NCBI RefSeq assembly: GCF_015711645.1
Contig: NZ_JABTEX010000002.1
Location: forward strand, 620,001 to 684,000
Length of the DNA: 64,000 nucleotides
Source: Planomonospora sp. ID82291
GTDB taxonomy: Bacteria > Actinomycetota > Actinomycetes > Streptosporangiales > Streptosporangiaceae
Reading direction: 5' to 3'
In this document: piece after piece, positions 1-64,000 of the stretch
Layout: every line of letters starts with the position of its first letter
How positions within the stretch are numbered: position 1 is the first letter of the stretch
Notes under the pieces: generated by a model
The model's database searches: none
The model's input: the letters and a program-made list of their open reading frames with translations, nothing else
Told to the model about the DNA's origin: nothing
Translations under genes and position numbers: made by a program

Positions 1-994
1 AGCTGACCGCCCGCTCCCAGCCGTTGTTGCCGGCGGCCACCACGGTCGCCACCCCCTTGGCCAGGAGCTGGTCGATGATCGGCTTGATGTAGCGGCCCTC
101 GTCGGTGGAATCGCACGCAGTGCCGTACGCTCCGCCGCCGAGGCTGAGGTTGGCCGCGGCGATCCGGTGACCGGCGGCCAGCGCGCCCACGTGGCCGAGC
201 GCCTCCCGGATCTGCCCGTCGAAGGCCAGGACGCAGGGGCTGCGGCCCGTTCCGCAGTAGAGGTCGTCGTCGACGCGGCTGAAGACCTGGATGGCGACGA
301 TCTTCGAGCCGGGGGCCACGCCGTCGGAGCCGCCTCCCGCGTTCCGGCCCGCGGCGATGCCCGCGACATGGCTGCCGTGGTCGCAGAGGTTCTCGCCCCC
401 GTCCAGGCACTGGGGCGTCTCGGCGTCGGCCGCGCCCGCCCCGATCTGGGTCTGCTGCCCGTTCGGGCAGAGCGACCGGATGCCGCTGTTCGGCGCGGAG
501 GCCGAGAAGCACGCCTCGGCAGCGATCCGGTCCGCGAAGAACGGGTGGTCGCGGTCGATCCCGGTGTCCAGGACGGCGACGGCCTGTCCCGCGCCGGTGA
601 CCCCCGTCCGGTGGACCTTGTCGCCGCCTATCGTCGTGAGGCCGTCGACCAGCGCGGGCGGGACGGCCCTCTCCCTGCGGATCGACAGGACGTCGTCGTC
701 GGCCGCCAGTTTCTCCAGATCGTCACCGTCGGCGGTCACCACGATGAACGAGCCGCGCCGAGGCTCCTGGACGACCTCGGTGTCGGGGAGCCGCTCGGCG
801 GCCTCGGCCACGGAGTCCACGCTGGCGGGACTCCGGAGTTCCACGATGACGCGGTGCTCCCGGGTGGAGTCCGCCAGCGCAGGAGCGATCTTGTCGTCGG
901 GGGAGTCGGTCACGGCGGCCACGGGGGTGGCGGTGAAGGTGACCGAGACGACCGTGAGAGCCAGGAAAGCGGCCAGGATGTCGCGGGGTCTCAT
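1..994 (-). CDS. S8 family serine peptidase (subtilisin), 3' part outside window
   Basis: Secreted subtilisin-type endopeptidase; the gene runs off the left edge, so only the first 331 codons are present. The ATG is at 992-994. A signal peptide covers about the first 27 residues, followed by a propeptide-like segment (about 45-110). Catalytic Asp143 lies in VLDTGID, His206 in DHGSHVAG, and the oxyanion-hole Asn region AAGNNG lies near the end of the visible part; the catalytic Ser would be outside the window. Conserved Cys-containing stretches (SLCPNGQ, NLCDHG) match a complete paralogue at 38337-40412, which supports both frame and family. It is divergent from the sugar ABC operon. Confidence 0.92.
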   Translation of the reverse strand, partial: MRPRDILAAFLALTVVSVTFTATPVAAVTDSPDDKIAPALADSTREHRVIVELRSPASVDSVAEAAERLPDTEVVQEPRRGSFIVVTADGDDLEKLAADDDVLSIRRERAVPPALVDGLTTIGGDKVHRTGVTGAGQAVAVLDTGIDRDHPFFADRIAAEACFSASAPNSGIRSLCPNGQQTQIGAGAADAETPQCLDGGENLCDHGSHVAGIAAGRNAGGGSDGVAPGSKIVAIQVFSRVDDDLYCGTGRSPCVLAFDGQIREALGHVGALAAGHRIAAANLSLGGGAYGTACDSTDEGRYIKPIIDQLLAKGVATVVAAGNNGWERAVS

Positions 995-1190
995 GGGCTT
1001 TTCCGGGAGGGACGGTCGTGCTCGGGGCACGTTCGGTGAACAGGGGGAACGGCTCGTCTGGGGGTCGGGCCTGGCGAGATCCGCCTCGTCCTGTCGCATC
1101 AGGGAAAGCGTTTCATCTCCTCTGTCAGGCTAAATCTTCCTATATAGCGATAAATGTGATCAAACGGAAAAAATAAGCAAATATCGGCAT

Positions 1191-1260
1191 CGCGGCCACT
1201 CGCCGTCGCGAGCACCCGCCCCCGGCTCGCGGCGGGTGCTCGCGACGGCGAGTGGCCGCG
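1191..1260. repeat. Perfect 30-bp inverted repeat with 10-nt loop
   Basis: Positions 1191-1220 are the exact reverse complement of 1231-1260, separated by 10 bases (1221-1230). It follows an AT-rich stretch, has no T-run, and lies between two divergent genes, so a simple terminator role does not fit. Confidence 0.95.
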
Positions 1261-1428
1261 GGCCGGGGCCGCGCCGGACGGACTGGATGGGCCGGGTGAC
1301 CGCGCGACGGGCCGGAGGCCGCGCCGGACAGGCCGGACAGGCCGGGTGACCGTGCCGGACGGGCCGGACGCGCCAGGGGCTGCGTCGAAGGGGCGGGTGC
1401 GGGATCGCCCTCGGGCGTCGTCGTCTCC

Positions 1429-1454
1429 GACTTTTGCTGAAATCAGCGAAAGTC
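1429..1454. promoter_or_regulatory. Operator-like palindrome upstream of the sugar ABC operon
   Basis: Two 12-base arms, gacttttgctga (1429-1440) and tcagcgaaagtc (1443-1454), are inverted repeats with one mismatch around a central AA. The site ends about 107 bases before the GTG of the ATPase gene. The size and symmetry fit a dimeric repressor such as a LacI, ROK or GntR protein; no such regulator is encoded next to the operon in this window. Confidence 0.55.
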
Positions 1455-1561
1455 TGACGACAACCGATAGAAGGGTCTTCCCAAGCGGGCGGAACAGAGT
1501 TAGCTTCTGCATCACCGACTCCGAATCCCGGAGGTCGGGAGCCGCCGAGACGGGAGAGCCC

Positions 1562-3088
1562 GTGTCCGGAGACACCCCTCTGCTGCTGATGCGGGGGATC
1601 GTCAAGCAGTTCCCCGGCGTCCGCGCCCTCGACGGGGTCGACCTGGAGGTGCGGCGCGGCGAGGTGCACTGCCTGCTGGGCCAGAACGGCGCCGGCAAGT
1701 CCACCCTCATCAAGATCCTCTCGGGGGCGCACCAGCCCGACGAGGGCGTCATCGCGCTGGCCGGGGAGGAGACGCGCCTGGCGACGCCGACCGCCGCGAT
1801 CAGGGCCGGCATCTCCACGATCTACCAGGAGCTCGATCTGGTCGACGGCCTCAGCGTGGCCGAGAACGTCTTCCTCGGCCACGAGCGCACCCGGTTCGGC
1901 TTCGTCCGCTCCCGCGAGGCCGACCGCGCCGCGCACGCGCTCCTCACCCGGCTCGGGCATCCCGAGATCCGCCCGTCCACCGAGGTGGGCCGCCTCTCGC
2001 CGGCCGCCCAGCAGGTCGTCAGCATGGCCCGCGCCCTCTCCCGCGACACCCGGCTGATCATCATGGACGAGCCGTCGGCGGCGCTGGCCCACGACGAGGT
2101 CGCCAACCTCTTCCGGATCGTCCGGGAGCTGACCGGCCAGGGCGTCGCCGTCGTCTACATCTCCCACCGGCTGGAGGAGATCCGGGAGATCGGCGACCGG
2201 GTGACGGTCCTGAAGGACGGCCGGACGGCGGCGGTCGGCCTGCCCGCCCGGACCACCCCCACCGCGCAGATCGTCTCCCTGATGACCGGCCGCGCGGTCG
2301 AGTACGTCTTCCCGCCGCGCCGCCCGCGCACCGGGGCGGCCCTTTCCGGACCCGCCGCGCCCGAGGTGCTGAGGGTGGAGGGGCTCACCGCGCCGGGGGC
2401 GTTCGCCGACGTCTCCTTCACCGTCCGGGCCGGGGAGATCGTGGGCCTGGCCGGGCTCGTCGGCTCGGGCCGCTCGGAGATCGTCGAGGCGGTCTACGGC
2501 GCGCGCCGCGCCTCGGGCTCCGTCGTGCTGGACGGACGCCGCCTGGGACGCGGCGGCACGACGACCGCGGTCCGGCTCGGCATGGGCCTGGCCCCGGAGG
2601 AGCGCAAGGCCCAGGCGCTGCTGCTGGACCAGAGCGTCGCCCGCAACATCACGCTGGCCGGTCTCGGCCGGTACTCCCGGTTCGGCTGGCTCGACCGCCG
2701 CCGCGAGGGCGCGAAGGCGCGGGAGCTGATCGCGACCCTCGGCATCCGGCCCGCCGACCCGGACCGGCCGGTGCGGACGCTGTCGGGCGGCAACCAGCAG
2801 AAGGCGGTGCTCGCCCGGTGGCTGGTCGGCGACCGCCGGCTGCTCCTGCTGGACGAGCCGACCCGCGGCGTGGACGTCGGCGCCCGCGCCGAGCTGTACG
2901 CCGTCATCCGCGAACTGGCCGACACCGGGATCGGCGTGCTGCTGGTCTCCAGCGAGGTGCCCGAGGTCCTCGGCCTGGCCGACCGGGTGCTGGTGGTCCG
3001 GGAGGGCCGGATCATCCACGAGTCCGACGCCCGCGACCTGGACGAGCACCGGGTCCTCGACATGATCATGGAAGGGAGCACGCTGTGA
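1562..3088 (+). CDS. Sugar ABC transporter ATP-binding protein (RbsA/MglA type)
   Basis: Double ATPase energising a ribose/galactose-class (CUT2) sugar importer on the cytoplasmic face of the membrane. About 508 aa, normal for the family. The first nucleotide-binding domain has Walker A GQNGAGKS (residues 40-47) and LIIMDEPSAALA; the second has the usual degenerate Walker A (LVGSGRSE), signature SGGNQQKAV and LLLDEPTRGVDVG. I chose GTG at 1562 because GGGAGAG lies just upstream and homology begins there; the frame is open further upstream, but that part is not credible. The stop overlaps the permease start as GTGA. Substrate is not readable from sequence. Confidence 0.92.
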   Translation: MSGDTPLLLMRGIVKQFPGVRALDGVDLEVRRGEVHCLLGQNGAGKSTLIKILSGAHQPDEGVIALAGEETRLATPTAAIRAGISTIYQELDLVDGLSVAENVFLGHERTRFGFVRSREADRAAHALLTRLGHPEIRPSTEVGRLSPAAQQVVSMARALSRDTRLIIMDEPSAALAHDEVANLFRIVRELTGQGVAVVYISHRLEEIREIGDRVTVLKDGRTAAVGLPARTTPTAQIVSLMTGRAVEYVFPPRRPRTGAALSGPAAPEVLRVEGLTAPGAFADVSFTVRAGEIVGLAGLVGSGRSEIVEAVYGARRASGSVVLDGRRLGRGGTTTAVRLGMGLAPEERKAQALLLDQSVARNITLAGLGRYSRFGWLDRRREGAKARELIATLGIRPADPDRPVRTLSGGNQQKAVLARWLVGDRRLLLLDEPTRGVDVGARAELYAVIRELADTGIGVLLVSSEVPEVLGLADRVLVVREGRIIHESDARDLDEHRVLDMIMEGSTL

Positions 3089-4188
3089 CCGACACCCGCG
3101 GGCCGCAGGCCGGCGAGGACGCGGAGGGCGGCGCGGGAGGCCGGGACGCGGAGGGCGGCGCGGACGCGGTCGGCGCGGCAGGCGGGGAAGGAACCGTGGC
3201 CGGGACGCCCGCACGGCGGCGGGGCGCCCCGCGGGGCGGGCCGCTGGCGCGGCTGGGCGAGGCCCGGCACCTCGGCCTGGTGGCGGCGCTGGTGCTGCTG
3301 GCGCTGGTCGGCCTGGTGACCCGGCCGGAGAACTTCGCCACCGCCTCCAACCTGGTCAGCATCCTGTCCCTGGCCGCCACCATCGGTGTGATCACCGTCG
3401 GCATGACGTTCGTGATCATCGGCGGCGGCATCGACCTGTCCGTGGGCGCGATCATGGCGCTCGCCTCGGTCTGGGCGACCACGCTGGCCACCCAGTCCTA
3501 CGGGCCGTTCGTGATGGTCGTCTGCGCGGTCCTGGTCGGCACCGGCGCGGGCCTGGTCAACGGGCTGCTCATCGCCTACGGACGGCTGGTGCCGTTCATC
3601 GCCACGCTCGCCATGCTGGTGGCGGCCCGGGGCCTGGCCCAGCGCATGTCGGACCGGCGGACCCAGCTGGTCCAGCAGGGCAACGAGGCCATCGTGGAGC
3701 TGTCCACCACCCGGGTGCTCGGCCTGCCGCTGCTGGTCTACGTCTTCGCGCTGGTCGTCGCCGCGGGCTGGGTGCTGCTCAACCGCACCACCTTCGGCCG
3801 CCGCACCTACGCGGTCGGCGGCAACCCCGAGGCCGCCCGGCTGGCCGGCATCGACGTGCGCAGGCACACCGTGCTGCTGTACGCGCTGTCCGGGCTGTGC
3901 TGCGGCATCGCCGCGGTGCTCATCATGGCCAGGACCACCACCGGCTCCTCCACCCACGGCGACCTGTACGAGCTGGACGCGATCGCCGCCGTCATCATCG
4001 GCGGCACGCTCCTGACCGGGGGCCGCGGCTCCATCATCGGCTCCATCCTCGGACTGCTGATCTTCACGCTGATCACGAACCTCTTCATCCTCAACGGCCT
4101 CAACACCAGCGACCAGCTGATCGCCAAGGGGCTGATCATCGTCGTGGCCGTGCTGCTCCAGCGGCGCGGCCTGCGCTCGCCCACCTGA
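3085..4188 (+). CDS. Sugar ABC transporter permease (RbsC type)
   Basis: Membrane component of the CUT2 importer, 367 aa. The GTG start overlaps the ATPase stop and is preceded by AAGGGAG. Residues 1 to about 55 are an unusual Ala/Gly/Glu/Arg-rich hydrophilic extension; the first membrane helix begins near LGLVAALVLLALVGLV. The remainder shows the family pattern with several hydrophobic helices, including GGGIDLSVGAIMAL and the conserved segment GGNPEAARLAGIDVRR. It would pair with the upstream ATPase and the lipoprotein that follows. Confidence 0.92.
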   Translation: MTDTRGPQAGEDAEGGAGGRDAEGGADAVGAAGGEGTVAGTPARRRGAPRGGPLARLGEARHLGLVAALVLLALVGLVTRPENFATASNLVSILSLAATIGVITVGMTFVIIGGGIDLSVGAIMALASVWATTLATQSYGPFVMVVCAVLVGTGAGLVNGLLIAYGRLVPFIATLAMLVAARGLAQRMSDRRTQLVQQGNEAIVELSTTRVLGLPLLVYVFALVVAAGWVLLNRTTFGRRTYAVGGNPEAARLAGIDVRRHTVLLYALSGLCCGIAAVLIMARTTTGSSTHGDLYELDAIAAVIIGGTLLTGGRGSIIGSILGLLIFTLITNLFILNGLNTSDQLIAKGLIIVVAVLLQRRGLRSPT

Positions 4189-4196
4189 AAGAGACC

Positions 4197-4235
4197 GGCG
4201 CCCCCGCGGACCGGTCAGGGACCCGCGGGGGCGCC
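4197..4235 (+). terminator. Intra-operon stem-loop between permease and binding protein
   Basis: Arms ggcgcccccgcgg (4197-4209) and ccgcgggggcgcc (4223-4235) pair perfectly over 13 bp with a 13-nt loop and no T-run. Its position just before the binding-protein gene suggests partial termination or mRNA 3'-end protection to set uneven expression within the operon; this is inference. Confidence 0.6.
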
Positions 4236-4276
4236 TTCGCCCGCACCCCCCGCACGGCAGCAGAAGGAGCACGATC

Positions 4277-5341
4277 ATGTCCAACCCACTCGCCCGCCGG
4301 GGATTCCTCGTCGGCGGGGCGGTCATCGGGGCGGGAGCCCTGGTGAGCGCCTGCACGAGCAACGAGCCCGCCGCCCCGCCGAGCGCCGCTGCGGCGCCGT
4401 CGGCCGCCCCCGCCGCCGGGGGCGGCAACGACACGCCCGGCGAGAAGGTCGTCATCGGCTTCTCCGCCCCGGCCGCCGACCACGGCTGGATCGCCGCGAT
4501 CGCCAAGAACGCCGAGGCCGCGGCCAAGCAGTACACCGACGTGGAGTTCAAGCCGGTCGAGCCGACCAACGACATCAACGCGCAGATCTCCGCCGTCGAG
4601 TCGCTCATCGCGGCCAAGGTCTCGGCGCTGGTGATCCTGCCCAACGACGGCCGGCAGCTCAACCAGATCGCCCGCCGGGCGAGCGACGCGGGCATCCCGG
4701 TGGTCAACCTGGACCGCGTCTTCCCCGACAAGCTCTCCTACCGGACCTGGATCGGCGGCGACAACTACGGCATGGGCGTGGCCGCCGGGCACTACGTCGG
4801 CAAGCGGCTCAAGGACAAGGGCGTCGCGGACCCGGTGATCCTGGAGATCCAGGGCATCGCGACGCTCCCGCTCACCCAGGACCGGAGCAAGGGCTTCGCC
4901 GACGCGCTCACGACGTACGGCTTCCGCGTGACGGCCCAGCAGGACGCCCAGTTCACCGTGGAGTCCGGCACCGAGGTCGCCGGGAACCTGCTCCAGGCGC
5001 ACAAGAAGATCGACGCCCTCTGGAACCACGACGACGACCAGGGCATCGGCGTGCTGGCGGCGATCAAGGAGGCCGGCCGCAGCGAGTTCTTCATGGTCGG
5101 CGGGGCGGGCTCGGCCAACGCGATGCGCGAGATCCAGGCCGGCACCGGCGTGCTGGAGGCCACCGTCACCTACAGCCCGACGATGGCCTCCTCGGCGGTC
5201 AGGCTGGCCCGGCTCATCGCCCAGGGCAAGGGGATGAGCGACCTGGTGGAGAACCAGGTGCCGCAGTCCATCACGCTGGCCTCGGAGACCGTCACCAAGG
5301 AGAACGTCGCCGACTACCTGCCGCTGGGCTTCGAATCGTGA
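4277..5341 (+). CDS. Sugar ABC transporter substrate-binding lipoprotein (periplasmic-binding-protein-like)
   Basis: Extracytoplasmic sugar receptor of the importer, 354 aa. The N-terminus combines a twin-arginine-like RRGFLVGG (residues 7-14) with a lipobox LVSAC, giving lipidated Cys26 and possible Tat export. A Pro/Ala-rich linker leads into a type I periplasmic-binding-protein fold (VVIGFSAPAADHGWIAAI, then ALVILPNDGRQLNQIA, VVNLDRVFPDK and the second lobe with WNHDDDQG). AAGGAG lies upstream of the ATG. The stop overlaps the next gene (GTGA), linking transport to the downstream oxidoreductase. Confidence 0.92.
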   Translation: MSNPLARRGFLVGGAVIGAGALVSACTSNEPAAPPSAAAAPSAAPAAGGGNDTPGEKVVIGFSAPAADHGWIAAIAKNAEAAAKQYTDVEFKPVEPTNDINAQISAVESLIAAKVSALVILPNDGRQLNQIARRASDAGIPVVNLDRVFPDKLSYRTWIGGDNYGMGVAAGHYVGKRLKDKGVADPVILEIQGIATLPLTQDRSKGFADALTTYGFRVTAQQDAQFTVESGTEVAGNLLQAHKKIDALWNHDDDQGIGVLAAIKEAGRSEFFMVGGAGSANAMREIQAGTGVLEATVTYSPTMASSAVRLARLIAQGKGMSDLVENQVPQSITLASETVTKENVADYLPLGFES

Positions 5342-6513
5342 CGCCGGTCCTCGGGGTGGGCATGGTCGGGCACGCGTTCATGGGGCGGGTGCACTCCCAG
5401 GCCTGGCGGAGCGTCTCCGCCTTCTTCGACCTGCCCGCCGTCCCGTCCATGGCGGTGCTCGGCGGGCGCTCGCCGGAGCGTACGGCCGAGGCCGCGCGGC
5501 GGCTCGGCTGGGCGGCGGCCGAGACGGACTGGAAGCGGCTCGTCCAGCGCGACGACGTGCAGATCGTGGACGTCTGCACGCCCGGCGACTCGCACGCCGA
5601 GATCGCGATCGCGGCACTGGCCGCGGGCAAGCACGTCATCTGCGAGAAACCGCTGGCCAACACGGTCGCCGAGGCCGAGGCGATGGCGCAGGCGGCCCGC
5701 GAGGCGGCGGCCCGGGGCGTGCGCGCGATGGTCGCCTTCAACTACCGCCGGGTCCCGGCGGTGGCGCTGGCCCGCCGGCTGGTGGCCGAGGGCCGGCTGG
5801 GGGAGCTGCGCCACGTCCGGGCGCAGTACCTGCAGGACTGGATCACGGACCCGGAGTTCCCGCTGGTCTGGCGGCTGCGCCGGGACCGCGCGGGCTCCGG
5901 CGCGCTCGGCGACATCGGGGCGCACATCGTGGACACCGCCCAGTTCGTCACCGGCCGGAACCTGACGGGCGTCTCGGCGCTCACCGAGACGTTCGTCCGG
6001 GAACGCCCGCTGGCGGAGTCCTCGCAAGGACTCGCGGGGCTCGCGGGCGCGGGCCGTACCGGGGAGAAGGGCGCGGTCGACGTCGACGACGCCGCATTGT
6101 TCATCGGGCGGCTGGAAGGCGGGGCGCTGGCCTCGTTCGAGGCCACCCGGTTCGCCGCGGGGCGCAAGAACGCGCTGCGGATCGAGGTCAACGGCTCGAA
6201 GGGGAGCCTGGCCTTCGACTTCGAGGCGATGAACGAGCTGTGGTTCCACGACCACACGCTCGACGAGGCCGAGGCGGGCTTCCGGCGGATCCTGGTCACC
6301 GAGTCCGGTCATCCGTACGCGGGGGCCTGGTGGCCGCCGGGGCACGGGCTCGGCTACGAGCACACCTTCACCCACGAGGTGAAGGACTTCCTGGAGGCGG
6401 TCGCCGCCGGCACGGACCCGTCACCGTCCTTCGAGGACGGGCTGCGGGTGCAGCGGGTGCTGGCGGCGGTCGAGGCGAGCGCGGCGGACGAGAGCCGCTG
6501 GACGGTGGTGTGA
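5338..6513 (+). CDS. Gfo/Idh/MocA family NAD(P)-dependent oxidoreductase
   Basis: Probable cytoplasmic sugar or inositol-type dehydrogenase, 391 aa, acting on the imported carbohydrate. The N-terminal dinucleotide fold starts [14 protein letters not shown]; the family motif CEKPLANT contains the catalytic-site Lys, and the C-terminal substrate domain follows ([15 protein letters not shown]). GTG start overlaps the binding-protein stop. The next gene starts one base after this stop, so all five genes are tightly coupled. The exact substrate cannot be assigned. Confidence 0.9.
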
Positions 6514-6514
6514 G

Positions 6515-7522
6515 ATGAGCAGGCCGATCACGTTGTTCACCGGCCAGTGGGCCGACCTGCCCTTCGAGGAGGTCTGCCGGCTGGCCGCCGGATGGGGCTA
6601 CGACGGGCTGGAGATCGCCTGCTGGGGCGACCACTTCGAGGTCGACAAGGCCCTCGCGGACGACTCCTACACCGAGCGGAAGCTGGAGACGCTCGCCGAG
6701 CACGGCCTGAAGGTGTGGGCGGTCTCCAACCACCTCGTCGGCCAGGCGGTCTGCGACCACCCGATCGACGAGCGGCACCGGGCCATCCTGCCCGCGCGGA
6801 TCTGGGGCTCCGGCGACCCGGAGGAGGTGCGGCGGGCGGCGGCCGAGGAGATGAAGGACACCGCGCGGGCCGCGGCGAAGCTGGGCGTGGACACGGTCGT
6901 GGGCTTCACCGGCTCGTCGATCTGGCACACGGTCGCGATGTTCCCGCCGGTGCCGGCGTCGATGGTGGAGGCGGGCTACGCCGACTTCGCCGCCCGGTGG
7001 AACCCGATCCTGGACGTGTTCGACGAGGTCGGGGTCCGCTTCGCGCACGAGGTGCACCCGAGCGAGATCGCCTACGACTACCACACGACGGTGCGGACCC
7101 TGGAGGCGATCGGCCGCCGGGAGGCGTTCGGGCTGAACTGGGACCCGTCCCACATGGTCTGGCAGGACCTGGACCCGGTCGGCTTCATCCTGGACTTCGC
7201 CGACCGGATCTACCACGTGGACTGCAAGGACGCCAAGGTCAGGTGCGGCGACGGGCGGCGCGGGCGGCTCGCCTCCCACCTGCCCTGGGCGGACCTGCGG
7301 CGCGGCTGGGACTTCGTCTCCACCGGGCGCGGCGACGTGCCCTGGGAGGACTGCTTCCGGGCGCTGAACTCCATCGGGTACGGCGGGCCGATCTCGATCG
7401 AGTGGGAGGACGCCGGGATGGACCGCCTGGACGGCGCCCCCGAGGCGCTGGACTTCGTCCGGCGGCTCAACGCCATCACGCCCCCGGCGGCCTCGTTCGA
7501 CGCGGCCTTCAGCGGGGAGTGA
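6515..7522 (+). CDS. Sugar phosphate isomerase/epimerase (xylose isomerase-like TIM barrel)
   Basis: Cytoplasmic TIM-barrel enzyme of 335 aa, last gene of the sugar operon. Family features include the first strand [16 protein letters not shown], metal-ligand regions [26 protein letters not shown] and [11 protein letters not shown], and IEWEDAGMD near the C-terminus. This arrangement (CUT2 importer, Gfo/Idh/MocA enzyme, TIM-barrel isomerase) is typical of pathways for inositols, rare sugars or oxidised glycosides. The reaction is inferred only at family level. Confidence 0.88.
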
Positions 7523-7553
7523 GCGGAGCCGGACGCCGTCCGGGGGCGCTCAC

Positions 7554-7569
7554 CCGCCGGAACCGGCGG
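7554..7569. terminator. Short hairpin at a convergent junction
   Basis: ccgccgg and ccggcgg pair around a two-base centre between the convergent isomerase and VOC genes. It probably serves as a bidirectional terminator; no T-run is present. Confidence 0.45.
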
Positions 7570-7594
7570 CGCGGCATCGGGGCGGGCCCCGCCG

Positions 7595-7996
7595 TCAGTC
7601 GCGCCGGGCCGCACTGCTCCGAATCAGGCAGAACGGGTGCCCGGCCGGGTCGAGCATGACGACCAGGTCGGGATCGTCCGGGTCCTGATGCCGGGCCGGG
7701 CGGGCTCCCAGCGGCAGCAGCCGCTGGGCGGCGGCATGGGGATCCTCGACGACGTACTCGAAGTGCGAGTGCAGCGGCACTTCGGGCGAAGGCCACGTCG
7801 GGGGCCGGTGGTCCGGAACGGCCCGGAATATGATCAGTCGGCCCTCGGCGTCCACGCGTGCCTCGTCAGCGCTCTGTCGTGTCACCTCTCCACCGAGCAG
7901 GACCGCGTAGAAATCCGCCATGACGCCCGGATCGGGACAGTCGACCGTCAGGGCCGTCCACTCGACCAGTCCCGGCCGCCGTCGATCGTCGATCAT
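7595..7996 (-). CDS. VOC (glyoxalase/bleomycin-resistance-like) family protein
   Basis: Small 133-aa protein with the vicinal oxygen chelate pattern: an opening strand LVEWTALTVDCPDP, GVMADFYAVLLGGEV, a central HFEYVVEDPHAAAQRLLPLGA and a closing VVMLDPAGHPFCLIR. The ATG at 7994-7996 (MIDDRRRPG) fits the family start; the frame is open further upstream but not credible. Function could be a small-molecule resistance protein or lyase. It lies at the left border of the toxin-antitoxin-rich accessory patch. Confidence 0.8.
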   Translation of the reverse strand: MIDDRRRPGLVEWTALTVDCPDPGVMADFYAVLLGGEVTRQSADEARVDAEGRLIIFRAVPDHRPPTWPSPEVPLHSHFEYVVEDPHAAAQRLLPLGARPARHQDPDDPDLVVMLDPAGHPFCLIRSSAARRD

Positions 7997-8094
7997 GCGG
8001 CCATCCTCGCACAGAGGCCTCGGGCGTCTCCCAGGCGAAGCGCGGTTGTGAGTGTCACTCTGCGAACCAAGGATTGCGCTTATTTCAGATATCT

Positions 8095-8272
8095 CTTGCT
8101 GCCGCTGCAGTCGCGTGTGCTGGAACTGCGCAATGACCTCACCGCCTACGACGGCATGTACGTCGCACTCGCGGAACTGCTGGGAGTGCCGCTGCTCACG
8201 GACGACGCCGAGTTCGCCGGTTCGACGGGGCATCGGGCGGAGATCCACCGCTACCCGCCGCCGTTGACGTAG
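8095..8272 (+). pseudogene. Truncated vapC copy (3' part only)
   Basis: About 176 bases repeat the 3' end of the intact vapC at 12854-13267, with four differences that I could count. The fragment encodes the last third of the PIN domain, from LPLQSRVLELRND through TAYDGMYVALAE and LLTDDAEFAG to the stop. Upstream of about 8095 the sequence is unrelated, so the first two acidic catalytic residues and the antitoxin gene are missing. It is a nonfunctional remnant, on the same strand as the intact copy. Confidence 0.85.
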
Positions 8273-8360
8273 GTGTCGGCCCGCAGCGGCGGCGGGCGGC
8301 ACGGCCATGACCGCGCCGGCTGTGGATGAACGCCTCCGGCCGCCTCCTGCGGCGTCTCGT

Positions 8361-9878
8361 TCAGGCTCCCAGGCCGAGCGGCGGGCCGTCCCCGTAGAGA
8401 GCGGCCAGGTCGACCAGGAGCACGTCCGGACGCCGGGCGGCGACGGTGACGAGGTCCGGGTGGAAGCCGTTCATCGAGAACAGCGCGAGGACCGCCCGGT
8501 CTGTGTGATGTCCCTGTCCGGACAGCACGGTGCGCAGGTGCTCCAGGCGGGCGAGGTCGGCGCCGCCGCGGCGGTCGAGCGTCGCCTTGGCCTCGCCGAT
8601 GACGGCGATCCGGGCTCGTGGACGCTGTGTGGACTGGCCGAGTGCGAGGGCGAGCACGTCGATCTCGTGTTTGGCGCGTCCGGCCTGGTCGGTGAGCTCG
8701 CAGGTGCCCACGGCGCCGGGCAGTCCGTCGGGCAGGATCTCGTGGGCGTGCCGACGGGTCCATTCGCGGGCGAGCGCCTCGAAGTGCGGGCCCAGGATCT
8801 TGGAGTTGAAGGCGGGGGCCGAGGCCCGCCACGCTTCGGCGGAGAATCCCTGGTCGATGACCGACGCCTGCGGCAGGGTGATGAGCTGGTTGAAGCGGAT
8901 CACGGGGTCGGTCAGGGTGATGATCGGGCTGCGGGCCCTGAGCAGGTCCTGTTCCCTCGTCACGTAGCCCGTCGATTCCAGGACCTCGAGGGGATAGGTG
9001 ACCGCGCCGCGCTCCCGGCCGAGCGCGGCACCGATCCTGCTCGGGGTGCAGGCTCCGTGTGCGATCGCGGAGAGCAGATCGTAGTAGAGGGTGTGCTGGG
9101 TGATGCGCGGGTCCTCGCGCAGGAGATACTCCGCCTCGGTTCTGGAGAACACGGCGCGGCCGGGGTCGAGCACCGTCCGGGTCACCCAGGTGTCGAAATC
9201 GGCGGCCTGGACGGGAGCCGGACGCCCGGCCAGCGGCAGGTAACCGGGAGCCCCGCCCAGTACGGCATGTACCCGGAGCGCGGCCTCCGGCGACTCGATG
9301 CCCCAGTGCGTCCGGGCGGTGCGGTGGTCGAAGGCCTGGAGCCTGAGGTCGATCACCGCTCTGCCGCGGAGCGGCTTGGTGCCGGAGAGCAGTTCGTGCA
9401 TGATGCTCATCGCCGATCCGCACAGGATGAGGCGGACCGGCGGGTGCTCGCCGAACTGGGTCTCGTCGTAGAGCGCCTGGAGGATGCCGGGCACCTCGGG
9501 TGAGTGCTGCATCAGGTAGGGCAGCTCGTCGATGATCAGCAGGGGATGTCCGGCGGGCCGTGCCCTGGTGACCACCTGGAGGGCGTTACGCAGCAGTGCC
9601 CACCAGTCGTCGAAGCGGAGGCTCCCCGCCTGAAGTCCCGCATACGCGGCGATCTCGTCGGAGAGCCGGCGCAGCGCGGGGGCGCGGCCTTCCTCACGCA
9701 CCGCCGTCAGGTAGAGGCCGTCCGCGGCCTCGGCCAGAGCGTGCAGCAGGAAGGACTTCCCGTGGCGGCGGCGCCCCGAGACGACGGCGATGCGCAGGGC
9801 GGGTGCCGGGTCGGCGAGGAAGTCGCAGAGCAGGTCCCACTCGCGGTCGCGGGCCAACAGCCGCTCCGGCTTGTCCAT
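8361..9878 (-). CDS. AAA-type ATPase with C-terminal nuclease-like domain (archaeal ATPase/DUF234-like)
   Basis: 505-aa cytoplasmic protein. The N-terminal P-loop has Walker A GRRRHGKS and Walker B LLIIDELPYL; LILCGSAMSIMHELLSG follows as in the archaeal-type ATPase family. A winged-helix-like middle (ACTPSRIGAALGRERGAV) precedes a C-terminal region with EIDVLAL (Asp407) and GEAK (Glu429, Lys431), a spacing that resembles a PD-(D/E)XK nuclease core. The ATG at 9876-9878 is followed directly by family-like sequence (PERLLARDREWDLL). An AT-rich stretch at 9895-9945 is the likely promoter. Role unknown; genomic defence or mobile-element maintenance are options. Confidence 0.8.
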   Translation of the reverse strand: MDKPERLLARDREWDLLCDFLADPAPALRIAVVSGRRRHGKSFLLHALAEAADGLYLTAVREEGRAPALRRLSDEIAAYAGLQAGSLRFDDWWALLRNALQVVTRARPAGHPLLIIDELPYLMQHSPEVPGILQALYDETQFGEHPPVRLILCGSAMSIMHELLSGTKPLRGRAVIDLRLQAFDHRTARTHWGIESPEAALRVHAVLGGAPGYLPLAGRPAPVQAADFDTWVTRTVLDPGRAVFSRTEAEYLLREDPRITQHTLYYDLLSAIAHGACTPSRIGAALGRERGAVTYPLEVLESTGYVTREQDLLRARSPIITLTDPVIRFNQLITLPQASVIDQGFSAEAWRASAPAFNSKILGPHFEALAREWTRRHAHEILPDGLPGAVGTCELTDQAGRAKHEIDVLALALGQSTQRPRARIAVIGEAKATLDRRGGADLARLEHLRTVLSGQGHHTDRAVLALFSMNGFHPDLVTVAARRPDVLLVDLAALYGDGPPLGLGA

Positions 9879-10105
9879 CCAGATTCACCTCCGCACCGGC
9901 ATATCGAATTCAACGGATTATGTAGAACTCCATTTATACATGGTCGAGATCCGTATCGCGCGTTCCGGTGGACCGCTGCCGCGGGGCGGGAGGTCACGGC
10001 GGAGAGGCGTGACGATTCCGGTCGTGGAGTCATGATCCGACCAGGCGGCGGGCGGGGGCGGTCGCCGGGCCGGAGTCGTCTCGCATGGGGAGACGTCGTG
10101 GACCA

Positions 10106-10387
10106 TCAGGGGCGGTAGGCGTCCCGGCGATGTTTGATCGTCTGGATCGACACGGTGTGCTTGTCCTCGTCGATGCGGTAGACGACTCGGTAGGTCCCCC
10201 GCCGGGCGACGTGCAGGCCGTCGTACGGCTCCTGGAGAGGTTTGCCGACACGCCACGGCTCCCGGGCGATCGCACCGGTGATGAGTTCCCACGCCGCGGC
10301 GGCCACGCTCTCCGGGAGACCGGTGGCGAGGGCTCGGTGAGCCGGAGGAGCGAGGAGGACCGTGTACCGGTCGTCCTGCTCGCTCAC
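10106..10387 (-). CDS. RelE/ParE family toxin
   Basis: 93-aa toxin of a type II toxin-antitoxin pair, predicted to be an mRNA interferase or gyrase inhibitor of the RelE/ParE fold. Typical signatures are YTVLLAPPAHRAL, KPLQEPYDGLHVARRGTYRVVYRI and the basic C-terminus TIKHRRDAY. The GTG start overlaps the antitoxin stop (GTGA at 10384-10387), so the antitoxin is translated first, as usual for this class. A longer frame exists upstream, but it would run through the antitoxin gene. Confidence 0.88.
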   Translation of the reverse strand: MSEQDDRYTVLLAPPAHRALATGLPESVAAAAWELITGAIAREPWRVGKPLQEPYDGLHVARRGTYRVVYRIDEDKHTVSIQTIKHRRDAYRP

Positions 10388-10671
10388 GCGCTCGCCCTGC
10401 CGAGGCGGGCGGCCATGACGGCGGCCATCTCCTCTTCTGTGGTCACGTCGCCGCTCGCCTCGGCGGACGCGGCCTCGACCAGGTCGGCGCGTGTCTCCGG
10501 GTCGGCGAGGATCTCCAGGGTCTCCTGGAGGGACTCCCACTCGGCCACGGACACGATGACGGCATGAGGCCTTCCGTTGCGGGTGAGCGTGAAGTGGTCG
10601 TGCTCACGAGCGGCTCGATCGGCCAGCTCGGTCAGGCGATCCTTCGCTTCGCTGATCGGAATGATTTCCAT
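10384..10671 (-). CDS. Phd/YefM family antitoxin
   Basis: 95-aa antitoxin with the Phd/YefM N-terminal DNA-binding fold (MEIIPISEAKDRLTELADRA, then HFTLTRNGRPHAVIVS) and an acidic, toxin-wrapping C-terminal half. It precedes and overlaps the RelE-type toxin and should autoregulate the pair. Just upstream (10680-10760) are short near-repeats of the type ggccaagact, followed by a fragment of the neighbouring ATPase gene. Confidence 0.88.
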   Translation of the reverse strand: MEIIPISEAKDRLTELADRAAREHDHFTLTRNGRPHAVIVSVAEWESLQETLEILADPETRADLVEAASAEASGDVTTEEEMAAVMAARLGRASA

Positions 10672-10858
10672 GGACCTATCGTAGCTCTATGGCTTGAATA
10701 CCAGCCAAGACCCCGGCCAAGACTCCGGCCAAGGATCATCGGCGACATCATCCGGCCTACAGGCCGTCCCGCGGCGTCCACAGGCAGCGCACCCCTCCGG
10801 GTGGGCCAGGGGGTCCTCAGAGGGTCTGGAGTCGGCCGTGCCGGGAGGCGCTCGTCCA

Positions 10859-11074
10859 CGCGCCCAGGCCGAGCGGTGGGCCGTCCCCGTAGACGGGAGC
10901 CGGGCGCCCGGCCAGCGGCAGGTAACCGGGAGCCCCACCCAGTACGGCATGCACCCGGAGCGCGGCCTCCGGCGACTCCATGCCCCAGTGCGTCCGGGCG
11001 GTGCGGTGGTCGAAGGCCTGGAGCCTGAGGTCGATCACCGCTCTGCCGCGGAGCGGCTTGGTGCCGGAGAGCAG
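10859..11074 (-). pseudogene. Internally deleted remnant of the AAA ATPase gene
   Basis: The first about 35 bases match the 3' end of the intact ATPase gene (about 8369-8400), and the next about 180 match an internal part (about 9215-9394). The roughly 0.8 kb between them in the intact gene is missing. The join occurs in gtagacgggagcc, where both parents share a couple of bases, as expected for illegitimate recombination. Only a handful of mismatches are visible. Same orientation as the intact gene; no function expected. Confidence 0.85.
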
Positions 11075-11149
11075 ACGGAAGCCATGATTCGATCGGGTGG
11101 CGGGTGAGGCGGCCTCCGGGCCGGAATCCGGAGGCCGCGGCGGTCTTCT

Positions 11150-11605
11150 TCAGTCGGCGACCAGGCGCTGACCGCCGCCGGGGAACCGGGCGTGGTGGCC
11201 GAGTTCGCGCTGCCGTCGTACGACATAGGTCCCCGGGGTGAAGCCGGTCGCGCCGTGCTCGGGATGGAGCAGGTAGGCGGGGGCGGTGTTGCGGAAGACG
11301 CCGAGGGCCAGTCCGAGGCTGTCGCGGACCTCGGCGGTCCACTCGCAGGCCCCGGGATCGGCGACGAGGGCGTGCGGGTTGCCGCCCGCCGCGCCGCGCA
11401 GCAGTTCCAGGCCGGTGGCGGGCACCTCGTGCCAGCGGGCCCACCCGTGCACGGTGACGGCGACGGCGACCGTCGGTGCCGGGACGACGAGGAGGTCGCC
11501 CTGGGCCTGGAGCCCGTCGAGGACGGGGACGGCGGCCTGCCGCTCCAGGTGGTCCAGGACCGCGAGGCCGGTGCGGTGGGACAGTGCGGCGAGACTGACG
11601 GTCAT
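11150..11605 (-). CDS. Hypothetical protein (151 aa)
   Basis: Not recognised. 151 aa, cytoplasmic, Ala/His-rich, without signal peptide or membrane helix. It starts MTVSLAALSHR; the SD AGAGGTGA overlaps the end of the upstream DUF6745-like gene, so the two are probably cotranscribed. Visible segments include WARWHEVPATGLELL and HPEHGATGFTPGTYVVRRQRE. The frame is open further upstream, inside the neighbour, but the strong SD fixes this start. Co-occurrence with a DUF6745-like gene suggests a linked but unknown role. Confidence 0.6.
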   Translation of the reverse strand: MTVSLAALSHRTGLAVLDHLERQAAVPVLDGLQAQGDLLVVPAPTVAVAVTVHGWARWHEVPATGLELLRGAAGGNPHALVADPGACEWTAEVRDSLGLALGVFRNTAPAYLLHPEHGATGFTPGTYVVRRQRELGHHARFPGGGQRLVAD

Positions 11606-11616
11606 CGGATCACCTC

Positions 11617-12437
11617 TCATGTGCGCCGGACGAGCCGGGAGTAGTGGTCGGCGGACAGGCCGTAGGTCCATGCGGCCGCGGCGACGGGGTCGTCCAGGAA
11701 GCGGGGCACGCCGAGCCCGTAGCGCCGCCGCCGGCCGTCGCGCTCCACGGAGCCGTTGACGGTGAGCAGGACCCGGGCCGGGCGGCCCCAGACCGCGTCG
11801 GGCAGGTCGTACAGCCGCAGGTCGGAGCCGGGGTTCCCGGGATCGGGCGCGGTCGCGACCAGCCGCAGCCCGGCCTGCTCGATGTAGGTCTCCCAGCCGA
11901 TCCGTTCGATCGCGCAGCGGCGCACCTCGACGTTCGGCTCCCGCGCGATGCGGTCGGGAGTCGGATCGGTGATGACCCACCGCGGCACGCGGGTGCCCTC
12001 CCAGGCGTGCACGGCCCAGCCGTCGGCGTACGCGACGGCGGGTCCCTCGGCGTCGTGCAGCCGGCCGTCCCGGGTGCGTATCGCGACCGGCCGCTCGGAG
12101 ACGACGCACGATCCGTCCAGCGGCCACCACCAGCCGCACGAGCGGGCGAGCACGGCCCAGAGGTCGAACACCCGGTCCAGGCACCGGTAGGTCCGGCCGC
12201 CGACCCGCCTCCAGGCGTCGTAGTGGGCCACCCAGTACGCGTCGTGCTGCCCGTACCAGGTGAGCCGGCCGGTCGGCGGGAGGGCGAGCCGTACCGGGGT
12301 GCAGATCCGGTCCCTGACGAAGTCGCGGAGCGGATCGCGGCCTCGGCGGCCGCCCTGTCGGCGGGCAGCGTCGAGAGCGCCCAGCCCAGCCATTCGTCGT
12401 GGATGTCGGCGGCCTCCGGCCGCCTACGGACGCTCAC
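11617..12437 (-). pseudogene. DUF6745-like gene broken by frameshift and internal deletion
   Basis: Two reading frames together resemble one DUF6745-type protein. The 5' part (GTG at 12437) reads DEWLGWALSTLPADRAAAEAAIR in one frame; near 12330-12340 similarity moves to another frame, continuing WYGQHDAYWVAHYDAWRR, ARSCGWWWPLDG, YADGWAVHAWEGTRVP and YGLSADHYSRLVRRT to the stop at 11617. From memory of the family, the middle of the N-terminal half also seems missing. An ATG at 12393 would give a 258-aa protein in the second frame, but its first about 20 residues would be out-of-frame sequence. Function of the family is unknown. Confidence 0.6.
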
Positions 12438-12602
12438 CGGTTACGGGCGGCGCCGCCCCTTTCGTTGATCATGCCGTAAGGGTGGCATCCTTTCGCCCTC
12501 TCCACAAGGGCGGTGTGGCACGGCGTCCGGCCCTCGGGCGCCGATATTCTCCGCGGCCGCCCGGCGGTGCCGGCTTCCACAGGGTGACGAGGGCGTCTTC
12601 GG

Positions 12603-12638
12603 TGCATGCAATATGCATGCTAATTTGTATGCATGGGA
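12603..12638 (+). promoter_or_regulatory. Operator-like palindromes overlapping the vapB start
   Basis: An unusually AT-rich stretch carries gcatgc twice around aatat, and atgcat twice around gctaatttgt, reaching into the first codon of vapB. Such nested palindromes are typical autoregulatory operators of ribbon-helix-helix antitoxins. No SD precedes the ATG, so leaderless translation is possible. Confidence 0.55.
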
Positions 12639-12857
12639 ACCATGCAGATTCGAGATGTCCCCGACGAGACCGAGCGGACGCTGAAGGCGCGAGCCGAGCG
12701 TGAGGGCAAGTCGTTGACGGCCTACCTGCGCGATCTCCTCAACGAGGAGGCGGCCACCCCGACGCTCGACGAGGTCATGGCCAGGGTCGCAGCCGACGAG
12801 CCGGTGCCGTACGATCCGGACTTCGTCCGCGAGACGCTGCGCGAGGGTCGCCGGTGA
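12633..12857 (+). CDS. VapB-type (FitA-like ribbon-helix-helix) antitoxin
   Basis: 74-aa antitoxin. The N-terminal ribbon-helix-helix (MQIRDVPDETERTLKARA, then GKSLTAYLRDLL) binds DNA; the C-terminal part (VPYDPDFVRETLREGRR) should cover the toxin active site. The start is ATG at 12633 or the in-frame ATG at 12642. The stop overlaps the vapC GTG as GTGA. A palindromic operator lies over its start. Confidence 0.88.
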   Translation: MGTMQIRDVPDETERTLKARAEREGKSLTAYLRDLLNEEAATPTLDEVMARVAADEPVPYDPDFVRETLREGRR

Positions 12858-13267
12858 GCCTGGTCGTCGACGCCTCGATCGTCTTCCGCCTGCTGGCCAA
12901 CGTGAAAGGCGACGATCTGCTCCGTCAGCGGCTGGCCCGCAGGCTGCACGCCCCGGCACTGATCGACGTCGAGATCGCCTCGGTGGTGCGCGGGCATGTG
13001 ATCACGAGTAAGCCGGAGGTGCGCATCTCCGAGGAGCGGGCCGGCGTCATGCTGGAGCGGTACGCCCAGTTGAAGATCGTCCGCCATCCGATGCTGCCGC
13101 TGCAGTCGCGTGTGCTGGAACTGCGCAATGACCTCACCGCCTACGACGGCATGTACGTCGCGCTCGCGGAACTGCTGGGGGTGCCGCTGCTCACGGACGA
13201 CGCCGAGTTCGCCGGTTCGACGGGGCACCGGGCGGAGATCCACCGCTACCCGCCGCCGTTGGCGTAG
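12854..13267 (+). CDS. VapC family PIN-domain ribonuclease toxin
   Basis: 137-aa PIN-domain toxin expected to cleave RNA with Mg2+ or Mn2+. Acidic active-site residues are visible: Asp6 (VVDAS), Glu40 (IDVEIAS), Asp98 (TAYDGMYVALAE) and Asp116 (LLTDDAEFA), so this copy looks functional. The GTG overlaps the end of vapB. A near-identical copy of its last third lies at 8095-8272. Confidence 0.92.
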   Translation: MSLVVDASIVFRLLANVKGDDLLRQRLARRLHAPALIDVEIASVVRGHVITSKPEVRISEERAGVMLERYAQLKIVRHPMLPLQSRVLELRNDLTAYDGMYVALAELLGVPLLTDDAEFAGSTGHRAEIHRYPPPLA

Positions 13268-13321
13268 ACCGTCGTCCCGCGACAGCCTCAGACGGCTCCA
13301 CCGCGCCCGTGCCGTCTGCGG

Positions 13322-13387
13322 GTGAACGCCTCCCCGGCGCGGCGGGTCCCTGCGGACCAGGGCCGGCCGTGCCGGGGAGGCGCTCAC
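13322..13387. terminator. Bidirectional hairpin between vapC and the alcohol dehydrogenase gene
   Basis: Arms gtgaacgcctccccggc (13322-13338) and gccggggaggcgctcac (13371-13387) pair with one mismatch; the loop holds a smaller ggtcc/ggacc stem. It lies between convergent genes. Confidence 0.65.
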
Positions 13388-13401
13388 CCGCGTTCGCGCT
13401 G

Positions 13402-14487
13402 TCAGTCCAGGACGACGACCTGGCGCAGGACCTCGCCGCCGCGCAGGGCCGCGACGGCGTCGTTGAGGTCGGCGAGCCTGATCCGGGAGCTGATCATGCT
13501 CTCCAGGTCGAGCTTGCCGGCCTTGTACAGCTCGGCGAAGAACGGGAAGTCCCGGCGCACGTCCGCCCCGCCGTACATCGAGCTGAGGATGTTCTTGCCC
13601 TCGAACAGCAGGCTGAAGGCGCTCAGCGGGACGATGTCGTCCATCGCGCCAGCGCCGACGACGATCATGTCGCCGCCGCGGCGGGTCGCCTGCCAGGCGG
13701 TCATGATCGCGGCGGACTTGCCGACGGCCTCGAATCCGTAGTCGAAGCCCTTGCCCCCGGTCAGCGTGCCGATCGCGTCCATCAGCTCATCGGGCGTGAC
13801 CGCGTGGGTGGCGCCGACCTTCTCGGCCAGCGCGTGCTTGGACTCCAGCGGGTCGATCGCCAGGATCGTGGTCGCGCCGGAGATCCGGGCGCCCTGGATG
13901 ATCGACAGGCCGATCCCGCCGCAGCCGACCACGGCCACGGTCGAGCCCGCGCGGACCCTGGCCGTGTTGAGCGCCGCGCCGACGCCGGTGGTGACGCCGC
14001 AGCCGATCAGCGCCGCCACCTCGAAGGGCACCTCCGGGTCGACCTTGACCGCGCCCTGCCAGGGCACGACGATCTCCTCGCACCAGGTGCCGCAGCCGGC
14101 CATGCCGAACGCCGGGGTGTCGCCGCCGTAGCGGAACCGGGCGTTGACGAAGCTGTCCATGACGTAGGTCATGCACAGGAACGGCTGGTTCACCAGGCAG
14201 TTGGGGCAGGTGCCGCAGGCCGGGGTCCAGTTGACGATGACGTGGTCGCCGGGCTGGACCGTGGTCACGTGGTCGCCGACCTCGACGACCTCGCCCGCGC
14301 CCTCGTGGCCGGGGATGACCGGGAGCGGCATCGGCAGCACGCCGCTCAGCACCGACAGGTCGGAGTGGCAGACGCCGGTGGCCCTGACCTTGATCCGGAC
14401 GTCCGCCGGACCGATCGGGGCCAGGGTGAAGTCGTCGCGGATGTCGAGCTTGTCGTCGCCGACGGCGTGGAGCAGCGCACCGCGCAT
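13402..14487 (-). CDS. Zinc-type alcohol dehydrogenase (NDMA-dependent/Rxyl_3153-like)
   Basis: 361-aa medium-chain dehydrogenase oxidising an alcohol with a bound or exchangeable nicotinamide cofactor. Catalytic-zinc residues lie in GVCHSDLS and GHEGAGEVVEVG; structural-zinc Cys are in PACGTCPNCLVNQPFLC; the Rossmann motif is VVGCGGIGLS. Homology starts at ATG 14487. It is the last gene of a PPOX-ferredoxin-dehydrogenase operon. A KstR-like operator precedes the operon, so a steroid or other lipid alcohol is a reasonable substrate class (inference). Confidence 0.88.
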   Translation of the reverse strand: MRGALLHAVGDDKLDIRDDFTLAPIGPADVRIKVRATGVCHSDLSVLSGVLPMPLPVIPGHEGAGEVVEVGDHVTTVQPGDHVIVNWTPACGTCPNCLVNQPFLCMTYVMDSFVNARFRYGGDTPAFGMAGCGTWCEEIVVPWQGAVKVDPEVPFEVAALIGCGVTTGVGAALNTARVRAGSTVAVVGCGGIGLSIIQGARISGATTILAIDPLESKHALAEKVGATHAVTPDELMDAIGTLTGGKGFDYGFEAVGKSAAIMTAWQATRRGGDMIVVGAGAMDDIVPLSAFSLLFEGKNILSSMYGGADVRRDFPFFAELYKAGKLDLESMISSRIRLADLNDAVAALRGGEVLRQVVVLD

Positions 14488-14509
14488 GGGGGTCCTCCTG
14501 GGTCCGGGG

Positions 14510-14719
14510 TTATGCCTTCTCCTCGGGGGTCTCCTCGAGGGAGAGGGCGGCTTTGGGGCAGGACCGCACGGCGTGCCGGACGCGGTCCATCATCTCCGGC
14601 GGCGGCTCAGGCAGCAGCACGTGCAGCTGGTCGTCGTCGTCGACGTCGAAGACCTCCGGGGCGAGTCCCATGCAGACGGCGTTGGCCTCGCAGACCAGAT
14701 AGTCGACCTTGATCTTCAT
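14510..14719 (-). CDS. P450-type ferredoxin (3Fe-4S class)
   Basis: 69-aa ferredoxin with Cys10-X5-Cys16 and Cys54-Pro and Asn at the intermediate position 13. This matches the CXX?XXC(X)nCP pattern known for actinobacterial cytochrome P450 redox partners. The start is ATG 14719 because GAGGAGG lies upstream; an earlier in-frame start at 14737 lacks an SD. It could supply electrons to the P450 at 21903-23099 even though the genes are 7 kb apart; both have a KstR-like site upstream. Confidence 0.85.
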   Translation of the reverse strand: MKIKVDYLVCEANAVCMGLAPEVFDVDDDDQLHVLLPEPPPEMMDRVRHAVRSCPKAALSLEETPEEKA

Positions 14720-14733
14720 GAGCGTGAACCTCC

Positions 14734-15207
14734 TCAACCGGACTGGATCGGCGTGCCGAGCTTACGGTGGTCCCAGGAGACCACCCGGGTGGGCTCGACG
14801 ACGAACGCGACCCTTTTCCGGCCGGTGTGGGCGACGTACTCGGAGACGAGCTCCTCGGAGTCCGGCATCCCCGCCATCCGCCGGGTCACGCCCATGCCGA
14901 CGCGCAGCACGCCCTCCGGGTCGTCGATCACGCGCGCGACGCCGTACACCAGGACGCCGCGCAGCGCGGCGTAGTCGTCCCCGGCCTCGATGAGGCAGCT
15001 CACCCGGGCGTCCCGCTCGATGTTGCGGGTCTTCTGGGCCTTGCCGTAGGTCCAGAAAGCGATCTTCCCCTCGTCCAGCCCGTAGAACATGGTGACCAGG
15101 TGGGGCGTGCCGTCGGGGTTGATCGTGCCGAGCTGGAGTTTCCGCGACTCCGCGATGAAGGCGGTGACCTCGTCGTCGGACATCGCTATGCGCGCGCGCT
15201 GATTCAC
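14734..15207 (-). CDS. Pyridoxamine 5'-phosphate oxidase/PPOX family protein
   Basis: About 157 aa, split-barrel flavin- or F420-binding fold: LQLGTINPDGTPHLVTMFYGLD, KIAFWTYGKAQKTRNIERDARVSCLIEAG and LRGVLVYGVARVIDD. The start is uncertain: GTG 15207, ATG 15183, or an upstream ATG at 15243 that would place coding sequence over the operator-like palindrome. First gene of the operon with ferredoxin and dehydrogenase. Substrate unknown; small F420 or FMN reductase-like roles are possible. Confidence 0.8.
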   Translation of the reverse strand: MNQRARIAMSDDEVTAFIAESRKLQLGTINPDGTPHLVTMFYGLDEGKIAFWTYGKAQKTRNIERDARVSCLIEAGDDYAALRGVLVYGVARVIDDPEGVLRVGMGVTRRMAGMPDSEELVSEYVAHTGRKRVAFVVEPTRVVSWDHRKLGTPIQSG

Positions 15208-15216
15208 GGTGCAAAG

Positions 15217-15230
15217 TAGAACATGTTCCA
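15217..15230. promoter_or_regulatory. KstR-like operator
   Basis: TAGAACATGTTCCA fits the mycobacterial KstR consensus TnnAACnnGTnnnA and is nearly palindromic. It lies 10 bases upstream of the PPOX GTG and 55 bases upstream of the divergent methyltransferase gene, so it could control either. Linked evidence is a KstR-type regulator gene at 24072-24785. Confidence 0.6.
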
Positions 15231-15284
15231 TAAGGCCCGGCAAGGGCCGTTCCGAATGTTGTTCGGTGTGGGTAGGCTGCTCCG

Positions 15285-15980
15285 ATGAGCAACGCCACCG
15301 GGCCTTCCGGCCTGCCCGCGGACGCGCCCCCCGGCCCGCCGCCGAGCATGCCCGCGGACCTGCTGCAGGCCGCCCAGCGCGCCAAGGGGTTCATGCCCCG
15401 GGCCGAGGGGATCGCCCTGTTCGAGACCGCCGCCGCGTACGGCGCGCGCGGGCCGATCTGCGAGATCGGCACCTACTGCGGCAAGTCCGCCGTCTACCTC
15501 GGCGCGGGCGCCCGTCTGTCCGGCTCCGTCGTGCTGACCGTGGACCACCACCGGGGCTCGGAGGAGATCCAGCCGGGCTGGGCCCACCACGACCCCACGC
15601 TGGTCGACCCCCGCTTCGGCAAGATGGACTCCCTGCCGACCTTCCGCTGCACGATCGCCGCGGCCGGGCTGGAGGAGGAGGTCATCGCGATCGTCGGCCG
15701 GTCGGAGAAGGTCGCCGGGTTCTGGAACACCCCGCTGGGGATGCTGTTCATCGACGGCGGCCACTCCGAGGAGCCGGTGACCAAGGACTACGAGGGCTGG
15801 GCCCCGCACGTGGTGCAGGGCGGCGCGCTGGTCTTCCACGACATCTACCCCGACCCGGCCGACGGCGGGCAGGCGCCGTACCGCGTCCACCAGCGGGCGC
15901 TGGCCTCCGGGGCGTTCACGGAGGTCCGGCGGGAGGGCTCGCTGCGGGTGCTGGAGCGGATCGGCCCCGGCATCGGCTGA
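15285..15980 (+). CDS. Class I SAM-dependent methyltransferase-like protein
   Basis: 231 aa. A Pro/Gly/Ala-rich N-terminal tail (about 25 residues) precedes a Rossmann-like methyltransferase domain: the glycine-rich motif ICEIGTYCGKSAVYLGAG (about 60-77), then VVLTVDHHRG, MLFIDGGHSEEPVTKDYEGW and VFHDIYPDP. The DGGH/HD arrangement resembles metal-assisted O-methyltransferases of the Methyltransf_24 type. The acceptor is unknown. It is divergent from the PPOX operon and convergent with the cyclase-like gene. Confidence 0.8.
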   Translation: MSNATGPSGLPADAPPGPPPSMPADLLQAAQRAKGFMPRAEGIALFETAAAYGARGPICEIGTYCGKSAVYLGAGARLSGSVVLTVDHHRGSEEIQPGWAHHDPTLVDPRFGKMDSLPTFRCTIAAAGLEEEVIAIVGRSEKVAGFWNTPLGMLFIDGGHSEEPVTKDYEGWAPHVVQGGALVFHDIYPDPADGGQAPYRVHQRALASGAFTEVRREGSLRVLERIGPGIG

Positions 15981-16066
15981 CCGGGCCGCCCCGGGCCGCG
16001 GCACTCGCCGCCCCGGCCCCGGCCGCCCCGGCGCTCGTCGGCCCCGGCCGCCCCGGCCCCGGCCGG
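15981..16066. repeat. GC-only tandem-like repeats at a convergent junction
   Basis: 86 bases built from overlapping copies of ggccccggccgccccgg, ending at the stop of the minus-strand gene. Could fold into strong hairpins and act as a bidirectional terminator. Confidence 0.6.
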
Positions 16067-17107
16067 TCAGCCGAGGGAGGGGGCGTGGCTGCAGCCGCAG
16101 GCCGCGGTGGGGCGGTCCGTGGCGCAGGCGCCCGCGTCGCGGAAGAGGCCCGCCGCGGGGGTGAGGCCGTACAGCGCGTCGGCGGCGAGCACGACGGCGG
16201 CCGCGGTGTAGGCCGAGCGCTCGTGCGGGAACCACTTCTCGTTCACGAACTGCCAGCCGGTCCAGTAGGACCCGTCCTCGTGCCGCAGGTGCTGCATGTC
16301 GGCGAAGAGCTTCTCGGCCCGCTCCCGGTCGCCCAGGGCGTCCAGCGCCAGCACCAGCTCGCACGTCTCCGCGCCGGTCACCCAGGGCTGGTCGGAGACG
16401 CAGCGGATGCCCAGGCCCGGCTCGACGAAGGTGTCCCACTCCTCGGCCAGCCGGGCGTGGGCCGCCGGGCCGCGCAGGGCGCCGCCGAGGATCGGGTAGT
16501 ACCAGTCCATCGAGAAGCGGCTCTTGTCGGCGAACGCCTCGGGGTGGGCGGCCAAAACGTGGCCGAGCTGGTCGGCCGCCAGCTCCCAGTCGGGCTGCGG
16601 GTCGCCCAGGTGCTCGCCGAGCAGCACGCCGCAGCGCAGGCCCTGGTGGACGGAGGCGCAGCCGGTCAGCAGGGCGTAGGAGGCCGCCCGGCCGTCCGCG
16701 GCCCGCTCCCAGACGATCTCGCCCCGGGTGGTCTGCAGGCCGACGGTGAAGTCGAGGGCGGAGCGCACGACGGGCCACATCTCGCGGGCGAAGCCCTCGT
16801 CGCCGGTGACCAGCAGCTCGTGCCAGACGCCGACCGCGACGTAGGCCGCGTGGTTGGACTCCCCGCCGTGCTCGACGGCCCGGCCGCCGACCAGCTTCAT
16901 CGGCCAGGACCCGTCGGCCCGCTGGGTGCGGACCAGCCAGTCGTATCCCCGGCGGACCGGCCCGGCCAGCCCGGCCACGCTCATCGCCATCAGGCACTCG
17001 ACGTGGTTCCAGGCGTCGACGTGGCCCTCGGGCCAGGGGACGCCGCCGTCGGCCTCCTGCACGGCCGCGATGCTCCGCGCGGTCTGGACGACCCGTTCCC
17101 GGTCCAT
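16067..17107 (-). CDS. Prenyltransferase/terpenoid cyclase-like toroid protein
   Basis: 346 aa of all-alpha repeats similar to the (alpha/alpha)6 barrels of prenyltransferases and squalene-hopene cyclases: VQEADGGVPW, TQRADGSWPMK, MDWYYPILGGALRG and HLRHEDGSYWTGWQFVNEKWFP are QW-like or barrel repeats. A clear DXDD cyclase motif is not seen, so cyclase activity is doubtful; a glycan- or lipid-binding or -modifying role is possible. Third gene of a minus-strand operon with a glycosyltransferase and a methyltransferase (3-base gap to the latter). The C-terminus is Cys-rich (CATDRPTAACGCSH). Confidence 0.75.
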   Translation of the reverse strand: MDRERVVQTARSIAAVQEADGGVPWPEGHVDAWNHVECLMAMSVAGLAGPVRRGYDWLVRTQRADGSWPMKLVGGRAVEHGGESNHAAYVAVGVWHELLVTGDEGFAREMWPVVRSALDFTVGLQTTRGEIVWERAADGRAASYALLTGCASVHQGLRCGVLLGEHLGDPQPDWELAADQLGHVLAAHPEAFADKSRFSMDWYYPILGGALRGPAAHARLAEEWDTFVEPGLGIRCVSDQPWVTGAETCELVLALDALGDRERAEKLFADMQHLRHEDGSYWTGWQFVNEKWFPHERSAYTAAAVVLAADALYGLTPAAGLFRDAGACATDRPTAACGCSHAPSLG

Positions 17108-17110
17108 CGC

Positions 17111-17824
17111 TCAGGCGGGCTTCCGGACGTAGAGCACGACGCTCTTGCCGATGAGCGGGTTGAGCAGCGCCTCGGCGATGCGGGTGGCGGCCGGGCGCTT
17201 CATGATGTCCCAGACGAGGATCTCGTGGTACGCCTTGGCCAGCGGGTGGTCGTCGTTGTTCACGCCGACCGCGCACTTGATCCACCAGTACGGCGCGTGC
17301 AGGCCGTGGGCGTGGTGGTGCGGGCCGATGACGAACCCGGTGGCCTTGAGCTTGGCGCCGAGCTCGGCGAGCGTGTAGATCCGCACGTGCCCGCCGGGAG
17401 CGGTGTGGTAGTCCTCGTCCAGCGCCCAGCAGATCCGCTCGGGCAGGAAGCTGGGCACCGTGACCGCGGCCAGGCCGCCCGGCTTGAGCACCCGGAAGAT
17501 CTCCCGCATCGCCGCCATGTCGTCGGGGATGTGCTCCAGGACCTCGGCGGCGATCACCCGGTCGAAGGAGGCGTCCTCGAACGGCATGTCCAGCGCGTCG
17601 CCGGTCACCGTCTCGGCGGTCGCCTCGTCGGGCACCTCGCCGGCCTGCTCCATCGCGGCGAACATGGTCGCCACGCCCTTCAGCTCCTCGGCGTCCATGT
17701 CGAACGCGACCACGTCGGCGCCCCGGCGCAGCACCTCGAAGGCGTGCCGCCCGCCGCCGCAGCCGAGATCGAGGACCCGGGTCCCGGGCCCGACGGGCAA
17801 CCGGCCGAAGTCGACAGTCAGCAC
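17111..17824 (-). CDS. Class I SAM-dependent methyltransferase
   Basis: 237-aa methyltransferase of the UbiE/Methyltransf_11 type. Motif I is VLDLGCGGGRHAFE, the acidic ribose-binding residue is in VVAFDMD, motif II is FDRVIAAEVLEHIPDD and motif III is LKPGGLAAVTVP. A GTG start is used, preceded by GAGGAGCG. The C-terminal part (HHHAHGLHAPYWWIKC) is probably the acceptor pocket. It follows the GT4 gene by about 40 bases and abuts the cyclase-like gene, suggesting sequential modification of one glycolipid or isoprenoid substrate. Confidence 0.85.
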   Translation of the reverse strand: MLTVDFGRLPVGPGTRVLDLGCGGGRHAFEVLRRGADVVAFDMDAEELKGVATMFAAMEQAGEVPDEATAETVTGDALDMPFEDASFDRVIAAEVLEHIPDDMAAMREIFRVLKPGGLAAVTVPSFLPERICWALDEDYHTAPGGHVRIYTLAELGAKLKATGFVIGPHHHAHGLHAPYWWIKCAVGVNNDDHPLAKAYHEILVWDIMKRPAATRIAEALLNPLIGKSVVLYVRKPA

Positions 17825-17864
17825 GTACCGCTCCTCGCAGAGATCCAGGTGGGAAAGGGGTCGA

Positions 17865-19118
17865 TCACGTCGTACTGGTCGTGGGGTGGACCCGGATGGC
17901 CTCGCGGTAGGCCTCCACGGTCCGCTGCGCGACGACCTTCCAGGTGTAGCGCTCCATCGCGCGCTCGTAGCCGCGCCGGCCGACCTCGGCCCGCTCCTCG
18001 GGGGAGTCGTGCAGGCGGCGCAGCACGGCGGCCAGCTCCTCGGGGTCGCCGGGGGCGACCTGGACCGCGGCGTCGCCGACGACCTCCGGCAGCGCGCCGG
18101 TCCGCGAGGCGACGAGCGGGGTCCCGCAGGCCATGTGCTCGACGGCCGGGAGGGAGAAGCCCTCGTAGAGCGAGGGGACGACCGCGATCTCCGAGGTGGC
18201 GATCAGCTCGCCCAGCTCGGTGTCGGAGATGCCGTGCACGAACCGGACCCGGTCGGCCAGGGAGAGCTCGGCCACCAGCTTCTCGGTCGGGCCGCCCGGA
18301 GTCGGCCTGCTCACCACGGTCAGGTTCACGTCGCGCTCGGTGGCGAGCTTGGCCACCGCGCGCAGCAGCGTCGCCACGCCCTTCATCGGCGAGTCGGCGC
18401 TGGCCACCGCGACGATCGAGCCGGGGCGCTTGGGCAGCTCCGGGCGCGGGTGGAAGTAGCGGGTGTCCACGCCCAGCGGGATGAGCCGCATGTTGGCCTG
18501 CGGGACGTTGAAGTCGCGGTGGATGTCGGCCAGGGAGGACTCGCTGACGGTCAGGATCGGGTTCAGCCGCGGGGCGACCTTGGCCTGCATGCGCACGAAG
18601 CCGTACCAGCGCCGCATCGAGAACTGCTTGCGCAGCGGGGCGGCCTTGAGCTCGATCCGCCGGTCGACGCTGATCGGGTGGTGGATGGTGCCGACCACCG
18701 GGAAGAGCTTGGCGATGCCGAGCAGGCCGTAGCCGAGGGTCTGGTTGTCCTGGACCACGTCGAAGTCGCCGACGCGCTTGGCGAGCTCGCGGCGGGCGCG
18801 CAGGCTGAAGGTGAGCGGCTCGGGGAACCCGGCGGTCCACATGGTCGCGACCTCGAGCACGTCGATCCAGTCGCGGAACTCGCGCAGCCCGGGGGTGCGG
18901 AAGGGGTCCTCGTCGCGGTAGAGGTCCAGGCTGGGGACCTTGGTGAGGACGACGCCCTCGTCGAGCTCGGGGTACGGCTGGCCGGAGAGGACCTCCACGC
19001 GGTGGCCGAGGGCGACCAGTTCGCGGCTGAGGTGGCGCAGGTAGACCCCCTGGCCGCCGCAGGTCGGCTTGCTCCGGTAGGACAGCAGAGCGATCCGCAG
19101 CGAGTCCGCACCTGGCAC
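17865..19118 (-). CDS. Glycosyltransferase family 4 protein
   Basis: 417-aa GT-B fold retaining glycosyltransferase using a nucleotide sugar. The N-terminal domain begins LRIALLSYRSKPTCGGQGVY; the C-terminal donor domain contains VASADSPMKGVATLLRA, VRFVHGISDTELGELIA and the EX7E motif in YEGFSLPAVEHMACGTP. A GTG start at 19118 with GGAAGGGG just upstream is well supported. First gene of the three-gene minus-strand operon. GDP-mannose-derived donors are suggested by the divergent GDP-mannose dehydratase gene, but this is only context. Confidence 0.9.
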   Translation of the reverse strand: MPGADSLRIALLSYRSKPTCGGQGVYLRHLSRELVALGHRVEVLSGQPYPELDEGVVLTKVPSLDLYRDEDPFRTPGLREFRDWIDVLEVATMWTAGFPEPLTFSLRARRELAKRVGDFDVVQDNQTLGYGLLGIAKLFPVVGTIHHPISVDRRIELKAAPLRKQFSMRRWYGFVRMQAKVAPRLNPILTVSESSLADIHRDFNVPQANMRLIPLGVDTRYFHPRPELPKRPGSIVAVASADSPMKGVATLLRAVAKLATERDVNLTVVSRPTPGGPTEKLVAELSLADRVRFVHGISDTELGELIATSEIAVVPSLYEGFSLPAVEHMACGTPLVASRTGALPEVVGDAAVQVAPGDPEELAAVLRRLHDSPEERAEVGRRGYERAMERYTWKVVAQRTVEAYREAIRVHPTTSTT

Positions 19119-19424
19119 GGCAACCCCTTCCTCACCCTGTCCGGGTGAGGACAGGTACCGTGAAAGATGACCTTAGTCCTCGGACCCTACCATTCGGTAG
19201 GTCTCACCCTTCTAATGTGGAATTGTGCTCAGTGTCACTTTCAGGGCATGCGAGCTGCGGCGTTGGTCCATCCGATCGTGATTCGGTGCAACGGGTTCTA
19301 GTGACACGATCCCCGGTATGGTGCCCATAGCAGGGCAGGGCGGTACATTCGCCAGTCAACGGCATACCGTCCGGGGAGGACCCGGTCCGGGAGCAGGCCC
19401 CGCCCGACGAGCAAGGAGGACGCG
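19119..19424. promoter_or_regulatory. Divergent promoter region with KstR-like site
   Basis: 306 bases between the GT4 operon and the GDP-mannose dehydratase gene, AT-rich in the middle. cctacc-attc-ggtagg (19186-19201) is a small palindrome. TGCAACGGGTTCTA (19287-19300) fits the KstR consensus TnnAACnnGTnnnA but is less symmetrical than the sites at 15217 and 23231. No gene is evident. Confidence 0.5.
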
Positions 19425-20453
19425 TTGGCCAGGCGCGCGCTGATCACCGGCATCACCGGGCAGGACGGTTCCTACCTGGCCGAATGCCTGCTGAGCGAGG
19501 GCTACGAGGTCTGGGGACTCGTCCGGGGGCAGGCCAACCCGCGCGTCTCCCGGGTGCGCCGGCTCCTGCAGGACGTCCAGCTGGTCCGCGGCGACCTGCT
19601 CGACCAGGGCTCGCTCATCTCCGCGGTGGAGAAGGTCCAGCCCGACGAGGTCTACAACCTGGGCGCCATCTCGTTCGTGCCGATGTCGTGGGAGCAGGCC
19701 GAGCTGACCGCCGAGGTCACCGGCATGGGCGTGCTGCGCATGCTGGAGGCCATCCGGGTCTGCTCGGGGATCTCCTCCGCGCGGACCGCCGGCGGCTCCG
19801 GCCAGATCCGGTTCTACCAGGCGTCGTCGTCGGAGATGTTCGGCCAGGTCCGGGAGACCCCGCAGGCGGAGACCACCCCGTTCCACCCCCGCTCGCCGTA
19901 CGGCGTGGCCAAGGCCTACGGCCACTTCCTGACCCAGAACTACCGCGAGTCCTACGGGATGTTCGCGGTCAGCGGCATCCTGTTCAACCACGAGTCGCCG
20001 CGCCGCGGCGCCGAGTTCGTCACCCGCAAGGTCTCCCTCGGCGTGGCCCGCATCAAGCTGGGCCTGGCCTCGGAGCTGCGCCTGGGCAACCTGGAGGCCC
20101 GCCGCGACTGGGGCTACGCCGGCGACTACGTCCGGGCGATGCACCTGATGCTCCAGGCCGACACGCCCGAGGACTACGTCATCGGCACCGGCCGGACCCA
20201 GTCGGTGCGCGAGCTGGTGGAGGCGGCCTTCACCGCCGCCGGTCTCGACTGGGAGCGGTACGTGGTCGCCGACCGGTCCCTGCACCGCCCGGCCGAGGTC
20301 GACCTGCTCTGCGCCGACCCGAAGAAGGCCCGCGTCCAGCTCGGCTGGGAGCCCTCGGTCTCCTTCGAGGAACTGGTCGCCATGATGGTCGAGGCCGACG
20401 TCAAGCTCCTGTCCGAGGGCGGCGACCCCGACCAGGACTCCTCCTGGCCATGA
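19425..20453 (+). CDS. gmd: GDP-mannose 4,6-dehydratase
   Basis: 342-aa short-chain dehydrogenase-type enzyme converting GDP-D-mannose to GDP-4-keto-6-deoxymannose. NADP-binding motif ALITGITGQDGSYLAE; catalytic region FYQASSSEMFG and SPYGVAKAYGHF (Tyr/Lys pair); ILFNHESPRRGAEFVTRK and LGNLEARRDWGYAGDYV are specific for the GMD family. A TTG start with ideal AAGGAGGA upstream. The product could be reduced to fucose- or rhamnose-type sugars for the neighbouring glycosyltransferase; no GMER or reductase gene is adjacent. Confidence 0.92.
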   Translation: MARRALITGITGQDGSYLAECLLSEGYEVWGLVRGQANPRVSRVRRLLQDVQLVRGDLLDQGSLISAVEKVQPDEVYNLGAISFVPMSWEQAELTAEVTGMGVLRMLEAIRVCSGISSARTAGGSGQIRFYQASSSEMFGQVRETPQAETTPFHPRSPYGVAKAYGHFLTQNYRESYGMFAVSGILFNHESPRRGAEFVTRKVSLGVARIKLGLASELRLGNLEARRDWGYAGDYVRAMHLMLQADTPEDYVIGTGRTQSVRELVEAAFTAAGLDWERYVVADRSLHRPAEVDLLCADPKKARVQLGWEPSVSFEELVAMMVEADVKLLSEGGDPDQDSSWP

Positions 20454-20481
20454 GACCCGCCCGGCCGGTCCTGGAGCACGG

Positions 20482-20523
20482 AGGGACCGGGCCGCCCGCC
20501 AGGTGCGGGCCCGGCCGGTCCCT
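20482..20523. terminator. Hairpin between gmd and the HTH gene
   Basis: agggaccgg (20482-20490) pairs with ccggtccct (20515-20523); GC-rich inner sequence extends the stem imperfectly. Convergent junction. Confidence 0.5.
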
Positions 20524-20531
20524 CTGCGCGG

Positions 20532-20834
20532 TCAACCGACTTTCAGCTGCTCGTCGCCGAAGTCGGCGATCAGTTTGAGGGTGCCGCCGAGGGCGGCGAC
20601 ATAGCGGTCCAGGACCTCGCGGGTCGACACGTCACCCTTCTCGATCTGGGACACCCGGGCCACGGAGATGCCCATGCGATCGGCGACCTGGGCCTGGGTG
20701 AGACCTCGGCGCTTGCGCATCTCGCTCAACCGCCACCCCTGAGCCTGTGTCTGTCCGGGGGTCGGGTGTGCCGGTTCCTCGGGGGGCGGGCCGAGCCCGC
20801 TGAAAGGCGTCTCAGCGGTCCTCAGCTCCCGCAC
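20532..20834 (-). CDS. XRE-family helix-turn-helix protein (antitoxin-like, orphan)
   Basis: 100 aa with a clean Cro/CI-type HTH in the second half: LSEMRKRRGLTQAQVADRMGI then VARVSQIEKGDVSTREVLDRYVAALGGTL. This is the form seen in HigA-type antitoxins encoded after a RelE/HigB toxin. No toxin gene is present upstream, and the first about 33 residues are Pro/Glu-rich and unlike the family, so the gene may be a truncated survivor fused to a new start (GTG 20834). Confidence 0.7.
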   Translation of the reverse strand: MRELRTAETPFSGLGPPPEEPAHPTPGQTQAQGWRLSEMRKRRGLTQAQVADRMGISVARVSQIEKGDVSTREVLDRYVAALGGTLKLIADFGDEQLKVG

Positions 20835-20920
20835 AGCCAGGCTCAGCGTCCGCTCAGGAAGGGTGGGGCAGTGTGGAGGGCGATCCCCGGAAGAGGGGTC
20901 CCGTCACGGAGGAGTCCGTC

Positions 20921-21910
20921 ATGCTCGTCCACGCCACGCGCCCCGCGGGTCCGGAAGAGGTCCTGTCCGGCCCGGCCGTCTCCGCCGGGTTGCGGCAGGT
21001 GGAGAGGCGCCTGCGGAGCCTGAGCGCCTCGTCCCGGCTGCCCTCCGTCAACCGGGCGGTCGCCCGGATCACCGGTGCGGGGGGCAAGCGGCTCCGTCCC
21101 GCGCTGACCCTGGCCGCGGCGCTCGCCCTGGGAGGGCGGATCGATCGGCGGACGGTGACCGCGGCGGCGTGCGTGGAGCTCGTCCACGCGGGCTCGCTGG
21201 TCCACGACGACCTGATGGACGGCGCGGCCGAGCGCCGCGGCGTGCGGACCCTCAACGCCGAGCTGGGCGGCGCCCGGGCGCTGTTGGTGGGCGACTTCAT
21301 GCTGGCCAGGGCGGCGCTCACGGCGCTCTCCTCGGTCTCCAAGCCGGTGGCCGCGACGCTGGCCGCCACCGTCGTCGAACTGGCCGAGGGCCAGTTCCAG
21401 GAGACGGCCGAGCTCTTCGACGCGGACCGCACCCCGCAGAGCGCCCTGCGCTCCGTCCGCCGCAAGACCGCCTCCCTGTTCCGGGCGAGCTGCCTGGTCG
21501 CGCACCCGGACGGGCAGGCACTGGCGGAGTACGGCGAGCGGTTCGGCATGATGTTCCAGATCCTGGACGACCTGCTGGACCTGTGCTCCACGACCGAGCT
21601 GCTCGGCAAGCCGGCCGGCAACGACCTCCGGCAGGGGGTCTACACCTTCCCCCTGATCACGGCGGTGTCCCGGGACTGCGCGGACCTGCGCCCGTTCCTC
21701 GGCCGGCGGCTGACCGAGGACGAGGTCGCGACCGTGCTGGACCGGCTGAGAGGCGGCGGCATGGCGGAGGAGACGCTCGCGCACTGCCGGGGCCTGGCGG
21801 CGGACGCCGTCGCCGCGCTGCCCCCCATCGCCGACCCCGAGGCCGCCGCCGCCCTGTACGGCCTGCCGTCCGCCTACCTCGGCCGGGCGGAGTCCCTGCT
21901 GCTCAGGTGA
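20921..21910 (+). CDS. Polyprenyl (isoprenyl diphosphate) synthase
   Basis: 329-aa trans-prenyltransferase condensing isopentenyl diphosphate with an allylic diphosphate. The first aspartate-rich motif is in LVHDDLMDGAAERRG, the second in FQILDDLLDLC, and GAGGKRLRPALTLAAA is the conserved N-terminal pocket. ATG 20921 has an ideal GGAGGAG six bases upstream; an in-frame GTG at 20873 would add 16 residues. Chain length cannot be read safely. It overlaps the P450 gene 3' to 3' by 8 bp. The product may serve quinone or lipid-carrier synthesis, or the neighbouring cyclase-like protein. Confidence 0.88.
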   Translation: MLVHATRPAGPEEVLSGPAVSAGLRQVERRLRSLSASSRLPSVNRAVARITGAGGKRLRPALTLAAALALGGRIDRRTVTAAACVELVHAGSLVHDDLMDGAAERRGVRTLNAELGGARALLVGDFMLARAALTALSSVSKPVAATLAATVVELAEGQFQETAELFDADRTPQSALRSVRRKTASLFRASCLVAHPDGQALAEYGERFGMMFQILDDLLDLCSTTELLGKPAGNDLRQGVYTFPLITAVSRDCADLRPFLGRRLTEDEVATVLDRLRGGGMAEETLAHCRGLAADAVAALPPIADPEAAAALYGLPSAYLGRAESLLLR

Positions 21911-23099
21911 GGTCGACCGGCAGTTCCTTGATGCCGTTGATGAAGTTGGAGCGCAGGCGCCGGGCCGGGCCGGTCTGGGAGATCTTCGGCAGCCGCTCGG
22001 CCAGCACCTCGAACAGGACCCGGAGCTCCAGCTTGGCGAGGTGGTTGCCGAGGCAGAAGTGGGCCCCGCCGCCGCCGAACCCGATGTGCGGGTTGGGGTC
22101 GCGGCCGATGTCGAAGACGCCGGGGGAGTCGAACACGGACTCGTCCCGGTTGGCCGAGCTGTAGAAGACCACGACCTTGTCGTTCTCGCGGATCTCCTGC
22201 CCTCCGATCACCGTGTCCGCGGTCGCCGTGCGGCGGAAGAGGTTGACCGGGGAGACCCAGCGGACGATCTCCTCGGCCGCGGTGGGGGCGAGCGCCGGTT
22301 CGGCCACCAGGCGGGACCACTGCTCGGGGTGCTCGAAGAGGGTGAGCATGCCGCCGGAGGCCGCGTTGCGGGTCGTCTCGTTGCCCGCGACCACCAGCAG
22401 GAGCACGAACAGGTCGAACTCGTTCTCGTCGAGCGCCTCGCCGTCCTCGGCGGGCTGCAGGAGCCTGGTGATGATGTCGTCGCGCGGCTCCGCCCGGCGC
22501 TGGGCGGCCAGGGTGTTGGCGTAGGCGTAGACCTCCGAGGCCGCGTCGCGCCCCTGCGACGGGTCGGCCGCGTAGTCCGGGTCCTCGGCGCCGATCATCT
22601 GGTTGGACCAGGTGAACAGCTTGTCGCGGTCCTCGACGGGCGCGCCTAGCAGCTCGCAGATGACGTAGAGCGGCAGCGGGGCGGCGATGTCCCGGACGAA
22701 GTCGGCCGAGCCGCGGCCCCTGGCCTCGTCGACCAGGTCGTGGCAGATGTCGCGGATGTGCTGCTCCAGCCGTCCGATGACCCGCGGGGTGAAGCCCCGG
22801 TTGACCAGGGAGCGCCGCCGGGTGTGCTCCGGCGGGTCCTGGTTGAGCATCATCATCCGCTGGAGCTCGCGCTCCTCCTCGGGCATCTCGTTGATCAGGG
22901 CGAGCTTGCGGTGGGAGGAGAACAGGTCGGAGTGGCGGGAGACGTGGACCACGTCGGCGTGCCGGGTCACCGCCCAGAACCCGGGGCCTTCGGGGTCGGG
23001 GTGCCAGTGGACCGGGTCGTTGGCGCGCAGCCAGGCGAACTGCTCGTGGGGAGGACCGTGCTCCGCGTAGACGTCCTGGTCGATGACGTTGATGTCCAT
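21903..23099 (-). CDS. Cytochrome P450, CYP124/125/142-like (sterol or branched-lipid oxidation)
   Basis: 398-aa soluble bacterial P450. The I-helix motif is VVAGNETTRNA, ExxR lies in EEIVRW, and the heme-ligand loop is FGGGGAHFCLG with Cys349. The AGNETTRNA, SPVNLFRRTA, SANRDESVF and NPNPHIGFGG segments match the CYP124/125/142 group, which hydroxylates cholesterol side chains or methyl-branched lipids at the terminal carbon; I cannot tell which subfamily. ATG 23099 fits the family start. A KstR-like operator lies 132 bases upstream, and a P450-type ferredoxin is encoded in a second operon with such a site. Confidence 0.87.
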   Translation of the reverse strand: MDINVIDQDVYAEHGPPHEQFAWLRANDPVHWHPDPEGPGFWAVTRHADVVHVSRHSDLFSSHRKLALINEMPEEERELQRMMMLNQDPPEHTRRRSLVNRGFTPRVIGRLEQHIRDICHDLVDEARGRGSADFVRDIAAPLPLYVICELLGAPVEDRDKLFTWSNQMIGAEDPDYAADPSQGRDAASEVYAYANTLAAQRRAEPRDDIITRLLQPAEDGEALDENEFDLFVLLLVVAGNETTRNAASGGMLTLFEHPEQWSRLVAEPALAPTAAEEIVRWVSPVNLFRRTATADTVIGGQEIRENDKVVVFYSSANRDESVFDSPGVFDIGRDPNPHIGFGGGGAHFCLGNHLAKLELRVLFEVLAERLPKISQTGPARRLRSNFINGIKELPVDLT

Positions 23100-23217
23100 T
23101 GCTCTCCCCTGCGGACCGTACGGGCGGCTTCCCCGGCTGTCCCGCGCGGCGCCGGGACGCGGCCCGGCCGCGCCCCGACCGGCGGCGCATCCGGTCGGTC
23201 ACTGATCGATCACTTGG

Positions 23218-23244
23218 TTGAACATGTTTCTGAAACGTGTTCTA
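23218..23244. promoter_or_regulatory. KstR-like operator(s) upstream of the P450 gene
   Basis: TGAAACGTGTTCTA (23231-23244) fits TnnAACnnGTnnnA exactly. Immediately before it, TTGAACATGTTTCT (23218-23231) has the same AACnnGTT core with one flank mismatch, giving two overlapping half-turn-spaced sites. They lie in the gap between the FadR-type gene and the P450 gene. Confidence 0.6.
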
Positions 23245-23323
23245 TTACGGGCCGGGGTGACAGTCAAGGGCGGCGGCGAGGGGGACCCGTCGGCCGGGGC
23301 CGGCGACCTCCGTGCGATCGGGC

Positions 23324-23998
23324 TCAGGCCAGGACGCCGCGGAGCCACTCCTCGACGCCGGCGACGTGCACGGTGGCCCAGGCGCGGGCGACCTCCGGCT
23401 GGCGGGAGGCGATGGCCTCGCAGATCGCGGCGTGCTGCTCGCGGGTCCTGTCCAGCGAGCCCCCCTGGGTGAGGCCGCGCCAGATGCGGGCCCGGGTGGT
23501 CGGGCCGGACAGGCTCTCGATCAGCGAGCAGAGCACCGGGTTCCCCGAGCCCTCGGCGATGCGCCGGTGGAACCGCAGGTCGTTGGCGACGAGCTGCTCG
23601 ACGCTCGGGTCGCCGGGCAGCGAGTCGAGGATCCCGCGCAGCTCGGCGACCCCGGCCTCGTCCATCCGGGTCGCGGCCATGGCGGTGGCCGCCGGTTCCA
23701 GGATCCGCCGGACCTGGAAGAACTGCAGCACGGTGTCGTCCTGGTGGAAGTCCACCACGAACGACATGGCGTCCAGCAGCAGCCCCGGCTCCAGGCTGGT
23801 CACGTAGGTGCCGTCGCCCTGGCGCACGTCCAGCACGTTGATCAGGGCCAGGGCCCGGACGGCCTCGCGCAGGGAGTTGCGGGACAGGCCGAGCCGCTCG
23901 GCGAGGTCGGCCTCCTTCGGCAGACGGCTGCCCGGGGCGAGCTCCCCGGAGAGGATCATCTGCTTGATCTTGTCGATCGCGGCGTCGGTGACCGCCAC
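23324..23998 (-). CDS. GntR family regulator, FadR subfamily
   Basis: 224-aa transcription factor. The N-terminal winged helix contains ELAPGSRLPKEADLAERLGLSRNSLREAVRAL; the all-helical FCD effector domain follows, with metal- or ligand-binding His residues in NDLRFHRRIAEGSGNP and AAWATVHVAGVEEWL-like segments. A GTG start is used. It lies between the P450 and KstR-type genes on the same strand and may respond to an acid or acyl-CoA intermediate. Its operator was not identified. Confidence 0.88.
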   Translation of the reverse strand: MAVTDAAIDKIKQMILSGELAPGSRLPKEADLAERLGLSRNSLREAVRALALINVLDVRQGDGTYVTSLEPGLLLDAMSFVVDFHQDDTVLQFFQVRRILEPAATAMAATRMDEAGVAELRGILDSLPGDPSVEQLVANDLRFHRRIAEGSGNPVLCSLIESLSGPTTRARIWRGLTQGGSLDRTREQHAAICEAIASRQPEVARAWATVHVAGVEEWLRGVLA

Positions 23999-24071
23999 GC
24001 TTCACCGTCCCAGGCTCGCCCGTACATCGGATGTCCAGGAGTGTAGGGGGCGCTGGGAACCGGCTCCGGTC

Positions 24072-24785
24072 TCACGAGGGGGGAGCGGCCGGGAAATCGG
24101 CGAACAGGCGGGTGGCGACGATCTCGATGCGCCACTGGATCTGCTCGTACGTCCGCCGTCCGCGCAGCATCTCCAGCAGCTCGTGGACCCAGACGCTCGC
24201 CAGCGAACCGGCGAGGGCGACCTGCTCCTCGGTCGGGCCGTCCCCCTCGCCGGGGCGCTCCCCGGCGACGCGGACGAGCAGGCCCGCCATGCGGTCGCCG
24301 AACGGGGTCTCCACCTCGGTCATGATCAGCGAGCGGATGAGCGCGTCGGCGAGCTCGGGTTCGCGCATGAGACCGCGGGTGGCCCGCATCAGCACGTCGA
24401 CCGCGCGGCCCGCCGGATCCGCGGCACCGGGCGGCCGGCGCTCGATGCTGCTCTCCAGCAGGTCGATCTCCTCGCCCACGACGGCGACGACCAGGTCCAT
24501 CTTCGAGGGGAAGTAGCGGTAGAGGGTGCCCAGCGCGACGCCCGCGCGCTCGGCGACGGTGCGCATCTGCATGGCCTCGACGCCGCCGCGGGAGGCCAGG
24601 GCCGCGGCGGCCTGGATGATGCGCTTGCGCCGCTGGTGCTGGCTCCTCGTGCGGACGCCGGTGGCTGAGGGTTCGCCGTGCACGCCTGCCCCCTTGCTCG
24701 TGACGGGTCCGGCGGTGCTCGGGGCGGACGTGCCGGCGAGGCGCGGGGTCTCCGGCACCTCGATGGTCATATGCGGAGTACGCAT
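24072..24785 (-). CDS. kstR: TetR family regulator, KstR-like
   Basis: About 237 aa with a long nonconserved N-terminus and a TetR HTH (RRKRIIQAAAALASRGG, MQMRTVAERAGVALGTLYRYFPSK). This stretch closely resembles mycobacterial KstR, the repressor of cholesterol side-chain genes, as does the downstream DVWVHELL-type helix here reading SVWVHELLEML. The start is ATG 24785 or ATG 24770; neither has a good SD. It is divergent from the FadE28/29-like genes, and operator-like sites lie between them, which fits autoregulation. The symbol is given on similarity recalled from memory. Confidence 0.78.
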   Translation of the reverse strand: MRTPHMTIEVPETPRLAGTSAPSTAGPVTSKGAGVHGEPSATGVRTRSQHQRRKRIIQAAAALASRGGVEAMQMRTVAERAGVALGTLYRYFPSKMDLVVAVVGEEIDLLESSIERRPPGAADPAGRAVDVLMRATRGLMREPELADALIRSLIMTEVETPFGDRMAGLLVRVAGERPGEGDGPTEEQVALAGSLASVWVHELLEMLRGRRTYEQIQWRIEIVATRLFADFPAAPPS

Positions 24786-24931
24786 GAGAACACGTTATCT
24801 GATTTCCTCCTCCTCCGATGAGTTACCCACCGGTCACCAGTCCCCTCTTCTCTCCATGAGATATGTCTCACGGCGATGTTCTGTGCGATGGTGCGAAGAG
24901 ATGCTCTGGACAGTTATTGGAATGTGTTCTA
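24786..24931. promoter_or_regulatory. KstR-like operators between kstR-like and fadE-like genes
   Basis: Two AACnnGTT-type elements flank the divergent promoters. AACACGTT (24789-24796) lies next to the regulator's own start but lacks the outer T and A. TGGAATGTGTTCTA (24918-24931) matches the KstR consensus with one mismatch and lies 43 bases upstream of the acyl-CoA dehydrogenase GTG. The region is markedly AT-rich. Confidence 0.55.
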
Positions 24932-24974
24932 ATTTCTGGTCGAGTGATTCGGGCACCACCGCCGGGAGGCGCCA

Positions 24975-26045
24975 GTGGACTTCACCCTTGACGAGGCGCA
25001 GGACGAGCTGCGCGGGCTCGCGGCGGGGCTGCTCGGGCGGGAGGCGGCCCCGGCCCGGATCGAGGCCCACGAGCGGAGCGGCGAGCCGTACGACGCGGGG
25101 CTGTGGCGCTCCCTCGCCCGCGCCGGGCTGCTCGGCGCGGTCCTGCCCGAGGAGGCGGGCGGCGCCGGTCTGGGGCCGGTGGAGCTGGCGGTGATCCTGC
25201 GCGAGGTCGGCGCCCACGTCGCCCCCGTCCCCGTCCAGCAGAGCCTGGTCGCCGCGATGACCGTCGCCCGGTACGGCTCGGCCGCGCAGCGCCGGGCGCT
25301 GGCCCCGCTGGCCGAGGGCGGGCTGGTGCTGAGCGCGGCGGCGGATTCCGGCGCGGCGACGGCCCGGCGGGCCACGGGAGGCGGCTGGGCGCTCGACGGC
25401 CGCACCGGCGTCGCGCCCTACGCCGCCCAGGCGGACCGGGTGCTGGTCCCGGCCGCGGTGGACGGCGGGACCGGGCTGTTCCTGGTCGATCCGGGGACGG
25501 CGGAGCCGCTGACCATCCCCCTGCCGTCCGGCGAGCCGGGGGCCGTGCTGGTGCTGGACGGCGTCCCCGCCGAACCGGTCGGCCCGGCCGGGGACGGACA
25601 GGCGCTGCGGGGCCTGCGGCACCTGTCCGTCGCGGGGGCCGTCGCCACCGCCTCCGGCGTGCTGGCCGGAGCCCTGGCGCTGACCACCGGCTACCTCGGG
25701 ACGCGCCGGCAGTTCGGCCGGGCGCTGGCCGAGTTCCAGGCGGTGACCATGCAGATCGCCGACGTCTACATCGCCGGCAGGGCCCTGGACGTGGCCCTGT
25801 GGTCGGCGGTCTGGCGGCTGGCGGAGGGGCCGCCCGAGGAGGCGGAGGCGGACCTGGAGGTGGGCGCGTTCACCGCGGCCGGCCCCGCGCTGAAGGCGCT
25901 GTACACCTGCCAGCACCTGCACGGCGGGATCGGGCTGGACGTGACCTACCCGCTGCACCGCCACTTCGCCTGGGCCAGGCACCAGGCCCACCTGCTGGGC
26001 GGGGCGGAGGCCCGGCTCGACCGGATCGGAGCGCTCACCGCATGA
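24975..26045 (+). CDS. Acyl-CoA dehydrogenase family protein, FadE28/ChsE1-like partner
   Basis: 356 aa, acyl-CoA dehydrogenase fold, flavoprotein. It begins FTLDEAQDELRGLAAGLLG; the C-terminal domain has YLGTRRQFGRALAEFQAV, QIADVYIAGRALD and CQHLHGGIGLDVTYPLHRH. In mycobacteria steroid-specific enzymes of this type are heterotetramers of two unlike subunits encoded side by side; this gene overlaps the next by ATGA. GTG with GGGAGG upstream. Preceded by a KstR-like site, so it would be induced with sterol catabolism. Confidence 0.85.
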   Translation: MDFTLDEAQDELRGLAAGLLGREAAPARIEAHERSGEPYDAGLWRSLARAGLLGAVLPEEAGGAGLGPVELAVILREVGAHVAPVPVQQSLVAAMTVARYGSAAQRRALAPLAEGGLVLSAAADSGAATARRATGGGWALDGRTGVAPYAAQADRVLVPAAVDGGTGLFLVDPGTAEPLTIPLPSGEPGAVLVLDGVPAEPVGPAGDGQALRGLRHLSVAGAVATASGVLAGALALTTGYLGTRRQFGRALAEFQAVTMQIADVYIAGRALDVALWSAVWRLAEGPPEEAEADLEVGAFTAAGPALKALYTCQHLHGGIGLDVTYPLHRHFAWARHQAHLLGGAEARLDRIGALTA

Positions 26046-27196
26046 TGATCGACCTGACCGCGGAGCAGAAGCGGCTCCGCCACGAGCTGCGCGAGTACTT
26101 CCAGGGCTGCCTGACCGCCGAGGAGCGCGCGAAGATCGACGCCGACCCGTTCGGCGACGCCTACATGGAGCACTGCCGGCGGCTCGGCCGCGACGGCAGG
26201 CTCGGCCTGGGCTGGCCGAAGGAGTACGGCGGCGGCGGGTACGGTCCGCTGGAGCAGCAGATCTTCGCCAACGAGATCGCCCGGGCCGAGGTGCCCTACC
26301 CGCTCATCACCGTGCAGACCGTCGGCCCGACCCTCATGCAGTACGGCACGCCCGCCCAGAAGGACCGCTTCCTCCCGCGCATCCTGGCCGGGGAGTGCCA
26401 CTTCGCGATCGGCTACAGCGAGCCGGAGGCGGGCACCGACCTGGCGTCCCTGCGCACCACGGCGGTCCTCGACGGCGACCACTACGTGGTGGACGGGCAG
26501 AAGACGTTCACCTCGGGCGCCCACTACGCGGACCACATCTGGCTGGCCGCCCGTACCGACCCGGCGGCGAAGCGGCACCGCGGCATCACGATGATGATCG
26601 TCGACTGCGCCGACCCGGGCTTCTCCTGGACGCCGATCGTCACCATGGACGGGCGGCACCACACCAACGCCACCTACTACTCCGGGGTGCGGGTGCCGGT
26701 GGACATGGTGGTGGGGGAGGTGAACCGCGGCTGGGACCTGATCGTCGACCAGCTCAACCACGAGCGGGTCACGCTCGGTCCGGCGGGCAACCTCGGCCGC
26801 CTCCAGGACCGGTTCCTGGACTGGGCGCGGGGCGCGGGACTGGACGGCGAGCCGGCGGTGCGCCGCGCGCTCGGCCGCCTGCACGTGCTGTTCCGCACCA
26901 ACGAGCTGCTCAACTGGCAGGTCGCGGCGGGCATGGACCGCGGCTGGCTGGGCGCCCCGGACGCCTCCGCGACCAAGGTCTACGCCTCGGAGGCGATGCA
27001 GGAGGCCGGCCGGCTCCTCGGCGACGTCCTGGCCCGCTTCGGCGACCTGGCCGATCCGGAGACGGCGGCGTTCGCCGACCGGCTCGACCGCCTGGCCAGG
27101 GGCGCGCTCGTGCTGACCTTCGGCGGCGGCGTCAACGAGGTGCAGCGCGAGCTGATCGCCATGCTCGGGCTGGGCCTGCCGAGGCCGCCTCGCTGA
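26042..27196 (+). CDS. Acyl-CoA dehydrogenase, FadE29/ChsE2-like
   Basis: 384-aa second subunit. It reads IDLTAEQKRLRHELREYFQG, GRDGRLGLGWPKEYGGGGYGP, QTVGPTLMQYGT, FAIGYSEPEAGTDLASLRT and LVLTFGGGVNEVQRELIAM, which follows mycobacterial FadE29 almost segment by segment. FadE28-FadE29 dehydrogenates the three-carbon side-chain acyl-CoA left on the steroid nucleus. The hydratase and lyase genes that follow in the mycobacterial igr operon (chsH1/H2, ltp2) are absent here; a histidine kinase gene follows instead. Confidence 0.87.
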   Translation: MMIDLTAEQKRLRHELREYFQGCLTAEERAKIDADPFGDAYMEHCRRLGRDGRLGLGWPKEYGGGGYGPLEQQIFANEIARAEVPYPLITVQTVGPTLMQYGTPAQKDRFLPRILAGECHFAIGYSEPEAGTDLASLRTTAVLDGDHYVVDGQKTFTSGAHYADHIWLAARTDPAAKRHRGITMMIVDCADPGFSWTPIVTMDGRHHTNATYYSGVRVPVDMVVGEVNRGWDLIVDQLNHERVTLGPAGNLGRLQDRFLDWARGAGLDGEPAVRRALGRLHVLFRTNELLNWQVAAGMDRGWLGAPDASATKVYASEAMQEAGRLLGDVLARFGDLADPETAAFADRLDRLARGALVLTFGGGVNEVQRELIAMLGLGLPRPPR

Positions 27197-27308
27197 GCCC
27201 GGCTCCCTCGCCGTCCCGGCGGGGCGGCGTACGGCACATCCTCTCCGAAAAAGCGGACATATAGAATGAACGGCTATTTATGTCCACTGTGGAGAAGAGG
27301 ACGAGACC

Positions 27309-30300
27309 ATGGCGACAGGCGCGCCCTCCCCCTCACCCTCACCCTCATCCGAACGGCAGACGGCGGGCCCGGACAGGCGGACGGCGGGCCCGGGCAGACG
27401 ACGGCGCGCGGGCGGCTGGACGGTGAGCAGGCTGCTCGCGGTCGGCTACGCCCTCGCGTTCGGCGCCCTCGCCGTCATCGGGATCAGCTCCTACATCCGC
27501 ATCGGCACGCTGTCCGAGGAGCGCAGGGCGGTCGAGCGCACGCAGCAGACCCTCGACCGGATCGCGAGCCTCCGCGACCTGCTCAAGGACGCGGAGAGGG
27601 GTCAGCGCGGCTACGTCATCACCGGACAGGACCGCTACCTCCATCCGTACCGGCAGGCGCTCCCCGGCATCGAGGAGGACCTCGCGGAGCTGCGCCGGAT
27701 GACCGCGGACAACCCGCGCCAGCAGGAGATCCTCACCCGGCTCCAGGTGCCGATGCGCGAGAAGCTCGGGGTGCTCGACGAGACGATCCGGCTCCGCCGC
27801 GAGCAGAGTTTCGAGGCCGCCCGCGACGTCGTCCTGACCGACCGCGGCGTGTGGAGCATGGCCCGGACCGAGACGTCGCTGAACCAGATGAGGGAGGAGG
27901 AGCAGCGGCTGCTGGAGATACGGCAGCGCAGCAGCGCCGAGAGCGCCGCCGACACCCGGAACGTCATCCTGTGGGGCTCGCTGCTCGCGGCCCTGCTGGT
28001 CGCCGTCGCGGCGCGGTGGGCGACGCGCAAGGTGACCGGTTCCGTCGAGGAGGTGTCGTCCGCGGCCAGACGGGTCGCGGCCGGCGACGTGACCCGCCCG
28101 GCCCAGGTGACCGAGCCGGTGGAGCTGGCGCAGATGGCCGAGGCCGTCAACGCCTCGGTGCAGCTCATCGCCCGGACACGGGACGAGGCGCTCGACGCGG
28201 CGGCGGCCAAGGCCTCGTTCCTGGCCACCATGAGCCACGAGATCCGCACCCCCATGAACGCCGTCATCGGGATGACGGACCTGCTGCTGGAGACCGAGCT
28301 CGACACCGACCAGCGGGAGCTCGCCGACACCGTGCGCAACAGCGGTGAGGCCCTGCTCGCCGTGATCAACGACATCCTGGACTACTCCAAGATCGAGGCC
28401 GGGCAGCTCGATCTCGACGACGAGCCGTTCGACGTGCGCGAGTGCGTGGAGGGCACGCTCTCGCTGATGGCCCTCGCCGCCGAGAGCAAGGGCCTCGAAC
28501 TCGTCGGGGACATCGCCCCGGACTGCCCGCGGATGCTGCGCGGCGACGTGACGCGGCTCCGGCAGGTGATCGTCAACCTGCTCAGCAACGCCGTGAAGTT
28601 CACCGACCAGGGCGAGATCGTCGTCACGGTGGACGGGCGGCGGCTCCCCGCGGAGGGCGACGGCGCGGTCCGCCTCCGGGTGGCGGTCAGGGACACCGGT
28701 ATCGGCATCCCGGCCGAGCGCATGGACCGGCTGTTCCGCTCGTTCAGCCAGGTGGACTCCTCGACCACCCGGGTCTACGGGGGCACCGGCCTCGGCCTGG
28801 CGATCAGCCGGCGGCTCGCTCGGGCCATGGGCGGGGACCTGGCCGTCGAGAGCGAGGTCGGCGCCGGCTCCACCTTCACCCTGACCGCGGTGCTGGCCGG
28901 CTGCCCCGAGTGCCCGGCGCCCGCGCCGACACCCGCCGACGTGGCGCTCAGCGGGAAGTCCGCCCTGGTCGTGGACGACAACGCGACCAACCGGCGCGTC
29001 CTGCGGCTGCAGCTGGCGGGCTGGGGGATGGAGTGCACCGATGTCGGCACCCCGGGCGAGGCGGTGGACCTGGTCACCGGCGGCCACTCCTACGACGTCG
29101 CGGTCCTGGACATGCACATGCCGGAGATGAGCGGAGAGCAGCTGGCCGGCGTCCTGCGCGACCTCCCCGTCGGCCGGGACCTGCCGCTGGTGCTGCTGAC
29201 GAGCGTGCACTGGCGGGCCCGGCTCGAACAGAAGGAGCTGTTCGACGCGGTGTTGACCAAACCCGCCCGCAGCACCGTACTGCGGGAGAAGATGACGGGC
29301 GCGATAGCCCGCAGGGGGGCGGCGGTCTCCGGGACGGAGACGGCGGGAGAGCTCCGGGAGGGCGCCGAGCCGGAGGCGGGCGCCGGGAAGGGCGTCCTCA
29401 ATGTGCTGCTCGCCGAGGACAACCCGGTCAACCAGAAGGTCGCCCAGCTCATGCTGGCCAGGCTCGGTCACCGGGTCGACACGGTCGACGACGGCGTGCA
29501 GGCGGTGGAGGCGGTACGGCGCGCCTCCTACGACGTGATCCTCATGGACATGCACATGCCGAACATGGACGGGCTGGAGGCGACCCGGCGGATCCGCGCC
29601 GAGCAGCGGGACGCCCGGCCGTACATCGTGGCGCTGACCGCCAGCGTGCTCGGCGAGGACCAGGAGGCCTGCCGGAACGCGGGCATGGACGACTACCTGG
29701 CCAAGCCGGTGCGCGCGCACGAGCTGGGTGAGCTCCTCGAACCGCTGCGGCCCGCGCAGGCCGGTCCGGCCGCGCCGGAACCCGCCCCGCCGGAACCCGC
29801 CCCGCCGGAACCCGCTCCGCCGGAACCCGCTCCGGCCGCGTCGTCCGCTCCGGCCGCGTCGTCCGCTCCGGCGCGGTCCTCCGGTACGGCGCCGCCCGTT
29901 CCGGCGGCGGACGCGCCCGGCGGCGTCCCGTCTCCGGAGGGATCCGTCCCGTCCCGGAAGGAACCGGTGCCCGCGGAGCGGCCGGCGCCTCCGGAGGAGG
30001 CGTCCGGGCGGCCGTCACGGGAGACCTCCATCAGGGAGCGCCTCGACGAGCTGGCCGGACCGGACGCGGGGGAGGACGACTGGGAGATGGTCGACTATCT
30101 GGCGACCTCGTTCGTCGCCAAGGCCCCGGGCGCCCTGGAAGAGCTGGAGGAGGCCGTCTCCCGGGGGCACGCCGGGGACGTGGAGAAGCGGGCGCACAGC
30201 CTGAAGGGCTCCGCCGTCAACATGGGGGCGACCGCGCTGGCCGAGCTGTGCGCCCGGCTGGAGGCGCAGGGCAGGTCGGGGGAGCTCTCGGCCACGGTGG

Positions 30301-30425
30301 AGACGCTGCGACCACTGCGGGAGGAGCTCGACCTCGCCTGCCGCATCCTCCGGACCCTGCGCCCCGCCGTCGGCGAGGAGCAGGAGCCCGCGGCGCACGG
30401 CGAGGGACCGCGTCACCCGGGATGA
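27309..30425 (+). CDS. Hybrid sensor histidine kinase (CHASE3-HAMP-HisKA-HATPase-REC-REC-Hpt)
   Basis: 1038-aa multi-domain phosphorelay sensor in the cytoplasmic membrane. Order: membrane helix near residues 42-60; CHASE3 domain ([13 protein letters not shown]); second helix near 220; HAMP; HisKA with His310 ([11 protein letters not shown]); HATPase ([21 protein letters not shown]); REC1 with Asp near 601 ([11 protein letters not shown]); REC2 with Asp near 747 ([16 protein letters not shown]); a Pro/Ala linker; Hpt with His near 963 ([12 protein letters not shown]). The linker DNA has four 15-bp copies encoding PEPAP units (about 29775-29835). ATG with AGAGG upstream. Signal and output partner are unknown. 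Confidence 0.92.
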
Positions 30426-30502
30426 CGGGGCCGGCCGCTCCGCCCGGGGCCGGTTGTGCTGTCCGGGACCGGTTGTGTTGTCCGGGGCGGGCCGCTCCGT
30501 CC

Positions 30503-30559
30503 GGGGCCGGCCGCGCCGGTCGGGGCCGGCCGCGCCGGTCGGGGCCGGCCGCGCCGGTC
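30503..30559. repeat. Three perfect 19-bp tandem repeats at a convergent junction
   Basis: Units ggggccggccgcgccggtc at 30503-30521, 30522-30540 and 30541-30559 are identical; degenerate relatives precede them from 30430. They fill the gap between the kinase gene and the sigma-like gene. Confidence 0.9.
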
Positions 30560-30579
30560 GGGCGGCGGCCGGGCACGTC

Positions 30580-32100
30580 CTACGGGGTGACGATGGTGGG
30601 GACGGCGAAGAAGACGAGCATCGCGATGGTGACGCAGATCAGGAAGCCGACGACCTCCCAGACCCAGTCGTGGTGGCGCTCGCCGCGCCCGGTCTGCCTG
30701 CGCCTGCGGCGGCTCCCGGTCGGCGCGGGAGCGGAACGGGCCCGGCGGTCCGCCTCACCGTCCTCCGGAGCCTTGCGGGGCCGGGCCGTCTCCCCGTGCG
30801 CCGCGCCGCCCGGGAGGCCGGACGGACTTCCGGTGGGAGCCGGAACGGGGGGCCCCGCGGAAGCCGCCGCCGGAATCTCCGGTGGCGTTCTGAACGGGGC
30901 CGAGGCGACCAGCTTGTCGGTGTAGGCCAGGGCCGCCCGGACCTCCGGGCTGAGCGGGCGGAACAGGTCCTCCCCCGGGCTCTCCCCCGGGGCGGGGCCG
31001 TCCACCGTCGGAGGCGAGTCGAGCACGTCGCCGGGGACCGGGGCGGGCAGCACGGGCGCCGCGCGCCGCGGCCTCGGCCGGCGCGGCCGGGGGCGGGGGG
31101 TGCGCAGGGGAGGATCGGGGACGACGGCCGTGCCGGAGGGCCGGTCGAGCGCCCCGTCGGGCGCCCCGTCGGGCGCCCCGTCGGGCGCCGTGTCGGGTGC
31201 GGTGTCGAGGGCGGTCAGCACCGCGTCGGGTGCGGTGTCGAAGGCCGTGTCGGGTGCGGTGTCGAGGGCGGTCAGCACCGCGTCGCGCAGCCTGGGCATC
31301 GGCTCGGTGGTCGCCTCGTGGGCGGAGACGGCGTCCGGGTCCGGTGGAAGGAACAGGCGGGTGCTGGTCAGCGCGTGCGGCTCGGTGAGCGGCAGCGGCC
31401 AGGCGGGAGCGGTCGGCCAGAGCCTCTTGAGCGGCAGGGCGGAGGTCCGGCCGGCCGGAGCCGTGCCCGCCGCGGTGCCGGAGGCCGTGCCGGGCGCCGC
31501 GCCGGAGGCCGTGCCCGGCGCGGCGGCCAGTACGGCGGCACGCAGCCCCGACGGAGGGGCGGCCCACGGGGCGCGGGCCAGGACGTCGCGGATCGGGGCG
31601 GTGCCCAGGAGGGCGAAGACGCCGGCCAGGCGGGCCGGCGGACGCGCCGAGGGCAGGGCCAGGCCCAGGGACTGGGCGAAGCGGCGGCAGGCGCTCACGG
31701 TCAGCTCGTCGGCGGTGTCCGCCGCCACGTCGAGCACCCAGGAGAGCTCGGAGACGTCCATCCCGCACACGCCGGACAGGTACAGCACCTCGCGCTGGTG
31801 CGGCCGGAGGTCCCGCAGGACCCGCCCGAGGAAGGCGGCGACCGGGTCGGCGCCGGCGGGGGGCGGGGCGTGCACGACGTCGCGCCGCTGGATCTCGCCG
31901 CGGGCCATGGCGTACAGCCCGGCGCGCGGGGGGTGCCGCTCGGCGGGCACCCCGGACAGGACGGACAGGACCGCGGCGGAGGCGGTGTCGGGATCACCGA
32001 GCTGGTCGTGGCAGTAGGCGAACAGACCGGGGGCGTGGAGGTCGTAGAGCTCGCCGATCGAGTCGCTGAGCGATCGCCGGCCGAGGAGCGGTTGGGTCAC
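30580..32100 (-). CDS. Sigma-70/ECF-like protein with low-complexity tail and C-terminal membrane helix
   Basis: 506 aa from GTG 32100. The first about 180 residues resemble an ECF sigma factor: region 2-like SIGELYDLHAPGLFAYCHDQLGD, then LRDLRPHQREVLYLSGVCGMDVSELSWVL as a region 4-like HTH. A long Ala/Pro/Thr/Asp-rich segment follows, with DTAPDTAFDTAPD and DGAPDGAPDGA repeats and a basic patch. The C-terminus is a membrane helix (VVGFLICVTIAMLVFFAVPTIV) preceded by an Arg-rich stretch. Membrane tethering of a sigma-like domain is unusual; a degenerate, non-sigma regulator is an alternative. An upstream extension to 32316 is open but low-quality. Confidence 0.65.
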   Translation of the reverse strand: MTQPLLGRRSLSDSIGELYDLHAPGLFAYCHDQLGDPDTASAAVLSVLSGVPAERHPPRAGLYAMARGEIQRRDVVHAPPPAGADPVAAFLGRVLRDLRPHQREVLYLSGVCGMDVSELSWVLDVAADTADELTVSACRRFAQSLGLALPSARPPARLAGVFALLGTAPIRDVLARAPWAAPPSGLRAAVLAAAPGTASGAAPGTASGTAAGTAPAGRTSALPLKRLWPTAPAWPLPLTEPHALTSTRLFLPPDPDAVSAHEATTEPMPRLRDAVLTALDTAPDTAFDTAPDAVLTALDTAPDTAPDGAPDGAPDGALDRPSGTAVVPDPPLRTPRPRPRRPRPRRAAPVLPAPVPGDVLDSPPTVDGPAPGESPGEDLFRPLSPEVRAALAYTDKLVASAPFRTPPEIPAAASAGPPVPAPTGSPSGLPGGAAHGETARPRKAPEDGEADRRARSAPAPTGSRRRRRQTGRGERHHDWVWEVVGFLICVTIAMLVFFAVPTIVTP

Positions 32101-32391
32101 GGCGGGACCGGTTCCTGAAGGGGGCGGGCGGGGTGGGGTGGGGTGGGGGAGGAGCGTGTGGCATGTGTGACGTGGGTGGTCGGGGTGCCCACGATATGGG
32201 CAATGATGCCAAGTCATCGAGGTTCTTCGCACTATTGGGTGCCTATTTGATGTCGAAGACCTGCGGGGCGGCGGAAAGAGCGGGAGGTAGCGGGACAGAT
32301 CGGAAGCGGACACCATAGGCTGTTGCGCGAGGGATCATGGGGGCGGTTGCGGCAGGGGGGCCGTACCCCGGCCGGAGACCAGGGGTTGGAC
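32101..32391. promoter_or_regulatory. Divergent region between sigma-like gene and osmolyte ABC operon
   Basis: 291 bases; G-rich near 32120-32155 and AT-rich from about 32195 to 32260, where promoters for both directions are most likely. No clear operator or gene was found. Confidence 0.45.
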
Positions 32392-33618
32392 ATGATCACA
32401 TTTGACGGCGTCACCAAGCGGTACGCCGGCGGGACCGTCGCGGTCGACGGTCTCGACCTGGAGATCCCCACGGGGCGGATCACCGTGTTCGTCGGCCCGT
32501 CCGGCTGCGGGAAGACCACGTCGCTCCGCATGATCAACAGGATGGTCGACCCGACCGGCGGGCGGATCCTGCTCGACGGCGTGGACGTGACGACCATCGA
32601 CCCGCCGACCCTGCGGCGCGGCATCGGCTACGTCATCCAGCAGGCCGGGCTCTTCCCGCACCGGAAGGTGGCCGACAACGTGGCCACGGTACCCCGCCTG
32701 CTCGGCTGGGACCGGCGCCGGGCCCGGGCGCGGGCCATGGAGCTGCTGGAGCGGGTCGGACTCGACGCCTCGCTGGCCGACCGCTACCCCTTCCAGCTCT
32801 CCGGCGGCCAGCAGCAGCGCGTCGGGGTGGCCCGGGCGCTGGCGGCGGACCCGCCGGTGCTGCTGATGGACGAGCCGTTCAGCGCGGTGGACCCGGTGGT
32901 ACGCGCGAGCCTGCAGGAGGAGCTGCTGCGCCTGCAGGCCGAGCTGCGCAAGACGATCGTGTTCGTCACCCACGACATCGACGAGGCGATCAAACTCGGC
33001 GACCGGGTGGCCGTGCTCCGCGTCGGCGGCCGGCTGGCCCAGCTCGACGCGCCGGCGCGGTTGCTGGCCGAGCCCGCCGACGACTTCGTCCGCGCGTTCC
33101 TCGGCCGCGACCGGGGCATCCGCCGGCTCTCGTTCGTCCCGAGCGGAGACCTGCCGCTCCGCACCGACCTGACCGTCCCGGCCTCGGCCGCCGCGGTCTC
33201 GGCGCGTGCCGCGGCCGAGCCCTGGCTGGTGGCGGTGGACGACGGCGGCAGGCCGCTGGGCTGGATCGCCCGGGAGAGCCCGCCGGACTCCGGCGCGCGG
33301 CCGGAGCCGTACGGGACGTTCGTCCGGGGCCGGGACCCGCTGCGCTCGGTACTGGACGCGGCGCTGCTGTCCCCCTCGGGCCACGCGATCGCGGTGGACG
33401 CCTCCGGCCGGGTCGAGGGAGTGGTGACCCGCGAGGCGCTGGACGCGGCGCTGGCGCGGGCCGCGGCGGGCGACCCGGCGACCGGGGACGACGGCGGTCC
33501 CGCAGTCGGTCCCGCAGTCGGCTCCGCCGGTGCGGGTTCCGACGGAACCGCCGGCGCGGTGGCGGCCGGCCCTTCCGACGGAACCGCCGGCGGGGTTTCG
33601 GGGGGCGCCCGTGGGTGA
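32392..33618 (+). CDS. Glycine betaine/osmolyte ABC transporter ATP-binding protein (OpuCA-like)
   Basis: 408-aa ATPase. Walker A VGPSGCGKTT, Q-loop YVIQQAGLFPH, signature LSGGQQQRVGVARAL, Walker B VLLMDEPFSAVDP, switch His in VTHDIDEA. The pattern IQQ, SGGQQQRVG and HDIDEAIKLGD is typical of quaternary-amine uptake ATPases. C-terminal CBS-like segments follow (WLVAVDDGGRPLGWI, HAIAVDASGRVEGVVTR), which in this family sense ionic strength, then a Gly/Ala-rich tail. I chose ATG 32392; the frame is open upstream. It overlaps the next gene by 8 bp. Confidence 0.9.
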   Translation: MITFDGVTKRYAGGTVAVDGLDLEIPTGRITVFVGPSGCGKTTSLRMINRMVDPTGGRILLDGVDVTTIDPPTLRRGIGYVIQQAGLFPHRKVADNVATVPRLLGWDRRRARARAMELLERVGLDASLADRYPFQLSGGQQQRVGVARALAADPPVLLMDEPFSAVDPVVRASLQEELLRLQAELRKTIVFVTHDIDEAIKLGDRVAVLRVGGRLAQLDAPARLLAEPADDFVRAFLGRDRGIRRLSFVPSGDLPLRTDLTVPASAAAVSARAAAEPWLVAVDDGGRPLGWIARESPPDSGARPEPYGTFVRGRDPLRSVLDAALLSPSGHAIAVDASGRVEGVVTREALDAALARAAAGDPATGDDGGPAVGPAVGSAGAGSDGTAGAVAAGPSDGTAGGVSGGARG

Positions 33619-34279
33619 GGAGCCGCTGATCCGCTGGGACTGGATCGGGCGCAACCTGCCCCTGCTCTGGGAACTGCTGGTGGACAACGCCGTCATGGCG
33701 CTGGTCCCGGTGGTCGCCGGGCTGCTCCTGGCGCTCCCCCTCGGGCTGGCGGGCGTGCGCTGGCGCCGGCTCTACCAGCCCACGGTGGGCGTGATGAACG
33801 TGGTCTACTCGCTGCCCTCGCTGGCGGTCTTCATCGTGCTCATCCCGGTCACCGGTCTGGCGACCCGGCTGACCGTCATGGTCCCGCTCACCTTCTACGC
33901 GATGGCGGTGCTGGTCCCGGCCGTGGTGGACGGGCTGGGCGCGGTGCCCGACCACGTCCGCCAGTCCGCGGTGGCCATGGGCTTCACCCCGCTGCGGCGG
34001 CTGCTCGCGGTGGAGTTGCCGATCGCGGTGCCGGTCGTGCTCGCCGGGCTGCGGGTGGCGACGGTCTCCAGCGTCAGCCTGGTCAGCGTGGGCGCGCTGG
34101 TCGGCAGGGGCGGGCTCGGCTACCTGTTCATCGACGGCTGGCAGCGGCAGTTCCCCACCCCGATCATCGCGGGCATCGCGCTGATCGTGCTCCTGGCCGG
34201 GGCCGCCGACCTGCTGCTGGTCGGCGCGCAGCGCCTGCTGACGCCGTGGGCCGGATCCCTGGAGAGGGGGCGGGCGTGA
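33611..34279 (+). CDS. Osmolyte ABC transporter permease (OpuCB-like)
   Basis: 222-aa inner-membrane subunit with about five or six helices, including VMALVPVVAGLLLALPLGLAG and VVYSLPSLAVFIVLIPVTG, and the ATPase-coupling EAA-type loop around VRQSAVAMGFTPLRRLLAVELP. GTG start within the end of the ATPase gene. It ends in a GTGA overlap with the second permease; the two would form a heterodimer. Confidence 0.88.
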   Translation: MGEEPLIRWDWIGRNLPLLWELLVDNAVMALVPVVAGLLLALPLGLAGVRWRRLYQPTVGVMNVVYSLPSLAVFIVLIPVTGLATRLTVMVPLTFYAMAVLVPAVVDGLGAVPDHVRQSAVAMGFTPLRRLLAVELPIAVPVVLAGLRVATVSSVSLVSVGALVGRGGLGYLFIDGWQRQFPTPIIAGIALIVLLAGAADLLLVGAQRLLTPWAGSLERGRA

Positions 34280-34947
34280 ACTGGCTGATCGAGTTCCTCG
34301 GTGACCCGGCCAACTGGGCCGGCGCGGACGGCATCCCGGTCCGGCTGGCCGAGCACCTGGAGTTCGCCGGGCTCTCGCTGCTGCTGGCCACGGCCGTCGC
34401 GGTGCCGCTGGGCCTGTGGATCGGGCACACCGGCCGGGGCGCGCTGCTGGTGGTGCTGAGCGCCAACGCGGCGCGGGCCCTGCCGACGCTGGGCCTGCTC
34501 GTGCTGATCGTGCTCCTGATGGGGGTCGGCACGATCGTCCCGGTGCTGATCCCGCTGGTGGCGCTGGCCGTGCCGCCCATCCTGGTCAACGCCTACGAGG
34601 GCGTGCGGGGGGTGGACCCCGAGCTGCGCGACGCCGCCTACGGCATGGGCCTGCGCGGCCGCCAGGTGCTGTCCGGGGTGCTGGTGCCGGTGGCGCTCCC
34701 GCTGATCCTGCTCGGTCTGCGCACGGCCGCCATCCAGGTGGTGGCGACCGCGACGGTCGCCGCCTACGTGGGTCTGGGCGGTCTGGGCCGCTACGTCATC
34801 GACGGCCTGGCGACCCAGGACTACCCGCGCGCCGTCGGCGGGGCCGTCCTCGTGGCGGGGCTCGCGCTGGCCGTCCAGGGGATGTTCGCGCTCCTGTCGC
34901 GTGTTGTGGTGTCGCCGGGGGTGAGCCGCCGGCAGGACATCCGATAA
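34276..34947 (+). CDS. Osmolyte ABC transporter permease (OpuCD-like)
   Basis: 223-aa second permease, paralogous to the upstream one: ALPTLGLLVLIVLLMGVG, then the coupling loop LRDAAYGMGLRGRQVLSGVLVP, and a late QVVATATVAAYVGLGGLGRYV segment common to OpuC-type subunits. GTG start with GAGAGGGGG upstream. 36 bases precede the binding-protein gene. Confidence 0.88.
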   Translation: MNWLIEFLGDPANWAGADGIPVRLAEHLEFAGLSLLLATAVAVPLGLWIGHTGRGALLVVLSANAARALPTLGLLVLIVLLMGVGTIVPVLIPLVALAVPPILVNAYEGVRGVDPELRDAAYGMGLRGRQVLSGVLVPVALPLILLGLRTAAIQVVATATVAAYVGLGGLGRYVIDGLATQDYPRAVGGAVLVAGLALAVQGMFALLSRVVVSPGVSRRQDIR

Positions 34948-34983
34948 TCTCCTATTTTCCTCCCGTTTCAGAAGGGAATCGCG

Positions 34984-35907
34984 ATGAAGCGCCTGCTCCG
35001 TACCGCGGTCGTCGTCCTGTCCGCGGCGTTCACGCTCAGCGCGTGCGGGGGCGGCGACCCGCTCACCAGCGCGTCGCCCTCTCCGGCGGACTCCGGGTCC
35101 GCGACCGCTCCCGCCTCGGGAGGGAAGGTCGTCGTCGGTTCGGCCAACTTCCCGGAGAACGTCCTGCTGGCCGAGATCTACGCCCAAGCCCTGGAGGCCA
35201 AGGGCGTGCAGGTCGAGAAGAAGCTCAACATCGGCAGCCGCGAGGTCCTCTACGACCAGGTCAAGGGCGGCGGCCTGACGATCCTGCCGGAGTACGCCGG
35301 CTCGCTGCTGGCCTACGTCGACAAGTCCAGCACCGCCAGGACCAAGGACGACGTCGTCGCCGCGCTCAAGGAGAAGCTCCCCGCGGAGCTGGAGATCCTG
35401 GAGCCCGCCGCGGCCGAGGACAACAACTCGCTGACCGTCACCCGGGCCACCGCCGAGAAGGAGGGCCTGACCACGATCGAGGACCTGGCCAAGGTCGCCA
35501 AGGGCTACGCGGTGGGCGGTCCGCCGGAGTTCCAGTCGCGCCAGGAGCAGAACTTCAAGGACGTCTACGGCCTGGAGTTCAAGGAGTGGAAGAAGACCGG
35601 CGCCGCCACCGCCGACGCGATCAAGGACGGCACCGTCCAGGTCGGCAACGTCTTCACCACCGATCCCAAGATCGTCCTCAACGACCTCGTCTCGCTCAAG
35701 GACAGCAAGAGCGCCTTCGCCGCCGAGAACGTCACGCCGCTGGTGCACAAGGCGGGCGTGGACGACACGGTGCGGACCGCGCTGAACGCGGTCTCCGCCA
35801 AGCTCGACACCGCCGGCCTGGTCGCGCTGATGAAGCGCGTCGCGGTCGACAAGGACGACGCCGCCGTCGTGGCCAAGGACTGGCTGACGCAGAACGGCCT
35901 GGTCTGA
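34984..35907 (+). CDS. Glycine betaine/choline-type substrate-binding lipoprotein (OpuCC/ProX-like)
   Basis: 307-aa lipoprotein with lipobox TLSAC (Cys21) and a Ser/Pro/Ala linker. The mature domain reads KVVVGSANFPENVLLAEIYAQALEAKG and ILPEYAGSLLAYVD, typical of the ProX/OpuAC family that binds betaines, carnitine or choline through an aromatic cage. GAAGGGAATCGCG precedes the ATG. Completes the four-gene importer. Confidence 0.9.
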   Translation: MKRLLRTAVVVLSAAFTLSACGGGDPLTSASPSPADSGSATAPASGGKVVVGSANFPENVLLAEIYAQALEAKGVQVEKKLNIGSREVLYDQVKGGGLTILPEYAGSLLAYVDKSSTARTKDDVVAALKEKLPAELEILEPAAAEDNNSLTVTRATAEKEGLTTIEDLAKVAKGYAVGGPPEFQSRQEQNFKDVYGLEFKEWKKTGAATADAIKDGTVQVGNVFTTDPKIVLNDLVSLKDSKSAFAAENVTPLVHKAGVDDTVRTALNAVSAKLDTAGLVALMKRVAVDKDDAAVVAKDWLTQNGLV

Positions 35908-35937
35908 CCGTAGGGTGGTCGGGGTGAGGGGGTGCGG

Positions 35938-36417
35938 GTGAGCGCGTTCACCGAGGCGATGGCGCAGGTCGCCGGGGCGGTGTCCGTGGTGACCGTCCGG
36001 GACGGGCGCGACGACGTGGGCGCGACCGTGACCACCTTCACCTCGATCTCGCTCGACCCGCCGCTGGTCATGGTCAGCCTGGCCGGCGGCGGTTACCTCA
36101 ACGAGCTGCTGCTCCGCTGCGACCGCTGGGCCGTCAGCGTGCTCTCGGCGGAGCAGAAGGCCGTCGCCAGCCGGTTCGCCGCCGCCGGCCGCCCCGGTGC
36201 CCGGCTCCTGCTCGCGGGCACCCCGCACCACCGGGGCCCGCTGAGCGAGGCGCTCGTCGTGGAGAAGGGCGTGACCGCCCTGGAGGCCGAGACGACCCAG
36301 GTCGTCCCCGCCGGAGACCACACCCTCCACCTCGCCCGGGTCCTGGGCGTCGACTACGTCGACGCGGCCGCCGCCCCGCTCGTACGGCTCCGCGGCCGCT
36401 ACCGCGCCCTGGGCTGA
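35938..36417 (+). CDS. Flavin reductase family protein (FMN-binding split barrel)
   Basis: About 159 aa. It reads MAQVAGAVSVVTVRDG, GATVTTFTSISLDPPLVMVSLAGG, WAVSVLSAEQKAVASRFA and ends LVRLRGRYRALG, as in short-chain flavin reductases that supply reduced FMN or FAD to monooxygenases. GTG 35938 has TGAGGGGG at good distance; GTG 35932 is also possible. It starts 30 bases after the osmolyte lipoprotein gene and may be cotranscribed by read-through; no partner oxygenase is adjacent. Confidence 0.85.
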   Translation: MSAFTEAMAQVAGAVSVVTVRDGRDDVGATVTTFTSISLDPPLVMVSLAGGGYLNELLLRCDRWAVSVLSAEQKAVASRFAAAGRPGARLLLAGTPHHRGPLSEALVVEKGVTALEAETTQVVPAGDHTLHLARVLGVDYVDAAAAPLVRLRGRYRALG

Positions 36418-36420
36418 GGT

Positions 36421-36457
36421 CCGCCCGCCCGGGTGGAGCCGCCGCCCGGGCGGGCGG
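36421..36457. terminator. Strong hairpin after the flavin reductase gene
   Basis: ccgcccgcccggg (36421-36433) and cccgggcgggcgg (36445-36457) pair perfectly with an 11-nt loop, four bases after the stop. Confidence 0.7.
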
Positions 36458-36525
36458 CCGGAACCGAAGGCGCTCCGGCGGATTCCACGGGCGGCACGGA
36501 CGTCGCGGGATCCGGTGGCGGGCAC

Positions 36526-36581
36526 GGCGACGCCCCGCCGTACGGCTCGCGCCGGGGCGGGGCGTACGGCGGGGCGTCGCC
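36526..36581. terminator. Perfect 19-bp inverted repeat before the SppA stop
   Basis: Arms at 36526-36544 and 36563-36581 are exact inverted repeats with an 18-nt loop, 29 bases beyond the sppA stop. Together with the preceding hairpin it insulates the convergent genes. Confidence 0.7.
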
Positions 36582-36609
36582 GGAGACGATCCGGGCCGGG
36601 AACGGGCTC

Positions 36610-38307
36610 CTAGCGGATCGTCCAGGAGCCCGGGAGCGTGAGCGGGCCGTACGACGGCAGGCCGAGCTCGGAGGCGAGGGAGGCCAGCGGGCCCCAGGCC
36701 TCCAGCCGGACCCGGGCGAGCGCGGCGGCCCTGTCCTCGCTGGACTCCGCCGGGCGCAGGCGCTCCAGCGGGTTCAGCCGCGGGTAGGGGCGCACCGGGG
36801 CGTCGGCCGCGAGCCCGGCCTTCTTCCTGGCCAGGGCCAGGGCGTCCTCCAGCCCGCCGAGCTCGTCCACCAGGCCGCTCGCGTGAGCGTCGGCGCCGGT
36901 CCAGACCCGTCCCCGGGCCAGCTCGTGGGCGCGCTCGCGGGTCAGGCCGCGGCCCTCGGCCACCTTGCCCACGAAGTCGTCGTAGATCCGGTCCAGCCAG
37001 GCGTTGACCCGGTCCCACTGGGCGTCGGAGAAGCCGTGCGTGGGCGAGAACATCGCCGCGTTGGCGCCCTCGCGCACGGTCTCGGAGGTCACGCCGATCC
37101 TGCCCAGCAGCTCGCCGATGACGGGCTTGCCGCCGAACACGCCGATGGAGCCGGTGAGCGTGCCGGGCTGGGCCATGATCACGTCGGCGGCCATGGCGAC
37201 GAAGTAGCCGCCGGAGGCCGCCACGTCCCCCATCGAGACGATGACGGGCTTGCCCGCCTGACGGGTGAGCACGACCTCGCGCCAGACGGCGTCGGAGGCG
37301 ACGTAGGAACCGCCGGGACTGTCCACCCGGAACACGACCGCCCGCACGTGCTCGTCGCGGCGGGCCGCGCGCAGGGCGGCGCAGACGGTGTCGGAGCCCA
37401 TCGCGCCGCCGCCCACGGGGCCGCGCCCGCTCCGGCCGAGCTTGATCGGCCCGCTGCCCTGCACCAGCGCCACGACCTGCTCGCCCGGGTGCGGCAGCTT
37501 CCTGGCGAGCGCGCCCTTGTGGTAGCGGGAGACGTACAGCAGCAGGGCGTCCGGGCCCGCCTCCCGCCGGACCTCGTCGTAGACCTCGTCGCGGTAGGCC
37601 AGGCCGTCCACCAGCCCGGCCTCCACCGCCTCGGCGCCGATGAACGGCCCGGCGTCGACGAGCTCGCGCACCTTGGCCGGGTCGAGCCGGCGGCCCTCGG
37701 CGATGCCCGCGACGACCTGCTCGGTGACCGACGCGGCGATCCGGGCCACCGACTCGCGGTGCGGCTCGGTCATGCCCTCCCGGGTGAACATGTCGGCGGC
37801 CGTCTTGTACTCGTGGCGCTGGCCGAGCTGGTACTCGACGCCGAGCTTCTCCAGCGCGCCGCGCACGAAGCGCTGCTCCAGCGCGATGCCGGTCAGCCCG
37901 ACGTCGCCCGAGGGCTGCAGGTAGACCCGGTCGAAGGCGCTGGCCAGGTAGTAGGGGACGGTGCCCGCGCCGAACTCGCCGAACGACTCGGCGAACACCA
38001 CCGCCCGCTTGCCCGCCGCCCGGAACCGGAGCACCGCCTGGCGCAGCTCCTGCACCACGGCCAGCCCCAGGTGGTGTGTGCCGATCTTGACGACCAGGCC
38101 CTTGACCCGGTCGTCCGTCCTGGCCCGTTTGAGCCCGGACAGCACGTCGGACAGGCGCGTCCTGCGCATGGACAGGACCGCGCTCAGCGGGTCGGCCGGG
38201 GGCCGGTCGATGAGGCCCTCGCTGAGGTCGAGTTCGAGGACCAGCGGAGCGGTCCGCCGCTGCCGGATCCTGTCGACGGTGTCGATGATCGCCTTCGTCG
38301 CGTCCAT
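36610..38307 (-). CDS. sppA: Signal peptide peptidase SppA, 67K type
   Basis: 565-aa Ser/Lys-dyad protease with tandem S49 domains, degrading cleaved signal peptides or membrane proteins. The predicted general base is Lys168 in EYKTAADMF; nucleophile Ser365 lies in GDVAASGGYF. Other family segments are VVFRVDSPGGSYVASD and MAQPGTLTGSIGVFGG. No obvious N-terminal membrane anchor, as in many actinobacterial versions. ATG 38307. The upstream subtilisin gene ends 29 bases before it on the same strand, so the two may be coexpressed. Confidence 0.92.
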   Translation of the reverse strand: MDATKAIIDTVDRIRQRRTAPLVLELDLSEGLIDRPPADPLSAVLSMRRTRLSDVLSGLKRARTDDRVKGLVVKIGTHHLGLAVVQELRQAVLRFRAAGKRAVVFAESFGEFGAGTVPYYLASAFDRVYLQPSGDVGLTGIALEQRFVRGALEKLGVEYQLGQRHEYKTAADMFTREGMTEPHRESVARIAASVTEQVVAGIAEGRRLDPAKVRELVDAGPFIGAEAVEAGLVDGLAYRDEVYDEVRREAGPDALLLYVSRYHKGALARKLPHPGEQVVALVQGSGPIKLGRSGRGPVGGGAMGSDTVCAALRAARRDEHVRAVVFRVDSPGGSYVASDAVWREVVLTRQAGKPVIVSMGDVAASGGYFVAMAADVIMAQPGTLTGSIGVFGGKPVIGELLGRIGVTSETVREGANAAMFSPTHGFSDAQWDRVNAWLDRIYDDFVGKVAEGRGLTRERAHELARGRVWTGADAHASGLVDELGGLEDALALARKKAGLAADAPVRPYPRLNPLERLRPAESSEDRAAALARVRLEAWGPLASLASELGLPSYGPLTLPGSWTIR

Positions 38308-38336
38308 GACCTCACCCTAAGCGACGCTTTCGCGGC

Positions 38337-40412
38337 TCATGCGGCCCGGCGTGCGTTCACCTGCTTTCGCAGGGCGGAGGCGGATCCGCCGGGGGACGTC
38401 CCCGCCAGGCGGCGCTTCTCGGCCGTCGCGAGCACGCCCCTGACCGTGTCCGTAGCGCCCGGCCCGCCGGTCTTGGCGCCGAGGTCGGCCGCGCCGTGCG
38501 CCCAGTTCAGCCAGGCGGCCAGCAGTTCACGGTCCAGTACGGCCCGCTTCGTCCGCTTGGCGGGTGTGAGCACCCGGTGGGCGGCGCTCAGCGTGGAGGC
38601 GCGGACGGCCTCGGAGAAGACCGTGCTGGCCTTGCCGACCAGGCGCAGGTAGCAGGCGAGCGTCCCGTCCGGCAGGTCCCCCCGGCCGCGGGTGAGCTCG
38701 GCGGCCCACCGCGCGGCGGTCAGGGCCTGCTTCGCCGTGCCCCGGGTGCAGACCGCCCGCGCGGCGGGTGCGGCGGGCGCGGGGGCCGGGGTGGCGGTGA
38801 CGGTCACGGTGACGGTGACCGTGGGCAGCGGGACCGGTGCCGGGTCGGCGGGCGAGGGGTCCTGCGGGCCGGGAGCCGGCCGTGGGCCCGCGCTCGGGTC
38901 GGGGCGCGGGTCGTCGGCAGGGTCGTCGGCCGGACCGTCGGACGGGTCGTCCGGCACGGTGCCCTCCTCCGGACCCGGAGGGGTGATCCCGGGTGCGGGC
39001 GTCCCGCCGTTGAGCGCGACGGCCAGGTCGATCCGGGGCGTGCTCGCGCCGCCGTAGGAGACCGGGCGGCCCGCGGCCCGCAGCCTGCCCAGGAGCGCGT
39101 CGGGGGCGTCGTCGGCGTCCTGCTGCGCCAGCAGCGCGAACGCGCCGGCCACGTGCGGAGCCGCCATGGAGGTCCCGCTGTAGACCTGGGTGCCGCCGCC
39201 GGGGACCGCGGAGTCGACCCCGACGCCGGGGGCGAACAGGTCGAGCCCGGGACCGTGGTTGGACCAGTGGGGGACGCGGTCGTCGTCGGCGGTCGCGCCC
39301 ACGGTCACCGCGCCGGAGAAGCACCCGGGGGCGCCGGCTCCGGCGGAGCCCTCGTTCCCGGCCGCGGCGACGACCGCCACGCCCTTGGCCCGCAGGGTCT
39401 CCACCCGGTCCCGCATGGCCTGCAGCCCCGGTACGGCGTCGCACGCGCCGTCGAACATCCCGCCGCCCAGACTGAGGTTGACCGCGACGAGGCCGGGGAC
39501 GGTGTCCTTCAGCGCGGCGACGTGGTCGAGGGCGAGCAGGAGCGAGGACTCGTAGGCGGTCAGGCAGGCCGTCTCGCCCTCCCAGCAGTCGGAGATCCGG
39601 CTGAAGACCTGGACGGCGACGAGATCGGCGGCGGGGGCGACCGCGTGGGCGATGCCCGCGACGTGGGTGCCGTGGTCGCACAGGTTGGCGCCCTCGTGCA
39701 CGCACGCGGCCGTCTCGGCGTCGGCGGAGGCGTCCTCGGCCTGCCCGTTGGGGCACAGGGACCGCGCGCCGCCGTCCGTGGCGGAGAAGCACGCCTGCCG
39801 GACGACCCTGCCGCCCAGGGCGGGGTGGTCGGCGTCGACGCCGGTGTCGACGATCGCGATGGTCTGGCCCTGGCCGGTCGTCCCGGCCGCGTGCGCCTTG
39901 TCGGCCCCGATCACCTGCAGCCCCGAGGCCAGGGAGACGGGGGAGTAGGTGCGGTCCCGCCGTACCGAGACCACCCGGGGATCGGCCGCCAGCGCGGCCA
40001 GGGACTCACCGGTCGCCTCGACCACGATGAACGAGGTGTCCGGCGGCCGGAGCACGACCTCCGACTCCGGCAGGGCCTCGGCCGCGCCCGCCACCGGGGC
40101 GGCCTCGGCGGGGGCGGTCACCTCGACGATGACGCGGGTCCCGTCCTCGTCGGCGGCGAGGCCGTCCTCCAGCTTCGGCGCCTCCGGCGCCGGGGCTCCG
40201 TCCTGGGCCGGCGTCCCGTCCTGGGCTGGAGGAGCGTCGGCGGGGGCGTCCGGCGCCTCATCGTCGGTCGGCGTCCCATCGGTCGCCGGAGCCGGTACGG
40301 CGGGGCTCCCGGTGGCCGCCGGGGCCGGTGCGGCGGGGTCCTCGGCGACCGCGGGCAGGGCAGGGGTGATGGTGAGCACGATCGCCAGGGCCACGGCAGC
40401 TCGAAGTCGCAC
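38337..40412 (-). CDS. S8 family serine peptidase (subtilisin) with C-terminal extension
   Basis: 691-aa secreted protease. The start is GTG 40412, preceded by GGAGGACGT; the frame is open far upstream but not real. Signal peptide (about 1-23, LPAVAE), an acidic Ala/Pro/Asp linker, a propeptide-like region, then catalytic Asp189 (VDTGVD), His247 (DHGTHVAG) and Ser415 (SGTSMAAPHVAGAF). A Pro/Asp-rich linker and a Val-Thr repeat (VTVTVTVTATP) lead to an about 130-residue all-alpha C-terminal domain of unknown role. Paralogue of the gene at the left edge. Confidence 0.92.
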   Translation of the reverse strand: MRLRAAVALAIVLTITPALPAVAEDPAAPAPAATGSPAVPAPATDGTPTDDEAPDAPADAPPAQDGTPAQDGAPAPEAPKLEDGLAADEDGTRVIVEVTAPAEAAPVAGAAEALPESEVVLRPPDTSFIVVEATGESLAALAADPRVVSVRRDRTYSPVSLASGLQVIGADKAHAAGTTGQGQTIAIVDTGVDADHPALGGRVVRQACFSATDGGARSLCPNGQAEDASADAETAACVHEGANLCDHGTHVAGIAHAVAPAADLVAVQVFSRISDCWEGETACLTAYESSLLLALDHVAALKDTVPGLVAVNLSLGGGMFDGACDAVPGLQAMRDRVETLRAKGVAVVAAAGNEGSAGAGAPGCFSGAVTVGATADDDRVPHWSNHGPGLDLFAPGVGVDSAVPGGGTQVYSGTSMAAPHVAGAFALLAQQDADDAPDALLGRLRAAGRPVSYGGASTPRIDLAVALNGGTPAPGITPPGPEEGTVPDDPSDGPADDPADDPRPDPSAGPRPAPGPQDPSPADPAPVPLPTVTVTVTVTATPAPAPAAPAARAVCTRGTAKQALTAARWAAELTRGRGDLPDGTLACYLRLVGKASTVFSEAVRASTLSAAHRVLTPAKRTKRAVLDRELLAAWLNWAHGAADLGAKTGGPGATDTVRGVLATAEKRRLAGTSPGGSASALRKQVNARRAA

Positions 40413-40729
40413 ACGTCCTCCGGGGGATGAAGCGGGCGATTCGGAGTCTAGGCAGCGGTTCGCGCCCGGTGAATACCCTCGTCCCGGATTCGTGGATCTT
40501 CGCAGCGGTTCTTCGGGATCTCTGACCGTGGACCTCTGACCGTGGACCCCTGGTCGCGGGCACCTGACCGCAGGCCCGCCCCTGACGCGGACCTCTGGCA
40601 CGCGTCCCCGCCGCGCGCCCCGGAAGTCCGCCCGGCCCCCGGTCGTGGATCCCGGACGGGATCTCCGGGGCCGGACGCGGCTCGACCCCCCGCGGCGTTG
40701 CGCACGCGGAGGGCCGAGTGCCCGAAATA
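40413..40729. promoter_or_regulatory. Upstream region of the subtilisin gene, with short repeats
   Basis: 317 bases between two minus-strand genes. ctctgaccgtggac occurs twice in tandem at 40520-40547, followed by weaker relatives (cctgaccgc, ccctgacgcggacctctgg) to about 40600. It probably holds the subtilisin promoter; no gene or clear terminator for it was seen. Confidence 0.45.
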
Positions 40730-42409
<1,680 letters not shown>

Positions 42410-42449
42410 AGATCGCTCCAGGTCAGAGAGTGTACGGCCCCCGTATTCA

Positions 42450-42464
42450 TAGGAAAGTTTCCTA
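42450..42464. promoter_or_regulatory. Palindromic operator-like site upstream of the chitinase
   Basis: taggaaa-g-tttccta is a perfect 15-base palindrome 40 bases upstream of the TTG. It resembles, as far as I recall, the AGGAAAGTTTCCT box of CsnR, a ROK-family repressor of chitosanase genes in Streptomyces. Confidence 0.55.
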
Positions 42465-42602
42465 TTGATTTTGGAGCGTAAGACCATGTTCCCGCGGCGG
42501 TCAACGTCCCGATGGCCCCATAAGCCGGACATAAGCCAGATTTAAGGTGTGACGGATGTCGAACCGCACGCCCTGTCCCCACCTCCGGCGGAGGGCGCGA
42601 AT

Positions 42603-42669
42603 CTCGTTGATGTTGTCGGAATGGCTTGATCGGCGCGCCTGATCGAGCCATTCCGACAACATCAACGAG
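42603..42669. repeat. Inverted repeat, 29-bp arms, 9-nt loop
   Basis: 42603-42631 and 42641-42669 are inverted repeats with a single mismatch that would form a G-U pair in RNA. No T-run. Lies between divergent genes. Confidence 0.92.
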
Positions 42670-42718
42670 CGTTGAAGATCTCCCGGCAGGGGGTGAGCCT
42701 CCAGACGCTCTGTCATGT

Positions 42719-42779
42719 CCGCCGTGCGGCAGCACGACGGCGCCGAGCAGGCGGGTGCCGTCGTGCTGCCGTACGGCGG
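42719..42779. repeat. Inverted repeat, 26-bp arms, 9-nt loop
   Basis: 42719-42744 and 42754-42779 are inverted repeats with two mismatches, both wobble-compatible. About 50 bases from the preceding hairpin and with the same loop length. Confidence 0.9.
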
Positions 42780-43012
42780 GCGCCGGCCCATCGCGACCCG
42801 GCCGTCCCCGCGGTCATTCAGGAAACGATGAGTGCCGACGTGATCATCGAATCGAGTGGTGTCCCGCCGGACGAGTGCGAGATCATCTTCGGTGATGGAA
42901 GTGATCACGCCTCGACTGTGGCTGCGCGAGTTCGGCTCCGCCCGGTGCGGTCGGCGGCCGTCGGCTCTGTCCGGCGGCCACCCAGGTCATCCGCCCCCTG
43001 AATCGGAGCATC

Positions 43013-43579
43013 GTGACAAGTCGCAACAAATTCGATCAATGGTCGTATTTCGAGGAACGGGGCCTGGAAGACAGGTTCGAGTGCGCGTGGGTCGAGGCGC
43101 CCGACTACCGCGCGGTGGTCACCGCGCTGCGAGCGGAGGAGGAGACGGTCGCGTGCGACCTGAACCAGGCGCAGCGATGGTACCGCTCCTATCCGAAAGG
43201 GGACGCCCAGGTCATGTGGGTGGCCGAGCAGGGCCCCGGCTGGGTCAAGATGTTCACTGTGTCCGGGTTGTTCCCGTGGCGGGCCCTCGAATCGCTCCCG
43301 CAGCCGGGCTGCCGGGCCTACCATCTGCTCTACTTTGCGGGCGAAATCGACGAACCGATCTATTTCAACGGGGGCGAGTGGGAGGACATCCCCGAGGATC
43401 ATTGGGACCGCCCCAGACAGGAGGGCGCGGGTCTCGTCGGATCCTCCGGCATCGCCCAGGAGATGAACTTCTACCTCGCCGCGATGGGATACATGACCGG
43501 CAGGTTCATCGACGACACCTGGTTCACCACGCCAGGGCTGCTCTGCCGCATCCCGGAGGGAGCGTGGCCCTGTGGCTGA
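43013..43579 (+). CDS. Hypothetical protein, tandem paralogue A
   Basis: 188 aa, function not recognised. Cytoplasmic, acidic and Trp-rich. Shares with the next protein the pattern WVE..d..AV...L, CDLNQAQRWYR, a GW....T.SG segment and a C-terminal MTGRFIDDTWF. GTG start with GGAG upstream (aatcggagcatc). It overlaps the second gene by 8 bp. Small paired paralogues of this sort can be polymorphic-toxin immunity proteins, but no toxin is nearby; this is only a possibility. Confidence 0.7.
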   Translation: MTSRNKFDQWSYFEERGLEDRFECAWVEAPDYRAVVTALRAEEETVACDLNQAQRWYRSYPKGDAQVMWVAEQGPGWVKMFTVSGLFPWRALESLPQPGCRAYHLLYFAGEIDEPIYFNGGEWEDIPEDHWDRPRQEGAGLVGSSGIAQEMNFYLAAMGYMTGRFIDDTWFTTPGLLCRIPEGAWPCG

Positions 43580-44180
43580 CCAGTGGGAGCTCCTGCGCGG
43601 CGCGGGACTGGGCCGCGGATTCACCGGCACCTGGGTCGAGTCGGGCGACGCCGAGGCCGTGGCCGCCCTGCTCGGCGCGGACCTCGCCTCCCTCCAGGAC
43701 TGCGACCTGACCACCGCCATGGCCCATTATCGGCCGATGGCCTTCACCGAACGCATCTGGACCGGCCCGCACGCCGACGGCTGGACCCACGCCCTCACCA
43801 TCAGCGGCCCGCCCCCGATGACCACCGGCCTGACGGAAGCGGGCCTGCGGTTCCTCCAGATCCGCACCATGGACGACTACGTTTACGACCTCCTCTACGG
43901 TGACGGCGTCATGACCGCCTGGCTGACCCAGCGCTGGTACGGCGAGGTCGTCGTCGAGCCCGGCTCCATGGTCGAGCCCTACCTCCGGGAGATCGACCCG
44001 CCCGTGATGCCGGAGGCCGTGCACTCCGGATCCGGAACCACCGAACCCGAGTACCACAACCTGGTCTGCCTGGAGATCTATCTCCTCCTCACCGCACGCA
44101 TGAGCGGCCGGTTCGTCGACCGCGCATGGCTGGACGAGGAGAGAGCCCTCTACACCGTCCCGGTGCCGCCGCCGACGTGA
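43572..44180 (+). CDS. Hypothetical protein, tandem paralogue B
   Basis: 202 aa, no recognised function. Paralogous to the preceding gene: WVESGDAEAVAALL, DCDLTTAMAHYR, GWTHALTISG and MSGRFVDRAWLDEE. It contains Trp/Tyr-rich stretches (AWLTQRWYGEVVVEPG). GTG 43572 overlaps the end of gene A. Both proteins lack signal peptides and membrane helices. A hairpin follows. Confidence 0.7.
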   Translation: MADQWELLRGAGLGRGFTGTWVESGDAEAVAALLGADLASLQDCDLTTAMAHYRPMAFTERIWTGPHADGWTHALTISGPPPMTTGLTEAGLRFLQIRTMDDYVYDLLYGDGVMTAWLTQRWYGEVVVEPGSMVEPYLREIDPPVMPEAVHSGSGTTEPEYHNLVCLEIYLLLTARMSGRFVDRAWLDEERALYTVPVPPPT

Positions 44181-44200
44181 CGGAACACGTCGCTCTCGGC

Positions 44201-44262
44201 GACATCGGCGACATCGGCGACATCGGCGAGAGTCGGCGCCTCCGCCGGTTCCGGCGGAGGCG
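44201..44262. terminator. Tandem gacatcggc repeats plus terminator hairpin
   Basis: Three 9-bp units gacatcggc (44201-44227) precede cgcctccgccgg (44237-44248) and ccggcggaggcg (44251-44262), a perfect 12-bp stem. Convergent junction with glgB. Confidence 0.65.
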
Positions 44263-44286
44263 GACGGAGTCTCCGCGCGGATCAGG

Positions 44287-46500
44287 TCAGGCGATCTCCC
44301 CGCTGGGAGCCACCTCGACGTCCTCCCCGGCCGGCTCGCCGGTCTCCTGCGGGGCCTCGCGCCGGAGCCAGAGGGCGCCGAGCGGCGGGACGCGCAGGCG
44401 GGCGGAGTACGGCAGGCCGTGCCGGGGCTCGGCGACGGCCTCCACCGCGCCGAGGTTGCCGATGCCGCTGCCCGCGTAGTCGTAGGCGTCGGTGTTGACG
44501 ACCTCCGTCCAGGCGCCGCCGTACGGCAGGCCGAGGTGGTAGTCCTCGTGCGGCCCGCCGGAGAAGTTGGCCACGCAGGCCACGGCCGAGCCGTCGGGGG
44601 CCTGCCGGAGGAAGGAGAACACGTTGCCCGGCGCGTCGTCGGCGTCGATCCAGCGGAACCCGTCGGGCGAGGTGTCCAGCCGCCACATGGCCGGGGTCTC
44701 CCGGTAGGCCCGGTTGAGGTCGCGCACCAGCCGCTGGACGCCCTTGTGCCCGTCGAAGTCGAGCACCCACCAGTCGAGCCCGCGCTCCTCCGACCACTCC
44801 GAGCCCTGGCCGAACTCGCCGCCCATGAACAGCAGCTGCTTGCCGGGGTGGGCCCACATGAACGCCAGCAGCGCGCGCAGGTTGGCGAAGCGCTGCCACT
44901 CGTCGCCGGGCATCTTGCCCAGCAGCGAGCCCTTGCCGTGCACCACCTCGTCGTGCGAGAGCGGCAGCACGAAGTTCTCCGAGTAGGCGTACATCAGGGA
45001 GAACGTCATCTGGTGGTGGTGGTACTGCCGGAAGACCGGTTCGTGCTTCAGATAGGCGAGCGTGTCGTGCATCCAGCCCATGTTCCACTTGAACCCGAAG
45101 CCCAGTCCGCCCAGGTAGGCGGGGCGGGAGACGCCCGGCCAGGCGGTCGACTCCTCGGCGATCGTGACGATCCCCGGGGCCTCGCGGTAGCAGACCGCGT
45201 TCATCTCCTTGAGGAACTCCACCGCGTCCAGGTTCTCGCGCCCGCCGTACTGGTTGGGGGTCCACTCGCCCTCGCGCCGCGAGTAGTCGAGGTAGAGCAT
45301 CGAGGCGACCGCGTCCACCCGCAGGCCGTCGATGTGGAACTCCTTCAGCCAGTACAGCGCGTTGGCGACCAGGAAGTTGCGCACCTCCCGGCGCCCGAAG
45401 TCGAAGATGAGCGTGCCCCACTCGGGGTGCTCGCCGCGCGCCGGGTCGGAGTGCTCGTACAGGGGCGTGCCGTCGAAGCGGGCCAGCGCCCAGGCGTCCT
45501 TGGGGAAGTGCGCCGGCACCCAGTCGAGGATCACGCCGATCCCGGCCTGGTGCAGCCGGTCCACCAGGTGCCGGAACTCGTCGGGCGAGCCGAACCGGGA
45601 GGTCGGCGCGTAGTAGGAGGTCACCTGGTAGCCCCAGGAGCCGCCGAACGGGTGCTCGGCCACCGGCAGGAGCTCCACGTGCGTGAACCCCATGTCCCGG
45701 ACGTACTCGACCAGCTCGTCGGCGAGCCGCAGGTAGGACAGGCCGGGCCGCCACGAGGCCAGGTGCACCTCGTAGACGCTCATCGGCTCCTCCAGCGCCC
45801 GCCGCCGCGGGCGCGCGTCCATCCACGCCCCGTCCTGCCAGCCGTACTCCGAGCGCTCGACCACCGACGCGGTCGCGGGCGGAACCTCGGTACGGCGGGC
45901 CATCGGGTCGGCCTTCTCCCGCCAGACGCTGTCGGCGCCCAGGACCGCGAACTTGTAGCGCGCGCCCTCGCCGACCCCGGGGACGAACAGCTCCCACACC
46001 CCCGAACCGCCCAGGGAGCGCATCGGGTGGCCGACGCCGTCCCAGTGGTTGAAGTCGCCGATCACCCGGATCCCGCGCGCGTTCGGCGCCCAGACGGAGA
46101 AGGCCGTGCCGTCCACGTCCTGGTGCCGCATGGGCCGCGCGCCGAGCACCTCCCAGAGCCGCTCGTGGCGTCCCTCGCCGATCAGGTGCAGGTCCACCTC
46201 GCCCAGCGTGGGCCAGAACCGGTAGGGGTCGGCCGTCTCGTACGGCTCGGCCCCCGCGTAGGACACCCGGAGCCGGTAGTCGGGGACCTTGTCCAGCCCC
46301 GGGACCGTCACCTCGAACACGCCGGAGTCGAGGTGCTCCATGTCGTGGACGTCGCCGTCGACGAGCACCTGGACCTTCTCCGCCAACGGCCGCAGCGCCC
46401 TGATCGTGACACCGCCCGGCCCCGGATGCGCGCCGAGGATCGAGTGCGGGTCGTGGTGGGCTCCGCCTGCCAGCCGGTTCAGGTCCAGGTCCGCGTTCAT
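44287..46500 (-). CDS. glgB: 1,4-alpha-glucan branching enzyme GlgB
   Basis: 737-aa GH13 enzyme transferring alpha-1,4 chains to alpha-1,6 branch points. Order: N-terminal CBM48-type domains ([20 protein letters not shown], then [24 protein letters not shown]), the barrel with [15 protein letters not shown], the nucleophile region [12 protein letters not shown], the acid/base region [12 protein letters not shown] and [11 protein letters not shown], and a C-terminal beta domain. Full length. ATG 46500. It branches the linear glucan made by GlgE. It lies downstream of mak on the same strand, with two amine-oxidase-like genes between. Confidence 0.95.
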
Positions 46501-46679
46501 GGATCAACTCCCGTTGGTCGATATTCCCTAACCCTGCCCGCCTGTCGGCGTTCAACCCACTCGGTGGGCGGCATGCCAGGAAAGATCTTCTCGCGATCGC
46601 CGCCTCCCCGGAAGCGGGGGAGGCGGCGCCGGCCGGGACCGCGCAGAACCCGCGCCGGGCCCGGCCTGCGCGGGTCCGG

Positions 46680-46767
46680 GCCGGGACCGGCACGGGGTCG
46701 GCGGAGGCCCGGCGGAGGTTCAGGCCGGGACCGGCACGGGGTCGGCGGAGGCTCGGCGGAGGTTCAG
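46680..46767. repeat. 44-bp tandem direct repeat covering the end of a gene
   Basis: 46680-46723 and 46724-46767 are identical except for one base. The right copy includes the last bases and stop codon of the copper amine oxidase-like gene, so the left copy is a duplicate of that gene's 3' end. Confidence 0.92.
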
Positions 46768-48011
46768 GACGGGTTCTTCGCGGTCACGTCGCGCGGGGTG
46801 ATCCGGAAGCCCTGCCAGTGGGTGGGCATGGGGTCGGCGTCCTCGTCGCGGGCGACGTGGTGGAATCCCACGTTGACCCAGACCACGGGGTCGGTGAGCC
46901 GCTTGCCGTCGGCGACGTAGCGGTCGAGGCTCTTGCCGCAGCCGGGCGTGGGGTTGGTGCTCGCCAGCCGCTCGCACGCCCGGTAGTCGGTCACGTAGAG
47001 GTCGGCGCGGGTGAAGGCCTCGTCGGCGGGCCCCCGGTACTCCGCGCTGGCGAGGTTGTTGATCTCCCAGGAGACCGGGTGGCGGTCGGCGTTGCGCACG
47101 CCGGAGTCGACCACCCGCCACCACCGCATCCGGCCGTTGACGGCCTTGGTCTCCTCGTCGAAGACGGTCTTGACGAGCTTCCGCTTCGACGTGCCGGACC
47201 CCGCGAAGTCGTACTGCTCGACGACGTCGCCGCGCGAGCCCTCGATGTCGAAGTCGAGCCGCCAGAAGACGTTGTGGTTGTGGCTCTCCTCGAACTTCGT
47301 CGAGCCCACCCCGATCGGCCAGCCGTACCCGGGCGTGGTGGTGAAGCCGGAGAGCGAGCCGGTCGCCCCGATGCGCGGGGTGATCGCGCCGTCGTCGCCG
47401 AACGCCCACTCGACCAGGTAGGTGTACCAGCCCAGCTGGAAGGCGGCGAACACCACCAGGTCGGTCCCCTGCACGGACGTGCTCACCCCCTCGCCGTCCG
47501 ACTTCATGTAGCCGTGGCCGCGCGCCCGCGTGGTGACGCAGACGAACTGGCTGCGGCGCTCGCCGCCGGGGCAGTCGGCGGACTTCAGTGCGATGGCGTC
47601 GTCGCCGATGGTGCCGATGTCGTGGAAGCGCGGCTCGCCGCTGTCGTAGGGGACGTGGATCTGCGCCAGCGCGGTGCTGCGCAGCACGCCGGTCGGCTCG
47701 CCGCCGTCGGGGGTGTAGGTGACGTCGGTGAGGGTCAGCCCCTCGATGGTGCGCATCTCCCAGCACAGCTGCCAGCGCGCGCCGTTCGGCAGCGTCTTGT
47801 CGATCCGGTACGGCGAGCTGCACGACGGCTGGGAGCCGGGTGCGGCCTGCGCGGCCCGGGCGGCGCCCGCGGACCCGGCGGCGGCCCGGACGGCTTCCGC
47901 GGCCCCGGCGGTCCCGGCGGTCTCCGTGGACCCGGCGGTGCTCCCGGTGGCTCCGGTGAGCCCGGCGGCGAGCAGGGCGGAGGAGAGGGTCAGGCGGAGG
48001 AACACGGTCAC
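46764..48011 (-). CDS. Copper amine oxidase-like catalytic-domain protein (secreted)
   Basis: 415 aa. A signal peptide and an Ala/Gly/Thr-rich stretch (TAGAAEAVRAAAGSAGAARA) precede a region like the catalytic domain of copper amine oxidases: PYDSGEP (base region), LGWYTYLVEWAFGDDGAI at the topaquinone site, HNHNVFWRLDFDIEG with two His copper ligands, and VVWVNVGFHHVARDED near the C-terminus. The usual Asn-Tyr-Asp/Glu cofactor motif reads Trp-Tyr-Thr, so the Tyr is kept but its neighbours are not; activity is uncertain. GTG 48011 overlaps the upstream gene (GTGA). Confidence 0.72.
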   Translation of the reverse strand: MTVFLRLTLSSALLAAGLTGATGSTAGSTETAGTAGAAEAVRAAAGSAGAARAAQAAPGSQPSCSSPYRIDKTLPNGARWQLCWEMRTIEGLTLTDVTYTPDGGEPTGVLRSTALAQIHVPYDSGEPRFHDIGTIGDDAIALKSADCPGGERRSQFVCVTTRARGHGYMKSDGEGVSTSVQGTDLVVFAAFQLGWYTYLVEWAFGDDGAITPRIGATGSLSGFTTTPGYGWPIGVGSTKFEESHNHNVFWRLDFDIEGSRGDVVEQYDFAGSGTSKRKLVKTVFDEETKAVNGRMRWWRVVDSGVRNADRHPVSWEINNLASAEYRGPADEAFTRADLYVTDYRACERLASTNPTPGCGKSLDRYVADGKRLTDPVVWVNVGFHHVARDEDADPMPTHWQGFRITPRDVTAKNPS

Positions 48012-48682
48012 CACTCCAGGGTGAGGATCTTCTTGGCGGACAGGTCGACGACGATCCGGCTGGTGTCCAGCCAGCTGCCGTCGGGCAGCCGGACGAACAA
48101 CCGGACGCACCGGTGGACCTCGCAGGCCCCGGCGACCCGGTCTCCGGGGCGCGGGGTGAAGGTCAGCGCCCGCAGCCCCAGGTCGGCGGCGGAGACCAGC
48201 GGCCTGCCGCCCGCCTTCAGGTGCGCCGCGCGCACCCGCCCGCCGTACTTCGGGTCGGCCAGCAGCAGCTCGGCGGCGGCGGTCTCCTCGCCGCGGGAGG
48301 GCGGCGGCTGCACGCCGCGGCCGGTCCTCTCCTCCACGACCTCGCCCCTGGCCAGGTCCACGGTCCGCACGACGAGCCGGTCGGTGCGGTAGTCGTAGAT
48401 GTAGGCGTCGGCCCGGCGCCGCTCGCCGGCCGCCTTGTCGTCGTCGCGCTCGACGTAGAGCAGCTCGGCCCGTCCGGTCGTCATGTGGCTGCGCCAGGTC
48501 GCCGAGGCGATCCGACCCGCCCGGGTGACCTCGTCACCGGTCAGCGGGTCTCCCGGCGAGGGCGGGCGGGCCACGGACTGGGCCGCCTGCGATCCCGTCT
48601 CCCCCGGAACCAGGGACAGCACCCCCACGACGGCCGTCGCCCCGGCGACGGCGAACGCCATCATGATCCGTGCCCGTCTCAT
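48008..48682 (-). CDS. Secreted protein resembling N-terminal domains of copper amine oxidase
   Basis: 224 aa with signal peptide or anchor (MRRARIMMAFAVAGATAVVGVL). The rest (DPLTGDEVTRAGRIA, YIYDYRTDRLVVRTVDLARGEVVE, PPPSRGEETAAAELLLADPKYGG) resembles the D2/D3 substrate-side domains of copper amine oxidases, which normally sit in one chain with the catalytic domain. Its stop overlaps the start of the catalytic-like gene, suggesting a split enzyme with two separately exported parts. Confidence 0.65.
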   Translation of the reverse strand: MRRARIMMAFAVAGATAVVGVLSLVPGETGSQAAQSVARPPSPGDPLTGDEVTRAGRIASATWRSHMTTGRAELLYVERDDDKAAGERRRADAYIYDYRTDRLVVRTVDLARGEVVEERTGRGVQPPPSRGEETAAAELLLADPKYGGRVRAAHLKAGGRPLVSAADLGLRALTFTPRPGDRVAGACEVHRCVRLFVRLPDGSWLDTSRIVVDLSAKKILTLEW

Positions 48683-48766
48683 CTCATACCTACTCTCCGC
48701 GCGTTTTCGTATGCGAAGAGTAGTGAATCCGGGACGGCCGGTCAGGGGGAATGGGGAACCGTTGGC

Positions 48767-50086
48767 TCAGGAACCGAAAGCGGCCAGGGGCACCGGCAGC
48801 CAGGAGGGGCGGTTGCGCGCCTCGTAGACGACCTCGTAGACGGCCTTGGACAGCTCCAGGGCGCGCAGCAGGACGGCGTCCTCCCCCAGCAGCCGCCCGC
48901 CGCCCGCCGAGTAGCCGGCCAGGAACGACGAGCGGTTGAGCTCGGCCCACTCCGCGGCCTGCGGGAGCAGGTTGCCGGCCTCCGGGTGGTCGGCCAGCAG
49001 GTGCCGCGCGGCGTAGTCGAAGGAGCGCAGCATCCCGGCCACGTCGCGCAGCGGGGACGACAGCGCCCGGCGCTCGGCCAGCGGCTGGCCGGGCTCGCCC
49101 TCGAAGTCGAGGATGATCCAGTCCGTCGGGGTGCGCATCACCTGGCCCAGGTGGTAGTCGCCGTGCACCCGCTGGACGGGCACGGCGTGCGCCACGTCCA
49201 CGACCCGCTGGTAGGCCTCCTCGGCGACCGGCGCGCAGACGGCCAGCTCGGGGACCTCCTCGACGGCGCGGGCCAGGCGGCGGCGCTGGTCCTCCATCAG
49301 GTGCTTGACCTCGGCCGCCTCCATCACGCCGACCGGGAACGCGGCGGCCAGCTCCTGGTGGATCTCGGCCGTGGCGGTGCCGAGCCGGAAGGACTCGGCG
49401 CTGAAGTCGCCGCCCGCGTCCGAGGCCGACTGTTCCGGGGAGCCGTACAGGTCGCGGACGCTCGCCAGGGCGAGCGCCCAGCCGTCGTTGGCGTTGGGCA
49501 GGAACTCCTGGGTCATCGCGAGCGTGGTCGGCTCGCCGTCGAGGTCGGTCTCGATCCAGCCGTACGGCTGCGCGATGTGGGCCGCCTTGCGCAGGGCCAG
49601 GGCGTTGACGATCTCCAGCTCCGGGTTGACGCCCGGGATCAGCCGGCGGAACAGCTTGCAGATGTAGGCGTCGCCGTACACCAGGGAGGTGTTGGACTGC
49701 TCGGCGCCGAGCACCAGGCTCCGCTGCGAGGTGTCGAGCGCGGTGCCCTCCAGGTGGCGGAAGCGCAGGGGGCCGAGGTCGCGCCCGGCGGCCATGGCCT
49801 CCAGCAGGGTGCCGGTGAGGTCGGCGTCGTGCGCCGCGTCGTACAGGCCCCGGCCGTCGTCGTGGCCGATCAGCACATGGGTGAGCCGGTCGGGGACGTG
49901 GTCGCGGCAGCCCAGCAGGAGCTGGTAGCGGTCGCGGTCGCCCCCCTGGCGCACCGAGACGATCAGGTGACGGAGTCCCGGGACGAGTTCGAGGTCGGAG
50001 TCGACCGCCAGCTCGTCGATGGGGCGCCCCTTACCGGCGAACCATCGCTGATGCGCTATCCAACCGGCAAGGAGCTCCGTCAACAC
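48767..50086 (-). CDS. mak: Maltokinase
   Basis: 439-aa enzyme phosphorylating maltose with ATP to alpha-maltose-1-phosphate, the GlgE donor. The N-terminal cap reads LAGWIAHQRWFAGKGRPI; catalytic motifs are VHGDYHLGQVM and WIILDFEGEPGQPLAERR. GTG 50086, three bases after the treS stop, so it is translationally close to TreS, which supplies maltose. Some actinobacteria fuse the two enzymes; here they are separate. Confidence 0.94.
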   Translation of the reverse strand: MLTELLAGWIAHQRWFAGKGRPIDELAVDSDLELVPGLRHLIVSVRQGGDRDRYQLLLGCRDHVPDRLTHVLIGHDDGRGLYDAAHDADLTGTLLEAMAAGRDLGPLRFRHLEGTALDTSQRSLVLGAEQSNTSLVYGDAYICKLFRRLIPGVNPELEIVNALALRKAAHIAQPYGWIETDLDGEPTTLAMTQEFLPNANDGWALALASVRDLYGSPEQSASDAGGDFSAESFRLGTATAEIHQELAAAFPVGVMEAAEVKHLMEDQRRRLARAVEEVPELAVCAPVAEEAYQRVVDVAHAVPVQRVHGDYHLGQVMRTPTDWIILDFEGEPGQPLAERRALSSPLRDVAGMLRSFDYAARHLLADHPEAGNLLPQAAEWAELNRSSFLAGYSAGGGRLLGEDAVLLRALELSKAVYEVVYEARNRPSWLPVPLAAFGS

Positions 50087-50089
50087 GGC

Positions 50090-51793
<1,704 letters not shown>

Positions 51794-51832
51794 GGCTCCC
51801 CGCTGTTCTGCCGGATCGCGCACCCGGCCGGC

Positions 51833-53983
51833 TTACCTTGGGTTCGCCGCCGCGCGCAGGGTGAAGACGTGCGCTGGTTGGACGTGGGGATCAAGGCGCA
51901 CGTAGTTCGACTGCCGCCAGCGGTAGGACTCGCCGGACAGCTCGTCGTCGACGACGAACTCGTCCTGCCAGTCGAGACCGAGGGCGGGCATGTCCAGGGA
52001 CACCGTCGCCTCATGGGTGTGGTGAGGATCGAGGTTGACGACGGCCAGGACGACGTCACCCGCGCCGTGCCGTCGTGTGGCCGTGTCGCGGGCCCCCGGG
52101 AGCCGCTTGGACAAGCAGATCAGGTCCGGGTGGTCGACGCTGTGGAACCGTAGATTACGCAATTCCTGAAGAGCCGGGTGCGCTCTTCGCAACAAATTCA
52201 GGCGCGTGAGGAAAGGCGCCAGACTCCGTCCTTCCTGCTCTGCTCTGACCCAGTCGCGAGGTCTGTACTGATATTTCTCACTATCCAGGTATTCTTCGCT
52301 GCCCGGTCGGACCGGGACGTTCTCCCCGAGCTCGTACCCGGCGTACACCCCCCAGGTCGGCGCGCCCAGCGCCGCGATGACCGCCCTGATCTTGAACGCC
52401 GGGATCCCGCCGTGCTGGAGGTACTCGTGCAGGATGTCCGGGGTGTTGACGAAGAGGTTCGGCCGCATGAAGTGCGACGTCTCGTAGGCCAGCTCGTTCA
52501 GGTACTCCTCGATCTCCTGGCGGGAGTTGCGCCAGGTGAAGTACGTGTACGACTGGTGGTAGCCGACCTTGGCCAGGGCCCGCATCATCGGCGGGCGGGT
52601 GAACGCCTCGGCCAGGAACAGCACGTCGGGGTCGGTGGTGTGGATGTCGGCCAGCAGCCGCTCCCAGAAGGCCACCGGCTTGGTGTGCGGGTTGTCCACC
52701 CGGAAGATCCGCACGCCGTGGTCCATCCAGAGCCGCACCACCCGCTTGACCTCTTCGTAGAGTCCCTCGGGGTCCTTGTCGAAGTTGACCGGGTAGATGT
52801 CCTGGTACTTCTTCGGCGGGTTCTCGGCGTAGGCGATCGAGCCGTCGGCGCGCACGGTGAACCACTCCGGGTGCTCCTTGACCCAGGGGTGGTCGGGCGA
52901 GCACTGCAGCGCCAGGTCGAGGGCGACCTCCATGCCGAGCCGCCGGGCCTTGGCGACGAACGCGTCGAAGTCGTCGAAGGTGCCGAGGTCGGGGTGGATC
53001 GCGTCGTGCCCGCCCGCCTCGGAGCCGATCGCCCACGGCGATCCGGGGTCGTGCTCCTCGGGCGTCAGCGTGTTGTTGCGCCCCTTGCGGAAGGCGTGCC
53101 CGATCGGGTGGATCGGCGGCAGGTAGACGACGTCGAAGCCCATCTGCGCGACCGCGGGGAGCCGTTCGGCCGCGGTCTGGAAGGTGCCCGACTTGGGGGC
53201 GGACCCCGGCTCGACGATCGCGCCCTCGGAGCGCGGGAAGAACTCGTACCAGGAGCCGAACAGCGCCCTGCGCCGGTGGACCTGGACCGTGTGCCGGGCC
53301 GACCGCGTCACCAGGTCCCGCAGCGGGTGCGCCTGCAGGATCGCGGCCGTCTCCGGCAGCTGCACCGCCGCGAACCGGGCCCGGGGGTCGCGGCCCTCGT
53401 CGCGCAGCGCGGCGGCGATCGCCGACAGCGCCGCCCGGTGCCCGCAGGCCCCGTGGCCGTTCCTGCCGGTGCCGGTGCCGGTGCCGGTGCCGCGCGCCGT
53501 GCCGTTCCCGGCGGCGCCGCCCTCGGCGGCCTCGGCCCCGCCGCCGTCGCCGTCCGCCGGCGGCAGGCCCCTGCCGGAGCAGTCCGCCGGCCGTACGGCC
53601 CGCGCCGCGCGCTCGAAGAGCCGGGCGCCCTCCTCGCACATCAGGTCGGCGTCCATGCCGCGCGGGATCTTGATGCCCGCGTCGTGCAGCCAGGTGGCGA
53701 TGGGGTCGCTCCACGCCTCGACGCGGAAGTGCCACGTGCCCTCGGCGGGCAGCGTCACGTCCACGCCCCAGCGGTCGGTCCCCGGAGCCAGCGCGCGCAT
53801 GCGCAGCAGCGGGCCGCGCGCGCCGTCCGGGTCGGTCAGCACGACTCCGGCGGCGACCGCGTCGTGTCCCTCCCGGAACACGACGGCGGAGATCTCGAAG
53901 GTCTCACCCGCGGCGGCCTTGGCGGGGTAGCGCCCGCAGTCGACCACGGGGTGGATGTCCTGAATAGGGATTCGTCCGATCAT
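51833..53983 (-). CDS. glgE: Maltosyltransferase GlgE (alpha-1,4-glucan:maltose-1-phosphate)
   Basis: 716-aa GH13_3 enzyme extending alpha-1,4-glucans from maltose-1-phosphate. Predicted nucleophile Asp430 lies in VRIFRVDNPHTKP and acid/base Glu459 in LFLAEAFTRP. In Streptomyces coelicolor GlgE1 these are Asp394 and Glu423, so both are shifted by 36, which matches a Gly/Thr/Ala-rich insert (residues about 145-185, including GTGTGTGTG) in the N-terminal half. ATG 53983. First gene of the minus-strand operon and divergent from glgP. Confidence 0.94.
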   Translation of the reverse strand: MIGRIPIQDIHPVVDCGRYPAKAAAGETFEISAVVFREGHDAVAAGVVLTDPDGARGPLLRMRALAPGTDRWGVDVTLPAEGTWHFRVEAWSDPIATWLHDAGIKIPRGMDADLMCEEGARLFERAARAVRPADCSGRGLPPADGDGGGAEAAEGGAAGNGTARGTGTGTGTGRNGHGACGHRAALSAIAAALRDEGRDPRARFAAVQLPETAAILQAHPLRDLVTRSARHTVQVHRRRALFGSWYEFFPRSEGAIVEPGSAPKSGTFQTAAERLPAVAQMGFDVVYLPPIHPIGHAFRKGRNNTLTPEEHDPGSPWAIGSEAGGHDAIHPDLGTFDDFDAFVAKARRLGMEVALDLALQCSPDHPWVKEHPEWFTVRADGSIAYAENPPKKYQDIYPVNFDKDPEGLYEEVKRVVRLWMDHGVRIFRVDNPHTKPVAFWERLLADIHTTDPDVLFLAEAFTRPPMMRALAKVGYHQSYTYFTWRNSRQEIEEYLNELAYETSHFMRPNLFVNTPDILHEYLQHGGIPAFKIRAVIAALGAPTWGVYAGYELGENVPVRPGSEEYLDSEKYQYRPRDWVRAEQEGRSLAPFLTRLNLLRRAHPALQELRNLRFHSVDHPDLICLSKRLPGARDTATRRHGAGDVVLAVVNLDPHHTHEATVSLDMPALGLDWQDEFVVDDELSGESYRWRQSNYVRLDPHVQPAHVFTLRAAANPR

Positions 53984-54341
53984 CGCGTCTCACGGTAGCG
54001 GCGGCACGCCCGGTGCCGCCGGGATGGTCCGGCCAAGAAAGACCCTTCGCTTCTCAAGCATCCCCTGACCGGCCGCGGGGCAGGACGAGGCACCGCCTCC
54101 CGTGCGGACGGCCGGATCCCGGAGGCAGGGCGGATGACTCATTATGTGGGTTGCCCCGATAGTGACGCTTCATGCCTCGCGGAGCGAAGATCCGGAGAGC
54201 TTCCTTCACGAGGATTTCTTCTCCCCGTCGCCGCGCCATCAACTCACGGGGACGTGTTTGGAGGACGGTGATTGCGGTGAGGGGGAGACGCGTGAGCATT
54301 CTGGTCGCCCCTGTGGCGTTGAGTAACTAGGGTCTGGCAGC
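53984..54341. promoter_or_regulatory. Divergent promoter region glgE / glgP
   Basis: 358 bases, AT-rich at about 54135-54215, where promoters are most likely. A small minus-strand open frame (54054-54299) has no recognisable features and is not called. No clear operator was found. Confidence 0.5.
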
Positions 54342-56924
54342 GTGAGAGCTATCCGCAGGTTCACCGTCCGCACCGTCCTGCCTCCGGAGCTGGCCGCCCT
54401 CGGCGAGCTCGTGCACAACCTCCGCTGGTCCTGGCATCCCGAGACACTCGATCTTTTCGCCGAGGTGGATCCGGACACCTGGGAGAGGGTGGGCCACGAC
54501 CCCGTGGCCCTGCTGGGCGCCGTCGAGCCCGAGCGCCTGCGCGAGCTGGCCGCCGACCGCCGCTTCCTGCGGCGGCTCGCCGACGCGGCCGACGACCTCC
54601 GCGAGTACATGACCGCCCCGCGCTGGTACCAGTCGCTGCCGGAGGCCGCGCGGGCCATCGCCTACTTCTCCCCCGAGTACGGCATCGCCGCCGCCCTGCC
54701 GCAGTACTCCGGTGGCCTGGGCATCCTGGCCGGAGACCACCTCAAGGCGGCCAGCGACCTCGGGGTGCCGATCCTCGCGGTCGGCCTGCTGTACCGGCAC
54801 GGCTACTTCACCCAGTCCCTCTCGCCCGAGGGCTGGCAGCTGGAGCACTACCCGTCGCTCGACCCGGGCGGGCTGCCGCTGACCCTCCTGAAGGAGGCCG
54901 ACGGCTCCCCGGTCCGGATCCGGATCGGCCTGCCCGAGCACCGCACCCTCCACTCCCAGGTCTGGGTGGCCCAGGTGGGCCGGGTCCCGCTGCTGCTGCT
55001 CGACTCCGACGTGGCCGAGAACGACAACGCCGAGCGCGACGTGACCGACCGCCTGTACGGCGGGGGCACCGACCACCGCCTGAAGCAGGAGCTGCTGCTG
55101 GGCATCGGCGGCGTCCGGGCGATCCGCGCCTACTGCCGGATCGGCGGCCACCCCGAGCCGGAGGTCTTCCACACCAACGAGGGCCACGCCGGCTTCCTCG
55201 GCCTGGAGCGCATCCGCGAGCTCACCGAGGCCCGGCTCTCCTTCGAGGAGGCCCTGGAGGCGGTCCGGGCCGGGACCGTCTTCACCACGCACACCCCCGT
55301 GCCCGCGGGCATCGACCGCTTCCCGACCGAGCTGATCGGCCGGCAGTTCGGCGGCGACAACGCCTGGCCCACCGTCCCGGTGGACCGCATCCTCGCGCTC
55401 GGCGCCGAGGAGGAGCCCGGCAAGTTCAACATGGCGGCGATGGGCATGCGCCTGGCCCAGCGGGTCAACGGCGTCTCGCAGCTGCACGGCGAGGTCAGCC
55501 GGGAGATGTTCCAGGGGCTGTGGCCGGGCTTCGACGTCGACGAGGTACCGATCGGGTCGATCACCAACGGCGTGCACGCGCCCACCTGGGTCGGCCGGGA
55601 GATCATGGAGCTGGCCGGGCGGGAGCTGCCCTCGCTGGTGGACCGCGCCCAGGGCTGGGAGGGCGTGAACAAGATCTCCGACGAGGACATCTGGAGCATC
55701 CGCGGGCGGATGCGCGAGCGCCTGGTCGAGGCGGCCCGCGTCCGGCTCCGCCGCTCCTGGATCGCCCGCGGCGCCTCCCCGGCCGAGCTCGGCTGGATCG
55801 ACGAGGCCCTCGACCCCGAGGTGCTGACGATCGGCTTCGCCCGCCGCGTGCCCTCCTACAAGCGGCTCACGCTGATGCTCTCCGACCCGGCGCGCCTGCG
55901 CGAGCTGCTGCTCCACCCCGAGCGGCCGGTCCAGATCGTGATCGCCGGCAAGGCCCACCCGGCCGACGAGGGGGGCAAGAAGCTCATCCAGCAGGTCGTG
56001 AAGTTCGCCGACACCGAGGACGTCCGCCACCGCATCGTCTTCCTGCCCGACTACGACATGGCCCTCGGCCAGCTCCTGGTCCAGGGCTGCGACGTGTGGA
56101 TGAACAACCCGCTCCGCCCGCTGGAGGCCTGCGGGACCAGCGGGATGAAGGCCGCGCTGAACGGCGGGCTCAACCTGTCGATCCGCGACGGCTGGTGGGA
56201 CGAGTGGTACGACGGCACCAACGGCTGGGCCATCCCCACCGCCGACGGCGTCACCGACCCCGACCGCCGCGACGAGCTGGAGGCCGGCGCGCTGTACGAC
56301 CTGATCGAGCACGAGGTGGCCGACCGGTTCTACGACCGCCCCGTCGACGGACTGCCCCGCCGCTGGCTGGAGATGGTCCGCCACACCCTGACCTCCCTCG
56401 GCCCGAAGGTCCTGGCCGGGCGCATGCTGCGCGACTACGTCGTCGGCCTCTACAGCCCGGCGGCGCAGGCCGCGCGCGCCCTGTCGGACGGCGGGCACGA
56501 CCGGGCCAAGGACTTCGCCTCCTGGAAGCTGCGGGTCGGCCGGGCCTGGCCCGGCGTGCGGGTCGAGCACGTCGAGGCGTCCGGGCTGGGGGACACGCCA
56601 GAGGTCGGCGCCTCCCTGGAGCTGCGGGCCACGATCGCCCTCGGTGAGCTCGGCCCCGGCGACATCGAGGTCCAGGTCGCCTACGGCCGGGTGGGACTCC
56701 ACGACGAGCTGGTGGACCCCGACTACGCGTCGCTGACCGCCGACTCCCGGAGCGACGACGGCAGGGCCGTGTTCAACGGCGCGATCCCGCTGCAGCGCAC
56801 CGGGGCCTTCGGCTACACCGTCCGGGTCGTCCCGTCCCACCCGCTGATGGCCGCCCCCGCCGAGCTGGGCCTGGTCGCCGTCCCGCAGGAGCCCGAGGGC
56901 ATGACCAACGGCACCCTGCGCTGA
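54342..56924 (+). CDS. glgP: Alpha-glucan phosphorylase (GT35)
   Basis: 860-aa phosphorylase releasing glucose-1-phosphate from alpha-1,4-glucans. It has the N-terminal DUF3417-type region of the actinobacterial form (ELAALGELVHNLRWSWHPET), then YFSPEYGIAAALPQYSGGLGILAGDHLKAASDLG, VFHTNEGHAGFL, and the PLP-lysine segment EACGTSGMKAALNGG with Lys603. GTG 54342 fits the conserved start; no SD is close. Divergent from the glgE operon and likely counter-regulated with it. Confidence 0.94.
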   Translation: MRAIRRFTVRTVLPPELAALGELVHNLRWSWHPETLDLFAEVDPDTWERVGHDPVALLGAVEPERLRELAADRRFLRRLADAADDLREYMTAPRWYQSLPEAARAIAYFSPEYGIAAALPQYSGGLGILAGDHLKAASDLGVPILAVGLLYRHGYFTQSLSPEGWQLEHYPSLDPGGLPLTLLKEADGSPVRIRIGLPEHRTLHSQVWVAQVGRVPLLLLDSDVAENDNAERDVTDRLYGGGTDHRLKQELLLGIGGVRAIRAYCRIGGHPEPEVFHTNEGHAGFLGLERIRELTEARLSFEEALEAVRAGTVFTTHTPVPAGIDRFPTELIGRQFGGDNAWPTVPVDRILALGAEEEPGKFNMAAMGMRLAQRVNGVSQLHGEVSREMFQGLWPGFDVDEVPIGSITNGVHAPTWVGREIMELAGRELPSLVDRAQGWEGVNKISDEDIWSIRGRMRERLVEAARVRLRRSWIARGASPAELGWIDEALDPEVLTIGFARRVPSYKRLTLMLSDPARLRELLLHPERPVQIVIAGKAHPADEGGKKLIQQVVKFADTEDVRHRIVFLPDYDMALGQLLVQGCDVWMNNPLRPLEACGTSGMKAALNGGLNLSIRDGWWDEWYDGTNGWAIPTADGVTDPDRRDELEAGALYDLIEHEVADRFYDRPVDGLPRRWLEMVRHTLTSLGPKVLAGRMLRDYVVGLYSPAAQAARALSDGGHDRAKDFASWKLRVGRAWPGVRVEHVEASGLGDTPEVGASLELRATIALGELGPGDIEVQVAYGRVGLHDELVDPDYASLTADSRSDDGRAVFNGAIPLQRTGAFGYTVRVVPSHPLMAAPAELGLVAVPQEPEGMTNGTLR

Positions 56925-56933
56925 CACCGCAGA

Positions 56934-56964
56934 CCGGCCGGGAGAGCGCTCCTCTCCCGGCCGG
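56934..56964. terminator. Terminator hairpin after glgP
   Basis: ccggccgggagag (56934-56946) pairs perfectly with ctctcccggccgg (56952-56964) over a 5-nt loop, just before the convergent gene ends. Confidence 0.75.
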
Positions 56965-56979
56965 CACCGCTCTTGGGGC

Positions 56980-57453
56980 TCATCCGGATGCCCCTGGCGG
57001 GGGAACCGGCCCGAAGTCGCCCTCGGGCTCACGGGTGACCAGCGCGAGCAGCGCCGGATCGGCGTGGACTTCCGCGGTGTGGCGCCACTGGGTCAGCAGC
57101 ACCGCGATGGGGGCGAGGTTGTCGAGTGAAGCCGCTCCACGGGCCACTGCCACCAACTCGTGAAGGAATGTCTCGGCGTCGTCGTCGGGCAGGAATGACA
57201 CCCAGGGCAGCGCTTCGCGCAGTGCCGCCCTCAACAGGGCCGGATCACCCACGCGCACCAGGCCGGCCAGCAGACCGGCGGTGAAGTCGACCACTGCCCC
57301 GTCATGCTCGAGCTGGTCGATCCGCATCAGCGCGAGATCACCCGCATCGCGCCGCCGTAACCGCAGGGCGCGGACCGTGCGCAACCGATCGGTCGTGGCG
57401 GCGGGCCGGTGCAGCAACTCGCTGAACGGCACTTCTTCATAGGCGGCGCTCAT
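56980..57453 (-). CDS. Antitoxin-like (prevent-host-death-type) protein
   Basis: 157 aa. YEEVPFSELLHRPAATTDRL and RALRLRRRDAGDLALMR resemble a group of actinobacterial proteins annotated as Phd-like antitoxins; the C-terminal two thirds is helical (REALPWVSFLPDDDAETFLHELV, LTQWRHTAEVHADPALLALV). ATG 57453 is preferred, with an in-frame ATG at 57480; neither has a clear SD. No toxin gene is adjacent, so it is either orphan or not an antitoxin. Confidence 0.6.
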   Translation of the reverse strand: MSAAYEEVPFSELLHRPAATTDRLRTVRALRLRRRDAGDLALMRIDQLEHDGAVVDFTAGLLAGLVRVGDPALLRAALREALPWVSFLPDDDAETFLHELVAVARGAASLDNLAPIAVLLTQWRHTAEVHADPALLALVTREPEGDFGPVPPPGASG

Positions 57454-57590
57454 GACATCCACACTACTTCGGATGTCCATGGTCGAGGAGCCCGGTGGCG
57501 GAATCGGCGTGGCGTAGGTCTCTTCGCCGGGAGAGCGAGAATCGCAGCCAGTCCTCGGAACGGCGGGCGGAGAGGTTGTGAAGTGTCCCG

Positions 57591-58283
57591 TCAGCGGCCG
57601 TAGGTGAAGAAGAGGTGGATCGCGGCGTCCCGGATCAGCAGGATGCCGATGATCGCCACACTCCAGCTGACGGCCGACGCCGCGTGCCTGGCCAGCCAGG
57701 CCCGCAGCCGCTCCAGCTTCGGCTCCAGCCACCTCCGGGCGAGGACGCGGAGGGCGAGCAGCGCCAGCGAAGGCGTGATCATGATGAGGACGTAGACCGC
57801 GAGCAGCGGCAGCCACTGCCCGGCGGGCAGTTCGGAGGCCGTCATGATGCCGACCGCGGCGAGGTAGGGGACCATCGTCGCGACCTCCAGCAGCCCGGCG
57901 GTCAGCCCCAGCAGCACCATGGCTCGCGGACCGCCGGGCTTCGGCTCGAACCGGTGCTCGGGCCTGCCCCGTTTCCTGCGCCACTTGGGGTCGAGGCGGT
58001 AGCTCAGCGCGACCAGCCCCACGCCGACCGCGAGCCGGATCCAGTGGGCCGGCCGACTGCGCAGCGCTTCGCCGAAGTTCTCCAGCGCCGCGGACAGCCC
58101 CAGCATGAGGGCGACGCCCACGAGGAAGTAGAAGGCGGCGACGGTCCCGAGATAGACCAGCAGGCGCGGCGACCGGGACCGGTCGAACGCCAGCAGCAGG
58201 TAGACCGGGATGCCGAGAGTGCCGAAACTCGTGCTATCGATGATCGCCAGAGCGGCGAGAGCGAGCAGCAGGCCTGTCGTCAC
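57591..58283 (-). CDS. GAP family (Sap, LysE-like) membrane protein
   Basis: 230-aa integral membrane protein with about six helices (LLLALAALAIIDSTSFGTLGIPVYLLL, VYLGTVAAFYFLVGVALMLGL, a central DPKWRRKRGRPEHRF cytoplasmic loop, AMVLLGLTAGLLEVATMVPYLAAVGIM, and a C-terminal helix after a basic stretch). This pattern fits the GAP/Sap family, one member of which assists sulfolipid export in mycobacteria. GTG 58283 with GGGAAG upstream. Substrate unknown. Confidence 0.75.
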   Translation of the reverse strand: MTTGLLLALAALAIIDSTSFGTLGIPVYLLLAFDRSRSPRLLVYLGTVAAFYFLVGVALMLGLSAALENFGEALRSRPAHWIRLAVGVGLVALSYRLDPKWRRKRGRPEHRFEPKPGGPRAMVLLGLTAGLLEVATMVPYLAAVGIMTASELPAGQWLPLLAVYVLIMITPSLALLALRVLARRWLEPKLERLRAWLARHAASAVSWSVAIIGILLIRDAAIHLFFTYGR

Positions 58284-58446
58284 GCGGTGATCTTCCCTTG
58301 GGGAAGGCGGGACGCGCCTCCTCCGGGAGGAGGATCCGAGATGCGCTCTCCCCGGTCCGTCCGGACAGGACATCGGAGGCGGACGGGATTCGGAAGGTCG
58401 TGGAGGTGCCGCGGGCCGGGGTCCCCGGCGGGGGGCTCCGGTGGGC

Positions 58447-58839
58447 TCAGTCGCTCTCGGGTCCGGAGGGCCGGTCGGGGCGGCCCTCCCGCACCGTGCG
58501 GCCCTCCCGCTCGATCTCCCGGTTGAGGAAGAAGTTCAGCGCGGTCCGGATGGCGGCGATCGCCGCGAGCTGCCCGATCTGGGGGAAGCTCGGCGCGATG
58601 GCCGTGCGGAGCACGTCCCCGGCCAGCTGGAACTCCAGGCCCAGCGCGAGGAACCGGCCCAGGAACAGGCGGACGGCGACGAAGTCGTCGTGGCCGCGGC
58701 GCCGTACGGTGACCGCCAGGAACCGCACGAAGGCCACGGCCGCGCCGACGAAGATGACGATCGCACCCGCGGCCTCGACGAAGCGGACGAGCAGGTCGAC
58801 GGCCTCGCGGAGGAACGCCTCGGGGAAGAGCTCCGGCAT
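58447..58839 (-). CDS. DUF1622 family membrane protein
   Basis: 130 aa. Three hydrophobic segments (AAGAIVIFVGAAVAFVRFLAV, FLGRFLALGLEFQLAGDVLRTAI, QLAAIAAIRTALNFFLNREIE) match DUF1622 proteins of unknown role. A charged, Arg/Pro-rich tail (REGRPDRPSGPESD) follows. ATG 58839 has GGAGG very close upstream. The frame is open far upstream, but that is an antisense artefact of the next gene. Confidence 0.8.
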   Translation of the reverse strand: MPELFPEAFLREAVDLLVRFVEAAGAIVIFVGAAVAFVRFLAVTVRRRGHDDFVAVRLFLGRFLALGLEFQLAGDVLRTAIAPSFPQIGQLAAIAAIRTALNFFLNREIEREGRTVREGRPDRPSGPESD

Positions 58840-58947
58840 GCCTCCGCCGGTACCCGGGAACGGCGGCGACAAGCGGATCCCGGGGCGTTCCGGATCCGGG
58901 GCCGCCCGCCTCTGGGCGGACGCGCGATCGTCGTGGAGACTGGGGGC

Positions 58948-60390
58948 ATGGCGGTTGAACGCGTTCAAAGGATGGCGGTCGCCGGCCGGACGCTCGGCAC
59001 CGGCCTCCTGGGCGGCGCCGCGGCGGGAGCGGCCTCGGCGGTGCTCCTCATCGTCGCGCTCGCCCTCGCCGGGGGCGGGAACGCCGAGGACGCCGGCGAC
59101 TGGTTGACGGGCATCCTGCTCGTGATCCCCGCGTCGGTCAACGCGGGGGCGGTCGGCGCCCTGATCGGGCTGGTCGCGGGGTTCGCCGTCGCCGTGCCCG
59201 CCGCGGCGGTGATGGCGCTCGCGGCCCCCCGGCTGAGGGCGCGGCCGGCGCGGGCGCGGGCGGTGTGCGCGGCGGCGGTCCTGGCCGCCGCGGTCGGGCT
59301 GGAGGCCGCCGTCCTGATGGCGACCGGGGGTGGGGTGACCGACTCCCCGTGGACCGATGTCATGATCGTCTCGCCCGCCCTGGTGGCGGCGGGCGTCGTG
59401 GGATGGAGGAGAGGGCCGGCGCTGGTCGCCGGGCCGGTCGGCCGAGGGGAAGGCGGGAGTCCTGTGGCAGGAGCGGACGGAGGCGGGTACGGCGCGGCCG
59501 ATGCGGCGGGGGAGGGGCGGGGCGGGCCCGACCCGGTGACGAAGGCCGGGTACGTGCTGGAGTTCGAGGACGTCTTCGAGGGGGACCGGCTCGACGAGGG
59601 CCGCTGGGTGCCGTACTACCTGCCGCAGTGGAACGGGCGCGCCGCCTCCGCGGCCCGGTACGCGGTCGGCGGCGGACGCCTGGACCTGCTGATCGAGGAG
59701 GACCAGCCGCCCTGGTACCCCGAGCGGGAAGGGGGGCTGCGCGTCTCGTCCCTGCAGACCGGCGTCTTCGCCGGGCCGCTGGGCAGCGCCGTCGGGCAGC
59801 ACGGGCGCGGCTCCGGCATGGCGGTGCGCGAGGAGCAGGACGCCGTGCGGCTCTACACCCCGCGGTACGGCCTGGTCGAGATGCGGGCCAGGGCGATCGA
59901 CGACCCGCGCTCCATGGTGGCGCTGTGGATGATCGGCTACGAGGACCGGCCCGAGCGGTCGGCGGAGATCTGCGTCTGCGAGATCTTCGGCCGCGACGTC
60001 GGGGCGGACACCGCCAAGGTCGGGATGGGCCTGCACCCCTTCGGCGACCCGGAGATCACCGACGACTTCACGGTGGAGACCCTGGCCATCGACGCGCGGG
60101 AGTTCCACGTCTACGCCGCCGAGTGGACCCCCGACCGGGTCTCCTTCCTCGTCGACGGCCGGCACGTCAGGACCGTCCGCCAGTCGCCGCGCTACCCGAT
60201 GCAGCTCATGCTCAACATCTACGAGTTCCCGGAGGCGCCGGAGCGGGACACCCCGCCGGCGCCGGAGCATCCGTACCCCAAGCGGTTCACCGTCGACTAC
60301 GTCCGGGGCTACCGCCCGACGGCCAAGGCGGGGAGCCACGTCCGGAGCGGTCTTCCGGTGGCCGGGACGGAGCGGGCCGGGAACGGCTGA
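58948..60390 (+). CDS. Membrane domain fused to GH16-like domain with altered catalytic motif
   Basis: 480 aa. Residues 1 to about 150 hold four hydrophobic helices (AAAGAASAVLLIVALALAGG, VGALIGLVAGFAVAVPAAAVMALAA); a Gly-rich linker leads to a GH16-like jelly roll (YVLEFEDVFEGDRLDEGRWVPYYLPQW, GLVEMRARAIDDPRSMVALWMIG). The catalytic motif, normally ExDxxE, reads AEICVCEIFG: Glu340 and Glu345 are present but Asp is replaced by Cys342. GTG 59464 (MAGADGGG), with GGCGGGAG upstream, could give a separate soluble GH16-like product. Function unclear. Confidence 0.75.
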   Translation: MAVERVQRMAVAGRTLGTGLLGGAAAGAASAVLLIVALALAGGGNAEDAGDWLTGILLVIPASVNAGAVGALIGLVAGFAVAVPAAAVMALAAPRLRARPARARAVCAAAVLAAAVGLEAAVLMATGGGVTDSPWTDVMIVSPALVAAGVVGWRRGPALVAGPVGRGEGGSPVAGADGGGYGAADAAGEGRGGPDPVTKAGYVLEFEDVFEGDRLDEGRWVPYYLPQWNGRAASAARYAVGGGRLDLLIEEDQPPWYPEREGGLRVSSLQTGVFAGPLGSAVGQHGRGSGMAVREEQDAVRLYTPRYGLVEMRARAIDDPRSMVALWMIGYEDRPERSAEICVCEIFGRDVGADTAKVGMGLHPFGDPEITDDFTVETLAIDAREFHVYAAEWTPDRVSFLVDGRHVRTVRQSPRYPMQLMLNIYEFPEAPERDTPPAPEHPYPKRFTVDYVRGYRPTAKAGSHVRSGLPVAGTERAGNG

Positions 60391-60501
60391 AGGGCCGTGC
60401 CGTTCCGGTTGTAACGCCCTGAAGTGCGCTTTCGTTGTTCCTTTCGGGATGAAAGGGGAATGGCTCAGGAGCCGGGAACCTTCCACATCGCGGAGACAAC
60501 A

Positions 60502-62622
60502 GTGAACGCATGGACGTTCGAGGGCCAGCCGGGAGCACTGGGCGGCACCACGGTGACCCTGGTCGAGGGCGGCTCCTTCTGCGTGTCCACCTGCAACGGC
60601 GACATCACCCCGGGCGGCGCCCAGGGGCTGTACCACGCCGACACCCGCCTGGTGTCGCGCCTGGAGCTGAAGGTGGACGAGGCGCCGATCGAGTCGCTCC
60701 GGACGATCAACCCCGAGCCGTACCACGCGATCTTCCTCGGCCGGACCGGCCCCCGGCCGGGCCAGGCGGAGAGCACCATGCTGGTGATCAGGGACCGCTA
60801 CGTCGGCGGGGGCCTCCGCGAGGACCTGACCCTGCGCAACATGTCCGACGAGGCGGCCGGGTGCACGATCACCCTGAACGTCGGATCCGACCTGGCCGAC
60901 CTGTTCGAGGTGAAGGCCGGGCGGATCCTGCACGTGACGGACGTGGAGATGTCGTCCGACATCTCGGGCCTGCTGGTCGTGTCCACCACCCGGGGGCGCG
61001 GGGCCAGGCTCCTGACGAACCCCCTGCCGGTCGTCGCCACGGGGCTGCTCAGCTTCCGGGCGGTGGTGCCCGCGCGCGGCGACTGGACCGTGGCCCTGCA
61101 GGTCAACCCGATCGTCGAGGGGGAGGAGGCGCACGCCTGGTTCTCCACCCACCACCCGGTGGAGCACGCCGAGCCCGCCCGGCGCCGCGCCGACTGGGAG
61201 CGGCTCGCGCCGGTCATCACGACCTCCAGCCGGGCCGTCGCCCAGGTCCTGTCCAAGTCGAGGGAGGACCTCGGCTCGCTCCGGCTCTTCGAGGAGGACA
61301 AGCCCGGCGAGCCGCCGTCGATCGCCGCGGGCGCGCCGTGGTTCATGACGCTGTTCGGCCGCGACTCGCTGCTGGCCTCGTGGATGGCGCTCCCGATGGA
61401 CCAGTCCCTGGCCCTGGGCACCCTGCGCAGGCTGGCCCGGATGCAGGGCCGGATGGAGGACCCGATCTCGGAGGAGGAGCCGGGCAAGATCCTGCACGAG
61501 ATCCGCTTCGGCGTGCAGGACGGCGTCTCGGCCCACGGCGGCCACGTCTACTTCGGCTCGGTCGACTCCACCCCGCTGTTCGTGATGCTCCTGGGCGAGC
61601 TGCGCCGGTGGGGCCTGTACGAGGAGGCGGTCGAGGAACTGCTGCCGAACGCCGACGCCGCCCTCGACTGGATCACCAGGTCGGCCGACCCGTTCCTGTA
61701 CTACCGGCGCAAGACCGACCACGGCCTGCTCAACCAGGGCTGGAAGGACTCCGTCGACGGCGTCAACTTCGCCGACGGCACGCTGGCCCGCCCGCCGATC
61801 GCGCTGGCCGAGGTCCAGGGCTACGTCTACGCCGCGTACATCGCGCGGGCGCACTTCGCCCGGGAGGCCGGCGACCTGGCGCTCCGGGAGGAGTGGATCG
61901 ACCGGGCGATGCGGCTGCGGGACGCCTTCGACGAGCACTTCTGGCTGCCGGACCAGGGGTACTACGCCATGGGCCTGGACCGGGCGGGCCGTCCCATCGA
62001 CGGCCTCGGCTCCAACATGGGGCACTGCCTGTGGACCGGCATCGTGAACGAGGAGCGGGCCGCCTCCGTCGCCGAGCACCTGCTCTCACCGGAGATGTTC
62101 ACCGGGTTCGGCGTCCGGACCCTGGCCTCCAGCATGGGCGCCTACAACCCGATGAGCTACCACAACGGCTCGGTCTGGCCGCACGACAGCGCCCTGGTCG
62201 CCGCGGGCCTGATGCGCTACGGCTTCGAGGAGGAGGCCCGGCAGGTCGCGTTCGGCCTGCTGGACGCGGCCAAGGCCTTCAACTGGCGGCTGCCGGAGCT
62301 GTACTGCGGGTTCGACCGGACCGAGTTCCCCGAGCCGGTGCCGTTCCCCACCTCCTGCTCCCCGCAGGCCTGGGCCTCGGCCGCCCCCATCCAGCTGATG
62401 CGCAGCCTGCTCCGCCTCGACCCGTGCGTGCCGCAGAACAAGGTGTGGATGTCGCCCGTCGGGCTGACCAGCATGAAGATCACCGGTCTGCAGCTCGCGG
62501 ATTCCCGGGTCACGATCGACGTCGACGGCGGCGAGGTCACGGTCACCGGGCTCCCGGAGCAGGTCACCGTGGTCGGCGCGCCGCGACCGCCGCTGACCGC
62601 CGTCCTGGAGGAGATCCACTGA
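60502..62622 (+). CDS. Amylo-alpha-1,6-glucosidase / glycogen debranching enzyme-like (GH133-type)
   Basis: About 706 aa. The N-terminal GDE-type domain (NAWTFEGQPGALGG, SFCVSTCNGDITPGGAQGLYHADTRLVSR) is followed by an (alpha/alpha)6 barrel with PWFMTLFGRDSLLASWMAL, LLNQGWKDSVDGVNF and AYNPMSYHNGSVWPHDSAL carrying the acidic residues. Likely hydrolyses alpha-1,6 branches or related glycans. GTG 60502 has GGAG at ideal distance; ATG 60460 in the same frame is also possible. Its presence near glgP fits glucan degradation. Followed by a GT4 gene. Confidence 0.85.
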   Translation: MNAWTFEGQPGALGGTTVTLVEGGSFCVSTCNGDITPGGAQGLYHADTRLVSRLELKVDEAPIESLRTINPEPYHAIFLGRTGPRPGQAESTMLVIRDRYVGGGLREDLTLRNMSDEAAGCTITLNVGSDLADLFEVKAGRILHVTDVEMSSDISGLLVVSTTRGRGARLLTNPLPVVATGLLSFRAVVPARGDWTVALQVNPIVEGEEAHAWFSTHHPVEHAEPARRRADWERLAPVITTSSRAVAQVLSKSREDLGSLRLFEEDKPGEPPSIAAGAPWFMTLFGRDSLLASWMALPMDQSLALGTLRRLARMQGRMEDPISEEEPGKILHEIRFGVQDGVSAHGGHVYFGSVDSTPLFVMLLGELRRWGLYEEAVEELLPNADAALDWITRSADPFLYYRRKTDHGLLNQGWKDSVDGVNFADGTLARPPIALAEVQGYVYAAYIARAHFAREAGDLALREEWIDRAMRLRDAFDEHFWLPDQGYYAMGLDRAGRPIDGLGSNMGHCLWTGIVNEERAASVAEHLLSPEMFTGFGVRTLASSMGAYNPMSYHNGSVWPHDSALVAAGLMRYGFEEEARQVAFGLLDAAKAFNWRLPELYCGFDRTEFPEPVPFPTSCSPQAWASAAPIQLMRSLLRLDPCVPQNKVWMSPVGLTSMKITGLQLADSRVTIDVDGGEVTVTGLPEQVTVVGAPRPPLTAVLEEIH

Positions 62623-62711
62623 TCCTCCCGGGCGGACGCCCTCTTCGATCTCTCCCCGATCAATGGTCCGGATGTCCTTGACAAGGCCGGTCGGCCGTAG
62701 GCGAGGTTGAG

Positions 62712-63827
62712 ATGGTTTCCGCAACGGGTCTCCCGGAACGGCGCGGCGCGCTGCGCATCGTGATGGTCGCGCCGCCCTGGTACGAGGTGCCGCCCCGCGG
62801 TTACGGGGGGATCGAGTCGGTGCTGGCCGAGCTGATCGCCGGGCTGTCCCGGCGCGGGCACGAGGTCACGCTGGTGGCGGCGGGCAGGCCGGGGACGTCC
62901 GCGCGGTTCCTGCGCACCTACGCCTCGCCCCCCTCCGGGCGGATCGGCCAGGCGCTGCCCGAGGTGCTGCACGCGGCCCGGGCGCACGACCTGCTCTCCG
63001 GGATCGACGCCGACGTCGTCCACGACCACTCGCTGGCCGGGCCGCTGACCGCCGCCGCACGCACCGCCCCGACCGTGGTCACCTGCCACCACGAGGTGGA
63101 CGGCGAGTTCGGCGAGTACTACCGGGCGCTCGGCGGTGAGGTCTCCATGGTCGGCATCTCCGCCGCCCAGCGACGGCTCGCCCCCGACCTGAACTGGGCG
63201 GGAGTGGTCCACAACGCCGTCGAGACCGGCTCGTTCCCCTTCCGCGAGCGGAAGGAGGACTGGGTGCTGTGGCTGGGCCGGTTCAACGAGGACAAGGGGG
63301 CGCACCTGGCCGTCGAGGCGGCCCGCGCGGCGGGGCGGCGGATCCTGCTCGCCGGGCGGATCACCGAGCCGGGGGAGCGGGAGTACTTCGACCGGGAGGT
63401 CGGCCCCCGGCTGGGACCCGACGCGGTGTACGTCGGCGAGGCCGACGCCGTCCGCAAGCGCGAGCTGCTGGCGGGCGCCCGCTGCCTGCTCTTCCCGATC
63501 CTCTGGGAGGAGCCGTTCGGGATGGTGATGATCGAGGCCATGGCCTGCGGCACCCCGGTGGTGGCCCTCGCCCGGGGGGCGGTACCGGAGGTGGTGGCCG
63601 ACGGCCTCACCGGATTCGTCCGCGACCGCCCGGAGGAACTCGCCGAGGCGGTGGAGGCGGCCGGCGGGATCGACCCGCGGGCCTGCCGGTCCCGGGTCAG
63701 GCGCCGCTTCGACGTCGCGGTGATGGCCGAGGGCTACGAGAGGGTCTACCGGGCGGCGGCGGCCGGACCCGACGGTCCCCCCGGCGTCGCCGACGGGACG
63801 GGGGAGGCGGCGTTATCCACGCGCTGA
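62712..63827 (+). CDS. Glycosyltransferase family 4 protein
   Basis: 371-aa GT-B glycosyltransferase. RIVMVAPPWYEVPPRGYGGIESVLAEL is the N-terminal acceptor-side start; the donor domain has VLWLGRFNEDKGAHLAVEAA and WEEPFGMVMIEAMACGTPV with the EX7E pair. ATG 62712 with GAGG upstream. It follows the debranching-enzyme-like gene by 89 bases on the same strand, and in this setting might add glucose or another sugar to an alpha-glucan or a compatible solute, but the substrate cannot be deduced. Confidence 0.88.
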   Translation: MVSATGLPERRGALRIVMVAPPWYEVPPRGYGGIESVLAELIAGLSRRGHEVTLVAAGRPGTSARFLRTYASPPSGRIGQALPEVLHAARAHDLLSGIDADVVHDHSLAGPLTAAARTAPTVVTCHHEVDGEFGEYYRALGGEVSMVGISAAQRRLAPDLNWAGVVHNAVETGSFPFRERKEDWVLWLGRFNEDKGAHLAVEAARAAGRRILLAGRITEPGEREYFDREVGPRLGPDAVYVGEADAVRKRELLAGARCLLFPILWEEPFGMVMIEAMACGTPVVALARGAVPEVVADGLTGFVRDRPEELAEAVEAAGGIDPRACRSRVRRRFDVAVMAEGYERVYRAAAAGPDGPPGVADGTGEAALSTR

Positions 63828-63829
63828 CG

Positions 63830-63920
63830 CCTCCCGTCCGCTCCCGCCGTACGCCGTCCGTTCCCGCCGTACGGCCTCCGCCCGCTCCCGCCGTACGGCC
63901 CCGCCGGATCGGGAGCGGGC
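63830..63920. repeat. Degenerate tandem repeats downstream of the glycosyltransferase
   Basis: Three or four imperfect about 20-bp copies of tcccgccgtacggcc, followed by gatcgggagcgggcggg, which can pair with the cccgctcccg word of the last copy. Probably the terminator region. Confidence 0.6.
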
Positions 63921-63983
63921 GGGCGCGGCTCTATGGTGGGGGGCGACACGGTGGGACGACGGCGTTTCCATGGAGGGACGGCG

Positions 63984-64000
63984 ATGGGTGAGTTCGTACG
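63984..64000 (+). CDS. Possible gene start, truncated by window edge
   Basis: ATG 63984 is preceded by GGAGGG at six bases, and five sense codons (MGEFV) follow before the edge. Nothing can be said about the product; it could be spurious. Confidence 0.35.

Follow-up and report, generated by a model that had tools for sequence, protein, structure and literature searches.

The PPOX-ferredoxin-alcohol dehydrogenase operon at 13402-15207 is, in our best explanation, part of a KstR-like regulon predicted to take in as well a CYP125-type cytochrome P450, a set of acyl-CoA dehydrogenases and the genes for methylmannose polysaccharide (MMP); we put the probability of this reading as a whole at roughly 0.7. 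A KstR-type regulon that extends to MMP synthesis would, judging by sequence, be new, and the apparent common switching of operon, P450 and MMP genes hints at what MMP may be for. The window, here and below, is the whole 64-kb stretch of DNA that was analysed.

The operon and its operator

The operon consists of three minus-strand genes running in one direction with short gaps between them, behind a KstR-type palindrome:

13402..14487, minus strand: zinc-type (MDR) alcohol dehydrogenase (ADH), the operon's last gene (Pfam ADH_N and ADH_zinc_N)
14510..14719, minus strand: small [3Fe-4S]-type ferredoxin, C10-X2-N-X2-C16...C54-P (Pfam Fer4_13/Fer4_15)
14734..15207, minus strand: PPOX / FDOR-type flavoprotein, the operon's first gene, GTG start (Pfam PNPOx_N)
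15217..15230, no strand: predicted KstR-type operator of the PPOX operon (match to the published core, conservation, matrix rank)

The PPOX protein matches PDB entry 1rfe (Rv2991; E 2e-33), its score against the F420-dependent PPOX model TIGR03618 (74.8 bits) is under the cut-off of 79.05, and its transcript is possibly leaderless. The ferredoxin is read from the ATG at 14719, the longest open reading frame beginning with a TTG at 14737. A curated-model search reached no curated family for the ADH, which was rejected both as an NDMA-dependent alcohol dehydrogenase (TIGR03989, 297.5 bits, cut-off 440) and as an S-(hydroxymethyl)mycothiol / formaldehyde dehydrogenase (TIGR03451, 262.8 bits, cut-off 512.9).

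The exact letters at 15217-15230 are TAGAACATGTTCCA, separated by 9 bases from the PPOX GTG, and they fit the published KstR core TnnAACnnGTTnnA, for which PMC1995591 gives the full palindrome TAGAAC(N2)GTTCTA. Four matches to the core were observed in the window against 0.04 expected, a count reached in none of 100 shuffles; three of them lie within the gene cluster described below and the fourth is at 58955. The original matrix was trained on 13 sites including the window's; when the ranking was repeated with a matrix of relatives' sites, the window's own being excluded, 15217-15230 was again the window's top-scoring site (27.4), followed by those beginning at 23231, 19287, 24918 and 23218, all five situated in the stretch that runs from the operon to the acyl-CoA dehydrogenases.

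We looked for PPOX homologues in 59 genomes, the window's among them, and fetched all 30 matches, which came from 28 genomes. PPOX is followed by the ferredoxin in 14 genomes and then by the ADH in 13 of them (not in G036). The exact core lies at most 250 bp upstream of PPOX in 13 of the 14, and in all but one of these 13 its beginning is 22-23 bp ahead of the gene; in the fourteenth, G005, the operator has decayed in register (TGCCCCGTGTTCTA). All 16 of the PPOX homologues without the ferredoxin are without an upstream core, even when one mismatch is allowed. When the upstream region of the window was aligned with those of 31 chosen loci (13 from relatives, 18 from the best 80 of 587 MmpH loci), a TTGCC-like element was present in 30 of the 32, as was TACT at the palindrome's end (TACTTT in 18), and PPOX began 8-9 bases past the palindrome in 22 of the 25 rows that have it. 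We infer that the TTGCC-like and TACT(TT) elements are the -35 and -10 of a probably leaderless promoter which the operator overlies. A TnnAACnnGTTnnA palindrome in the promoter, a published trait of the KstR regulon, is found at the PPOX operon, and conservation, shuffles, left-out ranking and the reversed-sequence counts given below exclude a chance palindrome. The preliminary description, in which an alcohol dehydrogenase and a P450-type ferredoxin stood behind the window's best KstR-like site, is borne out on each of these points: by the ADH_N and ADH_zinc_N domains and the cysteine pattern of the ferredoxin, by open reading frames on one strand with an operator kept in 13 of 14 genomes, and by the site's top rank outside its own training set.

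The candidate regulator

The presumed repressor is encoded within the same cluster:

24072..24785, minus strand: KstR-like TetR regulator, candidate repressor (NF033703, PDB 5aqc, recognition helix)
24786..24799, no strand: GATAACGTGTTCTC-like conserved element at the regulator's own start (24 of 24 loci, at most 3 mismatches)

Its score against the NCBI KstR model NF033703 is 134 bits, below the cut-off of 280, and hence we call it KstR-like; no match to that model above 280 was found anywhere in the genome. It matches the PDB entry for KstR, 5aqc, at E 5.9e-31, and its recognition helix, QMRTVAERAGVALGTLYRYFPSK, is conserved and close to QMRAVADRADVAVGTLYRYFPSK of M. tuberculosis KstR. The GATAACGTGTTCTC-like element may possibly reflect autoregulation. 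Orthologues of the regulator, 60-82% identical, are present in 23 relatives. Another contig of the window genome, C10, encodes a second KstR paralogue, considered as the true regulator and judged less likely because its helix, QMHEVAKAAGVAIG, differs and the stretches fetched around it hold no such operator.

Genes sharing the operator

Between the operon and the dehydrogenases, the window reads as follows:

15285..15980, plus strand: MeT1, MMP 1-O-methyltransferase (PDB 6g7d, E 9.1e-74)
16067..17107, minus strand: MmpH, MMP hydrolase (PDB 7qsj, E 1.3e-120)
17111..17824, minus strand: pMeT3, putative MMP 3-O-methyltransferase (Pfam methyltransferase; named from gene order alone, PMC9883506)
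17865..19118, minus strand: ManT, MMP alpha-(1->4)-mannosyltransferase (PDB 7qsg, E 4.2e-142)
19287..19300, no strand: predicted KstR-type operator between the ManT operon and GMD (core and matrix)
19425..20453, plus strand: GDP-mannose 4,6-dehydratase-like protein (GMD; 412.9 bits, cut-off 415)
21903..23099, minus strand: CYP125-type cytochrome P450 (PDB 8vxi, CYP125MRCA, 547 bits)
23231..23244, no strand: predicted KstR-type operator upstream of the P450 (core and matrix; weaker second copy at 23218-23231)
24918..24931, no strand: predicted KstR-type operator between the regulator and the acyl-CoA dehydrogenase pair (matrix, relatives)
24975..26045, plus strand: acyl-CoA dehydrogenase subunit like Tcur3481 (PDB 6wy8_A, E 2.9e-64)
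26042..27196, plus strand: acyl-CoA dehydrogenase subunit like Tcur3483 (PDB 6wy8_B, E 1.5e-113)

For this cluster and those of relatives we tallied sites of at least 15 bits that fall between -300 and +40 relative to a called gene start; the gene caller was a simple scorer of G+C by codon position and some starts are approximate, so these upstream windows may be off. Operators precede PPOX in 13/14 cases, GMD in 13/13 (genomes whose fetched stretch has GMD), MeT1 in 13/17, ManT in 13/24, the P450 in 14/21, FadD in 3/4, the regulator in 18/24 (often through a site that it has in common with the dehydrogenases) and FadA5 in 11 of 15 entries, G021 having been entered twice. The figure for the acyl-CoA dehydrogenases is 10 of 30 genes, in part because the second gene of the pair closely trails the first. 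Ten neighbouring families serving as controls (F14, F16, F18, F20-F23, F26, F27 and F30) gave 0/76, and singleton genes 7/155. Sites also occur before other families (GntR 1/11, F9 2/14, F17 1/10, F25 1/6, F32 2/4), some of them common to a divergent P450 or regulator.

On reversed sequence such sites are rare: the family's cluster loci, some of which overlap, hold 79 sites of at least 15 bits against 7, and the best 80 of 587 MmpH loci (1.54 Mb) hold 92 of at least 18 bits against none. A one-mismatch motif search of the window's own genome returned many chance-like matches (32 and 34, where the backward pattern gave 14 and 27), and genome-wide counts were therefore left unused. Two distant genomic sites were checked for conservation. 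That of an acyl thioesterase recurs in 4 of 5 orthologues of at least 60% identity (7 matches in total), and that of a luciferase-type oxygenase in 11 of 14 orthologues of at least 66%, with 0 of 6 fetched among paralogues below 50%.

The PPOX operon is thus very probably co-regulated with the P450, the dehydrogenases and the MMP genes, as far as a shared predicted operator can tell. Co-regulation with the P450, whose gene is 6.7 kb from the operon, had been put forward in the preliminary description, and the operator common to both agrees with it; what has to be revised is the notion of a distant set, for the two belong to one conserved neighbourhood, and the genes lying between them are the MMP cluster, which had been overlooked.

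The methylmannose polysaccharide cluster

The entry matched by MeT1, 6g7d, is deposited as 'Methyltransferase domain protein', and we take it to be MeT1 itself. Entry 7qsj is titled 'Methylmannose polysaccharide hydrolase (MmpH)', and 7qsg, deposited as 'D-inositol 3-phosphate glycosyltransferase', is presumed here to be ManT. The four-gene set meT1, mmpH, pmeT3 and manT is complete in the window, pMeT3 being assigned by gene order alone. A secondary-metabolite cluster, suggested by a glycosyltransferase, methyltransferase, GMD and polyprenyl synthase, was replaced by MMP after the PDB matches. The polyprenyl synthase occurs, beside the window, in the fetched cluster of a single relative (G005), and also at L182.

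ManT is present in all 24 genomes with a regulator orthologue, in stretches that were chosen and fetched for PPOX, the P450 or the regulator and from which the frequency of MMP genes elsewhere is not readable. The pieces of the cluster are split over different contigs in G003. Two CYP125-like genes and then the MMP run stand behind one site in G019, and G001 is similar, with a fetched piece that is without the site.

Among the best 80 of 587 loci examined in the MmpH scan, the MMP cluster with KstR-type operators recurs across other actinobacterial families. The arrangement is wholly or partly repeated in Streptosporangium (the MmpH of S. carneum is 91% identical to the window's), Nonomuraea, Planotetraspora, Herbidospora and most Actinomadura loci, and MeT1 with the ferredoxin and the site is also found in loci of Actinomadura and Saccharomonospora. 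In six Nocardiopsis / Saccharopolyspora loci of the same 80 the MMP genes lie beside acyl-CoA dehydrogenases, ChsH2, ChsH1 and Ltp2, with a KstR-like gene in view at four. All 17 of the mycobacterial-type loci in that set (Mycobacterium, Mycolicibacterium, Mycolicibacter) are without a site of at least 18 bits.

The ferredoxin and the P450

When compared with solved P450s, the window's enzyme is closest to the CYP125 type: CYP125MRCA (8vxi) 547 bits, CYP125 377 and CYP124 347. Going by its name, CYP125MRCA is an ancestral CYP125. Among 36 family genomes, all 13 that have the operon also encode a P450 with at least 65% identity, against 3 of the 23 that do not have it (Fisher p 2.4e-7, the 65% threshold having been set after the list was seen and kinship being uncorrected). 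In each of the 13 operon genomes the operator stands before one P450 copy or more (in G001 before the more distant copy), and the non-operon genomes with a fetched P450 stretch have it in 1 case of 6.

The window ferredoxin has three cysteines (CEANAVC...CP), and C-X2-N-X2-C with CP is kept in 43/43 homologues, the middle position being Asn with no cysteine there. According to PMC6208970, C-X2-X-X2-C-Xn-CP without a middle cysteine is the [3Fe-4S] pattern of P450 ferredoxins; of those tried with CYP125A1, the [3Fe-4S] ferredoxin FdxD supports it, FdxE does so less well, and Fdx failed to (PMC6208970). The nearest solved structure to the window's protein is Fdx (8amp), and there was no FdxD chain among the matches. 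The ferredoxin is the sole match in the whole genome to the single-cluster models PF13459 and PF13370 (E 0.001) and is therefore a likely P450 partner; we think it probable that it donates electrons to the CYP125-type enzyme.

The same uniqueness would suit a general electron supply, with the ferredoxin serving many P450s (a first look found 34 candidate stretches in the window genome), the ADH and PPOX unrelated, and the operator merely timing the operon with lipid breakdown. This would also accommodate the behaviour of PPOX, for which tblastn at E 1e-4 gave no match in 14 of the 29 loci that combine the ferredoxin with a divergent MeT1; the preliminary description's inclusion of PPOX in the redox partner set is accordingly not supported. 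The site itself is present in 25 of these 29 loci and absent from L182, where it has decayed, L193, L196 and L212. However, the 13 family genomes that have the operon all have a close CYP125 orthologue too, and among the best 80 of 587 MmpH loci MeT1, ferredoxin and site recur together in Actinomadura and Saccharomonospora, so that a general supply appears to us somewhat doubtful. The ferredoxin and ADH occur with neither PPOX nor operator in G012, Spongiactinospora (L193) and Microbispora (L196); a CYP125-like P450 is also present at the Spongiactinospora locus.

Side-chain chemistry and the cholesterol question

FadA5, ChsH2, ChsH1 and Ltp2 homologues were not found in the 64-kb window. In relatives' clusters one representative each of FadA5 (NF005889, 611.9 over a cut-off of 515) and Ltp2 (689.4 over 469) scores above cut-off and ChsH2/ChsH1 domains were found by Pfam, and therefore side-chain chemistry by the regulon is likely. 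The same neighbours would fit canonical cholesterol catabolism, with the operon as an fdxD equivalent, and so would the window genome's own HsaA, the marker of 9,10-seco steroid degraders (645.4 bits, cut-off 450), which lies on contig C10 with FadD3, Ltp2, FadA5-like and ChsH-like genes near the second KstR paralogue. Against this, the C10 steroid-gene stretches as fetched hold no such operator, and five relatives (G006, G007, G010, G022 and G029) pair the regulator orthologue with MMP genes in fetched stretches without CYP125 or side-chain genes. Moreover, HsaA is above cut-off in five of the 14 operon genomes (G000, G021, G027, G033 and G036) and has no match at E 1e-100 in the other nine, one of which, G019, is 83% complete; sterol growth therefore cannot be the regulon's general role, and we consider the canonical cholesterol pathway unlikely. 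The 26-hydroxysterols that the preliminary description had offered as the dehydrogenase's substrate are accordingly possible in the window genome and no longer tenable as a general role.

Proposed mechanism

The operator at 15217-15230 may also serve the divergent MeT1, but that this is its true target, with any effect on the PPOX operon incidental, is very improbable. This reading would fit the site's place ahead of MeT1 at 13 of the 17 loci, in the shared intergenic region, but the distance to the called (approximate) MeT1 start varies from 48 to 149 bp, whereas that from the palindrome's end to PPOX is 8-9 bp in 22 of 25 rows.

Starting from gene identities by homology and from a conserved, shared operator, we infer repressor binding, a ligand, electron transfer, an ADH substrate and a role for MMP within the KstR-like regulon; PPOX is assigned no role in it. 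The TetR protein (24072-24785) would occupy the promoter's palindrome (15217-15230) until released by a long-chain or side-chain acyl-CoA thioester, a single signal by which the CYP125-type P450, both acyl-CoA dehydrogenase genes and the MMP cluster would be derepressed as well. The ferredoxin would take electrons from a reductase whose gene lies elsewhere and give them to the P450, which would hydroxylate an alkyl side chain at its end. The ADH would help to oxidise the resulting alcohol towards the acid, and the acid, as its CoA ester, would be shortened by beta-oxidation. That the ADH acts on this particular alcohol we regard as an even chance.

MMP would be synthesised in parallel and may serve to hold acyl-CoAs. 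The role so far proposed for it (PMC9883506) is acyl-CoA sequestering, and that property together with the common operator leads us to suggest, speculatively, that MMP is the acyl-CoA holder of a CYP125-led pathway. Equally tentative is the wider picture in which MMP carries bulky acyl-CoAs, one acyl-CoA-sensing repressor controls everything, and the substrate is often a branched or isoprenoid non-sterol lipid, as the absence of the ring-cleavage marker would imply for many bacteria.

Comparison with known systems

The nearest counterpart is the mycobacterial KstR regulon (PMC1995591). Binding by the KstR of M. tuberculosis is described there for probes that carry the sites by Rv3545c (cyp125; core TGAAACGTGTTCTA) and by Rv3503c/Rv3504 (fdxD/fadE26). 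The 14-bp palindrome is the same and the TetR recognition helix very similar, and in both systems sites stand at cyp125, at a ferredoxin gene (there Rv3503c) and at acyl-CoA dehydrogenase genes. It differs in that the window's regulator falls below the KstR model cut-off, that the MMP cluster, GMD and the PPOX-ferredoxin-ADH operon are included here, and that the arrangement is conserved in genomes without an HsaA match. The ferredoxin resembles FdxD of the M. tuberculosis FdxD-CYP125 pair (PMC6208970) in its [3Fe-4S] pattern and its predicted shared regulation with CYP125, but sits with PPOX and ADH, and its pairing is putative.

All four genes of the mycobacterial meT1-mmpH-pmeT3-manT cluster (PMC9883506) are in the window, where, unlike the mycobacterial set, they are under KstR-type operators and beside CYP125. 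No link between KstR and methylmannose polysaccharide was found in the open-licence literature, and the accessible text of PMC9883506 uses none of the words KstR, cytochrome, regulat-, steroid or cholesterol. A KstR-like regulon without steroid ring degradation is suggested, which bears on the substrates of CYP125-type enzymes.

The igr-type side-chain operon comprises CYP125, FadE28/29, ChsH1/H2 and Ltp2. Several relatives resemble it in that the operator is followed by a single run of genes, made up of the two acyl-CoA dehydrogenases with ChsH2, ChsH1 and Ltp2, whereas the window retains the dehydrogenase pair alone. By tying the MMP genes to CYP125, a likely ferredoxin and side-chain beta-oxidation, the operator would provide MMP with a direct and testable function.

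Genes around the operon and the P450 gene

A full methylmannose polysaccharide (MMP) gene set, comprising MeT1, MmpH, pMeT3 and ManT and absent from the preliminary description, occupies 15285-19118, with KstR-type operators close by. The MMP run adjoins the KstR-like gene in five relatives (L149, L150, L152, L157 and L159), four of whose loci include a metallo-beta-lactamase-type gene as well; no CYP125 or side-chain genes were found in the stretches fetched from these five.

The polyprenyl synthetase gene at 20873-21910 is convergent with the P450 gene and, among the fetched loci, occurs in this cluster only in the window, in L128 (from relative G005) and in L182 (from Streptosporangium sandarakinum). 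In both L128 and L182 the operator upstream of PPOX, the palindrome found here at 15217-15230, is altered in register in its left half (TGCCCC..GTTCTA), and this form is a natural operator mutant. Adjoining the PPOX-ferredoxin-alcohol dehydrogenase operon, at 12633-13267, are two small genes (74 and 137 amino acids) that, judged by eye, look like a VapBC-type toxin-antitoxin pair.

KstR paralogue and KstR-type sites elsewhere in the genome

A second KstR paralogue lies in the window's own genome (G000) on contig C10, at about 698-754 kb, among HsaA, FadD3, Ltp2 and ChsH-like genes (L063, L174 and L175). The KstR-type operator of the window cluster was not found in the stretches fetched from this steroid locus, and the regulator there therefore probably recognises a different site.

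KstR-type sites occur at other loci of this genome. An acyl-CoA thioesterase (4HBT) gene (L061:9653-10354; G000:C8:1320652) has a perfect KstR-type palindrome 24 bp upstream of its start, kept in four of five orthologues with at least 60% identity. Two divergent luciferase-type monooxygenase genes (L062:8590-10609; G000:C10:622701) have one site in common, and another (L065:6378-9024; G000:C8:1198445), between divergent luciferase-type monooxygenase and sulfatase genes, is retained in 11 of the 14 close orthologues of the monooxygenase.
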